Shown piece after piece: positions 1-64,000 of a stretch of DNA of 64,000 nt. The stretch covers positions 26,166,794 to 26,230,793 of the forward strand of contig OZ038450.1 of assembly GCA_964036195.1 (NCBI GenBank). The letters are read 5' to 3'. A program made the position numbers and the translations under genes. The notes beneath the pieces were generated by a model that was not told the DNA's origin, searched no databases, and saw only the letters and a list, made by a program, of their open reading frames with translations. How positions within the stretch are numbered: position 1 is the first letter of the stretch; every line of letters begins with the position of its first letter. This DNA is from Sphaerolaimus hirsutus. Its lineage: Eukaryota; Nematoda; Chromadorea; Monhysterida; Sphaerolaimidae.

Positions 1-166
1 AGAGACATATCCAGTATTTTTTAGTGGCGGGCTGTTTGTTTACTGAGCCCGGTCAACGGGGGGAGGGGTTGGCTCTACCCCCCACCTCAAATTCTACCGA
101 CATTGTGACGGATGGCGTCATAGCACTGGTGCCATTGCCATTGGCGCCAATAATCACTGATATGTA
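1..166. other. left flank of retroelement copy A, no gene seen
   Basis: Unique-looking sequence with a G-rich then C-rich stretch near 55-90. I see no motif, splice site or convincing reading frame. It ends at the target duplication of copy A. Confidence 0.5.
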
Positions 167-170
167 TGTA
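167..170. repeat. target site duplication (TGTA), left side of copy A
   Basis: TGTA lies directly before the LTR end at 171. The same four bases follow the other LTR at 16088-16091. A 4-bp duplication fits Ty3/Gypsy-type integrases. Confidence 0.8.
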
Positions 171-557
171 TGTCAGATATTTTACGTTTTTACTAATTTT
201 ACTAGTTTCCGTTTTTACCACAAAAATACACCACTCGTCGAATTTGCCGCGGCGGAGAATTGTAAATTCCGGTCCTTTTGCGCTTTTAATTGCGTGCGTA
301 ATTAGATAAATGTTTGTTTTTATGGTACGGGGATTTTACACGCAAATCAGGAACAGCGCCAGTACCCCTTGGGGTCCTGACAAGTTCCCGAGGACGGACA
401 CGGCAACTTACCAATCCCTTTCGTAACTGCAGCCGGCGGTTTACTTTGAGTAACTGTTAATAAGCCGTAAATAAAATAAAGCCGTAATTAATAAAATTCA
501 AATTAAAATTCAAGCAGTTAGTATGCTTCAGGGGGACCAAGTTGGATTCACGGGAAC

Positions 558-563
558 TTTATT
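558..563 (-). promoter_or_regulatory. polyadenylation signal AATAAA in 3' LTR of copy A
   Basis: AATAAA on the minus strand, at the same LTR position in all four LTRs (also 14823-14828, 34360-34365 and 56715-56720). Conservation across diverged copies supports its use as the 3'-end processing signal of the element RNA. Confidence 0.55.
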
Positions 564-1515
564 TAGCAATATAATCAGAGTCAATTTCACAATAGCACAA
601 GTGAGTCGTATAGCCTCTAGTGGGTGAAAAAATGTAAAATCAGCGCGTTTTATAATCACAAAAAGTCTACCATAATAGAAATGAATACTAAATCTGAGAC
701 ACAACATTTAACCGTAATTAGAAAATTACAAGACAAAATCACTGATCACTGGAAAACCAATTAACATAGCGTACAAGGCACGGGAAAATTAATTGAATGT
801 GGTAAATAAGAAAATACAGACGTAAACTAAACCAAGCGTAAAGTAACTGTGATTAATATGACGTAATTAAAATAAAATTATCTCAGAGGTGAGTGTCATA
901 AACTGGGTTTCTATTCAGAGGTTATGGTACAATTTAGAGCAGGTGGTGTGACACGTGTTATCAACCTGCGCCCCTTTAGGTGAAAAATATTTTATAGCGC
1001 GCCTGACCAAGGCCACAGAAAGAACGCTCATTTGCGGGGGTTTGTTCAAGGTTATTGCATTGCCGGGTAAGGGTTGGAACTTCGGGCATGAACACACGCT
1101 ACAAAGACACTAGCACTTGCGAGTTCACCAATCACCCTGGGTGATGGGAATAATTAATTGGCACTGCTGTGCTCTTCACTGTAAACTGTGCTCTGCATGT
1201 GTCTTGCAGTCGCATGTCGACAATGATTGCCGTTTGCCACTTTTCCACCCATTACCTAGTCCTAAGTAAAAATGCACTTGGTCGGGGAATTTTCTGAATG
1301 TTATCTATCGGGGCGCCTAGGTGTTTAACAGAGTCGACACCTTTTAGCTTAACAGGAAACTTCAAAGCTTTTCTAACCCATTCCCAGACACTGCACCCTT
1401 TTGATCAAATATGTAAACTTGATAGAAACCTAAAAATTAACATTCGAAAGTACATATCAGAAAGTGCATTTGAAAAATGAAAATAATCACTTAATTAACT
1501 TAAAATGCGGGTAAC

Positions 1516-1794
1516 TTAATTAGCTAAAACAGGAAATGACACAATTAAAATCACACGGGAAGTAGTTACATAATTAACGGAAAAGAAAAAATACTTAATA
1601 AAATCATGGCCGCAGTAGTGCCCATTCGGGCGTACCGTCCTGGGGCTGCGGCCTTGTTGGCGGATTTGCAGTGCACAGCGAATTGCATGTTCACTGTGAC
1701 TTCCCTGTGCACCGCGGGCCGTCATTCGGTCACACACGGTCGTCCTTGAGTCATCAGAGTGTCTGCACAAAATTGTCGTTACGTTTTTATGCAT
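1516..1794 (-). CDS. small open frame in U3 of 3' LTR, function unknown
   Basis: 92 codons beginning MHKNVTTILCRHSDD, at the 5' edge of the LTR on the coding strand. The same-length frame is open in the other LTR at 15782-16060. A related, partly open frame occurs in the 5' LTR of copy B (33228-33428), sharing runs such as AQGSHSE and VRPNG. I recognise no domain. It may be a genuine small LTR-encoded protein or chance openness in U3. The region is deleted from the 3' LTR of copy B. Confidence 0.2.
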   Translation of the reverse strand: MHKNVTTILCRHSDDSRTTVCDRMTARGAQGSHSEHAIRCALQIRQQGRSPRTVRPNGHYCGHDFIKYFFFSVNYVTTSRVILIVSFPVLAN

Positions 1795-1821
1795 GATTGG
1801 CTAGCCATATTTCCACCTACA

Positions 1822-2396
1822 ATCCCACCAGCCATTAATTTTTTACCTCCGGGCTAAAAACAACATGTTCAGAAAAAGTGTTTTGCACCGTTTTCGGTTA
1901 TTCAAAAATCATGCCTTCTCTGCATTTTTCGGTGGATGGCCGTGGCAGTCACATGCCCTGGGGGTGCAAATATGGCTCGTCTTCATTCGAACTATGGCGT
2001 CAGCTTTCTGCTGTGCCAGCTTTTTGTGCTCGAAACTTCGAAATTTTGGTTCCCGCACAGGGCTCGATGTGAGAAAAAATTTTTTTCATTTATATTACAA
2101 AGACTAATTAATTAGAACTCTAATTGGGCCACTTCGCAGCATTGTGCCACTGCTGGACGGGCAGTTTGGGATCAACATTCAAGTTACCTGCTCGACCAAC
2201 GTGTCGCAGTTCGTGCGTGTGAAAATTGATCGTCAACAAGATTTCCTAATTATTTTCATGGAATATTAACAAGTATGTTTTAATCGCTCATTTTTTGTTA
2301 CAAAGTTGTCTGTTTCTCCTGATGACAAAAGTTGTGCATAAATTACTGCACCTTGAAACTTTATAATTGATTCTGACTAAAAAAAATTGTCTCGTA
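1822..2396 (-). other. 3' untranslated region and putative polypurine tract of copy A
   Basis: About 575 bases between the end of the helicase tail and the 3' LTR, alignable with 55331-55891 of copy B. No coding frame is evident on the element strand. Immediately before the LTR the minus strand reads GGCTGGTGGGAT, a weak purine-rich run in the position of a polypurine tract. A better run (CCCGGAGGTAAAAAATTAATGG on the minus strand) lies about 15 bases further away. Which one primes plus-strand DNA is unclear. Confidence 0.5.
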
Positions 2397-2720
2397 TCAA
2401 TTTTCACAATTACCATTTTCCATGTGGTGTTCTACCTGTTGCGCTGGAGCGTCCTCCGGTGGCAGCGGGATGGCCTCAACCGCGTCGTGGTGCTTGGGCG
2501 GTGGTGAGGGGGGCTCGGCCGCGTTCTGCAATGCCATGGCCGCCATGTCGTTGCTAATGGGGGAATAGTCTTCATTAGGGCGGTAAACTGGCTCAACTAC
2601 GGGCACCACCTCCTCTACCACCGGCACGACCTCCTCCCGCGCAGCCGCGGAAGAGTCAGAGCTTGAGGACGCAGTTTCTATATCAGATAGAACTTCCGCC
2701 TTCAGTTCTTCTTCAAGGGC
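2397..2720 (-). CDS. acidic C-terminal tail of the helicase protein (frame-shifted)
   Basis: About 105 codons in a different frame from the helicase body, overlapping its last few codons. It reads Ser/Glu-rich (SSSSDSSAAAREEV), then a conserved stretch with YSPISNDMAAMALQN, a proline-rich part, and ends MENGNCEN. Copy B has the same tail at 55040-55330 ending MENGNTEN, so the tail is conserved and presumably part of the protein. In copy A the link is broken by a deletion of roughly 70 bases relative to copy B, just after the GQIWGNVL motif. The function is unknown. The low-complexity acidic character suggests a flexible interaction segment. Confidence 0.6.
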   Translation of the reverse strand, partial: ALEEELKAEVLSDIETASSSSDSSAAAREEVVPVVEEVVPVVEPVYRPNEDYSPISNDMAAMALQNAAEPPSPPPKHHDAVEAIPLPPEDAPAQQVEHHMENGNCEN

Positions 2721-5700
2721 CAGAATCCCAGCACGTTTCCCCAGATTTGGCCCGATTTGTAAGAGTAAATTCGGTCGGCCATGTGCTCGACCGTCAGAAA
2801 CCGGTGGAAAAAAGTTGACCACAACATGGTCTCGGCGTTGGCCACCACTATGCGTACACATTTGGCGCGGGAGGTGGCTACGTTTCCCCGGGGCAACTCT
2901 GCTACAAATCCAACTCTACCGTACACCTTCTTGGGATCGGCATCCAGTTGGGTGGAGTCGGTTGGCGGGCTGCCGCGCACGCAGGAAATGATGACCACTT
3001 CCGCTTCACGGGCCTGAGCTTTGTCGGCGGTAATTACGCGGGTGGCCCAGTAGGCCGCGTCGTGTTCTGTATGGGCTACTAGTCGACTGATTAGGGCGCG
3101 CGCCTGCGCCGCATAAAAGCACACAATTAGCAAACTAGCGGGATCTGTGAGATCCGCCCAGGGTAGGGTGGGATCTTCCTTCACAGTGGCTACGAAATAG
3201 TCGTACAGGTGCAGGATGATGCGCAGTTCTTTCTTGTTGATAATTGACATGCCCTCTTTCGATTCGCAGCCCTGGTGGACCAGAGTCAATGACAGCATGA
3301 CGCCGTCCTCAAAGTCGCCAGGCGAGGGCAACATGGTGGCACCGTGCACTGCCGTGTCGCTGTAGGCGCGTAGCAGTCCATTGTACGCCACCACAGAGTT
3401 AGCCTGAATGAGCTGGCGATGCCCGCAGAACACTGTTTCCAAGTGAACCACGGGACATAATTGATACTGTGTGAGCCTATCAATGAGGGTGGGGTCGGGT
3501 TTTAGGACGGGCTCCACCCACTCTTGCACGCAAATCATACGCGTCAATTGCTTACTGTCTCCAAATAGAAGTAGCATGCCGTTCACTGGGAGCTGAGCCG
3601 CCTGAACCACGCTAATTACTGCAGCATCAGACGCCAAAGACGCTTCGTCAATAATTACCGCACACGCCGTCACACTTTTTATACGGGCGTCGTGGGCGGA
3701 GTCTAAAGTAACATGGATTTGACCGGGCTGCACCACTTCCAAGAACACCCGGTGCAGCCTGACCGTAGCCCTGACATTTTTAGACAGCGCCCTACGCAGC
3801 ACCTTACCCCAAAACCCCTGGTCAGCTAAACTAGCCTCTCCAGCCCGGGCGCCCGCCACACCTGCCTCGAAGTCGTCGAATGGCTGCTCGTCCCCATCTT
3901 CGGCAGTGAGAAATGGCACCTGTTCGGTCAGCTGCGCGCGTATAACGGCGTCGTCCGTGCAGTTGTTGATAATCTCGTCCACCAGCTCGTAGTCCTTCTT
4001 GGCGCCGTCGTACTTTTCCAGCGCTGCCGTCCATTCGGGGCTGAGGCGGACGATGTTGTGGCCGGTTTGCTGTGCTAGGGTGTGCAGGGTTGGTAATTGG
4101 GTTGCGGGGGTGGTGCTATAAGTAGCATCACTTTCCCACATGGGGCTCAAAACGCGCACCGGAAATGCCGCTCTTAATTTCAAAAATTCTTTGAAACCCT
4201 CCAGTTTTTGCATTTCAGAAAATGGCGTGTCAGCTATAGCGGTCCATTTCGCGCGTTCCCGCAGCAAAACTTCCAAAGCCCCAAAAATGTCCCGCTGCCC
4301 TAATTTATTCAGGTTGGTCAGGGCCCTGCGCGCTCCTTCGTCGGCCGCCGAGTTGACCGTGCACGTGATGAGCGTCAAATGGTATTTGGCGTTCGGCTGC
4401 TTGTCAGACGGCAAGTCGGAGCCCGCGCGTATCCTGGGTCTCGTGTTGTAGTAATTATAGCCGCGCGAACACACATACGCCAGTTGATTTTGTGTGGTCG
4501 TCTTCCCAGACCCGAAAGGCGAGTCACACATAATCCAAAGGGGTTTGCGCATGCGCACGGCTGTGATCACAGCTCCTAAAACTTCTACCTGTCCTTGTTG
4601 TGGCAAAAACTCACCTAATTTGGCCTGAATCATTTGTTCATTTTTTCCCCTGAATAATGATTCATACAGCTCATTAGCCTCGCGGCTAATTAGCGCCCAG
4701 TCAGTTTCATCATCCAGCAGACGCAAATTCAATAACACAGCTAATTGGATTTGCGCCTCCAGGGTGAGTACTTTTGACCCCTGGACCACTTTTGGCACCC
4801 AGCCTACCGGCGCCTTGTTTAGGGCGGCCTGGAGCGACCGCATGGTTCGGTCATAATTGGGCGAGTCGTTGGAACCGCACACCATGTACCGTCCACTCTC
4901 CAGGGTGCGAGGCAGCACTGATTGCGATGCTGTCGTGTCCAATTTCGCGCGCAGCATTGTGGTTGTTGGCTCTGACTCCACACTGGTGATTCTGACTGAC
5001 AAATTGGGGCTGCCCGCCGCTGGTTTGTCTTCGTGTGGTCGGGCCTGCACCAAACTCAACACTGACATGGGCGTCGCCTGGTTCAGTAACTGTGTCTGTG
5101 TATTTACCTCCTCCAGTAAACATATGCGCTGCTCTTCTGGTCCCTCAAAAGTGTCCGCTTGTAATTCTTCTGGGTCTGGGCGGCGCACCATAATGTCACA
5201 TGCAGTGCCCTGTGGCGTGTGCTCCCAGAACACATGTGCGCACACATCCGTTGCGCGTTTCGCCCGAAACCGCAAAAATGACTCGTTGTAGCAGTGGGCC
5301 GCTGCTAAAATACTCAATTTATACCTCAGAAATATGTCCATGCTGTCTCGGTTCTCTGTGTCTGGCTGGACGCCCGTTGTGCTGATGTCCTCGGCCGTGG
5401 CAACCTGCAGCCCGTACGCATGGCCGTAAAATTTGTCGCCAAACACGTCCAAATCATTCAGATCGTGATATTCGACGTGTGCCAGCCCCAACTGTCCAGC
5501 ACTCAAAGTTTCCACTCTGCTGTCACTCACATACTCGCGGTGCAAAATGACTAACTTTTCCGGCCCGGCATCGCCCCGCTCCGCCGCGCCCAGCGGTTCC
5601 AGATTCTTGTAATTTGACGGCGTGAAGGCCGCTCGCAGCCGCGCCGTTTTCCAGTCGCTTGTGTATGGCTGGTAGCCGGAAGTGTCGCCGCGCGTCAATG

Positions 5701-5917
5701 TACGTGCCGCTTGAGTGATGCGCCGTGTGCCCTGCGTACTCACTACCACTGGGGCGGCAACATTTAAGGGGCATTTTGTCTGATTACCCCATATCGCGAC
5801 GCCGGTGAACTCCCAGTACCGCGGGTTTTCTATTTTCTGTGCGATCGCGGTCGCCGAAAAACGCATTCCGTGGCGCACCAGGGGCAGAAACATCGAGGGG
5901 TGCTGTTTCTTGCGCAC
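2702..5917 (-). CDS. superfamily 1 (UPF1-like) helicase encoded by the retroelement
   Basis: A 1,071-codon frame between integrase and the 3' LTR. Helicase motifs run in order: Walker A SPFGSGKTTTQ (about residue 466), motif Ia with TLITCTVNSAADEGA (about 515), Walker B VIIDEAS (about 754), motif III LLFGDSKQLT (about 785), a motif IV-like QYQLCPVVHLETVF, motif V around ADKAQAREAEVVIISC, and motif VI GNVATSRAK (about 1015). This set fits SF1 enzymes of the UPF1/AAA_12 type, which unwind nucleic acid 5' to 3' using ATP. About 230 residues separate motifs Ia and II. The first 400 residues match nothing I know. Copy B has the homologue at 49594-53113, so it belongs to the element. The listed start is not the true one: homology continues upstream in another frame (5830-6299), so the N terminus is frame-shifted here. 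The last codons are also altered. Confidence 0.88.
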   Translation of the reverse strand: MRKKQHPSMFLPLVRHGMRFSATAIAQKIENPRYWEFTGVAIWGNQTKCPLNVAAPVVVSTQGTRRITQAARTLTRGDTSGYQPYTSDWKTARLRAAFTPSNYKNLEPLGAAERGDAGPEKLVILHREYVSDSRVETLSAGQLGLAHVEYHDLNDLDVFGDKFYGHAYGLQVATAEDISTTGVQPDTENRDSMDIFLRYKLSILAAAHCYNESFLRFRAKRATDVCAHVFWEHTPQGTACDIMVRRPDPEELQADTFEGPEEQRICLLEEVNTQTQLLNQATPMSVLSLVQARPHEDKPAAGSPNLSVRITSVESEPTTTMLRAKLDTTASQSVLPRTLESGRYMVCGSNDSPNYDRTMRSLQAALNKAPVGWVPKVVQGSKVLTLEAQIQLAVLLNLRLLDDETDWALISREANELYESLFRGKNEQMIQAKLGEFLPQQGQVEVLGAVITAVRMRKPLWIMCDSPFGSGKTTTQNQLAYVCSRGYNYYNTRPRIRAGSDLPSDKQPNAKYHLTLITCTVNSAADEGARRALTNLNKLGQRDIFGALEVLLRERAKWTAIADTPFSEMQKLEGFKEFLKLRAAFPVRVLSPMWESDATYSTTPATQLPTLHTLAQQTGHNIVRLSPEWTAALEKYDGAKKDYELVDEIINNCTDDAVIRAQLTEQVPFLTAEDGDEQPFDDFEAGVAGARAGEASLADQGFWGKVLRRALSKNVRATVRLHRVFLEVVQPGQIHVTLDSAHDARIKSVTACAVIIDEASLASDAAVISVVQAAQLPVNGMLLLFGDSKQLTRMICVQEWVEPVLKPDPTLIDRLTQYQLCPVVHLETVFCGHRQLIQANSVVAYNGLLRAYSDTAVHGATMLPSPGDFEDGVMLSLTLVHQGCESKEGMSIINKKELRIILHLYDYFVATVKEDPTLPWADLTDPASLLIVCFYAAQARALISRLVAHTEHDAAYWATRVITADKAQAREAEVVIISCVRGSPPTDSTQLDADPKKVYGRVGFVAELPRGNVATSRAKCVRIVVANAETMLWSTFFHRFLTVEHMADRIYSYKSGQIWGNVLGFWPLKKN

Positions 5918-6299
5918 AGATCCACCAGCTGGGTGGTCCGCTTGTCTCTAGCCGCTTTGGCCCGCTTATTTGAGTAATAGAAATACGGATATGCCTCATC
6001 CGCATTCACCCACTGCTCGTTTTCACTGAGTATCGCCATCGTTTGCTCAGAAATTCTCACATGGCATTGATACTCAACATGCCCATTGGCGCCCGTGTCA
6101 ATGTACACTTGGTCTACCCAACCTTCGAATTTCACTCTGCTGGGGTAGATTTCCGGTCCGTTCTGCATTTGCTGCGCGCGGTAAAGTTGCCGTGGAGGAA
6201 TGGTTCCGCCGCCGCAGGCACCATGCGTATTTGTTTCTTTGAGTTTGACGGGTGCTTGCGTTTGCGTTTGCGAGAGCGTTTGCGAGAGGCCGAAGCCAT
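5830..6299 (-). pseudogene. N-terminal part of the helicase protein, out of frame
   Basis: The likely start is the ATG at 6299-6297. The first codons (MASAS) are matched at the same place in copy B (49463). In copy A they lead into a very basic run (RKRSRKRKRK) resembling a nuclear localisation signal; copy B does not keep it. A frame change leads to a second segment (6168-5830) with GPEIYPS, VYIDTG and SEQTMAILSENEQW, which matches copy B at 49594-49850, then another frame change joins the main helicase frame. The domain is unknown to me. At least two indels break this region in copy A. Confidence 0.6.
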
Positions 6300-6510
6300 T
6301 ATAAATATGTCAATGTGATAAAATGATTAATTGCGAAGTTTTAATGAAAACTCGTGCGGTCCAGTTGCCCGTGGGCAAAAGGGGTGCACGAGCTTCCTAA
6401 AAACACACGCACATTTTCACACACACATCACGCTTTTTATACCTTGTGCTGGGTCGCGTAGCATGACGGCGGGGGTCGTAACGGCTAATTAATCGGGTAA
6501 TTAATCAATT
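6300..6510 (-). promoter_or_regulatory. gap between integrase and helicase with TATA-like box and splice acceptor
   Basis: About 210 non-coding bases. On the minus strand TATAAAAAG lies at 6441-6433, about 140 bases before the probable helicase ATG. A pyrimidine/GT-rich run ending TTTTTAG puts a strong splice acceptor at 6398-6397. Copy B keeps the acceptor (AG at 49348-49349), while its TATA is TAGAAAAAG (49295-49303). The helicase may therefore be made from its own transcript, either spliced from the leader, as retroviral env mRNAs are, or from an internal promoter. This is inference. Confidence 0.35.
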
Positions 6511-7734
6511 TTAGTCGTCACCGTATAATTCACTGTAAGAGGGGGGAATTAGATATTCACTGGTTGCCTTGCAACGATCTGCATGAACTACATATATTTT
6601 CCTATTAATATTGTTGAACAACGTCACTAATGGGTGGGCATAATCAATACACTCATACGGACCAATAAAGCGAGGCGCGAATTTCTTACTAGGGCCCGTC
6701 AACTGTGTAATACGCGGCGTGTATACGCGTACCGCTTGCCCGCGTTGCACATTTAATCGACGTGCACGGCGATTGGCGTAAAATTGTTCCTTTTGCTGCG
6801 CCCTTGCCAAAGCGGTGTGCGCAGCTTCGCGTGCTGTAGTCAGACGCGCGCCTAACTCATTTATAAGAGTGCGCTTATGCGGCAATGAGGGCAATGCCTC
6901 AGTGTCAGGGGGAGGCTCGATCATACGCTCCCACATGGACGCGGCAGGCTTGCCAAATAGCAACGCATAGGGGGTGGTTTGCAGAGACGGGTGTTTCGAC
7001 GTATTGTACGCATGTACAGCGGCTCCTAAATGTATGTCCCAATCGTCATGTGTACGATTTACGTAGTGGGATACTATTTCCATCAGGACACCATTCCTAC
7101 GTTCCACCATTCCATTACTCTTGGGGGTGTACGCAAAAGATGTGTGTTGGGTCGCATTCAAATATTGCAAAAGCTTGGCAAAAGTGCCCTCAGTAAAGCT
7201 AGGGGCGTTATCACTGAGTATAATAGCCGGTACGCTAAATATGGGTAAAATGTGCAATAAAAATGCGAATGATACTGTGTCTTGTTTTATGTCGGGAACG
7301 GGCACAGCAATTCCAAAACGAGTACACTGATCAACAAACACTAACACATGTCGGTTTCTGCGTTTTGTGGTTAGTAAAGGTCCTATTGCGTCTACTGCTA
7401 TCACATCACCTGGCCTTTTGGCTACCTGGCGGCACACCATTTGAGTTCGCATTGCCGCTCTGAGACCTTTCTTGGCGTTGCACGACGGGCAAGTAGCAAC
7501 CCAGCGCGTACTTTCCGGCCGCATTCCTGGGAACCACGCAAACTCCTGCAATCTTTCAAATGTTTTTATTATTCCTAAATGGCCCGCCGTGGGATGATTG
7601 TGAGCTAATTCTAATACGAATGGAACTAAATCCGACGGAATACACACTGGGTCGTATAACTGTATGCCTGGTATCTGGGACGTTCCCGCCTGGCAACGTA
7701 GTAGACCGTTGATCAATAAAATACGGCGCGGCAC
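6511..7734 (-). CDS. integrase (Ty3/Gypsy type)
   Basis: A 407-codon frame. The N-terminal zinc finger has HNHPTAGH followed by CPSC (about residues 45-90). The catalytic core has Asp in AVDAIGPL, Asp in LSDNAPSF and Glu in GMVERRNG, with 35 residues between the last two (DD35E). A GPY/F-type module (RFIGPYECIDY) follows near residue 365. It joins element DNA ends to the host target. Homology upstream continues in another frame (7740-8220) after a 1-base deletion, so the Met-like start at 7734 is an artefact of the break. The catalytic triad is intact. Copy B carries a mutated homologue at 48050-49250. It ends about 210 bases before the probable helicase start (6299). Confidence 0.92.
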   Translation of the reverse strand: MPRRILLINGLLRCQAGTSQIPGIQLYDPVCIPSDLVPFVLELAHNHPTAGHLGIIKTFERLQEFAWFPGMRPESTRWVATCPSCNAKKGLRAAMRTQMVCRQVAKRPGDVIAVDAIGPLLTTKRRNRHVLVFVDQCTRFGIAVPVPDIKQDTVSFAFLLHILPIFSVPAIILSDNAPSFTEGTFAKLLQYLNATQHTSFAYTPKSNGMVERRNGVLMEIVSHYVNRTHDDWDIHLGAAVHAYNTSKHPSLQTTPYALLFGKPAASMWERMIEPPPDTEALPSLPHKRTLINELGARLTTAREAAHTALARAQQKEQFYANRRARRLNVQRGQAVRVYTPRITQLTGPSKKFAPRFIGPYECIDYAHPLVTLFNNINRKIYVVHADRCKATSEYLIPPSYSELYGDD

Positions 7735-7739
7735 TGTAA

Positions 7740-8252
7740 AAATTATCTGCGCGACACACTTCTATAGTTGTGGCTATGTATGGTTCTTCTGCTTGTAATT
7801 GCTTCAACTTATCAACTGGAGTCATGGGAGGTAGCGCCATGATTGTACTGCGCTTGGTTACACTCGTTAAACCCGGAGCAACTTCATTTCCGGCTCCTGA
7901 ACCACCAGCCATTGTTCCAGTTCCAGGCGCTTCCGCATTCCGCTCTCGCAGCCCGGGAGGCTCCGCCTCTTTTCGCCCGCGCGTCCGGTCGCTGATTGGT
8001 CGCAGTAACTCCGCCTCCTCATTTACGTCGCCTCGCTCGCTGATTGGCTGGTACGTGTGTCTGGTACGCTGGCTTGTCGTGCGGGATAGCGATTTCACGG
8101 CACGTAACTTGTGCAAACTGCTCAAAGGCCTCATCCAGGTCCTTTTTCTCGTTGAATACCACTGGCGCGTCCTGCCTTCTAGATAATGCATCTGCTAATT
8201 CATTGCTTTTACCCCTCAAATGTTTGAACGTGATTTGGTATGGTGTAATTGC
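7740..8252 (-). pseudogene. pol segment between RNase H and integrase, broken
   Basis: Two overlapping frames (8219-8019 and 8191-7740) carry the end of RNase H (RGKSNELADALSRRQDAPVV), a hydrophilic linker (EEAELLRPISDRTRGRKEAE) and the region before the integrase zinc finger (MALPPMTPVDKLKQLQAEEP). Copy B matches at 47501-48034. One frame change near 8050 and a 1-base loss near 7720 are private to copy A. It would normally be part of the Pol polyprotein. Confidence 0.65.
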
Positions 8253-8594
8253 TCAAGCAAACTTATGTAGCATGGCGTGCGGGGTGGTCTCTAAATTGGG
8301 ATTCTTTACCCATGATATACTCTTAGCGTCGGTCCAGACTTCAAAGGGTCGTCCCGCCAGATAACAGTGCCAATTTCGTATACTTTCATAAATCGCACAC
8401 GCTTCCAATGAAATTGCTGGCCACTTGCTTTGGGTTGCACCTAACTTCCGGCTGTAAAAGGCACACGCGTGTAGTATTTTCTCGTCCTCTGCTCGTTGTG
8501 CTAACACGCCTGCAACAGCGATTTTAGAGGCATCTGTAATAATTATAAACATACGCTTGGGATCAGGAAACTGCAAACACGGGCTTCCTAACAA
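8253..8594 (-). CDS. RNase H domain of pol
   Basis: 114 codons with the Ty3/Gypsy RNase H pattern: ITDASKIAVAGVL (first catalytic Asp), SLEACAIYES (Glu) and WTDAKSISWV (Asp). It removes RNA from the RNA-DNA hybrid during reverse transcription. The frame ends at TGA where copy B reads TTG (Leu), a point nonsense private to copy A; homology resumes directly after it. A roughly 28-base deletion just upstream separates it from the RT connection. Confidence 0.85.
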   Translation of the reverse strand: MLGSPCLQFPDPKRMFIIITDASKIAVAGVLAQRAEDEKILHACAFYSRKLGATQSKWPAISLEACAIYESIRNWHCYLAGRPFEVWTDAKSISWVKNPNLETTPHAMLHKFA

Positions 8595-8932
8595 CGCTTC
8601 CTTGAGTTTATGAAAAGTTTCGATGTCAAATCCACTGGGGTGTCACTGTTGTAATTTTCCCTCGGTCCCGTACGCGTGAGATTTGACAGGGGTACGGCCA
8701 GTTCTGCGCATCTATGAATCATGCGTCTAAAAAAACCTATAGCTCCTAGAAAACCCTTAACCTCTTTTACGATAGTGGGCACCGGCCAGTCCTGAATTAT
8801 GTGCCGTTTATCATCCGGCACGCACACGCCGTCACGGCCAATCATAAATCCCAAAAAACGTACGGCTGTGACGCGTGCGAAAAAACACTTTTTTGGACTA
8901 ATTTTGAAATTATTTTTAATTAACCTTTCCAA
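8588..8932 (-). CDS. reverse transcriptase C-terminal part (thumb/connection)
   Basis: Contains ISPKKCFF, VRFLGFMIGRDG and VKGFLGAIGFFRRMI, the typical Gypsy RT motif E and thumb sequences that follow the YxDD palm. It is separated from the palm frame by a private 1-base deletion near 8945 and from RNase H by a short deletion. Copy B has the same region open through RNase H (46777-47643). Confidence 0.85.
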   Translation of the reverse strand: MERLIKNNFKISPKKCFFARVTAVRFLGFMIGRDGVCVPDDKRHIIQDWPVPTIVKEVKGFLGAIGFFRRMIHRCAELAVPLSNLTRTGPRENYNSDTPVDLTSKLFINSRKRC

Positions 8933-8940
8933 TACTTGCC

Positions 8941-9231
8941 CTATGTCATATAAATGGGTGTACCATTTGCACTGTAAATTAGTAAATCGTCAATGTATAA
9001 TAACACATTTCGATGTATTAATCCGGCCATAGCTAATTCAAAACAACGTTGCGCTAAACTAGGAGAGCATTTTAATCCCATTGGTAAACGTTTCAGTTGA
9101 AACTGCCCAAACACATTCCTAAATGACGTAATGTGTCGATCATCTGGATGCAGAGCAATGTTATAGAAAGCTTGATTTATGTCAGCGCTGCTAAAAATAC
9201 TTGCAGCTGCATAAAGATTCGACTGTTTCAT
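8941..9231 (-). CDS. reverse transcriptase palm with YIDD active site
   Basis: Contains SSADINQAFYNI (motif A, first catalytic Asp), LPMGLKCSPSLAQRCF (motif B) and LLYIDDLLIY (motif C, YxDD). The upstream RT fingers are in ORF2 (9191-11914), which stops at TAG (9193-9191) just where this frame takes over one base further on. Copy B has the identical arrangement at 46480-46692, so the break is not private. See the entry at 9188-9199. Confidence 0.88.
   Translation of the reverse strand: MKQSNLYAAASIFSSADINQAFYNIALHPDDRHITSFRNVFGQFQLKRLPMGLKCSPSLAQRCFELAMAGLIHRNVLLYIDDLLIYSANGTPIYMT
9188..9199 (-). other. shared +1 frame break in RT (TAT TTT TAG C)
   Basis: ORF2 ends TAT-TTT-TAG. Skipping one T after TTT gives the frame that continues RT motif A. 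Copy B has exactly the same bases (46512-46521). Known +1 recoding sites also place a slippery codon before a stop. The alternative is an old mutation inherited by both copies. It falls within the RT domain, which is unusual for a recoding site. Confidence 0.5.
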
Positions 9232-11914
9232 CTAAGCGGGGTAATGGAAATTGGGGAGCGTGCAAAACAGCGTTCAGGCGTCTGTAATCAATTACCATCC
9301 GCTTTGATCCATCCGGTTTGGATACCACCAGCGTGGGGGCGCAATACGGGCTCGTACTGGGTTCCACTATGTCGTGCTCAATGAGGCATCTCAAATGATT
9401 TTCTAAGTATTGCTGATCATCCAGACTCAATCGGTACATTCTGCAGGCAATTGGTTTTTTGTCCACTAGTTGCAACCGGTAGTCCACTAATTCACTGTAG
9501 CCGATGTCATACTTGTGTCGAGCAAAAGCTTCTTTGTATTGCAAAATCACCTTTTTCAGTTCCTCCCTTCGTTCGTCCGTCAAAGTTTCTGGTACTGTAA
9601 ATTCCATTACGTGTCCATCTGGGCATGCAACTTGCAGTGGGGGCCCTAATTTGTCTTCAGCTACTTTGGGAGGAGGTTCAGTCGCTTGGACTTGCCTACA
9701 CACATCTCTGTCATAACACTGCTTTACCCATTCAGCGGGGGGGTCTCCAGGCTTCACCTTCAGCACGCAATCCACTGGCTCGACCACGGCAATGCGCTGT
9801 CCTACCTGTAACACCACGGGATGATTTCGCACATTTGCACATCTCACCTGAAACACGGGGGCACTGGTTTCATAGGCCGCTGAAGCAGCCATAACTCCAC
9901 AGCGTTCGCCTACTGTGTCCAATCCCATAACAGTGAATAACGTTTCATCCAAAGGAGCAGATAATTTCGCCGTTACTAGCGCTTCATGTCTAGCCAGAAT
10001 TTCTATTTTTTCATTCACAATAGCGTAAATTCTGCGCTGCTGAACTTCTGGGTCGGGGTTATCAAATGGAATTATCGCGTTAGCCGTGGGAATTCGTAGT
10101 TCCCTTGCAGGTAAATCCACTACCATATGCCGCAATACGTCTGCGCCAATTAGAATTTCACCAGCTAACCCATTCACCGCCTGAAACACAATCCCGAAGG
10201 TGTGGTTTCCCATCGTTACAGGTATTTCCATTTGTCCCAATACCAAAAGTTTTGAATCCGCTGCACACCTGAGGGCTCCAATAGGCGATACTTCATCAGG
10301 CTTGGTAGCCTTTTCCCTGTGTTGCATCAACACGTCTCTGTTGCACAATGAGCGCATGGCGCCGGTGTCCAGCAGGCACCTTCGATATTCTCTCCCATCG
10401 ATGGTTATGGTAATGGACGGACTGTAATACACATGCACAATTTCTTCACGTCGATTGGCTACTTGATTTATGTTGTCCCTCTCTTCCGGCGAGAATGTAA
10501 TCATGCATACCGATTCTTCTTCCAGATCGCATTTCCTGTTTATACTGTATTGAATAGCGGGAAAATTACGCGCGCCCGTGAGTGCGGGCATGCCACTTGG
10601 CATTCCCACGCATGGGTTAATTACCGTTCGTACCTTCGCCTGTTCGTTAGGGCGTTCCTCAGCCAGCTCAACAATCATGTTCAGCTTTTCTTCTTTCTTT
10701 GGTCGTTTCTTGATTTTTTCCTTTGCTCGATTCACCAAAGTCACAGCCGTTTCCGGCGCTGCAGCCATGAGTGCGGCTAGTAAATATTGCATGGTGACCA
10801 GCGCACATATCAGGTAAATCCATACTTGTAACCAGGTACGCCAGGTGTCAAAATCCCACCATCCCAGCGCCAATACCGACTTTGCCAAGGTTCGATGCCT
10901 TTGCATGTGTGATTCCACCTTCGGCTCCGCTCCCTGCGTAATTTGCCGCACAATTGAATATGCATGCCATACGTCATTTAGGGTGGTCGTTGGCAATAAT
11001 TCTGACAAATTGTACATGGTCGTGGCGGCAAAAATCTGATGATGCACATCCTTAACCTTTTCCTGTTGCCATTTCTGCGGGAAACTGTGTGTGTTATACA
11101 TGGGTAAATGTTCCAGGCCGCCTACCTCCGGCAGATATCTGTACCATTGTCCATTTAACATTACCACACGATTGTGCGCATTGGTGCATGATCCTGGGAT
11201 CGCTTGAAAGTGCAAAATGTTTGTCAACCTGTTCATGTGTAACGTCACATTCTGCCCATGCACACGAACTTGCACAGGTACTGTTTCATAACATTCTGGG
11301 GACTTTTCCTCTTTCATTATCATGTATGTTTTGACCGCGAAACATTTGTGAACCAAAAATCCATCCGGCGCAGGTTTAGCAATTATTTCATTATCGTTCA
11401 TGTACCAACGGGCTGTTGTAGTCGCATGTTCACTCATAGCCAGGCGCACAAACTCTTGAAAGTGCTGCACGTTCTTGCAGGTGGCCACAGCCTGTGCACG
11501 CATGGTTTGTTCTGCTGTTTCATATACCACCTGCATGCTAGCTGCTAATTGTCCTGCGCTCACTATCCCTAACGTGGGTCGACCTTGCGCTCTTTTTTGT
11601 CTGATGTTTCGAATCACTGCCTTTTCGAATGGCGCCACTACGATATCCTGATCTGATTTCCATAATTTGATGCCGCATGATTCAACCTCTTCATGTGCTC
11701 TGAAAGACAGTGATAGCGTGTGATCATCGGCTAGCCAGATATCCTGTCTAATGCGTCCATGCATTTCACGCCATTTTTCGTATGGACATTCTGCCTTCGG
11801 GTTCAGTTTCCATGTTAATTGGCTACCGTCCTCCAGCGTGCATGCACCCATTTCATAATTGCACTTGCTAACCTCACCCAGCGTACTTTGCATGGTACTG
11901 GCTCCATATCTCAT
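9191..11914 (-). CDS. ORF2: envelope-like region, aspartic protease and RT fingers
   Basis: 907 codons. Residues 1-350 are Cys-rich with N-glycosylation sequons (NVTL, NLSE) and include GACTLEDGSQLTW and CPYEKW. A long hydrophobic segment (WLQVWIYLICALV and on, about 357-385) is followed by a basic tail (KEKIKKRPKK), as in a membrane-anchored viral glycoprotein. A retropepsin-like protease follows (CLLDTGAMRSL, about 512-520, then ILIGADVL), then RT fingers (RMVIDYRRLN, about 870), ending at a TAG inside RT. ORF1 lies upstream in the same frame, separated by TGA plus four codons. An envelope-like module upstream of protease is not the usual order. I cannot place the glycoprotein in a named fusion class. 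Copy B matches at 43806-46520. Confidence 0.85.
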   Translation of the reverse strand: MRYGASTMQSTLGEVSKCNYEMGACTLEDGSQLTWKLNPKAECPYEKWREMHGRIRQDIWLADDHTLSLSFRAHEEVESCGIKLWKSDQDIVVAPFEKAVIRNIRQKRAQGRPTLGIVSAGQLAASMQVVYETAEQTMRAQAVATCKNVQHFQEFVRLAMSEHATTTARWYMNDNEIIAKPAPDGFLVHKCFAVKTYMIMKEEKSPECYETVPVQVRVHGQNVTLHMNRLTNILHFQAIPGSCTNAHNRVVMLNGQWYRYLPEVGGLEHLPMYNTHSFPQKWQQEKVKDVHHQIFAATTMYNLSELLPTTTLNDVWHAYSIVRQITQGAEPKVESHMQRHRTLAKSVLALGWWDFDTWRTWLQVWIYLICALVTMQYLLAALMAAAPETAVTLVNRAKEKIKKRPKKEEKLNMIVELAEERPNEQAKVRTVINPCVGMPSGMPALTGARNFPAIQYSINRKCDLEEESVCMITFSPEERDNINQVANRREEIVHVYYSPSITITIDGREYRRCLLDTGAMRSLCNRDVLMQHREKATKPDEVSPIGALRCAADSKLLVLGQMEIPVTMGNHTFGIVFQAVNGLAGEILIGADVLRHMVVDLPARELRIPTANAIIPFDNPDPEVQQRRIYAIVNEKIEILARHEALVTAKLSAPLDETLFTVMGLDTVGERCGVMAASAAYETSAPVFQVRCANVRNHPVVLQVGQRIAVVEPVDCVLKVKPGDPPAEWVKQCYDRDVCRQVQATEPPPKVAEDKLGPPLQVACPDGHVMEFTVPETLTDERREELKKVILQYKEAFARHKYDIGYSELVDYRLQLVDKKPIACRMYRLSLDDQQYLENHLRCLIEHDIVEPSTSPYCAPTLVVSKPDGSKRMVIDYRRLNAVLHAPQFPLPRLDETVESLCSCKYF

Positions 11915-11929
11915 TCGTACTTCCCCTCA
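11915..11929 (-). other. in-frame UGA between ORF1 and ORF2
   Basis: ORF1 stops at TGA and the same frame continues GGG GAA GTA then a codon and ATG of ORF2. Copy B has TGA GGG GAA GTA CAA ATG at the equivalent site (about 43791-43808). Retention of the stop and its 3' context in two diverged copies fits either stop-codon readthrough or reinitiation at the ATG. Confidence 0.45.
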
Positions 11930-14359
11930 AAACAGCCCGCAGTGGGGTGTGGTTTCAATCACCCATTTGCAACAATACAGTCCATGTCCTGAATAGCTAA
12001 CATTGGTGGGGTATTGAGTGTCCCATGCGTTGTCCAGGTCATTCACAGGTGTCATGGGCCCATCATTGCATTTGTGGTATTTAATCATGCCTTCACATTT
12101 GGCTGCGCCCACTGACCGAGGGTTGGAATCAAACTTTTCCAGCGTGACATCGCCCCAAAAGTTCTGATACGTCCTTGCAGTTCTGGTAGAGGCCACACAC
12201 CTGTGAGCTGCCGCACGATATTCTACCATATTTCGCTTGTAAATTGTCAACGTCAACTTTCGTGGCCATTCTAATGACGCCGTGGTGTCTGCAATAGCTG
12301 TGCAATTCGGCAGGGGGGGGTACGTGTATAGATCGTAGTGGTCCGTCAAGTCACTGCACAGCAATGGAAACAAGGGCATGGTTGTCGCGCCCGCGCCCGG
12401 TAATAAGGCTAATCCCATTATAATTAACCCAACTGCCAATACAAAAAACAGTGACTGTGCGACCTGGGGCATGTATGGGGGTTCCGAATAAGCGCGCGGC
12501 GCGGGGCGCACCCCTTCCTCAGCAGACAGAAAACCCATATACCTATCTACTTGGTTGCTGGATCCAGTGCGCGGCGGCAGCGCAGCCGGCGTGGCATACA
12601 GAAAGGGGTCCAAACTGATATTCATGAGCACGTCCAAGGGCACCTCAGTCAGCATGTCCGAGTGGTCGTCTGCAGGGCAATTAGGCCACAGCGTACAGTC
12701 CGTTTCTCTCAAGTCATGCATTCCTATCCTGCGTAAAAAGGCCAACCAGGTAGTTCGAAACAAATAACCTTTTTCGGTTCGCATGTATGCCCATGGTTTG
12801 ATCCAGAATTCACGCTCTTGCGCAAGCACATGCATTCCCGCAGTGCGCTGCGGTTCCTCGGATGGCTCTGGAACCAGTTCGTCAGGTTCCTCTGCTTCTA
12901 ATTTCAAACCTTGCATCACAGGGATTAATTTATTGACGGGACGTATCATCATGCAGCGGTCATCTACGCGCACCCGCATGGTCATTCCAGTCGTACTGGT
13001 CACTCGTGTGGGGTTCAGTGACTCTACGTGGGGGTTACTTACCTGTACCGGTTGCATGTTGTATTGTTGCATGCGCCCATCCGGTCCCATAGCCATCCAG
13101 GCCGGCGGCGCTTGATATGCCATCATCTGCGGTTGCATGGGCATATCACCAGCCCTCTGTACCGTCTGCGCTGTCTGCGCGGGCATCGGCTGAGCTGGTT
13201 GCCACTGCGGGTATGCATATTGCATGGGCATCATACCTGGCTGCATCGCTTGGGCTTGGTCATTCCTCTGATAACCGCCACGTTGTCCTCCTCCGCGCCC
13301 ACATCCATTTCCTCTGAACGCTCCACCGCCGCGGCTCCTTTTGAGGTATTGTTCCCTTTGTTCGGGGGTGAGTTTGGGACATTCGTATCTAATGTGCTCT
13401 TCAGAGCCACATTCCCACCATCCTTTGTCAAATTTACGTGGGGGCAATTTAGGGGGGTCCCTATTCAGTCCCAAAAGTTTACCTTCCAACGCGCCCAGTT
13501 GCGCTAATTTCTTCGCTATCTCATGATGCACAGAGTCAAATTTAGCAACACTCTCAGTCATTTTCTGTTCCATTGCCTCTAATGTTTTGTCGGCCTGGGA
13601 CAGCAGTCCAGCCATTGTAGGCATATTTAAAGCCATCAACCTGTCCATCACCTTATCGGTAGCGCTGGCAACCACATCCTGTTTGGATTTTTCTCCCTTA
13701 TTCTGGCTCTGTTCTGCTTCCAAAAAGCTCTCCTGCGCACGTGCGTTGTCAACCATCTCTTTCCAAGTGATAGAAGCCGTGACAGGTACATTGCGCCGAA
13801 TCTCATTCCTCAGTCCTCCATGGAATTTTATCATGCATGTGTCACCTCGTTTTTCATGACCCATGCCTGGATAGGCGTGTTTTATCAATTTTTCCAAACG
13901 TACCGCCCATTCCAGTACCGACTCATCTGCGCCCTGTCGCGTCTCGAAAATCTCTCTCTGCGCATGGTGCTTATCATTTGGATTTTCATAGAACTTTTCC
14001 AACACCTGCATCATATCCTTGTAGTTCAGGTCGCGCAATTCTCTGTATCGAGTGTTAAAAATGGCCCTTGCACTGCCTTTCAAAAACAATTTTACCAACG
14101 GCTTCCGTTCCGGTATTTTTATACGCAGCGCGTCACATACCGTGTCCCAGCTCCTTCTCCACTCCCTGAAACCCTCATTCGGTTTGCCGCGAAAATATCC
14201 ACATTGTTGTGCCAGGGCCGTAATAACCGCTGCATTGCTTTGTTCTAATTGCCAATTTTGTCCCAGGTCCGTAGGCATTCCCACCTCAGATGCAGCTGAT
14301 GAGCTCCTTGAGGACGCCGGCGAGCGGGATCGAGCGCGTCTCTGCGTTACAGCTCTCAC
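11927..14359 (-). CDS. ORF1: Gag (5'-truncated) fused to envelope-like N-terminal region
   Basis: 810 codons opening at GTG, with no upstream ATG before a stop. The first in-frame Met is near residue 28. Residues 30-230 are a retroelement capsid (FREWRRSWDTVCDALR, YENPNDKHHAQREIFETR). A zinc knuckle at about 320-333 has lost its first Cys (WWECGSEEHIRYEC, where copy B has CWEC). An RGG-rich and Gln/Met/Pro-rich stretch follows (345-440). After a charged region comes a hydrophobic segment (SLFFVLAVGLIIMGLALL, about 635-655) and a Cys-containing ectodomain-like part with NCT and NVS sequons, up to TGA. The last part resembles the start of a glycoprotein that continues in ORF2. About 1.45 kb of gag present in copy B (34790-36240) is missing here. 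It may act as a Gag-Env precursor. Confidence 0.82.
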   Translation of the reverse strand: MRAVTQRRARSRSPASSRSSSAASEVGMPTDLGQNWQLEQSNAAVITALAQQCGYFRGKPNEGFREWRRSWDTVCDALRIKIPERKPLVKLFLKGSARAIFNTRYRELRDLNYKDMMQVLEKFYENPNDKHHAQREIFETRQGADESVLEWAVRLEKLIKHAYPGMGHEKRGDTCMIKFHGGLRNEIRRNVPVTASITWKEMVDNARAQESFLEAEQSQNKGEKSKQDVVASATDKVMDRLMALNMPTMAGLLSQADKTLEAMEQKMTESVAKFDSVHHEIAKKLAQLGALEGKLLGLNRDPPKLPPRKFDKGWWECGSEEHIRYECPKLTPEQREQYLKRSRGGGAFRGNGCGRGGGQRGGYQRNDQAQAMQPGMMPMQYAYPQWQPAQPMPAQTAQTVQRAGDMPMQPQMMAYQAPPAWMAMGPDGRMQQYNMQPVQVSNPHVESLNPTRVTSTTGMTMRVRVDDRCMMIRPVNKLIPVMQGLKLEAEEPDELVPEPSEEPQRTAGMHVLAQEREFWIKPWAYMRTEKGYLFRTTWLAFLRRIGMHDLRETDCTLWPNCPADDHSDMLTEVPLDVLMNISLDPFLYATPAALPPRTGSSNQVDRYMGFLSAEEGVRPAPRAYSEPPYMPQVAQSLFFVLAVGLIIMGLALLPGAGATTMPLFPLLCSDLTDHYDLYTYPPLPNCTAIADTTASLEWPRKLTLTIYKRNMVEYRAAAHRCVASTRTARTYQNFWGDVTLEKFDSNPRSVGAAKCEGMIKYHKCNDGPMTPVNDLDNAWDTQYPTNVSYSGHGLYCCKWVIETTPHCGLF

Positions 14360-14410
14360 CTGATTTGTTCCAGCTGCCGACGGGAAAACTTTATGACTTG
14401 CTTAGGAAAC
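14360..14410 (-). other. shortened leader of copy A
   Basis: Only about 70 bases separate the 5' LTR from the gag frame. Homology to copy B stops after a stretch reading AAGTTTTC and resumes near the copy B position 36243, so about 1.45 kb of leader and gag is deleted. The minus strand contains CAG|GTGAGA at 14362-14354, a good splice-donor match. Confidence 0.4.
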
Positions 14411-14428
14411 CACTCGCTACGCTACCAG
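14411..14428 (-). other. primer binding site of copy A
   Basis: Two bases after the 5' LTR the minus strand reads TGGTAGCGTAGCGAGTGG, which begins with the TGG expected to pair with a tRNA CCA end. Copy B has the identical 18 bases at 34742-34759. The tRNA partner is not assigned. The run also looks like the 5' end of tRNA-Leu (GGTAGCGTGGCCGAG type). Confidence 0.6.
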
Positions 14429-14430
14429 TT

Positions 14431-16087
14431 GTCAGATATTTTACGTTTTTACTAATTTTACTAGTTTCCGTTTTTACCACAAAAATACGCCAACGCCACT
14501 TGTCGAATTTGCCGCGGTGGAGAATTGAAAATTCCGGTCCTTTTGCGCTTTTAATTGCGTGCGTAATTAGATAAATCTTTGTTTTTATGGTACGGGGATT
14601 TTACACGCAAATCAGGAACAGCGCCAGTACCCCTTGGGGTCCTGACAAGTTCCCGAGGATGGACACGGCAACTTACCAATCCCTTTCGTAACTGCAGCCG
14701 GCGGTTTACTTTGAGTAACTGTTAATAAGCCGTAAATAAAATAAAGCCGTAATTAATAAAATTCAAATTAAAATTCAAGCAGTTAGTATGCTTCAGGGGG
14801 ACCAAGTTGGATTCACGGGAACTTTATTTAGCAATATAATCAGAGTCAATTTCACAATAGCACAAGTGAGTCGTATAGCCTCTAGTGGGTGAAAAAATGT
14901 AAAATCAGCGCGTTTTATAATCACAAAAAGTCTACCATAATAGAAATGAATACTAAATCTGAGACACAACATTTAACCGTAATTAGAAAATTACAAGACA
15001 AAATCACTGATCACTGGAAAACCAATTAACATAGCGTACAAGGCACGGGAAAATTAATTGAATGCGGTAAATAAGAAAATACAGACGTAAACTAAACCAA
15101 GCGTAAAGTAACTGTGATTAATATGACGTAATTAAAATAAAATTATCTCAGAGGTGAGTGTCATAAACTGGGTTTCTATTCAGAGGTTACGGTACAATTT
15201 AGAGCAGGTGGTGTGACACGTGTTATCAACCTGTGCCCCTTTAGGTGAAAAATATTTTATAGCGCGCCCGACCAAGGCCACAGAAAGAACGCTCATTTGC
15301 GGGGGGTTTGTTCAAGGTTATTGCATTGCCGGGTAAGGGTTGGAACTTCGGGCATGAACACACGCTACAAAGACACTAGCACTTGCGAGTTCACCAATCA
15401 CCCTGGGTGATGGGAATAATTAATTGGCACTGCTGTGCTCTTCACTGTAAACTGTGCTCTGCATGTGTCTTGCAGTTGCATGTCGACAATGATTGCCGTT
15501 TGCCACTTTTCCACCCATTACCTAGTCCTAAGTAAAAATGCACTTGGTCGGGGAATTTTCTGAATGTTATCTATCGGGGCGCCTAGGTGTTTAACAGAGT
15601 CGACACCTTTTAGCTTAACAGGAAACTTCAAAGCTTTTCTAACCCATTCCCAGACACTGCACCCTTTTGATCAAATATGTAAACTTGATAGAAACCTAAA
15701 AATTAACATTCGAAAGTACATATCAGAAAGTGCATTTGAAAAATGTAAATAATCACTTAATTAACTTAAAATGCGGGTAACTTAATTAGCTAAAACAGGA
15801 AATGACACAATTAAAATCACATGGGAAGTAGTTACATAATTAACGGAAAAGAAAAAATACTTAATAAAATCATGGCCGCAGTAGTGCCCATTCGGGCGTA
15901 CCATCCTGGGGCTGCGGCCTCGTTGGCGGATTTGCAGTGCACAGCGAACCGCACGTTCACTGTGACTTCCCTGTGCACCGCGGGCCGTCATTCGGTCACA
16001 CACGGTCGTCCTCAAGTCGTCGGAGTGTCTGCACAAAATTGTCGTTACGTTTTTATGCATGATTGGCTAGCCATATTTCCACCTACA
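14431..16087 (-). repeat. 5' LTR of copy A
   Basis: Direct repeat of 171-1821. On the coding strand it starts at 16087 (TGTAGGTGG) and ends at 14431 (CTGACA), followed by the primer binding site. It should hold the element promoter, but I could not single out a convincing TATA box. AATAAA lies at 14828-14823. Confidence 0.95.
15782..16060 (-). CDS. small open frame in U3 of 5' LTR, function unknown
   Basis: 92-codon frame equivalent to 1516-1794, differing at a handful of residues (for example SERAV for SEHAI). Both LTR copies keep it open. No recognised domain. Confidence 0.2.
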   Translation of the reverse strand: MHKNVTTILCRHSDDLRTTVCDRMTARGAQGSHSERAVRCALQIRQRGRSPRMVRPNGHYCGHDFIKYFFFSVNYVTTSHVILIVSFPVLAN

Positions 16088-16091
16088 TGTA
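16088..16091. repeat. target site duplication (TGTA), right side of copy A
   Basis: Matches 167-170. Confidence 0.8.
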
Positions 16092-16243
16092 AATATACCT
16101 AAGTACATAAATATCAAGTGACGGGCATGCTATTTGGTGTATTTTGTAGAGAATTGACAGTACGAGGACCTATTTATTTAATATACATCAGTGTGATGGA
16201 AAAATACGGGAAATTTGGCTTACATGTCCACTGGGTTTAGATG

Positions 16244-16251
16244 CGCAGAGG
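16244..16251. repeat. 8-bp target duplication CGCAGAGG, left
   Basis: Identical to 18361-18368, bracketing a 2.1-kb element whose ends are inverted copies. Confidence 0.85.
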
Positions 16252-16257
16252 TAGTGA

Positions 16258-16457
16258 TGTGAAAAGCGCCAGAGTTTTGGCGCCAAGCGCCAAAAGCGCC
16301 ATGGCGCTTTTCCATGTGTGGCGCCATGCGCCAATGGCGCCAGACGATTTTAGCGCCAGGTGCCAAAAGCGCCATGGCGCTTTTCCGGACTGTAGCGCCA
16401 AGCGCCAATGGCGCCAGAGAACAATGGCGCCAAGCGCCAATAGCGCCAGCGCCAAAA
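16258..16457. repeat. left subterminal GCGCC array
   Basis: Mosaic of GGCGCC, AGCGCC and AAAGCGCCATGGCGCTTTT blocks, strongly self-complementary, so it can fold into many alternative hairpins. Reading frames across it (runs of MALLAPGA and similar) are artefacts of the repeat. Confidence 0.85.
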
Positions 16458-16694
16458 ATTTCTTAATACTTATCTGTGGACTTATCTGTGGTAATTTTTT
16501 TGATGGACTAATTGATTTTATCTACTGACAGACGCACTAGCTAATGCACAACCGCATAATTGCAAATACATCAAAACACAAAATATGAAACTATGGAAAT
16601 ATTTAGACTGACAAATGTTTACAGACTGACAATACTTTTGTATTTAGACTGACAAATTCATCTCATTTACCGACAGATGCACCAAAATATTTTG

Positions 16695-16944
16695 ATATAC
16701 TCCAGTTACATTACACCCTGCACGCGTGGTTCCCGCTGGAAGCGTGCCAAAAAAATTTTTGCGCATGCGATTTTCATGAAAAGTTGAATCAAGTAATCGT
16801 TGTGATAATGTTAAAGGTTAACTTGATCACAGCAATGATTTTTTCATCGTTTGTACAAAGATCGCAAGCTTTTTCATCATTGGCACGCTTCCAACGTGAG
16901 GCATAAATAAGTGCGAGGGTAGAGTATCATGTCCGCCGAGTATA
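16695..16944. mobile_element. MITE-like element with TATACTC ends, copy 1
   Basis: Starts TATACTCCAG and ends CCGCCGAGTATA (7-bp perfect terminal inversion). An internal inverted pair (GGAAGCGTGCCAA and TTGGCACGCTTCC) is present. A second copy of similar length lies at 26300-26546 in the same orientation. The right end shares ATCATGTCCGCCGAGTATA with the element at 18535-19208. A TA target preference, as in Tc1/mariner, is possible but not proven. Confidence 0.65.
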
Positions 16945-18138
16945 CACATAAATTTGTATTGACTGACCTGATTAATTTTTTTACTGACAGACGTACAGAT
17001 GCACTACTGCATATTTACATGAATTCATCAAAGCGGCATAAGACATGGAGCCATCTTATAACATTTGCAACGCTTATTACTTTCCTTTTGATGCATGCTG
17101 CCGCGGTTGCCCATATAGTTTTTGCACTGCAAATATAAAATCTTAACCCAAGCCACAAACTGGGCACTGCGCCAAAAGCAGGAAAACTGGACTCATTCAC
17201 GCGCAACGCGGCAGGCAGGCGGAACAGGCGCCTCCGTGCTTCTAACGCCCAAACATGTATCAATTTTATATTGCAAAGTGATGATGACCGTCTCCCGAGA
17301 AGGTAAGATGTCCGCCTGGAGATATGATGTCCGCCTGGACATCATACCTTCATAAGGTAAGATGTCCACGGAGGGAAGGTTTCCCGGGACCGTATCTTCT
17401 ATATAGGTAGGTATCTAAAGAACTGGATGGTCAATACACCTTTTTAAAGGGTATTCCTTTTTTGGGGTGCCAATGAAAAACGTGAAACATTCTGCACCAA
17501 ATTCACATAAAGTGACGGGTATCAGCATTTAGAAAGTAATGTGAAGATCAATTTCTGGTTTTCTAAAATCTTTAATCTCAGATCAATTTTTATTGATTCT
17601 CAAACTAAGATTCATAGAAAAACATTCAACATTAGATCTAAATATGACAACAATTGAATGGCTGAACAACACTATTAGTTAATGCTGCCATTTTTTCTGT
17701 ATTTGGCACAGTTCCAGCAGTATGACACTTATATTGGAGTACTGCCCTTCTATTTATTTTGTGGCTTAAGAAAGATCAAAAAGTGACTTTCTATTGGAGA
17801 TGCCCTTCTATTGGAAGAAATATGGTATTTATATTTTCTCAAAATCACACGTTTTTTAATTCTAGATGTCATGGTAGATTCATTCCGCGCGCTATACATT
17901 TTTATTGGGGATGGCGAAAGTTTCAGTTGGTGACTGATTTTAAGCAAATGAGCATGCCATTTATGGATATGCTATTTATGCAAACATCAGAGTAGATATT
18001 TATCAATGACACTCTGATTTTGAGAGAAGTTTGAATTATAATTATAACTTAATTAGGTGAATAACTATAATTTGTATGCAACGTAAAAACTATTATTTTT
18101 GTCATAGTTGATGCATCGCTCAAAAAGTACATAGATCA

Positions 18139-18350
18139 TATGGCGCTTTTTTGGCGCTTTTTGAATCGCTAGCGCCAAGCGCCAATGGCGCCACAGCATT
18201 ATAGCGCCAAGCGCCAAAAGCGCCATGGCGCTTTTGACATTCACGGCGCCAAGCGCAAATGGCGCCACGGCAGAAAGGCGCCAAGCGCCAAAAGCGCCAT
18301 GGCGCTTTTTGCTTTGGCGCTAGCGCCAAGCGCCAGCGCCATGGCGCTTT
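18139..18350. repeat. right subterminal GCGCC array
   Basis: Inverted counterpart of 16258-16457 inside the same transposon: units of GGCGCTTTT, AGCGCCAAGCGCC and GGCGCC, ending next to the right terminus. Confidence 0.85.
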
Positions 18351-18360
18351 TACATCACTA

Positions 18361-18368
18361 CGCAGAGG
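18361..18368. repeat. 8-bp target duplication CGCAGAGG, right
   Basis: Identical to 16244-16251. Confidence 0.85.
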
Positions 18369-18534
18369 CACAGACCCCTGAAAACGCTGGTTACTGGAAA
18401 CAGAAACAAAAACAGAAAAATTCACATAATTGAAAACCTCCATCCATGTTTACCCGTTTGGCTACAACAGAAAACAGAAAGTTGCGTCAGAAAAAGGAAA
18501 ATGAGGCAGAAAAATGGAAATGGGAAAAGCTTTG

Positions 18535-19208
18535 TATAGTCGGCAGACATGATATTACACAGGTTTGGTCCACTTATGTTTCGGTTCGCTGAGCGTCAAT
18601 GAAATTCAACATCTTACTGAACAGCGAAGTGCGATACATCTTAAATACGGTAGAAAAACGGTGCACAGTGAGTCGTGAATATGTCAATATGTATAGTCGA
18701 CGGACATATCATTCTACAAAATTGGAAAGTTATATTTTGTTCTTGTAGAGCGAACGAGAAAGGAATTTAGTAAAAAAGAAAATATAAAGATAGTAAGAAG
18801 GAAAATAAAAATGTGCTGTTCTTTACGCACTTGTTTACTCCAATTTTTGTGCCGATAGGTACTGCAAATTTTTGATTATACGTTTACCTACGTTTAATCT
18901 AATTCATATTTAAAAAAGTTACACGCTATCGATTCATTTTGACGAAAACTTGTTACGTTCAAAATTTTGAATTCAGAAAAACGTTCCCGCTTTGTATTTA
19001 TTCAGATCCAGACGACGCTTGGATGGCATCATGCCAAAAAACTCAACTACACTTTGACGGGGGTTTGAATTGTGCGGGCACAATTGAATAGTTTCATTCC
19101 GTATATGCGTAAGCACGAGTCACCCAAACAGAGTTCTACAGGTTGGATACAGCGTGCATGATATGACATCATGCAACTCATTGTATAGTATCATGTCTGC
19201 CGAGTATA
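18535..19208. mobile_element. inverted-repeat element, 674 bp
   Basis: Left end TATAGTCGGCAGACATGAT; the right end reads ATCATGTCTGCCGAGTATA, a terminal inversion of about 23 bp with two mismatches. The termini match the right ends of the 16695 and 26300 elements, so this may be a longer member of the same group. An additional internal terminus-like motif (TATAGTCGACGGACATATCA) occurs near 18692-18714. No coding frame. Confidence 0.65.
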
Positions 19209-20399
19209 GCTAAAAAATATCAGAAATAAAAAAATTTGCTTGCGGAAAGCAAAAATTGAAAATTTTAATTTGACACCCTACTGCAATTGCGTGAAAGTGT
19301 TTTTCATAAATTTGAAGTTTTTTTATACCCCAAATATCAGTAAAGTTATTTGGGAAAAAATGTTAATGTTAACATTTTTGGTACTCAAGTATTCACATTT
19401 TTTGTGAAGCTAAATACCAGACTGACCGTGACGGAACCGCTTTAAGGCATAAACGCGTTACGCGCTGCCTTAAAGGGTTTACCAATCGCAAGCGCGCAGT
19501 GGCACATGCATGTGCGCATTTCTGCTCGCGGAAACACTCGCTTAAAGGGGTTCCCAAATTATAAACACGCAGTCGCGCGCGGCGCTAAAGTGTTTGCCAT
19601 TTATCAACGCGCTACTAAAGGGTTTCCATGACCGCAAGCGCCTTAAGAAAATATAAACGCGTTGGGAATCGCGCGTGCACAATATGAGCAATTTGTTTGT
19701 TCAATTATAGATTATTATTTTACTGTAGGTTGTATGATCCTGACCACTTATTTTTACTGCAAAAGATGACTGACCAGTGGTCAAGTTCAACGTTATTACA
19801 CTTTTTGGGTACATTAAGAATTATTTTTGACATAACATTTTCATTTTTAAAGGCACAAGTAACATAATATCAAGTCAACTGCGATGATTAAGGATGGATG
19901 GATGACTGAAAATAACAACAGCTCAAGCTACTTTTTAAAATAAAGATAGTAGTTCATGGTCCATCCCTAGCCATATGCAAACACACACTAGTTGATAATG
20001 AAATCAAATGTCAGCTGGTTTCTGATCCCGAGCAGCTAGCTGGGCCCAAGCTGGTTCAGTTCAGCAGCCTGCTGAAAAATGACTTTGCTGAAAAATAACC
20101 TTGATGAAAAAGGACCTTGCTGAAAAATGACCTTGCTGAACTGAAATCATGTTGAACTGAAGCTGTCTGTGGTGTTGAAAGAAATATTGAAAGAAAGTGA
20201 TGTAAATAAATTGTATGAAGTATTAAAATGTGTGTGTGTACTTCATTGAATTGGGATTAGTTGACATTCTTCATTGTCAACTAGTGTGTGCATGGTGAAT
20301 CACTAGTTCCGTGTTGTCATCACTTCCCTGCATCTGCTTTAACGTCGTGCATCTGCATGACCAATAATAAATATTTGGCAAATGGAACAATTTGAAAAA
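19209..20399. repeat. short-unit mosaic (19430-19672) and unannotated sequence
   Basis: From 19430 to 19672 the sequence repeats blocks such as CTTAAAGGGTTTCC, AAACGCGTT and CGCAAGCGC, again self-complementary, like the oligomer arrays in the hAT-like elements, but I found no clear ends. Near 20070-20150 there is a short run of units reading CTTGCTGAAAAATGAC. The rest shows nothing recognisable. Confidence 0.45.
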
Positions 20400-22080
20400 G
20401 AAGATGAAAAAAGACACAATGATGCCCTTCTCTTAGATGAAATAGGAATGTGTATGTGAGAAATAACGCAACTATATGATTATGCAGAGGCGTCAGTTAA
20501 ACCCATGCGGAGCAATGAAAGAGTAAGCCAAAACAAAATGGCAAATGGTGGGCAGCATTTAAACCACTTTTGTTTTCACATGCTCTTTAATTGCTCCCGT
20601 TAAATTGCTGTTTACCACTCGCCACTTTGTTTTGGCCTACTCTTTCATTGCTCCGCGTTAATTTTAACTGGTGCCTTCCATTCACGATTTTGCTAGTTAA
20701 AACTGCGTGAGCAAGCAGGCACAAATCCAGTCATTAAAATGTCAGTATGACAATGGTAATTAACTAATTAAGGCCCATTTATTTTTGTTCTGAACTTGTC
20801 AATAATTTGTACTTGTCGATAATTTATACTTCTCGCTCATAAAACATGAAAAATCATTGATGCCAGTCTATTATTTTGCCAGCAAAATTTGAGGGGGGGG
20901 GGGTAATTTGAGGGCAGGTTATTATTTTGACAGAAATTTTCGCAAGTATTTTTACAGAAGTTAAACCCTAAAGAAGTGAAAAAAGACACAATGATGCCCT
21001 TCTCTTAGATGAAATAGGAATGTGTATGTGAGAAATAACGCAACTATATGATTATGCAGAGGCGTCAGTTAAACCCATGCGGAGCAATGAAAGAGTAAGC
21101 CAAAACAAAATGGCAAATGGTGGGCAGCATTTAAACCAATTTTGTTTTCACATACTCTTTAATTGCTCCCGTTAAATTGCTGTTTACCACTCGCCATTTT
21201 GTTTTGGCCTACTCTTTCATTGCTCCGCGTTAATTTTAACTGGTGCCTTCCATTCACGATTTTGCTAGTTAAAACTGCGTGAGCAAGCAGGCACAAATCC
21301 AGTCATTAAAATGTCAGTATGACAATGGTAATTAACTAATTAAGGCCCATTTATTTTTGTTCTGAACTTGTCAATAATTTGTACTTGTCGATAATTTATA
21401 CTTCTCGCTCATAAAACATGAAAAATCATTGATGCCAGTTTATTATTTCGCCAGCAAAATTTGAGGGGGGGGGGGGGTAATTTGAGGGCGGGTTATTATT
21501 TCGACAGAAATTTTCGCAAGTATTTTTACAGAAGTTAAACCCTAAAGAAGTGAAAAAAGACATAATGACGCCCTTCTCTAAGATGAAATAGGAATGTGTA
21601 TGTGAGAAATAACGCAACTATATGATTATGCAGAGGCGTCAGTTAAACCCATGCGGAGCAATGAAAGAGTAAGCCAAAACAAAATGGCAAATGGTGGGCA
21701 GCATTTAAACCAATTTTGTTTTCACATACTCTTTAATTGCTCCTGTTAAATTGCTGTTTACCACTCGCCATTTTGTTTTGGCCTACTCTTTCATTGCTCC
21801 GCGTTAATTTTAACTGGTGCCTTCCATTCACGATTTTGCTAGTTAAAACTGTGTGAGCAATCAGGCACAAGTTGAGTCATTAAAATGTCAGTATGACAAT
21901 GGTAATTAACTAATTAAGGTACATTTATTTTTGTTTTGAACTTGTTGATAATTTGTACTTGTCCCTCATAAAATGTGAAAAAATCATTGATGTGGTTTAT
22001 AATTTTGCCAGCAAAATTTGAGAGGGGGTAATTTGAGTGGGGTTTATTATTTCGTCAGAAATTTTCATAAGTATTGTAGT
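20400..22080. repeat. 573-bp tandem repeat, about 2.9 copies
   Basis: Units begin near 20405, 20977 and 21551 (spacing 572 and 574 bp) and are nearly identical except for G-tract length and a decaying third unit. Each contains an inverted pair of about 33 bp (GGAGCAATGAAAGAGTAAGCC and its complement about 130 bp later) and ends in a G-run module (GCCAGCAAAATTTGAG followed by G9-G12). That module also occurs in the TGTACCGTATT element at 28592. The third unit ends by merging into sequence shared with 28680-28860. No gene. Confidence 0.85.
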
Positions 22081-22350
22081 AAAGAGTAGGCATTTACATA
22101 CCAAAACAGGTAATAAATGCATTCAAACAGGATATATTGGTATGTATCAACGTGCATCCCTATACAAACTGATCTACTTGTAGTTGCTATGCACTTTGGT
22201 CGGAATTTATACATCATGCAATTTTTGACAATTTCTTTTCCCATGTTTGCGACGGCCCCTGATATCTCAGTAAAATTGGTGTCTGATGTGAAATTGCGAT
22301 ACCCCACTTTCACTTCAAAGTGCACACATGTACTATCATGTGATATAGTG
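22081..22350. repeat. dispersed repeat shared with 28700-28860
   Basis: GTAGTAAAGAGTAGGCATTTACATACC through the AACAGGTAATAAATG run matches 28720-28770 and, less well, the inverse of 25200-25260. Open frames on either strand look fortuitous. Confidence 0.5.
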
Positions 22351-22892
22351 TGACAGACGCCCCCCCCCAGCTAGCAGTCATACACACACTGCAGTCATAC
22401 ATGCACTTTATACAAAAGCATACCCAACTCCGAAATCCACGCACACAAGTGTAGACATGCCCCCCCCCACATGTAGACATGCCCCCCCCCCAGCTGGCAG
22501 TATTACATGCACACGTGTGGAAGTGTGCCACGGCTTGTGCAATTTACTATGCGTATGCGTGTGTATGCGCGACTGTGCTCTGCTACATTTGCATGTGTGT
22601 TGTATACAGTGGCAGTTAGAGGAGGGGGGGGGGGCACGCAATGAGCCGTGTTTGTGATTTGCGTGTTAGCATTATAAGCAGTGATTTCTTTCAAAAATAT
22701 CCATTTTGCCTGACTATCATTTTCCACCCTGTGACTTTAAATAAAAAAAATCTGATTTAAAAAAATCAGTTTAAAAAAATCAAGTGCCAACCCTAGTAAG
22801 GGGACAGTAGCCAAAAAATTGCCAGCTCCCCCCTACAAAACCCCTGCACCTTTACCCTTTTCCACTGACATCTATCAACCCTTCTATTTCAG
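22351..22892. other. low-complexity stretch, no gene
   Basis: C-runs (CCCCCCCCC near 22360, 22463 and 22488), short repeats of GTAGACATGCCCCCCC, a G-run at 22622-22635 and A-runs at 22744-22785. The last part (22840-22892) is pyrimidine-rich and leads to a splice acceptor. Confidence 0.5.
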
Positions 22893-23048
22893 ACACTGGC
22901 GGATGTCAGCAAAGCAGTTGGCTATGACAGAGGCCGCCGCCCCAAAAGAGCTGCAATGAAGAAAGTTCCAGCGGCCCATATGGCAAAAGGCGGCAGTAAT
23001 TCTCGCAGCAGAAGCAGCAGTAAGCGAAGAAGTTCGTCAGTTAGCTAG
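22893..23048 (+). CDS. probable 3'-terminal coding exon, Arg/Ser-rich C terminus
   Basis: A pyrimidine-rich run ending CTTCTATTTCAG gives a strong acceptor at 22891-22892. The following frame encodes 51 residues starting TLADVSKAVGYDRGRRPKRA and ending in an RS-type stretch (SRSRSSSKRRSSSVS) before TAG. The basic, Ser/Arg-rich end suggests a nuclear or RNA/chromatin-associated protein. I do not recognise the family. Upstream exons would lie to the left, perhaps beyond the transposons between 16 and 22 kb. It could instead be a retained fragment of a gene. Confidence 0.45.
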   Translation, partial: TLADVSKAVGYDRGRRPKRAAMKKVPAAHMAKGGSNSRSRSSSKRRSSSVS

Positions 23049-24484
23049 TAATCTACTATTGTAAAAAATTGCGCTTTTTCTATACCAAAATAAGGGTGCA
23101 TTTGAAAACTCACTTTGTAAAATTGAATATTTTCTCAATGTGTTTGGAAATTCATTTTTTATTTGAAATGTGTGCAGTTTATATTTTGTGGATATAGATT
23201 TTGATTTTGCTTTGAATTTGAGATACTGTCGCTGTTTTATATTAAAAAAATTGCCATCTTCAATATAAACTCTGTGGACTTGTTTGTTGTTTTTAGTCTC
23301 ATGTTTCCAATTGACACTTATGTCCAAAATGTACTTGTGGATAAATGTATCAAAAATCCAAATTTGAAGAAGCAGGATTCATTTTAGTTGAGATTATTTG
23401 AAACCAACAAGTCCAGGAGAATACTTTTATGTTTGAGAATTTTTAGGTTTCTCAGTATTTCAGTGAATTTGCAAGGATTGAAGTGAATTTGCGAGATGTT
23501 TTAGCGCTAGGGAAAATATGTCCAGGAGTTTATTTTTGCCATGTGAGAATTTTAAAGTTTCTGAGAATTTCAGTGAATTTGCCAGGATTTTTGTGTGCTA
23601 TTGAAATTTTTTCAGTAAACTCCTCAGACTGCAAGCTAATGCATTTTTGTAAAGTGACGTTTACACAAAATAATTGTGTGCCAGCCAGTGCATTATTAAC
23701 CAAGAATAACTGATATAGGATGCATATTTTGCAGTCTGATGGGAGTATACATAGACTTTTTGCATGTGAATATTTTTGTTTGTTTGGAGGTTTCAGGCTT
23801 TCAGGTAGTTTTTAGGGTCAGTTGTGGCCCATAATTATTGGTTGTGAAATTAATAACATTTTGAAAGTTGTAAAGCATACCTTGTGCAACATAGTTCACA
23901 AACTTCTTTTCACAACTCGATTTTAGTTCAAGTTAGACGTTCAAGTTCAAGTTTACCATACTTTGCCAATATTGCAATGCACATTTGAAAGTGGTTTCGC
24001 AACCCATCAAATAAAATCTTGATGGAAAGCCAGGGGTCTTCTAGATTTTGACCTTGGGGGGGGGGGGTTGTATAGATCCTTTGTATAGATAGATAGCCAG
24101 AAACAAATTGGGGTTGAGAGGGGGTGGGGTTTGCAGGGGGTTCGATATACAAAAAGGTTTTGAAAATGGTGCAATTTTGAGTAAAAATTTGTGTATAATT
24201 TCTCAAAAATCGCTCAAGACAGTTAGGCACCACCAAACCCCCCCCCCCCCAAAAAAAAACCATTGGAGATCCCTGCAGAAACCAGTTGCCCAGTAGACAT
24301 CCATCTGAATAAGATCTATTTTTGCTGGTTTTCATAAAGATTTTAGTTGACAGGTGGCGAAACCATGTTCAAATGCACTGTGCCTTCTTTTTCGACATTG
24401 CACTTGAAACTTGTCCTGCAATCTAAATTGAACTAGAATGAGTTGACACAAACAAGTTGCCATAGAGTGTGTTGCGCCATTAAA
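23049..24484. other. no gene seen; possible 3' UTR of the preceding exon
   Basis: AT-rich, with a loosely repeated phrase (AGGATT, TTTGCGAGAT, CAGTGAATTTGC) at 23400-23600. AATAAA at 24007-24012 is one candidate polyadenylation signal. A G-run at 24055-24067 and a C-run plus A-run at 24237-24259 are simple sequence. Confidence 0.4.
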
Positions 24485-24831
24485 TATGTACACCTCTGAT
24501 CACCCACAGGTAGACACTTCGAAAATTTTGATAAAAGAATGTGCCGCGGGCGAACTGTAGCTCAGCGGCCAACTTCGGCACATACAAAAGTAAGCCCCAA
24601 CATTTGTTTCGAAGTTCATATAGGTGACCCCCGTGAAATCAGCTGTGGGCTGAGTAAACGGCCCACAGCTGATTTCACGGGGGTCACCTATATGAACTTT
24701 TAAACAAATGTTGGGGCTTACTTTTGTATGTGCCGAAGTTGGCCGTCAAGCTACAGTTCGCCCGCGGCACATTCTTTTATCAAAATTTTCGAAGTGTCTA
24801 CGTATGGGTGATCAGAGGTGGTGTGTACATA
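24485..24831. mobile_element. foldback palindrome, arms about 170 bp
   Basis: Near-perfect inverted arms from TATGTACAC...CTCTGATCACCCA to TGGGTGATCAGAGG...GTACATA, meeting at GTGGGCTGAGTAAACGGCCCAC. Only a few mismatches and a short indel separate the arms, so it is either young or kept similar by gene conversion. No coding frame. Confidence 0.8.
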
Positions 24832-25078
24832 AATGTATTTTGTAAATTGGTAAAAGTGTAAATGTATTTTGTAATTTGTTAATGTGTGATGTGTATGTAA
24901 ATGATGTGAAATGTGTAATTGTAAAATGTACTGTATACAAATGTTAACAGGTTGACGTGTTAAATAAATATGCAGCCATGTTGCAATTTCAACGTAATCA
25001 ATCAAAAAATCAATTAAAAACCAAACAAATTATTCACTAGGGATGACCATAGCAGTTCCTTGCAATGTTTATTGTATA

Positions 25079-25465
25079 CCGTATTTCCTCGAAATACCCT
25101 CCGTTGGATTAACCCCCAGCTCGAAATACGCCCAGGTGTTCGAGCTGGGGAAAAAATAAAAAAACCCTCAAAATACCTCTGGAATGATGTACATCATGTA
25201 TGCCACCAGTTTTGATTGCAGAAACACATTTACACTAGTTTGTATAGGGATGTACGTTGAATGCCCCAATTTCCTATTTAGTCACATTTATAACCAGTTA
25301 CGGAAAAACATGTTCCTTACTATCAAATTCGCGAAAATTTCTGACAAAATAATATCGCCCCCCCCCCCCTCGAATAAACAACACCCCCCTCAAATAAACC
25401 CCACCCCCCTCAAAATTTCCACTCATAAAAAAATAAACCCCCTGGGGGTATTTCGAGGAAATACG
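25079..25465. mobile_element. MITE with CCGTATTTCCTCGAAATA ends
   Basis: Left terminus CCGTATTTCCTCGAAATACC, right terminus GGTATTTCGAGGAAATACG, about 387 bp. The interior has C-runs and phrases found inverted in 28600-28900. Fragments of the family recur at 28551-28580, 29220-29340, 58491-58577 and 63969-64000. Confidence 0.7.
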
Positions 25466-26299
25466 ATAGTATAAAATATTCAGGAAATGTGCACCCACAC
25501 AGTGAACCACCACTATCATTTTTGGATTGTTCAGATTGTTGTCTAATGCCAAGAACTGATAATGGACTAAGGCTGATATACATGACACACAAGCGATGCT
25601 AGTTAAAAACATCAGCCGTTATATTACCACAGGCACAGCCACCACCACCCTATGTGACGACCAATTTTCCACAGTGTAGCACCTTCCACCAAAGCACATC
25701 CAGTTAAACTGGAGCCTTCAGCGAGCATCTGTCTGAAAGCTACAAATATGTTTCAAACCGATGCCAGTACTGACAATTATGCGCAGATAGTAGGAAGTCA
25801 GGGTGAGTGTCAGCTATGTGTGGTAAACATAACGACTTAACATAACAATAAATTTGCTTGCTAGCGTGACATGAAATATCAGTCTCAAACTGTGTTTGGG
25901 AGCTTTTGAAAAAATCTTTAAAAAACAGGTCATTAAGAAAAGACGTTTCTTCCATCCCTATTTGTGATGAACCCTACTCCCCACCAACCGTGTACAATTG
26001 GCAGTCTGGCGCTGAATCCAAGAGGGGGTAAGCCAACAGGGGGTAAATGCCGATCCAAATGTAAAGATGCCGCAATCGTACTCTGTGCTGCAATTTGGGG
26101 GGGGGGGGTTAGGGGATAGTAGCCAAACAAATTGCCCAGTGATAGATACATATAGCTGAGCGATTTGGGGTGGGTAGAGAAAAAGTAGCCAAAAAATTGT
26201 CCCCGGATTGATTCCGGGCGATTCCAGGGGGGGGGGGGGTAGGGGAACAAGCCAAAAAAATTGGCAAAAAGTAAAAAAAATTGGCGCGGGGATGGGTAG
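25466..26299. other. no gene seen
   Basis: Contains G-runs at 26096-26108 and 26228-26239, and loosely repeated phrases around AGCCAAAAAATTG near 26110-26290. I found no splice-flanked frame. Confidence 0.4.
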
Positions 26300-26546
26300 A
26301 TATACTCCAGTCACTTTACACCCAGCATGTGTGGTTCCCGCTGAAGCGTGCCAACGAGATTTTACGCATGCGATTTACATAAAAAGTTGAAAGAAGTCAT
26401 CTCTGTTACAACGCTATACGTTAATTTATTTTGCAACAACGATTTTTTCATCTTTTATAAAAATCGCATGCTTTATAAACATTGGCACGCTTCCAACGTG
26501 AGACATAAATGAGTGCGAGGGCAGAGTATCATGTTCGCCGAGTATA
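26300..26546. mobile_element. MITE-like element with TATACTC ends, copy 2
   Basis: Same orientation and similar length as 16695-16944: TATACTCCAGT at the left, CGCCGAGTATA at the right, shared internal pair around GAAGCGTGCCAA and TTGGCACGCTTCC. Several substitutions and small indels separate the two. Confidence 0.65.
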
Positions 26547-26848
26547 GCTGCGCGATTGGGGGGATAGGGAAAAGTAGCCAAAAAAATTAGCCCCGGGATA
26601 GATAAATAGCTGGGCGATTTGGGGGGGGGGGGCAAAAAGCCAAAAAAAAATTTATAGGGATAGATAGAGAGATAGCTGGGCGATTGGGGGGGTAGGATAT
26701 TGACTTTTCGGGATCGGGATCGGAATTGGCTTTTTGTTCGGGATCGGGTAAAAAGCAAAAAAATTACCCCCGGATAGATAGATGCCCCCCCCCCCCCGAT
26801 ACTGAGTACGAAAAAGTTCAGACGCACAACAGAAATTTGTAGATTTGG
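26547..26848. repeat. degenerate repeats, partial GGGATC array
   Basis: Repeats of TAGATAG...GCTGGGCGATT with G-runs (26618-26631), then a short GGGATCGGGATCGG run at 26705-26760 resembling the array in 31312-31920, and a C-run at 26785-26798. Confidence 0.45.
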
Positions 26849-27030
26849 TAGGGTTCAAACGATATGACTTTTCGATATCGATATTCGATAATCGATTTTT
26901 TTTTCTGAAACTCGATATTCGATATCGATACGATATGGAACCTCGATATCGATATTCGATATTGAAAAATGGTCGATATTCGATATTCGATATTTCGATA
27001 TTTTCGATATTCGATATTGCGATATGCTTT
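26849..27030. mobile_element. hAT-like left end with CGATAT array
   Basis: Begins TAGGGTTCAAACGATATGAC, almost the terminus of 31312-31920 but with CGATAT where that one has CGGGAT, then an array of CGATATCGATATTCGAT units. No matching right end is visible before the N gap at 27251, so the element is truncated or continues into the gap. Confidence 0.55.
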
Positions 27031-27250
27031 TGGTATAGCAAGGCATATTTCAAGTGGCATATTGTATTTTCATGTGGTTGCACACATGTTTAATCATCTC
27101 TTTACTGAAATTTGAATGGTACAAGTGATTTTAACAAGCTTAATATCACTCAATGGATAGAAAATAGAAGAAAAACCTGATGAATCAAAGTGTATCAGAC
27201 AAATAACAATTGGTAGATATTACAGTTCATCCTAACCTAATTGCTTAAGG

Positions 27251-27450
27251 NNNNNNNNNNNNNNNNNNNNNNNNNNNNNNNNNNNNNNNNNNNNNNNNNN
27301 NNNNNNNNNNNNNNNNNNNNNNNNNNNNNNNNNNNNNNNNNNNNNNNNNNNNNNNNNNNNNNNNNNNNNNNNNNNNNNNNNNNNNNNNNNNNNNNNNNNN
27401 NNNNNNNNNNNNNNNNNNNNNNNNNNNNNNNNNNNNNNNNNNNNNNNNNN
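27251..27450. other. assembly gap (200 N)
   Basis: Exactly 200 N, probably a placeholder of unknown true size. Reading frames across it are meaningless. Confidence 0.99.
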
Positions 27451-28252
27451 TAAAAACAAAATTTCTGCCTGAAAACAAAAAAACGGAAAGGTAAAAAAAT
27501 TTATCGGCCGGAAAACGGAGAATGGAAAAATGAAATGCCGGAAAACGGAAAACGGAAAGCAAAATTTTTAGGGAAACAAAAAAATAAAGTGAAATTTGCA
27601 TGGAAATGTACAAATTTACAGAAGGAAAACCTGCATGCAGGTTTGCCTGTTTGGCTTTGATTGTGGTAGCTGTACATTCTGCAACTATGGATCATGCCAG
27701 TAACTTCACTTGTAGCTTAAGCTGAACTGGACCAACAAAAAATCATCAAAAGGTAGCAAAAGTACACTACAACAACAATATAAATTTAGCAAAAGTGAAC
27801 TTTGATGTAACTGAACAGTAAAAAGTATACTCAGCGGACTGCAGAGTATGTGTCCAAAATTACTTTGTGTTTTTTACAGATTTGGATACAGATAAAAATT
27901 ATGAACAAAACAAGAACCTGGTAGTTAAAAACACCATAGTGGAAAAAGATAAATACAGATTGGGAAAATAATGGAAAAATGCCAGAAAACTGAAAATCGA
28001 GCCAGAGAATGGAAAAATGGCCTGGAAAAATGGAAACAGAATGGTAAAAAAAATTCAGCCAGAAAAACGGAAACGGAAAGGGAAAAAAATGTTCAGCTGC
28101 CGGAAAACAGAAAACGGAAAGGTAAAAAATTTTCAGCTGCTGGAAAACCGAAAACGGAAAGGTAAAAAATTTTCAGCTGCAGGAAAATGGAAAGGTAAAA
28201 AATTTTCCTGCGGAAAAGCGGAAATGGAAAAAGGAAACAGAAATATGACACC
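27451..28252. repeat. GGAAAACGG-type array, right part of a hAT-like element
   Basis: 27451-27570 and 27960-28240 are mosaics of GGAAAACGGAAA and GGTAAAAAATTTTCAGCTGC. The right edge reads ATGACACCCTA, matching the TTGACACCCTA terminus of the element at 54072-54711. The left terminus is not seen and may lie in the N gap. The intervening 27600-27950 is unique-looking AT-rich sequence. Confidence 0.55.
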
Positions 28253-28550
28253 CTAAATGCGACCCCCTCCAATAAAGTGACCCCTCCAATAATGCGACCC
28301 CCAAAAATGTGCTGAAAATTATAAACCGACTTATGTCGCCTTATTGGGGCATTTAGGTATAAGTTTTTTAACCATACTTTTCCATGTAAAATGCCCCCCA
28401 TGCACAACGCCCGGGATGTTGTACAGCATTATAGCACCCCCCGGGGCACTATGCTTAAAAATGGCACAATTTTGGAGTCAAAAACACCATTCCATGAAAA
28501 TGGTGACATTTTCCCATCACTAGCACCACTTAAAAGCACCACCAATGTAT

Positions 28551-29024
28551 GTACCGTATTTCCTCGAAATACCCCCCCCCTGTAAATATAATGTACCGTA
28601 TTACCTCGAAATACCCCCATGGGGGTTTTCTTTTCGCCAGCAAAATTTGAGAGGGGGGGGGGTTAATTCGAGGGGGGGGGGGGTTATTATTTCGTCAGAA
28701 ATTTTCATAAGGATCGTAGTAAATAGTAGGCATTTGCATACCCAAAACAGGTAATAAATGTGTCCAAACATGATATATTTGGACATAAAAACGTAGATAG
28801 CTACACAAACTAGTCTATGTGTAGCTGCAATGCAAATTAACAGTAATATACATCATGTACATTGCATACATGATGTATTTATTATGTACATAACATACAT
28901 CATTCCGAAGGGGGGGGGTATTTCGAAGGGGGGGGTTATTATTTACCCAGCCCATTTTGAGGGGGGGTTAATTCGAGGGGGGGGGGTTAATTCAAGGGGG
29001 GATAATTCGAGGTAATACGGTACA
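28551..29024. mobile_element. MITE with TGTACCGTATTACCTCG ends
   Basis: 28592-29024 has a perfect 17-bp terminal inversion (TGTACCGTATTACCTCG and CGAGGTAATACGGTACA) and an interior with G-runs and the GCCAGCAAAATTTGAGAG module shared with the 573-bp tandem repeat. A related left terminus (GTACCGTATTTCCTCGAAATACC) immediately precedes it at 28551. Confidence 0.7.
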
Positions 29025-29219
29025 TGACAAAAGGTGCGTTTTGTGAACTGGCAATGCATAACACACGTTAAAGACATTAAAGACAATGACTGCGTTACGT
29101 TATCATGTTGTTTATACCATCAACATACTTGTTTAAGTCTGTAGACTCTCATATATGGTGGTTTTTGTTGCATTTTTCTACATCTGCGTACATTACACAC
29201 AACAAATTAGTACTGGGTT

Positions 29220-29340
29220 TTCAAAAAATTTCTGGTGAAATAATAAACCCTCAACTCGAATTACCCCCCTCTCAAAATACCCCCTCAAAATTCTCACTCT
29301 AAAAAATAAACCCCCAGGAGGTATTTCGAGGAAACACGGT
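29220..29340. repeat. right-end fragment of the CCGTATTTCCTCG MITE family
   Basis: AATAATAAACCCTCAACTCG through C-rich phrases to GGTATTTCGAGGAAACACGG, the inverted counterpart of the family's left end at 25079. No left terminus is adjacent. Confidence 0.5.
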
Positions 29341-30393
29341 ATATAGTGCATGGCCATAAACACTTAAACACATTTGAGCACCTTGCAATGTCAGAAATTG
29401 AATGGATTTGAATTTACCAATGAGGAGTACATCAATTTTTATTGATGAAGACCAAAATTTTCGAAAACTGTTGAAATGTTGATCAGTCTGAAATTTCACC
29501 TGGAGACAGACGTGTGGCGTGTAGAGAACATCCATATAAAAGGTGGTGAAAAATAAAAAAAAGGAAATATTTTGAAAATAAAAAAGTGTTGTTTTTTTTT
29601 TGCATCTTCAAATTTTTCTGAGCCACATTCCGGTAATTACCATCATAGGCTTGTTGATTGTAGCTGCAGTGCTCCAGTACATTCTCTGATCTGATGTGTG
29701 GCGAGTTGCAAGCCAGCAGTTGACATATACCATTGGCAAACATTTGGAAACCTGTAAATCCGTGATGACTGATGGATATGCTATTCTTAATAGACTGTAG
29801 GCTATGCATGCACCCAAAATTACTTATGTCTTAGAAGATAACACTTGAGCAGGATGTTGAGAATGAACAGACACTGTGATCAGTGATTTACCACTTCCCT
29901 TGCTACTTATGTGAGCTCATGTAGACAATCAACTTCCAATAAACTACAACACCAAAACAAATATCAAAACATCTTCAATCTTAACACACAACATGTATGC
30001 TATGCACCTTTGCAGTATGGGAAAATAATTTTTTGTTAATGCGGAATCTAGTTGTTACAACAACCAACATAAGTTTCATGCCTGAAATGATTTTTTTAAA
30101 GAATTTTTATTCTTATTCATGATGAATTCATGATGCAATGATAGAATGTTACCTTCAGAGAATTGAATAGTGACGGCTTGCGTAGAATAAAATTACGTTT
30201 TATTCAATTATCGAACCATTACATTCAATAACTTAAATATTTTCAGTTGATATTCGATTAGTCGTGCAAACAAATAATTACCTGCACACTCTTGCGCCAA
30301 GTTGTGACACTCTATTGTACATAAAGTCCGATCTGGAAGCAGTGGTTAGCAAGATGATCAGAAAGATGATTTGATTAACATCGTTTTACATAC
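29341..30393. other. no gene seen
   Basis: AT-rich, with no splice-flanked frame that I trust. It could be intron of the gene represented by 30394-30516. Confidence 0.35.
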
Positions 30394-30516
30394 CTTTCTG
30401 TACCGTTTTGATAACATGTGGTGCGATTTTATCATTCCTTTGGTGTGCATTGAGTATGGCTGACCGCTCGCACGTGTAGGCTCTCCAATGCTGGTTTTTC
30501 CCATTGTTTTGCACAT
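30394..30516 (-). CDS. possible internal coding exon of an unrecognised gene
   Basis: On the minus strand an acceptor (TTCGTTCTAG, AG at 30518-30517) precedes 123 bases that are open and end CAGAAAG|GTATGT, a strong donor (GT at 30393-30392). The exon holds VQNNGKNQHWRAYTCERSAI and then HQRNDKIAPHVIKTVQK, of normal protein-like composition. Intron phases would be 2 and 1. The family is unknown to me, and no partner exons are found in the window. Confidence 0.35.
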
Positions 30517-30779
30517 CTAGAACGAAATTCGAAATGACAATGACATGAACAAACTTTATCACACACACTCGAGAAAAAGATCGTTCAAGTGGAATGATAA
30601 CAAATCAGTCCCAGTGAGGATTGTAGTCAAGGTTTTTACAAAATGAAACTATAAATATGCAGCTCTTTGGTTGGATCTTTGGTTGTCTTGAAGATTTATT
30701 TTTGTTAAATTGATAGGAAATGAAGCTTTACAAGAATGATAAGATTTTTAAATGCATAAAGTCACGCGATAAATCTGCA

Positions 30780-31110
30780 CCAGAGTTGTTAAAAGTACCA
30801 AACTTTTCGCAAAGTATACACTAACGTAAGGTAAAAATATTTTATTTTTACTCATGAGTAGTGCAGAGTTGTTAAAAGTACTGTACTTTTCTCAAAGTAA
30901 ATGTAAACGTAAAGAGTTTTTCTATTGCTCACAGCTGAGTTCAGAAAACGTTAAGTATTTTTAAAATACTTTTACACTGCGTAACACGTGCGTAGAATAT
31001 TTTTTTTTCTGAGAAAATGTAAAAACGAGTATTTTTTTCAGGGAAAACGTAAAAACGAGTATTTTGTCCAGGGAAAATGTAAAAATGGGTATTTACTCTC
31101 ACAAAAATAA
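30780..31110. repeat. fragments with CAGAGTTGTTAAAAGTAC ends
   Basis: Two left-type termini (30781-30810, 30867-30890) like that of 61242-62014, followed by repeated phrases (GGGAAAATGTAAAAACGAGTATTTT at 31010-31095). No right terminus or target duplication was found. Confidence 0.45.
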
Positions 31111-31303
31111 CGTAACAATCAGTATCAAGCTAGCTAAATTGTGATCTGAATGGTAAAAACACCCACACAAAACTGCAGTCAGAAGGCACTGGCGGTAGGT
31201 ACAACATGAAAACTGCCATACAGATCATGTACAATCATACACAGCTGAAATCGGACTGGTGTATTATAACATAGAGCACTCCTGAAGGTAGATGGCACCA
31301 TAT

Positions 31304-31311
31304 CTTGCAAG
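31304..31311. repeat. 8-bp target duplication CTTGCAAG, left
   Basis: Identical to 31921-31928. The 8-mer is itself a palindrome. Confidence 0.8.
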
Positions 31312-31920
31312 TAGGGTTCAAACGGGATTGACTTTTCGGGATCGGGATCGGGATCGGGATTCACTTTTTGAGATTTCGGGATCGGGATCGGGATCGGGAT
31401 TGGGATTGGGGTTTCGGGATCGGGATCGGGATCGGGATTGGTTTTTTGAGATTTCGGGATCGGGATCGGGATTGGCCGGGATTGGGGTCACGGGATCGGG
31501 ATCAGGATTGGGATAGGCATTTTTCCGGGATCGGGATTGGGTTCTAGGGAAAGAGATTTTGGCCATTTTTCTGGCATTCACAGTTCTTCATAAAGGTCTC
31601 AAAACACTGTTGGATGCCAGAAAAGTGGCATAAAATTGACGCTGGGGGTTTGCATCCACTTTTTTGCATGCAAAAACGTCATTATTTCACTTTCTATAAT
31701 TTCCACTAATTTTTCCGGGATCGGGATCCCGGACTTGGGAGTTTCTCGTGATCGGGATCGGGATTTGAAAACTTTCGGGATCGGGATCGGGATTGGTATT
31801 TTTGAGATTTCGGGATCGGGATCGGGATCGGGATTGGGGTTTCGGGATCGGGATCAGGACTGGTAAATCCCGGAATTTCACGGGATCCGGGATCGGGATC
31901 GGGATCCCGTTTGAACCCTA
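31312..31920. mobile_element. hAT-like MITE with GGGATC array
   Basis: 609 bp with perfect 17-bp terminal inversions (TAGGGTTCAAACGGGAT and ATCCCGTTTGAACCCTA) and an 8-bp duplication CTTGCAAG. Both subterminal regions are arrays of CGGGATCGGGATC. A short non-repetitive core lies at 31545-31710. The long Asp/Pro/Arg repeat frames on both strands are array artefacts. TAGGG ends plus an 8-bp duplication point to the hAT superfamily. Confidence 0.8.
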
Positions 31921-31928
31921 CTTGCAAG
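31921..31928. repeat. 8-bp target duplication CTTGCAAG, right
   Basis: Identical to 31304-31311. Confidence 0.8.
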
Positions 31929-32100
31929 GACGCAGGAAATCATGTACTCAGGCCAAATCAATATTAAAAAAATTTCCTTCGTTTTCAGGAACAAATTTTG
32001 CCAAATCTAATCATCAACATTTTTGGCCTAAGAACAAATTTGTTCAGATCAACTAGGTTCATTGAAACTGTACCAAGGTACCCTAAAGTGTCTTATGTAA

Positions 32101-32921
32101 ACAGGGTGCACGCCAGGTCCGCCACCCAAATTCTGATTTGGTGCCGGACGCCATATCTCCAGTTGTAGTGGGGGGATTTATTCGAAATTGTGAGGGCATA
32201 TACTAGAAACGCACCCACTACTATATACGGGCTGGGGAAGGTCGGCGAACCACCTGAGTGTGGGTCGCCGTATACATGATTAGTTTTTTTTGAAAAAATC
32301 ACTGTCCACGCGAGGTCCGCCACCCGTTGTTTTTTTGATATAACGGGCTGCCAAACTAAAACTGTAGGGGGGAATTGATCGAAATTTTGAGGGGGTATAC
32401 ACGACACCCCCCAACACTTTTCACGGAAGGTTGAGCCCCCTGGCGACCCCCCTGAGAGTGGACCACTGGAAAATAAAATGATATTTTTGAGAATTCGCTG
32501 TCCAGGTTTACCACTGGACAGCGAATTCTCAAAAATATCATTTATTTTCCAGTGGTCCACTCTCAGGGGGGTCGCCAGGGGGCTCAACTTTCCGTGAAAA
32601 GTAGTGGGGGGTGTCGTGTACACTCCATCAAAATTTCGATCGATTCCCCCCAACAGTTTTAGTTTGGCAGCCCGTTATATCAAAAAAACAACGGGTGGCG
32701 GACCTCGCGTGGACAGCGATTTTTTCAAAAAAAACTATTCATTTATACGGCGACCCACACTCAGGTGGGTCGCCGACCTTCCCCAGCCCGTATATAGTAG
32801 TGGGTGGGTTTCGAGTATATGCCCTCAAAATTTCGAATAAATCCCCCCACTACAACTGGAGATATGGCGTCCGGCACCGACTCAAAATTTGGGTGGCGGA
32901 CCTGGCGTGCACCCTGTTTAT
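32101..32921. mobile_element. 820-bp foldback palindrome, arms about 400 bp
   Basis: Runs from ACAGGGTGCACGCCAGGTCC to GGACCTGGCGTGCACCCTGT, centred near 32505 where GAATTCGCTGTCCAG meets its complement. The arms are nearly identical over their whole length. If TA is counted as the target, the flanks read TA on both sides; no longer duplication is clear. Frames in the arms are mirror artefacts. It is distantly similar to the foldback at 57698-58482. Confidence 0.85.
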
Positions 32922-33138
32922 GATAGATAGTTCAGAACATCAATGTGCAGATTGAAGATGTAATCCAGTTAGCATATTATTGACTGATACCATGAAAAAC
33001 ACAGACAGAGCAGTGTCTATTGTATATTGCTATATATTTTAAGATGGAATATAGATGAAAATGCTTCCTGAAACTTTATGTTGTGAATCATTCCCTCCAT
33101 TTTACTATTGGCTTCTTAATGCATAATTTTCAGCCTAG

Positions 33139-33143
33139 AATAG
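33139..33143. repeat. target site duplication (ATAG), left side of copy B
   Basis: ATAG at 33140-33143 precedes the 5' LTR; ATAG follows the 3' LTR at 57094-57097. Confidence 0.8.
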
Positions 33144-34739
33144 TGTAGGTAGAAATATGGCTAGGCAACCATGCGAAAAAACGTAACGACCCGTTAGCGC
33201 AGACAACCTGACGACTCGAGAACGACCATGCGCAACCAAATGAAGACACACAGTGCACAGGGAAGTCACAGTGAACGCGAAGTTCGCTGTGCACTGCCAC
33301 TCCGCCAACAAGGCTGCAGCCCCAGGATGGTACGCCCGAATGGAACTACTGTGGCCATGAAACATAATTTTTGTTTTTCCGTTAATTACATGTTTATTAC
33401 CCCCACATATTTTATCTTCCCAGTTTAATTAGATTAGTTTTACATGCATTGACTTAGGTAGAGTAAATTGAATTAGTCAATTTTTTTTTTGTGTCGACAG
33501 CTAATTTTGAGTGTCAGTTTTGATTCACCTTGCATTCTTTTTCAAAAGGTGTAGTGTCTGAAAATGGGCTGCAAAGGTTTTGAAAATTCTTGCTAAGTGA
33601 AAAAGGTGTGCACTTTGTTAACACACTTTAGCGCCCCAAAAGATAACATTTGGAAATTTCCCCCGACCAGGTGCATTTTACTTAGGACTAGGTAACGGGT
33701 GGGAAAGTGGCTCTGAACCAACTTTATTAAGAAGCGCGCAAGCGCAACACATGCAGAGCACAGCATGAAGTGAAGAGCACAGCGGTGCCAATTAAAATTC
33801 CCATCGCCTAGGGTGATCTGGTGAAATCGAAAGTGCTAGTGTTGTTGTAGAGCGTGCCCATGCCCGGAGTTCCCACCCATTACCCAGCAATGAAACGACC
33901 TTGAACAAACCCCCGAGAGACATATTTTTCAACGACCTTGGTCGGGTGGGCTATGAAAATATTTCACCTAAACGGCGCAAGGTGATAACATAGTGACACA
34001 CCACCTGTTCTAATTGTACCATAATTAGTGAATAGAAGCCCAGTTTTGTGACACTCCCAACAGTGGTAATTGGTGCAATACATTCATTATATTTATGTTT
34101 TCATAGCTATTTGTTTAGGTTCATTGCCATTTATTTGATGACTGTTTACTTATGTGTTTTATTTTACGTCAATCTATTGAATTTTTGCCTTATATTGGTT
34201 TAATTACGGTCATTTGTTGTGTCTTTAGTATTCATTAGTATTCATTCATATTATGGTAAGATTTTGGTGATTATAAAATGCACTGATTTTGCAGTTTTTG
34301 GACCCACTAGAGGTTTACGACTCATTTGTGCTATTGTGAATTGACTTTGACTTTCGCTAAATAAAGTTCCCGTGAAACAAATTTGGTCCCCCTGAAGCAT
34401 TACTAACTGCATTTGATTTTAACTGGATTAATTTCGATTTGATTTGGGCTTAATTAACAATTAACCAAAACAAAACGCCGGCTGCAATTACGAAAAGGGT
34501 TGGTAAGTTGACGTGTCTGTCCTCGGGAACTTGCCAGGACCTCAAGGGGTACTGGTGCTGTTCCTGAATTGTGTGTAAAAATCCTTGTACCATAAAAACA
34601 ACCAATTAACTAATTAACACACATTTAGCGCATCGGGACGGGTAACTCCAATTCTCTGCCACAGCAATTTGACGAGTGGCATAACTAGAGAAAGAAAAAC
34701 GGAAACTAGTAAATTAGTAAAAACGTAAAATATCTGACA
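33144..34739 (+). repeat. 5' LTR of copy B
   Basis: 1,596 bp, from TGTAGGTAG to ATATCTGACA, homologous to both LTRs of copy A in reverse. It contains AATAAA at 34360-34365. The 3' LTR is about 400 bp shorter because of one internal deletion. Confidence 0.93.
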
Positions 34740-34741
34740 AC

Positions 34742-34759
34742 TGGTAGCGTAGCGAGTGG
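34742..34759 (+). other. primer binding site of copy B
   Basis: TGGTAGCGTAGCGAGTGG two bases after the 5' LTR, identical to copy A over the 18 bases. A tRNA ending in CGCTACCA would pair with its start. Confidence 0.6.
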
Positions 34760-34974
34760 TTTCCTAAGCAAGTCATCAAGTTTTCTGTTGGGGGCGCCTG
34801 ATCAACGCCTCTACAAAAAACGGCTTCACGGATAACGAATCACCCCAAAGGGAATTGAGATCAAGAGGACCAGCAAGCTTACAAGGGGACAATATAGAAC
34901 AGGTTTGGCATGCGGCATTGGAAAAGCAAAATCAAGCATGTATACGCGTGCGACAGTGAAAAGCTGGGCGAGAA

Positions 34975-36342
34975 GTGGATGCACAACCCGCTGCAGCTGA
35001 GAGTCAAGCAGGAGACAGTGAGTTGAACGATTTGGTTAACCCTGAAACAGACGCGCTGGAAGCGCTTGAGGAAAGTGAAAGTCAACGCTGGTCTGGGCAG
35101 ACAGCAAAGGACACACCAGTAATCAGATTATCAACGACTGGAGGCTCAGGGCCTGCGCCAGACAGTTTCAGCCAGTGGAAAATGCTGGCCGTACCATCGG
35201 CGGCACAGCAGCTAATGTCCAGTGCGGAAGCGGAAGCGGCTCCTGGAACAGGTAGAGGAGCTGCGAGAAAGGAAGCAGGAAAGACAGGTAAGTGGTCAAA
35301 GCTTCGGAGGAGATTGGGTTGGAGCGCGAGCAGCTCATCCGTATCACCTGGAGCGCGATCAGGATCCGAAATCGGTTCAGACGGATACGTTGGTGACAGC
35401 GAGCCTCTGGGGCAGCGTCAATCCAACTTGATTATCCAGTGATTGCAGCTGAGCTTGGAGCTACTGCAGATCAGTTCCCTGTGATTGAAAATACTGTAGC
35501 GGAGCTACTTGAGACGGCAACGCAGAGTGGAGATATTTCCCCGGCACTGCAGCTAAGCCCACCAACGAGCACTTCGATGCCCAGGGACGTGTTGGACAAC
35601 AGCAGTCGGAATCTGTCCAGTGAACATTTGCAGTCGCAGAGTGCAACTACAAGGGCTAGACACCAGTTAATTAGTGCTGAAACTTCAGGTAACCCCCTGG
35701 CGATAATTATTACTGGTCCAGAAGCTGGAATGGCAAGCAATGGAGCGAATCAGATGGCTGATCCTCTGGATGATTGGTATGCTAATGTAGCAGAGCCACA
35801 GATAATTTACCAAGCTACCATAATGAATCTCAATCGGGTGGGAGGAACACCGACCTGTGGACAATGGATGCCAAAAAAGGCATGTGAAGTGGCAAAAACT
35901 TGGGCAAACATGGCTGAGCAAGGTGAGACCAATTGGTGCCTTTTCACAAGATGGTGAAATAGGAGATTTACATATGAATCTGTGGGGAAGTGACCCAACG
36001 ACCGAATCAGCAAGGGTTAATCATTTTTTACAATCATTTGAAGCGCATCATAGGCAATACAGCGATGATGTAGATGAGCTGGAAGCAGCGTACCAGCAGC
36101 ATATTCATGCGGTTCAGAATGCAATGCTGGGAGGCAATTCACCAGCCAGTGGTCAAGCGGCAACTGCAGTGGCCAGTGGTCAAGCGGCACCCCCGCAACT
36201 ACCGGTGACTACGACTGCGCCGCAGCCCACAGCCAGAGTGTTTCAGGCTGTCATGCAACGGCGTGCCCGATCCCCTTTTCCGGCGTCTTCGAGGAGTTCC
36301 TCAGCTGTATTGGAAGTGGGAATGCCTACAGACCCAGGATGA
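34975..36342 (+). pseudogene. N-terminal region of Gag (frame-shifted), absent from copy A
   Basis: Three successive open pieces in shifting frames: 34975-35442 (starting MDAQPAAAESQAGD), 35439-35957, and 35857-36342, which leads into the gag sequence shared with copy A (QRRARSPFPASSRSSSA). A short coiled-coil-like run (RLLEQVEELRERKQERQ) lies in another frame at 35234-35287, directly before a perfect splice-donor match (CAG|GTAAGT). The segment is low in recognisable domains and Ser/Ala/Thr-rich toward its end. In copy A this whole stretch is deleted. It would be the matrix-like or N-terminal part of Gag. Confidence 0.55.
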
Positions 36343-37368
36343 AATTGGCAACTGGAGCAGAGCAACACGGCGGTCATTACTGCATTGGCGCAACAATGTG
36401 GTTATTACCTCGGCAAACCCAATGAGGTTTTCAGGGAATGGAGACAAAGCTGGGATACAGTATGTGATGCGCTGCGCATCAAATTGCAAAACACTGGTAA
36501 AATTGTTTTTGAAAGGCAGTGCAAAGGCCATTTTCAACACGCGATACCAAGAACTACGTGAGCTAAATTACAAGGACATGATGCTAGCATTGGAGAAGTT
36601 CTATGAGAACCCAAATGACAAGCACCACGCGCAGAGAGAGATTTTTGAGACACAGCAGGGTCCGAATGAATCAGTACTGGAATGGGCAGTACATTTGGAA
36701 AAGTTGATAAAGCATGCCTACCCAGGTATGGGGCATGAAAAACGTGGCAATACGTGCATGATAAAATTCCATGGGGGATTGCAAAATGAAATTCGGCGTA
36801 ATGTGCCAGTGCCTGCGTCAATCACATGGAAGGAGATGGTTGACAAAGCTCGCACGCGCAGGAGAGTTTTTTGGAAGCAGAGCAAAGTCAGATGAATGGG
36901 GAAAAATCCAAACAGGATGTGGTCGCGAATGCCACTGACAAGGTAATGGACAGACTGATGGCGCTCAACATGCCCGCAATGGCTGGGTTGCTGTCTCAAG
37001 CTGACAAAACGCTGGAAACGATGGAACAGAAAATGAACGAACAAGTTGCAAAATTTGATTCTGTGCATCAAGAGATAGCAAAGAAATTATCATAATTGGG
37101 AGCCTTGGAAGGAAAACTATTAGGATCATCGAAGGACCCCCCCAAATTGCCCCCGCGAAAGTTTGACAAAGGATGCTGGGAATGTGGTTCCGAAGAGCAC
37201 ATCAGGTACGAATGCCCTAAACTTACCCCTGAGCAGAGGGAACAGTATGTCAGAAGGAGTCATGGCGGCGGAGCATTCAGAGGGAATGGACGCAGGCGCG
37301 GCGGAGGACAACGCAACAACCAGAGGAATGATCAATCGCAGCAGCAAGCTATGCAGCCGTGCATGATG
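36343..37368 (+). pseudogene. Gag capsid and zinc knuckle (broken), up to the nested insertion
   Basis: Matches residues 30-370 of ORF1 in copy A, with private lesions: frame changes near 36350, 36490 and 36860 and a TAA at 37093-37095 where copy A has Gln. The zinc knuckle here keeps all four ligands (CWECGSEEHIRYEC, CX2CX4HX4C). An Arg/Gly-rich region follows. The frame is then interrupted at 37369 by the inserted element and resumes at 42492. Confidence 0.8.
37364..37368. repeat. 5-bp target duplication TGATG of nested element, left
   Basis: TGATG repeated at 42492-42496. The copy A sequence at this point has a single TGATG, which confirms the insertion. Confidence 0.85.
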
Positions 37369-37508
37369 TGTTAGTTCCCTGATATGGGATTGATTTGATT
37401 ACAATGTGATTTCCTCTGATCTGAGTATTTATAGAGTAGAAACGTAACAGTAGACACGATGCGACACCCCAAATAAATGGCAACAAACCAACAGTCTTCA
37501 CGTAAACA
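37369..37508 (+). repeat. possible short 5' LTR or promoter region of nested element
   Basis: Starts TGTTAGTTCC and could end at TAAACA (37508). TATTTATAG and AATAAA give the promoter-then-polyA order of an LTR. ACTGGTGGACGAGCTG follows and could serve as a primer site. With no second copy in the window this stays a guess. Confidence 0.35.
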
Positions 37509-37651
37509 ACTGGTGGACGAGCTGCACTCGCAAGCTGTTACAGTCAGTAGACTGTCGTCGCGTCATTTGCCGCCCGTCAAAGCGGCAAATAAAAACAAAA
37601 AAGGTAAAACCTAAAGGTTAGTTGTAACCAACAACGTAAAAACAACTACCC

Positions 37652-40600
37652 ATGAAGGGTAATTCCACCAGAGAAAGTGATGCCACCAGGAAGGGTGATG
37701 CCACCAGGGAGGGTGATGCCACCAGGGAGGGTGATGCCACCAGGAAGGGTGAAGCCACCAGGAAGGGTGATGCCACCAGGAAGGGTGATGCCACCAGGAA
37801 GGGTGATGCCACCAGGGAGGGTGATGCCACCAGGGAGGGTGATGCCACCAGGAAGGGTGATGCCACCAGGGAGGGTGATGCCACCAGGAAGGGTGATGCC
37901 ACCAGGAAGGGTGATGCCACCAGGAAGGGTGATGCCACCAGGGAGGGTGATGCCACCAGGAAGGGTGATGCCACCAGGAAGGGTGATGCCACCAAAGACG
38001 GTGATGCCAGTAGATTGACTGATACAGCAAGTCTGGATGACATGGACATTGAGTCCACAGATTCACACGAAGTAGACAATATTACTCAGCAGGCAGCGGT
38101 AGCATCGCGTATTCTGCTCGGAGAACAACATCCACTGGTTCAACGCGGTGCCAATCCGCTCATTTCAAGCACTACTAGAAGCAAAGTGCCAACGATAAAT
38201 CCACCTGGGATGACAAATGCACAATTTTGGGAGTCGAAATACAATGAATTGGAGTCACATAAACGAAAACCTTTTCACAAAAATCCAGGCAGCGATTCCC
38301 CGCAGATAAGTGTTCCAATAGCAAATGTGATCTCTGAATTTCCCTCCCCCGCAAAATCGACAATTCCCATGGAACAAGTTACGGGGTTAATTGAATCGTT
38401 GCAAGTAAATTTAACCAGAATGTTTTCAAAGCAATTACATGAAATGAATACCTCTCTTCAACAGGCCTCCACAAATCAAACCGAAATTATGCAAGTAATG
38501 AACTCCAGGGTTTCGGAGTTAGAGAATCACATGGCCATCCTCACCGACCAAGTAGGGATATTGTCTCAAACAAACTTGCCAAATCACGCAGTGGAAAGAC
38601 CGGCAACAGAGTGTGTAGTAAACCAACCAAATGTCAATCATTTTGAGTCCGAAACACAGAACACAAATGGTGAAACTGAAACACAAAATGTAATTAAAGA
38701 AACTAGAACGAAAATATCTACAGTTCCCGACACACAGATAATAATGGGCACCCCATTGCCCACACTGCTTCACACCATCCCTACTTTCAAGGGCGAAAGA
38801 CAAAATTTCAAGGACTGGAAAGAGGTAGTTGAACAACATTTATTTCTCCTGCCACCAGGAAATGTGTCCCAATTCTGGAACATCATCTTTCGGGTAAAGT
38901 TAGAAGATTCTGTCAAAGAGTTATTTAAATCGTTTACGAAGGAACAAAAAACAGATTATGAATTTGTTTTGACGGAGCTGCAAAATACATACAAAACCCA
39001 CGGGTTGCGTTTGCCAGTGGATAAATGGGAAAAACTGACCCAATTTGACGATGAGTCCTGCATAAAATTCTGCACTCGAATTACGAGTAAAGTGCCAAAT
39101 GAATATGTCAAATTGCTGCCTAATGAACAAAGGAAAACACTTATTTTGATGCGGTTTTTAAGGGGAATTCAACTTGAACACTTCGATAAGTCAGTGATTT
39201 TCGATTTACATCTGAAAATTCAGAATGGAGAAATTCTAGAGCCACGACACGCCGCACAGATGTTAGATGAATATCTATTTAATCTAGAACGCTTGGGATA
39301 TAAATCAAAAAAACAATTTGGTTCGGAAGGCAGAAATTTTGAAAATAAAACAAATTTCCCAATAAAAACAGAACAGCAGGCAAATTCTGGGTTACAAAGC
39401 ATAAAAAGCCAACGGGTTCAACCCTCGCGGAATGATCGTTCTTCGAAATGCTTTAACTGTGGGAAATTTGGCCATAGAGCCAACAACTGCTGGGTGGGAA
39501 AAACAAATATGAACCAAAATGCCAAACCACAGCCCCCGACTGCCGGATACATGGGGGTAAAACGTATTGGCCCAGCCCCTACCCACGATAGCTCCATGCC
39601 TAATGGAAACAAAAAGCCCATGACAGGACCCTTGACCACCAAAAAGCCGGAAAATGAGAAAATCTACAACACTCATGATGTCACAGAGCCAGATGAAGAA
39701 GAGTATAATTCAGGTGAGACTGGGGGAAATATTTTAACAAAAATCTCAGACCTGTTGTTATATATCATAATCACACTTAATTTGTACACACAGATTATGA
39801 ACAAGACGTTGAAGAAAATGAAAATCAATCGGAAAATTTCAAAGGTGAGACTGGGAACCATGAAAATCATGAAAACCAAGATGAACAGTTTGGCATGTAT
39901 CTACAGACAGTTCCGGGATTCAACCAGGAAACTTCAGATTCTGACTAAAATAGTAAAAAGGTTGATTCCGATTAAAGTGATAAAAATGTTATTGAAAATT
40001 GGGAATGTTTTCGCTACTAATTTTCCAAATATAAACCAGAGTTATATTAATAAAGGGTCCAATCAAAAATTAACTCATCATCAACCGATAAACCAATTGA
40101 CGAACCAAACCGCTCCAGCCTATATAGAAAATGGCAAACATCTAAAGAATAAGTCCCCCTTAATTTCTACTCACATCAAAATAGAACACCAGCCAGTAAA
40201 AGCTCTAATCAATACAGGAGCCTCCAAATCAATGATATCATATAAAAATCTAGTTAAAATTCTCCATGCTGCACAACTTTTACCAGCAACCTGCTTGAAA
40301 AACATAAATACAGTAATTCATCATGCATCAGGACATACTTTACCTGGGCAGGTAAAACAAGCTCTGCTGCGAGTTACTCATACTGATTTACATGGCAATA
40401 CACTTTCCACATTATTGCCATTTTTAGTCAATTTGACCAAAAATGCATCGGAACACATTCTATTAGGAATGGATATTTTACCCAATTTAAATTTCCTTCC
40501 AGAAATTATACGAGCTTTCAAAAATTGCAATTCAACTCCGAGAAAACATGAATCAAATAAAATAAATATCTACCCTTTAGATAAATATATTTTACCTGCA

Positions 40601-42491
40601 AATTCCATCACACCAATAAAAATAAAAATAGATAGCTCGGTTCAAGGGATCTGTAGATTTACAAAATTAACAGAAAATAATCCATGGTTGGAAGCACTAG
40701 ATATCTTTTTTACTAATATAGAAAGTCAAAAACCCCTTTTTATTTGGATCATTAACTCATCAAAACAAGACATTACCATAAAAAAATCAATGAAAATAGG
40801 GACATTTTTTCCACAAAATATGATCTACAAAGATGTAGAACTGGTACATGCGGCAGTGGACAACCCATTGCCTCCAGATTTTAAGCCACCCGAACCAGAT
40901 TTCCCTACAGATCCTACGGAAAGAAATACCTACATTCTAAAAAACCTACCACAAAAAGACATCATAAATATGTCACCCATTCAAAGACAACAATTCTTAT
41001 CTCTAATAGAAAAATTTCATGACATCTTCAGTTGTGGCGAATTTGATGTAGGTTGCACTCAACTAGTAGCACATTACATTAATGTAGATCCAGCTCAAAA
41101 ACCAATCAAACAAGCAAGTAGATATGAAGCACCTCACAAGAGGCCATACATTGTGGATACAATTGAACAAATGTTAGCCAGAAAAATTATAGAGCCCTGC
41201 GACAGTCCATGGGCTAGCCCAATAACAGTGGTTAGAAAAGGAGAGAATGATTGGCGGCTAACAGTGGACTATAGACTAGTCAATAACATTACTAAAGTAC
41301 AATCCTATCCACTCTCACTAATAGGACACATACTCACAGAATTTGCAGGACGGAAAATTTTTAGTAGTTTAGATTTAAAACATGGTTTTTATAACCTACC
41401 CCTAGGGAATGAAAAAACCAAGGACATAACAGCATTTGTTTGTAGTCTAGGACAATTCCACTTTCTAAGATGCCCCATGGGTGCCAGTGGAAGCCCAGCC
41501 TCATTTCAGAGATTAATGAATATAATGTTAAGGGGATTGGTCGAAAATCCAGCAAGACCATGGTGTCGCACTTATCTGGATGACATTCTAATTACAAGCG
41601 ACCACACAACAGAACACCTAATGCATTTAGAAAAGTTATTTGAACGAATTAGGTGGGCAAACCTAAAATTAGGACCAAAAAAATGTCTTTTCCTGGTAAA
41701 TAAATTAAAATACCTAGGACATGATATTAGTGCGGCAGGTATAAAACCATCTTTCGACCGAGTCCAAGCAGTAATACAGCAAAACAAACCTGAAACATTA
41801 CAGGACTTACGCCGTTTCCTAGGAAAAGTAACCTATTTTAGCCATTTTATACCACAATATGCTAATATAGCTGCACCCCTATATAACGCAATTTCATCCA
41901 AATTCCCCAAAAAAGGAATTACCGAATGTACATGGAATAATTCTATGATTGAAGCATGGACTACCTTGAAAGAAGCATTATCTAAAGCACCCTGCCTAGC
42001 ACATCCCAGGTATGATGGCACTGAATTTATTTTACAAAGCAACGCATGTAAATATGGCATCGCTGCAGTGCTTTTACAAAAATCAACTGATAATAAAATC
42101 CACCCCATCGCATATGTAAGTAAAAGGATACATGCCGAATACAAACAATGGAGTGCAGCAATGCTAGAAGCACTAGCTATTGCATGGAGCCTTAGGAGGC
42201 TCTCACCTATAATTGAAGGACAAAAAATTGTCATACAAACAGACAACTCAGGCATTGTCCAAGCGTATAAATCGCCACATCATTCCATCTTGGAAAGATG
42301 GGCTATGTACCTACAGAATCGAATAATTCGAATAGAACACAGGTCAGCCCATTTCAATAAAATCGCAGACCAATTAAGCCGGGCACCAATAGATGAGAAC
42401 TTCGAAAATAAAATTGACACGGAATTATTAGAGGCAGGTGAGCTAATCAATTCACTACCACATTTAACTCCACCTGGGGAATCTGTCAACA
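37652..42491 (+). CDS. Gag-Pol of the nested element (Gag, protease, RT, RNase H)
   Basis: One frame of about 1,610 codons within the element; it then runs on by chance into host-element gag (to 42652). It begins MKGNSTRESDATRKG, then about 20 six-residue units GDATR(K/E). A capsid region (TFKGERQNFKDWKEVVEQHL, about residue 375) and a zinc knuckle CFNCGKFGHRANNC (about 600) follow. Protease is at ALINTGASKSMI (about 850, with Asn replacing the catalytic Asp of DTG/DSG). RT has WRLTVDYRLVN, FSSLDLKHGFYNLPL and TYLDDILI (YLDD as the YxDD box), then RNase H (FILQSNACKYGIAAVLL, IQTDNSG). The Asn in the protease motif and Asn in the first RNase H position (SNACK for the usual DAS) suggest decay or divergence. 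There is no integrase. Residues about 688-780 look non-protein-like in this frame; see the intron entry. Confidence 0.88.
37673..38005 (+). repeat. 18-bp coding minisatellite
   Basis: About 19-20 tandem copies of GATGCCACCAGGAAGGGT-type units, with AGG/GAG alternation giving Lys or Glu. It lies at the N terminus of the nested Gag. The other frames also stay open (Trp/His-rich on the reverse strand) only because of the repeat. Confidence 0.95.
39714..39793 (+). other. candidate 80-nt intron in nested gag-pol
   Basis: A GTGAGA donor after TCAG and an acceptor TTTGTACACACAG. Unspliced RNA is open straight through gag-pol. Removing 80 nt moves to a frame that is highly acidic and Asn/Gln-rich for about 50 codons and stops at TAA (39946-39948). 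In the unspliced frame the same stretch is implausibly Lys/Ile/Met-rich, which suggests the other frame was the selected one. Confidence 0.5.
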
Positions 42492-43430
42492 TGATGCCCA
42501 TGCAATACGCTTACCCGCAATGGCAGCCAGTACAACAGATGCCAGCCCAGCCAGCGCAGACGATTCAGAGGGCCGGTGACGTGCCTATGCAACCTCAAAT
42601 GATGGCTTATCAAACGCCGCAGGGCTGGATGGCCATGGGACTGGACGGGTAAATGTATATGCAACCTATGCAGCAGGTAAACAACCCCCCCCCCCCCCCC
42701 GTAGAGTCTCTGAACCCCACGCGCGTGACCAGTGCGGCTGGAGCAACTATGAGCGTGCGCAAAGATGATCGATGCATGATGATACGCCACATCAATAAAT
42801 TAATTCCCGTGATGCAAGGGTTAGAACTGGAATCAGAGGAACCAGATGGGTTAGATTTGGAACCCAGAGAGGAACCTGAACGGATGGCAGGATTGATTGT
42901 ACTTGCACATGAACGAGAATTTTGGATTAAGCCCTGGGCTTACATGAGAACCGAAAGAGGATATTTATTTCGGACTACCTGGCTGGCATTTCTATGCAGG
43001 ATCGGGATGCATGATTTGCAGGACAATGACTGTACGCTATGGCCCAACTGCCCTGCAGACAACCACTCCGACACGCTGACCAAGGTACCGCTGGACGTGC
43101 TCATGAACATCAGCCTGAACCCCTTCCTGTACGCCACGCCGACCGCGTTGCCGCCACGCACCGGATCCAGTAACCAGATAGACAGGTACATGGGATTTTT
43201 ATCTTCAGACGAAGCAGTGCGCCCCGCGCCGCGCGCGTATTCAGAACCCCCCTACATGCCTCAGGTCGCGCAGTCGTTGTTTTTTGTGCTGACCACAGGT
43301 TTAATTATAATGGGATTAGCCCTATTGCCAGGCACCGGTGCCACTACAATGCCTTCTTTCCCGTTACTTTGCAGCGATTTGACTGACCACAATGATTTAT
43401 ACACGTACCCCCCCTACCAAACTGCACAGC
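42492..43430 (+). pseudogene. Gag C-terminal and envelope-like N-terminal region of copy B
   Basis: Resumes the gag frame after the nested element (MMPMQYAYPQW), with a TAA at 42650-42652, then open in the same frame to about 43415 through EFWIKPWAYMRTERGYLF and the hydrophobic segment SLFFVLTTGLIIMGLALL (about 43271-43330). A C-run at 42686-42700 replaces less regular sequence in copy A. The frame is lost near 43415 by an indel. Confidence 0.8.
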
Positions 43431-43809
43431 CATTGTGGATACGACAGCGTCACTGGAAAGGCCGCGGAAGTTGACGTTGACAATCTATAAGCGAAATATG
43501 GTAGAATATCGAGCAGCAGCCTACAGGTGTGTGGCTTCCACCAGGACTGCGAGAACGTATCAAAACTTCTGGAGCGATGTCACGCTGGAAAAGTTTGATT
43601 CTAAACCCAGATCGGTGGGAGCGGCTGAATGTGAAGGAACAATTAAATACCACAAATGCAATAATGGACCCATGACACCTGTGACCGATTTAGACAATGC
43701 ATGGGACACGCAAAACTGCACCAACATGACTTATTCAGGGCATGGAATATATTGTTGCAAATGGAAACGACGCCACACTGTGGACTTTTTTGAGGGGAAG
43801 TACAAATGA
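43431..43809 (+). pseudogene. envelope-like ectodomain, end of ORF1 equivalent
   Basis: Matches the last 120 residues of ORF1 in copy A (LTLTIYKRNMVEYRAAA, GHGIYCCKW). A net indel just after CCKW shifts the frame, so this piece runs on to the TGA overlapping the ORF2 ATG. In the original frame the TGA GGG GAA GTA context of copy A is preserved. Confidence 0.75.
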
Positions 43810-45172
43810 GATATGGAGCCAGTACGATGCAAAGTATGCTGGGCGAAGTTAGCAAGTGCAATTATGAAATGGGCACATGCACGTTGGAAGATGGCAGCCA
43901 ATTAACATGGAAACCGAATCCAAAGGCGGAGTGCCCATATGAGAAATGGCGAGATATGCATGGGCGCATTAGACAGGATATCTGGTGAGCAGATGATCAC
44001 ACGCTCTCATTATCCTTCAGAGCACATGAAGAAGTTGACAGATGCGGCATGAGACTATGGAAGTCTGACCAGGACATTGTGGTGGCTCCATTTAAAAAAT
44101 CAGTGATACAACGTATCAGACAAAAAAGAGCACAAGCTTGGCCCACACTTGGAATAGTGAGCGCTGGACAATTAGCGGCCAGTATGCAAGCTGTGTATGA
44201 AACCGCTGAACAAACAATGCGCACCCAGGCAGTGGCCAAATGCAAAAATGTGCAACACTTCCAAGAGTTTGTACCCTGGCTATGAATGAACATGTGACTA
44301 CTATGACCCGCTGGTACAAGAATGATAATGAGATAATTGCTAAACCCGCCCTGGATGGATTCTTGGTACATAAGTGCTTTGCGGTCAAGACATATGAAAT
44401 CATGAACGATGAAAAATCACAAGAATGCTATGAAACAGTACCTATACAAGTGCGCTTGCACGGGCAGAATGTGACGTTACATATGAACAGGTTAACAAAA
44501 AATTTGCATTTTCAAGCGGTCCCAGGATCATGCACCAATGCACACAACCGTGTGGTGATGTTGAAAGGGCAGTGGTACAAATACCTACCGGAAGTGGGCG
44601 GCCTGGAGCATTTACCCATGTACAATATGCACAGTTTCCCGCAAAAATGGCAACAGGAAAAAGCCAAGGATGTGCACCATCAGATCTTTGCCACCACTAC
44701 CATGTATAATTTGTCAGAGCGTCTACCAACGACCACTCTGAATGACGTATGGCACGCATATTCACATGTGAGACAAATTACACTGGGGGCGGAACCGAAG
44801 GTGGAATCACATGTGCAACAGCACCAAACCTTAGCAAAGTCAGTGTTAGCCCTAGGATGGTGGGATTTTGATACATGGCGCACATGGCTGCAAATATGGA
44901 TATACCTGGTATGCACGGTAGTAACCTTACAGTATTTGCTAGCTGCTTTAATGGCTGCAGCGCCGGAAATGGCTGTGACTTTGGTGAACCCAGCAAAGGA
45001 GAAAATCAAGAAAGGACCAAAAGTGGACAGGAAATCAAAAATGATAGTAGAATTGGCTGAGAATTGCCCTGGCATACAGGTGAGGGTGCATTCTGTAATT
45101 AGCCTGTGCGTGGGAATGCCAATTGGCATGCCTGCACTCACGGGTGCGCGCTGTTTCCCCGCTATTCAATAA
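43806..45172 (+). pseudogene. envelope-like region of ORF2, copy B
   Basis: Pieces 43806-43988, 44049-44285 and 44240-45172 match residues 1-430 of copy A ORF2. They include the GTCTLEDGSQLTW and CPYEKW motifs, conserved Cys residues and NVTL sequons. The C-terminal hydrophobic segment here reads through TWLQIWIYLVCTVV, with a basic tail (KEKIKKGPK). TGA at 43986-43988 replaces a Leu codon, and one frame change occurs near 44260. The glycoprotein is broken. Confidence 0.78.
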
Positions 45173-46223
45173 AACTTGAACAAAAAACACGTCATGGAGG
45201 AGGAGTCAGTGTGCATGATTATCTTCTCGCTGGAAGAGAGAGATAATATTCACCAAGCGGCCAACTGATGGGAAGAGATTGTGCATGTGTACTACAGCCC
45301 GTCAATTACCATAACTATCGATGGTAGGGAATATAACAGATGCTTACTGGACACGGGCGCCATGCGTTCCTTGTGTAACAGAGATGCAACACAAACAAAA
45401 GGCTACAAAGCATGATGAAGTATCACCCATCGGAGCGCTTAGGTGCGCTGCAGACTTGGAACTTTTGGTATTGGGACAGATGGAAATACCCGTGACTATG
45501 GGAAATCACACCTTCGGAATTGTGTTCCAAGCCGTGAATGGATTGGCTGGGGAAATTTTAATTGGAGCAGATGTATTACGGCACATGAGAGTGGATCTAC
45601 CTGCAAGAGAGTTGAAAATTCCCGCAGCCCATGCCACAATTCCATTTGACAACCCTGACCTGGAAGTCCAGCAACGCAGAATTTACGCCATCGTGAATGA
45701 AAAAACAGAAATCCTAGCTAGGCATGAAGCGCTTGTAATGGCTAAATTATCTGCCCCTTTGGATGAGACTCTATTCACTGTGATGGGTTTGGATACGGTA
45801 GGAGAACGCTGTGGAGTTATGGCTGCATCGGCGGCGTATGAAACAAGTGTGCCCATATTTCAAGTAAGGTGCGCAAATGTGAGAAATCAACCTATTGTGT
45901 TACAAGTAGGGCAGCGCATCGCGGTGGTCGAACCAGTGGATTGCGTGTTGAAAGTGAAACGTGGAAACCCCCCTGCGGGTTGGGTGCAGCAGTGTTTTGA
46001 CTGAGACATGTGCAAACAAGTGCAGACAACGGAACCCCCTCTCAAGGTGGCTGAAGACAAGTCAGGGCCCCCTCTGAAAGTTGTGTGCCTGGATGGGCAT
46101 GTGATGGAATTCACGGTGCCTGAAACATTGTCGGATGAGCGGCAGGAGGAACTGAGAAAGGTAATAATGCAATATAAAGAAGCCTTCACGCGACACAAGT
46201 ATGATATTGGCTACAGTGAATAG
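45173..46223 (+). pseudogene. protease region and pre-RT of copy B
   Basis: A retropepsin-like site (CLLDTGAMRSLCNRD) at about 45338-45382 is followed by a short deletion and frame change. 45396-46004 then matches the copy A protease C-terminal half (ILIGADVLRHM) and linker, ending at a private TGA. 46008-46223 continues the linker to a private TAG. Confidence 0.75.
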
Positions 46224-47640
46224 GTGGATTATCAACTGCAATTAGTGGACAAAAAACAGATTGCATGCAGAATGTATTGACTAAGTCTGGATGACCAGCA
46301 ATACTTAGAGAACCATTTGAGGTGTCTGATCGAACATGATATAGTGGAACCCAGTACGAGCCCGTATTGTGCCCCCATGTTAGTGGTTTCAAAACCGGAT
46401 GGAGCAAAGCGGATGGTAATTGATTACAGACGCCTGAACACTGTTTTGCACACTCCCCAATTTCCATTACCCTGCTTAGATGAAACAGTTGAATCTTTAT
46501 GTAGCTGCAAGTATTTTTAGCAGCGCAGACATAAATCAAGCTTTCTACAACATTGATTTACATCCTGATGATCGACACATTACATCCTTTCGATATATTT
46601 TTGGGCAATTCCAATTCAAACGCTTACCGATGGGATTGAAATGCTCCCCCAGCTTAGCGCAACGCTGTTTTGAATTGGCAATGGCTGGATAAATTCATCG
46701 GAATGTTTAACAATACATTGATGATTTACTGATTTACAGCGCAACATGGGAAACCCACTTATATGATATAGGACAAGTGTTGGAATGTTTAATTAGAAAT
46801 AATTTCAAAATTAGTCTAAAAAAGTGTTTTTTTGCGCGTGTCACGGCAGTGCAGTTTTTGGGATTCATGATCGGACGTGATGGCGTGTGTGTACCAGATG
46901 ATAAGCGGCACATAATTCAAGATTGGTCGATACCCACTACTGTGAAAGAAATCAAGGGATTTCTAGGAGCCATAGGGTTTTTTAGACATATGATTCACAG
47001 GTGTGCGGAACTAGCTGTACCTTTATCGAATCTCACGCGCACAGGGCCGAGGGAAAATTATAACAGTGACACACCTGTGGATCTAAAAAATAATCCTAAA
47101 GCCCTCAAGGCGTTTCATAAACTCAAAGAAGCATTGCTAGGAAGTCCTTGTTTACAATTCCCTGATCCCAAGCGGATGTTTATAATAATTACCGATGCTT
47201 CCAAAATTGCTGTCGCAGGTGTATTGGCACAGCGAGTTGAAGATGAGAAAATATTACATGTGTGTGCTTTTTACAGCCGAAAGTTTGGCACGACGCAGAG
47301 CAAATGGCCGGCAATCTCATTGGAAGTGTGTGCAATATATGAAAGTATATGGAATTGGCACTGTTATCTGGCCAGATGGCCCTTTGAAGTTTGGACTGAC
47401 GCTAAAAGCATATCATGGGTGAAAAATCCAAATTTAGAGACTACCCCTCACGCCATGCTACATAATTTTGCATTGGCAATCAAGCCATATCAGATTACAT
47501 TCAAACATCTGAGAGGAAAAAGCAACGAGCTGGCAGATGCACTATCTCAGAGGCAAGACGCTCCTGTGGTGTTTGATGAGGATGAAAGAAGGATCTGGAT
47601 GAAGCTTTTGAGCAGTTTGCCCAGGTTACATGCTGTGAAG
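46224..47640 (+). pseudogene. reverse transcriptase and RNase H of copy B
   Basis: RT fingers (RMVIDYRRLN) at 46317-46520 end at TAG inside motif A, exactly as in copy A. The next frame (46480-46692) carries SSADINQAFYNI and LPMGLKCSPSL, with a TAA at 46690-46692. The YxDD box is altered here (the bases near 46710 read QYIDDLLIY after a stop). 46777-47643 holds thumb plus the complete RNase H (ITDASK, SLEVCAIYES, WTDAKS), intact where copy A is broken. Confidence 0.82.
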
Positions 47641-49252
47641 TAGCCATTCCCTGCGAGAAGCAGATTACAGTAGCTGCCGTGGGAAGGGCACCGTCACAAC
47701 CAATCAGCACGCCGGGCGACGTAAACGAGGAGGCAGAGTTACTGCGATCAGCGATCAAACTCGCGGACGGAGGGAGGCGGAGTCACCCAGGCCGCGCAAG
47801 CTACAAAGGGATGCGGAACCACCTGGAACTAGAACAATGGCTGGTGGTTCAGGGACCGGAAATGAAGTGTTTCAGGGACTAACATACGTGACTAAGCATA
47901 GCACGATAATGGCACTACCCCCAGTAACCCGTGTAGACAAATTGAAACAATTACAAGCCGAGGAACCGTATATAGCCAGGACAATGGAAGTTTGTCGCGC
48001 GGGAAGTCAATATTGTGCCGTGCCATACTTTTAGGACCAATACGGTATTTTGCACTGCCAAGCAGGAACATCCCAAATTCCAGGTATACAATTATATGAC
48101 CCGGTGTGCATTCCTGCTGAATTAGTGCCATTTGTGCTGGAATTAGCGCACAATCACCCCACTGCGGGCCATTTAGGAATAATAAAAACATTCAAAAGAT
48201 TACAGGAACTCGCGTGGTTCCCTGGAATGCGGCCGGAAAGTGTGCGCTGGGTTGCCACGTGCCCTTCGTGCAACGCAAAGAAAGGTCTCAAAGTGGCAAT
48301 GCGAACTCAAATGGTGTGCCGCCAGGTAGCCAAAAGGCCAGGTGATGTGATAGCAGTAGACGCAATAGGACCTTTATTAACCACGAAACGTAGAAACCGA
48401 CATGTGTTAGTGTTTGTTGATCAATGTACCCGTTTTGGAATCGCTGTGCCCGTTCCCGACATAAAACAAGACACTGTGTCATTTGCATTTTTATAGCATA
48501 TTTCACCAATATTTAGTGTGCCCGCCTTTATACTCAGTGATAACGCCCCCAGTTATACCGAGGGCACTTTTGCCAAGCTTTTACAATATTTGAATGCGAC
48601 ACAGCATACCTCTTTTGCATACACCCCCAAAAGCAATGGCATGGTGGAACGCAGGGATGGTGTTCTGATCGAAATAGTGTCTCACTATGTAAATCGTACA
48701 CATGACGATTGGGACATACACTTAGGTGCTGCCATACATGCGTACAATAAATCAAAACACCCGTCCCTGCGAACCACCCCTTATGCATTGCTATTTGGCA
48801 AGCCAGCGGTGTCCATGTGGGAGCGTATGATTGAACCTCCCGGCGACGACGCATTGCCATCATTGCCACATAAGCGCGCCCTCATAAATGAGTTGCATGT
48901 CTGACTACAGCACGTGAAGCCGCGCACGCCACATTGGCTGAGGCGCAACAAAAAGAGCAATTTTACGCCAATTGCCATGCACATTCATTAAACGTGCAAT
49001 GCGGGCAAGCCGTACGTGTGTACACGCCACATATTACATGGCTAACGGGCCCTAGTAAGAAATTCACACCTCATTTTATTGGTCCCTACAAGTGTATTGA
49101 TTACGCCCATCCATAAGTGACTTTATTCAACAATATTTATCAGAAAATATATGTAGTTCACGCAGATTGTTGCAAGGCAACCAGTGAATATTTAATCCCC
49201 CCTTCTTACAGCGAATTATTCGGCAACAATTAAACTAATTAGTATCCCGATA
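47641..49252 (+). pseudogene. pol linker and integrase of copy B
   Basis: Linker at 47679-48034 (private TAG). Integrase pieces at 48050-48496, 48518-48904 and 48934-49116 match copy A: HNHPTAGH and CPSC zinc ligands, AVDAIGPL, LSDNAPSY, GMVERRDG. The GPY motif becomes FIGPYKCIDY. Private lesions include a TAG at about 48494 and a frame change near 48900. Confidence 0.82.
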
Positions 49253-49462
49253 ATCAAACGACACGATGACCGCCATCACGCCGCGTAAATCAGGTAGAAA
49301 AAGCGTGATGTGTGTGTGTGAAAGTGTGTGCGTGTTTTTAGCTTTTTAGGAAGCTTGTGCACCCCTTTTAACCACGGGTAACTGGACCGCACAAGTTTTT
49401 ATTGCATTCCCCATTACTTTAAAAGTCTCATTGATTAAATTAATAACATTGTTGTATTTATA
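49253..49462 (+). promoter_or_regulatory. integrase-helicase gap of copy B
   Basis: Homologous to 6300-6510. It contains the conserved splice-acceptor-like TTTTTAGCTTTTTAG ending at 49349 and a degraded TATA (TAGAAAAAG, 49295-49303). Confidence 0.35.
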
Positions 49463-52400
49463 ATGGCTTCAGCCTCTTGCAAATGCCCCTATGAAGGTAC
49501 AGAAGCGCCTCCCGTCAAGGCCAAGGAAACGACTTCACATGGCGTCTGCAGCGGTTGAACTTGCCCCCTGCGGCAACATTTCGAGCGCAGAAAATGCACA
49601 ACGGACCGGAAATCTACCCAAGCAGAGGGAAATTTGAAGGTTGGGTAGATCGCGTGTATATTGATACAGGTGTGGATGGGCCCGTCGAATATCAATGTCA
49701 CGTGAGAATTTCTGAGCAGACCATGGCGATACTCAGTGAAAATGAGCAGTGGGTGAATGCAGATGAAGCATATCCGTATTTTTATTATTCGATTAAATGG
49801 GCTAAAACCGCGCGGGACAAAAGGACCACTCAGTTGGTGGACTTTTGCGCCAAAATTCAAAAACAACACCCATCGATGTTTCTGCCACTGGTGTGCCATG
49901 AAATGCGTTTTTTGGCAACCGCAATTGCGCAGAAAATAGACAACCCTCGATATTGGGAGTTCACAGGGCTTTGCGGTTTGGGGCAATCAAACCAAATGCC
50001 CTCTAAATATTGCCGCACCAGTTGTGGTCAGTACGCAGGGAACCCAGCGCATCACTCAAGCGGCGCGTACATTGACACGTGGCGACACATCCGGTTGCCA
50101 ACCTTATTCGAGCGACTGGAAAACGGCGCGGCTGCGGGCAGCTTTCACGCCGTCAAACTACAAGAATTTGGAACCTCTGGGCGCGGCGGAAAGAGGCAAT
50201 GCCGGGCCAGAAAAGTTGATTTTGCACCGGGAATATGTGAGTGACCCCCATGTGGAAGTGCTGGGCAACGGGGTTTGGCCCACGTGGAATACCACGACCT
50301 GAACGACATGGACGTGTTTGGCAACAAATTCTATGGCTATGCGTACGGGCTGCAGATTGCCACGGCCGAAGACATCAGCACGACTGGCATCCAGCCTGAC
50401 TCAGAGAACTGAGACAAAATGGACATAGTTTTGTGGTATAAACTGGGTATTTTAGCAGCGGCTCACTGCTACAACACATCATTTTTGCGATTTTGAGCTA
50501 AGCGCGCGTCTGACGTGTGCGCTAATGTGTTTTGGGAACAGACCCCGCAGGGCACTGCATGCGACATTTTGGTGCGACGCCCCGACCCTGAAGAACTGCA
50601 GGCTGATACTTTGAAGGGCCAGAGGAACAGCACGTCCGTCTGCTGGTACAAGTGAGCACGCAGACACAGCTGCTGAACCAAGCGACGCCCATGTCGGTCC
50701 TGAGCTTGGTGCAGGCCCGGCCCGATGAAGATAAACCGGCTGCAGGCTGCCCCAATTTATCAGTGTGAATTACCAGTGTGGATTCTGAACCAGCGCACAC
50801 AATGCTACGCGGTAAGTTGGACATGACGGCATCGCAAGCAGCGCTGCCCCGCTTGCTTGAAGATGGCCAATACATGGTGCGCGGCTCTAATGACTCGCCA
50901 AATTACGATCAGACCATGCGGTCACTACAGGCCGCCCTAAACAAGGCGGCAGTCGGCTGGGTGCCTAGAGTCATTCAGGGCAGGAAAGTACTCACCCTGG
51001 AGACGCAAATTCAATTAGCAGTGATATTGAATTTATGCCTACTGGATGACGAGACCGACTGGGCGTTAATTAGCCGCGAGGCTAACGAGCACTACGAATC
51101 TTTGTTCAGAGGAAAAAATGAACAAATGATTCAGGCCAAAATGGGTGAGTTTCTACCGCAGCAAGGGCAGGTAGAGGTTTTGGGGGCTGTGATCACAGCC
51201 GTGCGTATGCGCAAACCCCTTTTGATTATGTGTGACTCGCCGTTCGGGTCTGGGAAAACCACAACACAAAATCAATTGGCGTATGTGTGTTTGCGCGGCT
51301 ATAATTATTATAACGCAAGACCCAGAGTGCACGCGGGCTTCGACTTGCCGTCTGACAAGCAGCCAAACACCAAGTACCACTAAGCTCATCACATGCACCG
51401 TGAACTCGGCAGCCGATGAAGGAGCGCGCCGGGCGCTGACTAACCTGCACAAGCTAGGATACTAGGACATTTTTGGGGCTTTGGAAATTTGTTACGGGAA
51501 CGCGCAAAATGGACTGCCATGGCAGACATGCCATTCAAGGAAATGCAAAAACTGGAAGGTTTTGAGGAGTTTTTGAAATTGAGGGCGGCATTTCCGGTGC
51601 GCATTTTGTGCCCCATGTGGGAGAGTGACGTGAGTTACGGCATCACCCCCGCAACCAAACTGCCAACGTTACACACCCTTGCACAGCGAACCAGCCACAA
51701 CATAGTCCGCCTCAGTCCAGAGTGGATTGCAGTGCTGGAAAAGTACAACGGCACCAAGAAAGACTACGAGCTGGTCAACGATATAATTGGCAACTCGACA
51801 GACGACACCATCATCTGTGCGCAGCTGACTGAACAAGTGCCACACCTCACAGTTGAAGACGAAGATGAGCAGCCATTTGACGACTTTGAAACAGGGGTGG
51901 CCGGTGCCCAAGCTGGAGACGCTAGTTTAATTGACCAAGTTTTTTGGGGGAAGGTGCTGCGTAGGGCGCTGTCTAAATATGTCAGGACTACAGTCAGGCT
52001 GCACCGAGTGTTTTTGGAGGTGGTGCAGCCCGGTCAAATCCATGTTACTTTAGACTCTGCCCATGACACACGCCTGAAAAGTGTGAGCATGTGTGCGGTA
52101 ATTATTGACGAAGCGTCTCTAGCATCAGACGCTGCGGTAATTAGCATGGTGCATTAGCATTACCACCCAACTCCCAGTAAACGGCATGTTACTTCTATTT
52201 GGAGACAGCAAGCAGTTGACGCGTATGATTCGCGTGCAGGAGTGGGTGGAGCCTGTCCTGAAACCCAAACCCACCCTCATTGATAGGCTCACACAGTATC
52301 AATTATGCCCCATGGTTCACTTGGAAACGGTGTTCCGCGGGCATTGCCAGCTCATTCAGGCCAACTCAATGGCGGCGTACAATGGAGTCCTATGGGCCTA

Positions 52401-53113
52401 CAACGACAAAGCAGTGCACGGTGCCGCTATGCCGCCTACACCCGGCGACTTTGAGGATGGAATCACCCTGTCATCCACGCTGGTGCACCAAGGCTACAAA
52501 TCCAAAGAGGGCATGTCAATCATCAACAAGACCGAGCTGGACATCATCGTGCATCTGTACGACTACTTTGTGGCCACCGTCCAGGAGGATTCCACTGCCC
52601 TGGGCGGATTTGACAGATCTCGCTAGTTTGCTAATTGTGTGTTTTTATGCGGCGCAGGCACGCGCCCTAATTAGTAGGCTAGTCGCCCACACAGAACACG
52701 ATGCAGCTTTTTGGGCCACAAGAGTAATTTCTGCCGACAAGGCCCAGGCATGCGAAGCAGAAGTGGTAATTGTTTCCTGTGTGCGCGGCAGCCCCCTGAC
52801 CGACTCCGCCCAGTTGGCTGCCGATCCCAAGAAGGCGTACAGTAGAGTTGGATTTGTGGCTAGCCTGCCTAGAGGAAACGTTGCTACGTCACGCGCCAAG
52901 TGTGTGCGTGTGGTGGCGGCCAACGCCGAGACCATGTTGTGGTTGACATTTTTTCACCGGTTTCTGATGGTCGAGAGTAAGACCGAGAGGATTTATTCCT
53001 ACGCGCCAGGCCAAATCTGGGGAAACGTGTTGGCATTTTGGCCAGATGAATGGTGCCCACAGGCTGACTTGGAAGAACTAATCGGCCCTGAAAAATACCC
53101 AGCGCTGGTGCAG
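49463..53113 (+). pseudogene. SF1 helicase of copy B (broken)
   Basis: Homologue of 6299-2702. Pieces 49594-50244, 50778-51383, 51489-52157, 52186-52626 and 52600-53113 cover the protein with private stops and indels. Motifs remain readable: SPFGSGKTTTQ (about 51237-51270), TCTVNSAADEGA, VIIDEAS (about 52100), LLFGDSKQL (about 52190-52218), LPRGNVATSRAK (about 52864-52900). Preservation of every helicase motif in a diverged copy shows that the gene was carried by the family rather than picked up by chance at one site. Confidence 0.85.
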
Positions 53114-54063
53114 GTGTGATGAAGCCACCAAAGTCAGCGTCTTCTACCACCTATTCCGGCAACTCCAAGACTGTAGTGAGTGACGGCCTTTAGAGTGGTT
53201 AGATTTCCCGTTGTAGCCGAACATCCACTTGTCGACAGCCAAGTTGAGTTTATTTCGTGGTTGCTTGTTGAAAAAGGGGTTTTGAAGTTGTTTCAGGTAC
53301 TTTATTTCAATCAGATACTGCTTGAATACAAAAGCGCAAAGTTAGCGAGCTTCCTAGTCGAAGTTTCTATCGCTAGCTTATTTCGGGTCACAAGCTTGGT
53401 GTCAGAAGACTGAAAAAAGTAGTCGAGGCTTCCAAAGTAGTCGAGACACGGAAATTGTGTATAAAAACATGTCTACAATACTTCCCTAAATACAAATGCG
53501 CAAATAAGAAACAAACGCAACAATAAGACACATTTAACGGAAACAGTTGGCTTACACTGCGTGTATGTACATTCAAATAAGTATGGTAAACAAAAACAAG
53601 GTACAAATTGGGCGAATAGAAAAAACCATTAATCTTGCGAGGCGCTAGGTCGACAAACTCGGCCGATTTACTAATCTGTTTCAATTTGTCAGAAAACATT
53701 GACACACTTTGGAAACTTAAGATGATAGAGTTGGAAATTATAAATAGCAATGTAAATGTTCCTAATGCCGTAAGTAAAACAAGGTATATTCAACATAATA
53801 ATAATCACTTCCTTAAAACGTATATTTGGTAATTGATAAGTTGGGACCTATTCGAGGTAAATGGGTATATTAATTGAGCAGGGTTAATACAATGCATCTA
53901 AACACATAAAGCATTGCGAAGCTATAATAAATATGCCTACGCGAAGGGCTTGATAAATACGTGCTAGTTACACACAGGGCACTATTTCTCTATTCGGATG
54001 CTGGCCTAGATAAGCACATTGAACGTAAATATTACAGGATTTTAGTTTCCCAAATTGCAAGTA

Positions 54064-54071
54064 CACTAGAC
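54064..54071. repeat. 8-bp target duplication CACTAGAC, left
   Basis: Identical to 54712-54719. Confidence 0.9.
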
Positions 54072-54711
54072 TAGGGTGTCAAATTTCCGTTTTCCGTTTT
54101 CCGTTTCCGTTTTCCGCAGGCAAATTTTTTCCGTTTTCCGTTCCGTTTTCCGGCTGCTGAAATTTTTTTTCCGTTTTCTGTTCCATTTTCCGGCAACATT
54201 TTTTTCCGTTTCCGTTTTTCCGGCTCATTTTCCATTTTCCGGCTAAATTTTCAGTTTTTCCGCCTTTTTCTGTTTTCCGCCTCAATTTCCAGTTTTTCTG
54301 CCTTTTTTCCATTTTTCCGCCTCATTTTACCTTTTTCTGGCTCAACTTTCTGTTTTCTGATCAGCCAAACAGGTAAAAATTCATGCAGATTGTCAATGAT
54401 GTAAAAAAATTCCTGTTTCCAGCAAAATTATTGCAAATTTTTTCCACTTCCAGCAAAATTTCAGCAAATTTGATCCATTTTCCAGCAAAATTTCAGCAAG
54501 TTTTTCCATTTCCATGCAAATTTGATTTTTCCGTTTCCGTTTTTCCGGCCTCTTTTTCCGTTTTCTGGCCGCTGAAATTTTTTTTCCGTTTCCGTTTCCG
54601 TTTTCCGCCAAGTGCAAATTTTTTTCCGTTTTCCGTTCCGTTTTCCGGCCGCTGAAAAAATTTTTCCGTTTCCGTTTCCGTTTTCCGTTAAAAAAACTTT
54701 TTGACACCCTA
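54072..54711. mobile_element. hAT-like MITE with TTTTCCG array
   Basis: 640 bp with termini TAGGGTGTCAAA and TTTTTGACACCCTA and a perfect 8-bp duplication CACTAGAC. Both halves are mosaics of TTTTCCGTTTCCG and CCGGCTGCTGAAATTTTTTT. Related arrays occur at 27451-28252 and 62100-62266. No coding capacity. Confidence 0.85.
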
Positions 54712-54719
54712 CACTAGAC
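54712..54719. repeat. 8-bp target duplication CACTAGAC, right
   Basis: Identical to 54064-54071. Confidence 0.9.
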
Positions 54720-55039
54720 ATGTGTATATATAACAATAATCAGAAAATTATGGTGAATCGAATGAGCCTAATTTTATGTCCATAAACCTAATTATGACAT
54801 ATTTGACCTTTTAACTTAAATATTCCACATAAACCTATCAATAACTTATAAGACACTTTCTTAATCAAATATTTTCCATGGATGATTAATATAGCACATG
54901 AATTATAATTTGCGTGGTAAAATTATATAGTGCATGAAATAGATAAATTGTGTAAATATATGAACTGGACAAATATGAGCCTAATTATCAATTCTCTGTA
55001 TTTCTTTATCCCTCCATTTTACCACGGTCAACACAGCAG

Positions 55040-55330
55040 GAATTGAAGGCGGAACTCCAGTCTGACCTGGAAACTGCCACTTCAAGCCCTGACTCCTCTT
55101 CAGACGAAGGGGAGGAGGTGGCGCCCGTGAATGAACCCGTTTACCGCCCTAATGAAGCCTACTCCCCCATCAGCAATGACATGGCGGCCATGGCACTGCA
55201 GAACGTCGCCAAGCCCCCCTCCCGGTCTCCAGAGCCGAATGCAGCCTTCAACGCCATCCCGCTGCCGCAGGGAGATGCCCAAGCCGAACCCGAGGATCAC
55301 CAGATGGAGAACGGTAACACTGAAAATTGA
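55040..55330 (+). CDS. acidic C-terminal tail of the helicase protein, copy B
   Basis: About 96 codons, open to TGA. Ser/Asp/Glu-rich start (SSPDSSSDEGEEV), the conserved YSPISNDMAAMALQN block, a proline-rich stretch, and an end MENGNTEN. It matches the tail of copy A at 2397-2720. Conservation of this block outside the helicase core hints at a functional binding segment. It connects in frame to 53113 only if 53114-55039 is removed. Confidence 0.6.
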   Translation, partial: ELKAELQSDLETATSSPDSSSDEGEEVAPVNEPVYRPNEAYSPISNDMAAMALQNVAKPPSRSPEPNAAFNAIPLPQGDAQAEPEDHQMENGNTEN

Positions 55331-55891
55331 TTGTCATGATGAAAAGAAAATTCAAAATTTTCCCGTTCAGTAAATCAGCCTTTCATGAAAAACAACTTTA
55401 CAAAACAACTTTTTGACGGAACAACAAATAAATCACTAACTAGCATTCCATGATAACAATTAGGAAATTTTGTTGACGATCGATTTTCACACGTACAATT
55501 TGTGGCACGGAGGTCAAACAGGTAATGCGGATGTTGATCCCCAGCTGCCCGTCCAGTAAGGGCATAATCCTGAGATGGAACCAAAAAGTTTCTTTTATCC
55601 CTGTAATTGAGTAAAAATGAAGGAAAAAACTTTTCTCACATTCAGCCCTGTGCGGGAACCATAATTTCGAACTTTCGAGCACAAAAAGCTGGCACAGCGG
55701 AGATCTGGCGCCATAGTTCAAATGAAGACGCGCCATATTTGCACCCCCAGGGCATGTGACAGTTGTTGCCATCTACTGAAAATTGCACAGAAGGCATGAT
55801 TTTGAGTAGCCAAAAAATGTTGCGAAAAAAACACCTTTTTCTGAACATGCCGTTTTTAGCCCGGAGGTAAAAAATTAATGGCTGGTGGGAT
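55331..55891 (+). other. 3' untranslated region of copy B
   Basis: Matches 1822-2396 of copy A. It ends GGCTGGTGGGAT before the LTR, as in copy A. No coding frame on the element strand. Confidence 0.5.
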
Positions 55892-57093
55892 TCTAGGTAG
55901 AAATATGGCAAGGCAACCATGCAAAAAAAACGTAACAACCCTTTAGCGCAGACAACCTGACAACTCGAGAATAACCATGCGCAACCAAATGAAGACATGG
56001 AAATTTCCCCCGACCAGGTGCATTTTACTTAGGACCAGGTAACGGGCGGGAAAGTGGCTCTGAACCAACTTTATTAAGAAGCGTGCACACACAACACATG
56101 CAGAGCACAGCATGAAGTGAAGAGCACAGCGGTGCCAATTAAAATTCCCATTGCCTAGGGTGATCTGGTGAAATCGAAAGTGCTAGTGTCGTTGTAGAGC
56201 GTGCCCATGCCCGGAGTTCCCACCCATTACCCAGCAATGAAACGACCTTGAACAAACCCCCGAGTGACATATTTTTCAACGACCTTGGTCGGACAGGCTA
56301 TGAAAATATTTCACCTAAACGGCGTGATAACATAGTGACACACCACCTGTTCTAATTGTACCGTAATTAGTGAATAGAAGCCCAGTTTTGTGACACTCCC
56401 AACAGTGGTAATTGGTGCAATACGTTAATTATATTTACATTTTCATTTTAGCTATTTGTTTAGGTTCATTGCCATTTATCTGATGACTGTTTACTTATGT
56501 GTTTTATTTTACGTCAATCTATCACTTTCACGTGATCAAATTTTTGCCTTATATTGTTTTAATTATGGTCATTTGTTGTGTCTTAAAGATTAGTATTCAT
56601 TTGTATTATGGTAAGATTTTGGTGATTATAAAACATGCTGATTTTGCAGTTTTTGGACCCACTAGATGTTTACGACTCATTTGTGCTATTGTGAATTGAC
56701 TTTGACTTTCGCTAAATAAAGTTCCCGTGAAACAAATTTGGTCCCCCTGAAGCGTTACTAACTGCATTTAATTTTAACTGGATTAATTTTGATTTGATTT
56801 GGGCTTAATTAACAATTGACCAAAACAAAACGCCGGCTGCAATTACAAAAAGGGTTGGTAAGTTGACATGTCCATCCTCGGGAACTTGGCAGGACCTCAA
56901 GGGGTACTGGTGCTGTTCCTGAATTGCGTGTAAAAATCCCCGTACCAAAAAACAACCAATTAACTAATTAACACACATTTAGCGCATCGGGACCGGAAAC
57001 TCCAATTATCTGCCGCATCGATTCGACGAGTGGCGTAATTAGAGAAAGAAAAACGGAAACTAGTAAATTAGTAAAAATGTAAAATATCTGACA
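55892..57093 (+). repeat. 3' LTR of copy B (internally deleted)
   Basis: 1,202 bp. It starts TCTAGGTAG (G to C at the second base compared with the other LTRs) and ends CTGACA. About 400 bp present in the 5' LTR between about 33245 and 33648 are missing, including most of the small U3 frame. Confidence 0.9.
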
Positions 57094-57097
57094 ATAG
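57094..57097. repeat. target site duplication (ATAG), right side of copy B
   Basis: Matches 33140-33143. Confidence 0.8.
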
Positions 57098-57258
57098 CTT
57101 TAGCGATATTTTCCAGACTTTTATGCACGAGGAACATAATGAGGTGTCAACATTTTTTTTTGTTCTAGAAAGGCTTATGAATAAGATTGATAAATATTAT
57201 TTTGCATACATGTTATGAACACTCATAGGCATCAAACGAATGACTATTTATTTTGCAG

Positions 57259-57445
57259 CCATGCTTTTCTACATTGGGACATAACCAGAACAGTGTCTGA
57301 TACCAGATTCCGGACTTTTATGCACGGTGGTAGTGTATCATGGCGTCAGATTGGGGATTTTGGGTCGGATGATGGATTCCGACGACATGTTTTGATGATT
57401 GTGTTTGATGAGAATAATGTGAAAAATGAATGGAATGATCAGTAA
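57259..57445 (+). CDS. possible terminal coding exon of an unrecognised gene
   Basis: A pyrimidine-rich acceptor (TATTTATTTTGCAG) precedes a frame with HAFLHWDITRTVSDTRFRTF, then MHGGSVSWRQIGDFGSDD, ending NEWNDQ and TAA. Composition is protein-like, but no family is recognised. It lies about 165 bases right of copy B, so copy B may sit in the preceding intron. Confidence 0.3.
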
Positions 57446-57697
57446 ATGCATCTAAAAGTGAAAGGAAGGGTGTTGTCCAATGCTCAACAACAAGAGCACT
57501 CTCTTTAAAAATTTTATACAATTACACTTTTTTTACACTTTCCTAGGTATTTTAAAAATACCTTATGCTTACAGTATCCATACAGTATCCATAATTTGGA
57601 AAGTGTATTTACACTTACACTTACACTTTCCAAAAATACCAGTATTTTAACAACTCTGTTGATTACCTACTTATTTAAACACCTGCCCAATCAAATC
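57446..57697. repeat. right-end fragment of a CAGAGTTGTTAAAATAC element
   Basis: 57595-57658 has TTACACTTACACTTTCC units and ends CCAGTATTTTAACAACTCTG, the inverted form of the left terminus at 61242. No partner terminus or 8-bp duplication was found. Confidence 0.45.
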
Positions 57698-58482
57698 CGC
57701 CCCCCCCATTTTTCATTTTACTTCTGACGTCCCATCTCCAGTTCTAGGACCCGCCAGTAGCTGAGAATTGGGGGAGATATTGGCGCAACCCCCCTCTACT
57801 TCGAATGAAGGGGTCGCAACGTTCGCTTACAGGGCGGGTTGCCCTGAGTGCAATAATTTTTTCCAGCTTTTTTCGTGTCCCACACAGGTCCGGCCCCCAC
57901 TGATTTCTTACACTGCGGGTGCCGTACCTCCAGCTGTGGGAGGGGTATAAATCTAAAATTTTGGGGACGTGTCGCCAAATTCCCCCCCCCCTCTATACAC
58001 TGGCCGGGCATTTTTTTGCAACTCACCAGTGTGGGGTGCAGCATTTAAAATTTATTAAAACATTACTGTCCCACACAAGTTCAGCACCCAATTGAATTTC
58101 AAAAAATGAACACTTTTCAGTTGTTTTAACACTAAAGTGATTGATAATGTGAAATAAGCATGAAATATCCTCTATAAATATCTTATCCCACCCAAAACCG
58201 CCCGCCACATGAACTCCTCGCCCCAAGTGGCTGACAAAAAAATCACTTTTTACAACTTTTTTTTTTCAGGACCATTTTTTTTTTCGGGTCAGACCTGTGT
58301 GGGACACTAAAAGAGCCGCAAAATATTTTTGCACTGAGGGCGACCCACCCTGTAGGGGGTCGCCGCGACCCCTCCAATTCATGCTAGAGGGAGGTTGTGC
58401 CAATATCTCCTCAAGTTTCAGCTTCTGGCGGGTCCTAGAACTGGAGATAGGACGTCAGAAGTAAAATCAAAAATTGGGGGCC
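57698..58482. mobile_element. foldback element, diverged arms of about 210 bp
   Basis: Outer arms GCCCCCCCCATTTTTCATTTTACTTCTGACG and the inverse near 58455-58482 enclose inverted blocks such as CTCCAGTTCTAGGACCCGCC and GGCGGGTCCTAGAACTGGAG, plus GTGTCCCACACAGGTCCGGC-like phrases. The arms are less alike than those of 32101-32921, with which it shares a general design. Confidence 0.65.
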
Positions 58483-58490
58483 GGGGCACT

Positions 58491-58577
58491 GTATTTCCTA
58501 GAAATACCCCGGGATTTGTGGTTTATTATTCCGCAACTCGCTCAACCAAGGGGTAGGGGTATTTCGAGGGAAACTGA
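58491..58577. mobile_element. short CCGTATTTCCTCG-family MITE
   Basis: ACTGTATTTCCTAGAAATACCCC at the left and GGGGTATTTCGAGGGAAACT at the right, only 87 bp in all. Confidence 0.55.
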
Positions 58578-58940
58578 ACCTGTTGAGATGAGTAGTTGAC
58601 TATCTGTCTGCTGGAATGTTGCTAGAGCCACAATGAGAACATTTTGGAGAGATAACAAAACCATATTTCTTTATGATATACCTACTTTTAGGTATATAAA
58701 TATTTTAGAATTTTTGGGATACCTCTGAGTTTAAGTTTTACAAGCTACAATAACCTTTTATTCGAGAGCGAGTGAAAGCGAAAGTGAGAAAAGTGAGAAT
58801 TTGAGAGCGACAGAAACTAAAATCATTGCTGCCCACTGATGTTATCAATCAAAAAGTGATGACGGCCAAACAGTAGGTGTGACCGTCATCACTTTTTGAT
58901 CGATCGGCTAGCCCAAGGCCCTGTAAAATTGTCATGTCAT
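58578..58940. other. no gene seen
   Basis: AT-rich. A short inverted pair (ATCAATCAAAAAGTGATGACGG and its complement) lies at 58845-58905. No coding frame. Confidence 0.4.
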
Positions 58941-58948
58941 GTGAAATG

Positions 58949-59294
58949 CAGAGTTATGAAGACGTTTTTACATTTACCCGGAATACCCAGTCAGAGTATA
59001 CCAGGTACCTTTTTATATTGTATTTGGGTTTAAGTTAAATTTTTTGAAAAATACAAAAACGTTTTGTTACGTTTTCCTGCCCGAACTACCCGGATACAGA
59101 GAAAACGTATAAAAAATAAAAAATTGGGAACATGAAAAATATTGTCAAACTGTCAGGACACCCAGATTTTTTTTATGTTTACTGCTTATTTTCCGTTTTC
59201 GTAGGTATTTTAAAAATACACTACATTTAAGTAATCATACTCCAAAATTTGAAAAGGCTCGTCTTCCAAAAATACCAGCATTTTAACAACTCTG
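58949..59294. mobile_element. hAT-like MITE, 346 bp
   Basis: Left end CAGAGTTATGAAGACG, right end CAGCATTTTAACAACTCTG. It is flanked by 8-mers GTGAAATG (58941-58948) and GTTAAATG (59295-59302), 7 of 8 alike. Interior phrases around TACCCGG and ACGTTTT are loosely repeated. It belongs with 61242-62014. Confidence 0.6.
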
Positions 59295-59302
59295 GTTAAA
59301 TG

Positions 59303-60086
59303 ACCTCTTGGAGAATCAGAATGCCATGTATTGTAAATAATCTCAATTTAACCATTACAAAAGGAGAGTATAATGTGGTACTGGGCATCCGGCATTTTAC
59401 ATAAAATTATGTAAAATCGGAACTTCTCACATTGATTTTACATGACATTGTACAGTGTCTAGAAGACTTCTTAAAAGTACTGAACTTTTCTCAGTAAACT
59501 AAAACATAAAGAATATTATTTTTACTCACCCCTGAGTACAGCAAACGTAAATAACAATTTTTACGCTTATTTCATGTTTCACAACAGCTTCATAAACGAA
59601 GAAGTAAGATTGTTGTCAACGGTAACATAATGAATCTGTGCAAACGTTTGTCTCTTAACATGTTAACGAATGCCATGGTCAAATAACGTGGACAGCTGCA
59701 TGTGCTAGCAGAAACTTGTCCACAGTATGGACATGTGGCATTTCCGTCCTTGACAACCAAATGACAATTCAAGTGCCAAGTGATATGTGAAGTTGTCGGT
59801 GAAATGCAGGTGCAAACAGGACTGGGTTTTTGGATTTGTATCTAAGTAGGGAGGGATTAGTTTTCCGGTATTCGGTTTTGGGACTTCTCCCGACAATTGC
59901 TGTTTTGTAAGAAAAAAAATTATGTTTAACTGCCAGATGCAGCTATTAAGAATATTTAGATAGAGTATTTGAAAATATCGCTCAAAGATCAATTACCAAC
60001 ACAAATCGGGAATAATAACGACCGCAGAAAACAACAACATAAAATACTAAGCGATAAGACCATAAACCAATTAGTAGGGTTTTAAC
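59303..60086. other. no gene seen
   Basis: 59470-59580 resembles a degraded copy of the AGTACTTTTCTC sequence at 30880. A minus-strand frame at 59590-59772 with CPYCG and CSCPRYL could be a zinc-binding remnant, but it lacks splice support and I do not call it. Confidence 0.35.
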
Positions 60087-60310
60087 TAGTGATGGAATGG
60101 CGCCATGGTGCTGGCGCCCTTCAATGACGCCAAAAGGCGCCAGCGCCATGGCGCCATTGGCGCTTGGCGCCCTTTTTTCTGGCGCCATCTGGCGCCTGGC
60201 GCCATTATTTAGAATGGCGCCATGGAGCCTTTGGCGCTTGGCGCCATTTTTGCTGGCGCTAATTTGGCACCCGGCGCCATTGTTTTGGATAGTGCCAGAA
60301 ATGGCGCCAA
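60087..60310. mobile_element. GGCGCC array with TAGTGATG left end
   Basis: Starts TAGTGATGGAATGGCGCC, like the terminus at 16252, then units of GGCGCCATGGCGCC and TTGGCGCTTGGCGCC. No matching right end, so probably a partial or rearranged member. Confidence 0.55.
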
Positions 60311-60388
60311 AATGCCGCGATGAGTGTTTATATTTCTCCATATTCAAGTGCCTTATCTCCTAAATGATATCATCATCTGGTGGCGGTC

Positions 60389-60515
60389 GCAAGCCATGTA
60401 AAGTGTAAAGTAAAGTGTAAAATGTAAAGTCAAATGCAAAGTAAAGTGTCAATTGTCATGGAAAGTTCATGGACTTTATATTTGACACTTTACTTTACAC
60501 TTTACAGGGCTTGGG
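60389..60515. repeat. palindrome of TAAAGTGTAAAG units
   Basis: AAGCCATGTAAAGTGTAAAGTAAAGTG inverted as CACTTTACTTTACACTTTACAGGGCTT, arms of about 35-50 bp. The AAGCCCTGTAAAGTG edge recurs at 63358. Confidence 0.6.
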
Positions 60516-60526
60516 ACGGCGGTGCA

Positions 60527-60988
60527 CTTGTACGCACAAATGCCTGGTACGCACAAACGCCCGGTACGCACAAAATTGTGCCCGCCACGCACATCTGCCT
60601 GATACGAAATAACATTACATTACATTTTGAGTGTGTTTTTCACTTCACACTTGTGAGTGAAGTGAAAAAAAAGTTGTGTTATGACATTAGTTAACTTTTT
60701 GTCACTTCACATATATTTGAACATCACTTGAAAAAGTGTCAAGTGAAAAAATGGTGGATAATGGCCATTTTTGACCGTTTTTTTCACTTGACACTTTTTC
60801 AAGTGATTTTCAGATATCAGTGAAGTGAAAAAAGCTGTGCAATAACATCAGTGACCATCTGTCCGGTACGCAAAGATCATCAGCCATGTAAGTACCGGGC
60901 CGATGTGCGTGGCGGGCACAATTTTGTGCGTACCGGGCGTTTGTGCATACCAGGCATTTGTGCGTAGGAGGCCTGGCCCCTTGGGACT
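60527..60988. mobile_element. foldback element with TACGCACAAA repeats
   Basis: Left arm has ACGCACAAATGCC, GGTACGCACAAACGCCCGG and CACAAAATTGTGCCCGCCACGCACATC. The right arm is their inverse at 60895-60975. The centre (60630-60840) is a second palindrome built from CACTTGACACTTTTTCAAGTG and AGTGAAGTGAAAAAA. Confidence 0.65.
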
Positions 60989-61233
60989 GCCCCATTATAT
61001 ATTTAGCATATTTACCTAGGTATGTAATTTTTTCTAGCATTACAAGTTTGGGTTGATCCTCATTGTTTTTGGAAAGCAATAACATAACAAATCTTTGAAT
61101 GTGCTATCAAATTTTATGCACGAGGATGTTTTCATTTGGTACGGAAAAGATTGACATAATTGTACTTATTTACCTACATCAGTTTTGTTACACTCAGACC
61201 GCCAAAACAGATGTGTCAAAATATAGTCGACAC

Positions 61234-61241
61234 CCATATTG
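61234..61241. repeat. 8-bp target duplication CCATATTG, left
   Basis: Identical to 62015-62022. Confidence 0.85.
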
Positions 61242-62014
61242 CAGAGTTGTTAAAATACCGGTATTTTTGGAAAGCGTAAGCGTAAGCGTAAATACACTTT
61301 CCAAATTTTCAGTATGGATACTTAAAGCGTAAGGTAATTTGAAAATACCTGGGAAAGCGTAAATAAAAGCGTAAGCGTAAAATTTTTTTAAGAGACGTTT
61401 TCTCAGTGAATTCTTACCAAATCAAGCTCTCAGCGACATTTTTCGGATGTCCACTTAGTAGTCTGACCTCATGTTGTTTGGCAATTCATCGGCAGCGACA
61501 CTTACCATATTTCTTATAATAGGAGAGCACCGTTCAATTCTTTTCATCAACTTTTTTTGTCTGCCGTTATATGGGAGGTGCCGTTCTATTGGAGGCTGCC
61601 GTTCTATTAGAATATACACGGTAAGTCATCTTTTTATCTTCCAACTTGTAGTTAGTGCTGTCGACGGCGACAACATTGTCGTTGGAATCCATTTTCAGCC
61701 CAAAATTTCTTACACAGTATTAGCAAGACATTCATACTGCTACTGCGACACAATTTGTAAATGTGCCACTATTTCCAGCACATTACTGCACGCACGCAGT
61801 AATGTTTTTGGTACGCAGTTTCGTTCACTCTTTTTTGTGGTTTTATGCTGAACCGTGTGAAAAGCTTTTTTACGCTTTTAGTACCTGGGTATTTTGGCCG
61901 GGAAAGCGTAAAAAAGCGTACGGGTATTTTATGAAAGCGTAAGCGTAAGCGTAAGTATAAATACCCATTTACCCGGGTATTTCGGGTAAGCGTAAATACG
62001 CTTTCGCAACTCTG
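61242..62014. mobile_element. hAT-like MITE with GCGTAA arrays
   Basis: 773 bp from CAGAGTTGTTAAAATACC to CGCTTTCGCAACTCTG with a perfect 8-bp duplication CCATATTG. Both ends hold AAGCGTAAGCGTAA units. The middle (61410-61850) is unique-looking and without a gene. CAG ends and an 8-bp duplication fit hAT. Confidence 0.78.
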
Positions 62015-62022
62015 CCATATTG
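62015..62022. repeat. 8-bp target duplication CCATATTG, right
   Basis: Identical to 61234-61241. Confidence 0.85.
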
Positions 62023-62266
62023 GCCGTGGACAAATTGGCCGCGCCATACTGTCCGCGGGAGAAATTGGCCGCAGACATCCTGTCCGCAGACATATTGGCC
62101 GTTTTCGTTTTTCCGGCCCCTTTTTCCGTTTTCCGGCCACTGAAAATTTTTTTCCGTTTCTGTTTCCGTTTTCCGCCAAGTGCATATTTTTTCCGTTTTC
62201 CAGCCGCTGAATTATTTTTTCTCCATTTCCGTTTCTGTTTTCCAAAAAAAATTGTTTTGACACCCT
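62023..62266. repeat. TTTTCCG array with TTGACACCCTA end
   Basis: 62040-62100 repeats AAATTGGCCGC and CTGTCCGC phrases. 62100-62266 is the TTTTCCGG mosaic ending TTTTGACACCCTA, the right end of the 54072 family. The left terminus is missing. Confidence 0.55.
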
Positions 62267-62509
62267 AATCTAGACCGAACCAGGATGACCGCGAAAATAT
62301 AAGCATAAGTTATAAGTTATAATGTTATAAGTATGCGGGTATATTTTTTAGCAGAACGCGCACTAATATCAATTTGCGCGTCATTGTTTACCGTATTTTT
62401 TACGTATATTTACCGTTTACGTATATATACTATAGATCGTCAAATAGTTTCGATTTTTCATTGTCATCACACGCTTTATCTTGAAGGACTGCCTAAACAT
62501 GGTGGTTCT

Positions 62510-63029
62510 ATAGCCGGAATTAGAGCTCAGCGTCGATTCGACGTGAAATGACAACGTAAAATGACGTCGTGAAATTAATTACACAAGTGTGGATCATGCT
62601 ACGGGTCTACGATTTTCTAAGGATAATATATGAATCAATACCTTAATCATGTCTAATACTGAGTGTTATCAGGCACAACTAGAGCGAATTGAAAAATTCA
62701 ACTTTTATCATTTCACGTCATCATTTTACGTCAGGGAACTAACTTTACATTTCAGGTCAACGATTGCAAGCAACCATTGACGTGAAATGTAAAGTTAGTT
62801 CCCTGACGTAAAATGATGACGTGAAATGATAAAAATTGAATTTTTCAATTCGCTCTAGTTGTGGCTGATAACACTCAGTATTAGACACGATTAAGGTATT
62901 GATTCATATATTATCCTTAGAAAATTGTAGACCCGTAGCATGATCCACACTTGTGTAATTAATTTCACGACGTCATTTTACATTGTCATTTCACATCGAA
63001 TCGACGCTGAGCTCTAATTCCGGCTTTAG
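62510..63029. mobile_element. 520-bp foldback palindrome, arms about 250 bp
   Basis: TAGCCGGAATTAGAGCTCAGCG at the left and CGCTGAGCTCTAATTCCGGCTTTA at the right. The arms include repeated ACGTGAAATGACAACGTAAAATGACGTCGTG phrases and meet near 62768. Arms differ by only a few bases. No coding frame. Confidence 0.8.
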
Positions 63030-63352
63030 TGAGGAGAGAAAGTAGTTGATCGAATATACACAAACACTTAGGTACTTTTTACGGTTTTTCATAAAACACG
63101 TGCAAAAGATGCTCATATACAGGGTTGGCAAAATCTGAGAAAATAATAAAAATAAAATAAAAATAAAATGGTAAATTCAAGAATAAAAAAAATTAAAAAA
63201 ATGGAAAATTTCAAAATAAACTTAAAAATTGTATAAAACTCAAATTTTTGTACTATTTTTGTAAAATTGTATAAAAATTCGTATTTTTGTAAAAATTGTA
63301 TAAAAATTCACATTTTTTGTAAAATTATATCTTGTTTCTTGGGGATCTACCT
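63030..63352. other. low-complexity A/T sequence
   Basis: AAATAAAATAAAAAT and GTATAAAAATTC runs, no gene. Confidence 0.5.
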
Positions 63353-63740
63353 AGCACCAAGCCCTGTAAAGTGTCAAATGTCATGACAAATGTTAAGTGA
63401 AGTGTCAATTGTCATGACAAATATAGATTAAAGTGTCAGTTGTTGAGCAAATTGTATCCAAGTCTTATGTTTTATATCCAAATGTGGTTGTTGTTTTTCT
63501 ATCCAAATCTTTTGTGAACATTTGGATACAAAAACATAAGATTTTGATACCAAAACAAAAGATTTGTATACACAATTTACACTTTGCATGATATTTGTCA
63601 TGACAATTGACACTTTAATTGACATTTGACATGTCAATTGACTGTTTACTTTACATTTGTCATGACAATTGACACATTGCTTGACCTTAGATACATGAAT
63701 AGACTCTACTTTATATTTGTCATGACAATAAACACTTTGC
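63353..63740. repeat. TGTCATGACA-unit array
   Basis: Begins ACCAAGCCCTGTAAAGTGTC and contains many AATTGTCATGACAAAT palindromes, plus a central AACATTTGGATACAAAAACATAAGATTTTG block with its inverse. Another self-complementary short-unit array whose right end is unclear. Confidence 0.55.
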
Positions 63741-63968
63741 ATGCTATTTTACAAATGCACCCAACACACTCCAGTAGACTTCTACTAAAGATGCAAACCA
63801 TTGTTATCAATAATTGTAACATTACACTTGCAGCTAGCTAACAATATCTACTGCATGCAACTTTTGCAAAGTAATGGAAAAATTTGTCACACGTTTTTCA
63901 GGTTTAGGTCTAATTATAACATTTTACAGGCCTTGCATGCAAGATTATGATTTCTTTGTAAAATTAAT
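63741..63968. other. no gene seen
   Basis: AT-rich with no recognisable feature. Confidence 0.4.
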
Positions 63969-64000
63969 GTACCGTATTTCCTCGAAATACCCCCGGGGGG
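63969..64000. mobile_element. left end of a CCGTATTTCCTCGAAATA MITE, cut by the window edge
   Basis: TACCGTATTTCCTCGAAATACCCCC, the same terminus as at 25079 and 28551. The rest lies outside the window. Confidence 0.65.

Follow-up and report, generated by a model that had tools for sequence, protein, structure and literature searches.

Introduction

Burro, known from planarians, is a giant Gypsy-like element of high copy number and more than 30 kb. According to the sections cited, an env-like glycoprotein is encoded in frame between gag and protease and matches the fusion glycoproteins of mononegaviruses. Modules of the MATH, BIR, BCL2, ankyrin and dUTPase-like types are listed, and the section describing Burro makes no mention of a helicase (PMC6431247). 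SF1 helicases of viral type reside in open reading frames of insect LINEs or are fused to RNase H/integrase pieces of Copia elements. The cited excerpts give plus-strand RNA viruses as their origin (PMC5563155, PMC6338049). Three BEL elements other than Anakin have an envelope-like gene downstream of the polyprotein, as stated in the cited part (PMC7642597). Captured enzymes are recorded, in the passages cited, for orchid Gypsy elements, with an AlkB RNA demethylase (PMC9289625), and for rotifer LTR elements, with ORF3 enzymes that are either a DEDDy exonuclease or a GDSL esterase (PMC5408684). HIV-1 is reported to lack a helicase of its own and to exploit cellular ones (PMC3484045), and to recruit UPF1 for the export of its genomic RNA (PMC4693258).

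The family considered here is Ty3/Gypsy-like, about 16 kb in size, and both large and abundant in the genome that contains it, which is marked as that of an animal by its wnt genes. Two copies, A and B, lie in the window, i.e. the whole 64-kb stretch of DNA analyzed. Each carries a helicase gene between integrase and 3' LTR, as noted in the preliminary description. That description also stated that LTR elements usually lack a helicase, a rule which calls for one qualification: fusions of Copia pieces with SF1 domains of viral type have been published (PMC5563155, in the section cited).

Element structure and expression signals

Copy A measures 15.9 kb. Its LTRs of 1651 and 1658 bp are 98.25% identical (K2P distance 0.0135), while those of B differ by a K2P distance of 0.052 (1093 aligned sites). 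The target duplications TGTA and ATAG were recovered at A and B, respectively, in agreement with independent insertions. LTRs with duplications of a few base pairs are a Ty3/Gypsy trait. Pfam places the domains in the order RT-RH-IN, with a weak protease match below its cut-off, and the best PDB match of RT/RH is Ty3 Gag-Pol (3.5e-56). From LTRs, target duplications and the predicted PR-RT-RH-IN order with Ty3-like RT/RH, the family is classified as Ty3/Gypsy-type.

A predicted fusion glycoprotein of mononegavirus type lies in frame between gag and protease. In another copy, Monjiviricetes_fusion is matched above its cut-off (2.2e-7, 29.7 bits) within an open piece of 1000 codons. Eleven of 15 pieces are open over at least 900 codons, and some extend to the protease DTG; one count of these pieces was made after dropping six of the 15. 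Programmed readthrough was considered for a glycoprotein stop shared by A and B and was rejected. The stop is missing from all 14 other copies that cover the site (the position is outside the extent of the 15th piece), and is thus attributed to decay. Two RNA folds at this stop were no better than shuffles.

The shifty stop inside RT, a candidate for linking ORF1 and ORF2, is present in all seven copies inspected. An acceptor-like site upstream of the helicase ATG is common to 24 of 30 loci, A included (24 of the 26 with a recognized ATG), and suggests a spliced third ORF.

Table 1. Features of element copies A and B (window positions)
Feature	Position	Strand	Details
Element A, whole	171..16087	-	LTRs 171-1821 and 14430-16087; TSD TGTA at 167-170 and 16088-16091
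Gag, zinc knuckle, first glycoprotein part of A	11927..14401	-	Retrotrans_gag 1.7e-5; zinc knuckle weak (0.03 and 0.1)
Second glycoprotein part, protease, first RT part of A	9191..11926	-	Monjiviricetes_fusion 2.5e-6, 26.2 bits, just below cut-off 27; RVP 0.055, weak; RT matched to Ty3
UUU-UAG shifty stop inside RT of A	9190..9199	-	Candidate +1 frameshift
Second RT part and RNase H of A, broken	8148..9231	-	Open frames; aligned to B 46711-47643 with RT/RNase H Pfam matches
Integrase of A	6511..7761	-	Integrase_H2C2 1.9e-15, rve 5.5e-10
Splice-acceptor-like site of A	6396..6403	-	T-rich tract, then AG/G; starts 104 nt 5' of helicase ATG
Helicase gene of A	2397..6299	-	ATG 6299, last stop ends 2397; frame-broken; main open frame 2702-5947; Pfam AAA_12 2.4e-22
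Putative motif I (Walker A) of A	4493..4522	-	
Putative motif II (Walker B) of A	3626..3658	-	
Putative motif III of A	3539..3574	-	
Putative motif V of A	2972..3034	-	
Putative motif VI of A	2861..2893	-	
Element B, whole	33144..57093	+	First LTR 33144-34740; second LTR ends 57093; TSD ATAG
Foreign nested insert inside B	37369..42490	+	Outside the family
Splice-acceptor-like site of B	49343..49350	+	
Helicase gene of B	49463..55330	+	ATG 49463, last stop ends 55330; broken

The helicase and its relatives

The extents first given for both helicase genes agree with their start codons and last stops. The size of roughly 1,100 residues fell short, as the gene in open copies is longer and encodes a protein of 1323 aa. 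In A, four open segments in changing frames make up the gene (6132-6326, which contains the ATG, 5830-6309, 2702-5947 and 2397-2915). In B, the frame is interrupted by several stops and shifts, and additional DNA of about 2 kb lies between 53043 and 55112. All SF1 motifs had been called readable in both copies. The stretches that are presumably motifs I (Walker A), II (Walker B), III, V and VI are indeed legible in A and B, except that one residue in the core of motif V deviates in B. About 280 residues separate motifs I and II in the family helicase. Eight motif stretches were compared among 19 open copies; VI is invariant, and each of the others varies at one to three columns. The putative nucleotide-binding and hydrolysis motifs are thereby preserved across the copy population. 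In motif II, K replaces E in at least one of the 19, so that some open copies need not be active.

The helicase of an open copy matches Pfam AAA_12 at 5.9e-25 (88.4 bits, cut-off 27). AAA_11, the companion of AAA_12, reached 19.8 bits and stayed under its cut-off of 27, and Viral_helicase1 was missed as well (E=0.06, 13.6 bits, cut-off 21). TIGR00376, the IGHMBP2 family, is matched at 7e-12, far under the model's own cut-off. Among PDB entries, the leading matches are to a '5'-3' RNA helicase-like protein' (3.1e-6) and, weakly, to UPF1 (0.02); both weaken with the family profile as query (0.0062 and 0.21). On AAA_12 and the motifs I, II, III, V and VI, the predicted protein is assigned to the UPF1-like group of SF1. 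On the choice between cellular and viral relatives, raised in the preliminary description, these profile searches favor the former: among named relatives the cellular UPF1/SEN1/IGHMBP2 type is nearest, and the viral SF1 type is not. Identity to a host UPF1-like exon is only 26-28%; the helicase is therefore not a recent host copy.

Residues 1-590 match no Pfam family, and the Pfam scan of the helicase found neither a nuclease domain nor the Cys/His domain of UPF1 type; Cys and His residues are few in the N-terminal part. This part of about 590 residues is conserved and is probably a targeting or RNP-binding module. Its reading as a 3C-like protease, prompted by weak PDB matches (E 0.08 to 1.5), was discarded as chance. 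An AlphaFold model of the 676-residue helicase core, computed from 12 rows (eight long and nearly alike, four pieces of B), has a mean pLDDT of 30.7. No homologue of the helicase appeared in a set of 5.8 billion sequences at E 0.001 or E 10 (7995 and 7994 candidates scored); the integrase gave 15 distant matches in the homologue search. The search of viral contigs yielded no relative of the helicase or of pol. The phage search returned a single weak match (E 4e-3), the PHROGs search one family of unknown function (2.8e-5).

Occurrence and selection

Genome-wide, 454 AAA_12 candidates were found, and 148 of the best 150 scored are family-like. The two top-scoring places were set aside as host genes, and both were later read; the remaining 148 were assigned by score and match extent rather than by individual reading. 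Of these 148 places, 99 are open over 1300 aa or more, and an AAA_12 domain lies 2-12 kb downstream of the integrase in 94 of the best 100 integrase copies; the ranking favors well-kept copies, so that neither count describes the older, decayed members of the family. For the other six integrase copies, no match in that range is listed. One of them is window copy A; its helicase is present and scores below the best 150. Another of the six (C38) has its listed match about 16 kb downstream. Helicase sequence was found in all 20 integrase copies, out of the best 100, that were read directly. Nearly all copies examined have the helicase gene.

Across 19 copies, pN/pS is 0.076 for the whole helicase and 0.057 for its core (11 of 30 loci were dropped, six without a start in the main frame and five of other lengths). 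Variants common to at least two copies comprise 279 synonymous and 24 non-synonymous changes, single-copy variants 253 and 117; the latter are less constrained, as expected with decay after insertion. Between A and B, dN/dS is 0.11, with codons containing gaps, shifts or stops left out. Over three depths of comparison it spans 0.078-0.113, a range which resembles the integrase (0.115) and is above gag, glycoprotein, PR, RT and RH (0.04-0.07). The A-B substitutions at codon positions 1, 2 and 3 number 133, 71 and 347 over 1061 helicase codons, a split which marks a reading frame far beyond chance. Conservation is loose in the acidic C tail (pN/pS 0.160), whose A-B ratio of 0.43 is indistinguishable from a shifted frame. 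Helicase and integrase are co-inherited (Mantel r 0.857 over 18 copies, after 12 of 30 loci were dropped; none of 2000 permutations reached this r).

The helicase lineage has been under strong purifying selection; selection on the gene had been suggested from the two copies in the preliminary description. The further copies that it called for exist, many with an open frame, and their ratios are low. Such open copies, like the glycoprotein ahead of the protease, were no part of its account. Family members without a helicase and a dN/dS near 1, which it had named as the opposing outcome, are contradicted by the near-universal presence and the strong selection.

Possible functions

The biochemical role is inferred from sequence, and several readings were weighed. 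The preferred one, a matter of even balance, is that an envelope-bearing Ty3/Gypsy-type family of an animal acquired a UPF1-like SF1 helicase as a regular third gene, working on the element's own genomic RNA. The protein would be made from spliced RNA, like retroviral env, via the acceptor-like site about 104-124 nt 5' of the ATG. As an ATP-driven translocase, it would act on the long genomic RNA of the element. It may keep this RNA stable and exportable, and may remodel it or strip its proteins for packaging and reverse transcription. A bolder version is offered tentatively and with less confidence: an endogenous enveloped retrovirus lineage of Gypsy type, in which the self-encoded UPF1-like helicase would be essential for replication and host helicases would no longer be needed for genomic RNA. 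If true, reverse-transcribing viruses would have been freed from host helicases in genomic RNA handling.

Nonsense-mediated decay targets long RNA whose stops lie far before its end. The long multi-ORF RNA of the element, with its early stops, would be such a target, and the UPF1-like core could make the helicase a UPF1 competitor that protects this RNA. With the UPF1-type Cys/His domain unmatched, strict mimicry of UPF1 becomes less likely; the low identity to the host exon and the preserved catalytic motifs, unneeded in a passive decoy, also speak against an antagonist of decay, which is considered unlikely. Suppression of silencing, by unwinding double-stranded element RNA or perturbing small-RNA loading, has been proposed for the viral-type helicases of insect LINEs, and weak suppressor activity of retroelement SF1 helicases in a plant test system is reported in the cited excerpts (PMC6338049, PMC5563155). 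Those precedents are of viral type, whereas the element helicase misses the Viral_helicase1 cut-off, and this role is regarded as rather improbable.

Some SF1B relatives in the IGHMBP2 group act on both RNA and DNA. The TIGR00376 match, though under the family cut-off, would fit a DNA-side role in strand displacement, plus-strand synthesis or cDNA processing ahead of integration. With no DNA-specific pointer and no nuclease domain matched, such a role is given little credence. The capture of a host helicase fragment as a functionless passenger, to which the broken genes of A and B might point, is refuted by the low pN/pS, the many open family-like places and the regular company of the integrase.

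Comparison with known systems

Among the literature matches listed, as far as their available text goes and with subscription journals and repeat libraries outside the scope, no Gypsy element with a UPF1-like helicase is described. By its published layout description, Burro is similar in being Gypsy-like, large and abundant, with extra modules and an env that continues the gag frame ahead of the protease. Unlike Burro as described, copy A has 15.9 kb and a UPF1-like helicase after the integrase; MATH, BIR, BCL2, ankyrin and dUTPase-like modules had no Pfam match in the pieces scanned, the N-terminal gag piece not being among them. The insect LINE and Copia fusions, as characterized in the cited parts, share a retroelement-borne SF1 helicase with conserved motifs, but the present one is a separate UPF1-like ORF of 1323 aa in a Gypsy-type element. 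Anakin likewise combines a retroelement with a mononegavirus-type glycoprotein, there from a chuvirus, according to the cited section. It belongs to another superfamily (BEL/Pao), and the word 'helicase' is absent from the paper cited (PMC7642597).

Cellular UPF1/SEN1/IGHMBP2 helicases have the AAA_12 domain and the SF1 motifs in common with the element protein, which differs in that a UPF1 Cys/His domain and the N-terminal part are unmatched and about 280 residues lie between motifs I and II. As in the orchid Gypsy and rotifer LTR elements, within the cited accounts, the additional ORF encodes a captured enzyme, several of which act on nucleic acids; here it is a helicase instead of an AlkB demethylase, DEDDy exonuclease or GDSL esterase. 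The range of enzymes known to be captured by LTR elements gains an RNA enzyme of cellular type. One genome holds many open copies of it. With a helicase that belongs to the element and is under selection comparable to the integrase, it would become testable what a helicase does for reverse transcription and for the fate of genomic RNA. Retroviruses such as HIV-1 depend on host helicases including UPF1, as outlined in the cited parts (PMC3484045, PMC4693258); the present element would supply for itself the job that HIV-1 takes from UPF1 and other helicases of its host.

Helicase gene in elements A and B

Elements A and B, two window copies of one Ty3/Gypsy-like LTR family, share about 81% identity over the main internal stretch. 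Divergence between the LTRs is 0.0135 in A and 0.052 in B. The target duplications, TGTA in A and ATAG in B, bear out the independent insertion of the two copies claimed in the preliminary description. Both copies carry the SF1 UPF1-like helicase gene between integrase and 3′ LTR, as was also reported there (starts in the table). The Pfam family AAA_12 matches a 1081-residue frame of A (E = 2.4e-22) and two pieces in B, one over the cut-off and one under it.

The helicase gene of B contains about 2 kb of extra DNA (53043-55112); a repeat within it recurs at 62099-62199. The foreign insert nested in B contains tandem repeats of 18 bp, has the ends TGTT...AACA and seems to carry a 5-bp duplication; neither an integrase match nor terminal repeats were found in it. 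In one window palindrome (62508-63029), the arms are 260 nt long and separated by 2 nt.

Features of the window (window positions) and of the helicase protein (residues)
Feature	Position	Strand	Remarks
Element A	171-16087	-	LTR element copy
Element B	33144-57093	+	same LTR family as A
Helicase start	6299 (A), 49463 (B)	- (A), + (B)	
Fusion glycoprotein	9191-12499	-	also in genome pieces L031-L045
UUU-UAG candidate shifty stop inside RT domain	9190-9199 (A), 46512-46521 (B)	- (A), + (B)	also in genome pieces L046, L048-L051
Nested foreign insert in B	37369-42490		single open frame gag-protease-RT-RNase H (P0002)
Palindromes	32098-32920, 62508-63029, 24491-24820, 60531-60966		large, 72-96% self-complementary
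Tandem repeat, ~572 bp	20397-22075		three copies, parts 98-99% identical
Motif I	residues 596-605		
Motif II	residues 884-894		
Motif III	residues 912-923		
Motif V	residues 1091-1112		
Motif VI	residues 1139-1149		

Distribution in the genome

Family copies were searched for in 348 Mb (762 contigs). This genome is that of an animal: it gave 32 wnt matches, and wnt genes have no known occurrence outside animals; the 14 controls of the wnt search were prokaryotes. The helicase protein search scored 43 places among 587 candidates, and 30 loci, copy A among them, were taken from it. The helicase frame reached 1300 aa or more in 26/30 loci, had a common start in the main frame in 24/30, and counted exactly 1323 codons from this start in 19/30. 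No two helicase sequences of 19 compared copies are identical. A genome search with AAA_12 scored 150 places among 454 candidates; the best two were set aside as host genes, and the other 148 were assigned to the family on the basis of score and extent of the match. In 99 of these 148, the open frame spans 1300 aa or more. Given the many open copies elsewhere in the genome, A and B represent decayed copies from a large family.

Among the best 100 of 2617 integrase candidates, 94 are followed on the same strand, after 2-12 kb, by an AAA_12 match; the spacing is 3.04-3.05 kb in 87 of these. Direct reading of 20 of the 100, the first-ranked ones absent from the helicase protein search list, revealed helicase sequence in all 20 (in 18 the expected residues, in 2 a more upstream portion of the gene), with a stop in two of the pieces. 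A family copy in L052 (C9:9604000-9613999) contains or adjoins two long open frames of another element (977 and 1170 aa, minus strand).

Selection and co-inheritance

Comparison of A and B yielded a helicase dN/dS of 0.113 (1061 codons); the corresponding values were 0.051 in gag, 0.041 and 0.067 in the two parts of the glycoprotein, 0.04-0.069 in PR/RT/RH and 0.115 in integrase. A short N-terminal helicase piece (5830-6309) gave 0.164. The same counts in two shifted frames gave 0.87-2.76 (1.08 and 2.09 for the main helicase frame), so the low signal is frame-specific, with the exception of helicase stretch 2397-2915, where 0.43 in its own frame and 0.38 shifted are indistinguishable. Against three other copies, helicase dN/dS was 0.078-0.085 for A and 0.106-0.113 for B.

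In 19 open copies (171 pairs), mean pS was 0.134 and pN 0.0102 (ratio 0.076), with pN/pS of 0.078 in the N-part, 0.057 in the core and 0.160 in the C tail. Variants common to at least two copies comprised 279 synonymous and 24 non-synonymous changes, single-copy variants 253 and 117, respectively. Helicase and integrase distances are correlated (Mantel r 0.857, 18 copies), a value reached by 0 of 2000 permutations. The correlation between helicase N-part and core is lower (0.60), so some recombination within the gene is possible. The helicase is present, conserved, under selection and co-inherited across the family, clearly far from the opposite picture of members lacking it and dN/dS near 1; it is almost certainly a regular, selected gene of the family, as the preliminary description had proposed.

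Affiliation of the helicase

P0018, an open helicase copy (1323 aa), matches AAA_12 at 5.9e-25, with AAA_11 and AAA_30 both under their cut-offs. In NCBIfam, the frame of A matches the IGHMBP2 family at 7e-12, far under that model's cut-off. PDB matches were a '5′-3′ RNA helicase-like protein' (3.1e-6) and UPF1 (0.02); a profile of the helicase core gave weaker values (0.0062 and 0.21, respectively). Motif VI is invariant in 19 copies, whereas motifs I, II, III and V each have between one and three variable columns; in motif II, K replaces E in at least one copy. For the approximately 590 residues N-terminal of motif I, Pfam gave no match, and a UPF1 Cys/His domain was likewise not seen. The structure prediction had a pLDDT of 30.7. 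Identity to two near-identical host exons, which we take to be UPF1, is only 26% and 28%, and the Viral_helicase1 match of P0018 (13.6 bits) is under the cut-off of 21. Judged from these matches, the helicase belongs to the UPF1-like group and is neither a recent host UPF1 copy nor a viral-type profile match. A distant viral or element origin may apply.

Element architecture and expression

The RT-RH-IN region matches Ty3 best (3.5e-56). Between gag and protease, and in frame with them, is a Monjiviricetes_fusion glycoprotein (2.2e-7, over cut-off; just under cut-off in A). It is hydrophobic at the N-terminus and again near residue 547 of its 684-residue block, and 20 Cys and 4 N-glycosylation motifs were counted. 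In 11 of 15 pieces the frame stays open for 900 codons or more, and pN/pS is 0.059 over 9 copies. With this mononegavirus-type glycoprotein, the element may be an infectious endogenous retrovirus or a descendant of one.

ORF1 ends with UUU-UAG, identical in 7/7 copies examined, and ORF2 follows directly in the +1 frame. The arrangement fits a candidate +1 programmed (shifty-stop) frameshift in an unusual place. The integrase stop lies about 200 nt upstream of the helicase ATG, which was recognized in 26 of the 30 loci scanned for a T-rich tract. Such a tract, ending TTTTTAGG and beginning 104-124 nt upstream of the ATG, occurs in 24/30 loci and also in B. Since it resembles a 3′ splice site, this acceptor-like site suggests that the helicase is probably expressed from a spliced RNA, like retroviral env.

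Proposed role and known retroelement helicases

HIV-1 reportedly relies on host helicases, UPF1 included (PMC3484045, PMC4693258). By analogy, the most likely role of the helicase would be to remodel or protect the element's own long RNA during packaging and reverse transcription; for this mechanism, with the enzymatic activity, substrate and role that we infer, the chances appear evenly balanced.

In the literature, covered by titles and abstract starts, no description was found of a Gypsy-type enveloped element with a UPF1-like helicase as separate third ORF. Among the papers covered, the SF1 helicases carried by retroelements belong to the viral type and occur as domains of insect LINEs or in fusions with Copia (PMC5563155, PMC6338049), whereas here a UPF1-like helicase forms a separate third ORF of a Gypsy-type enveloped element. 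The family extends the known LTR elements with captured accessory genes.
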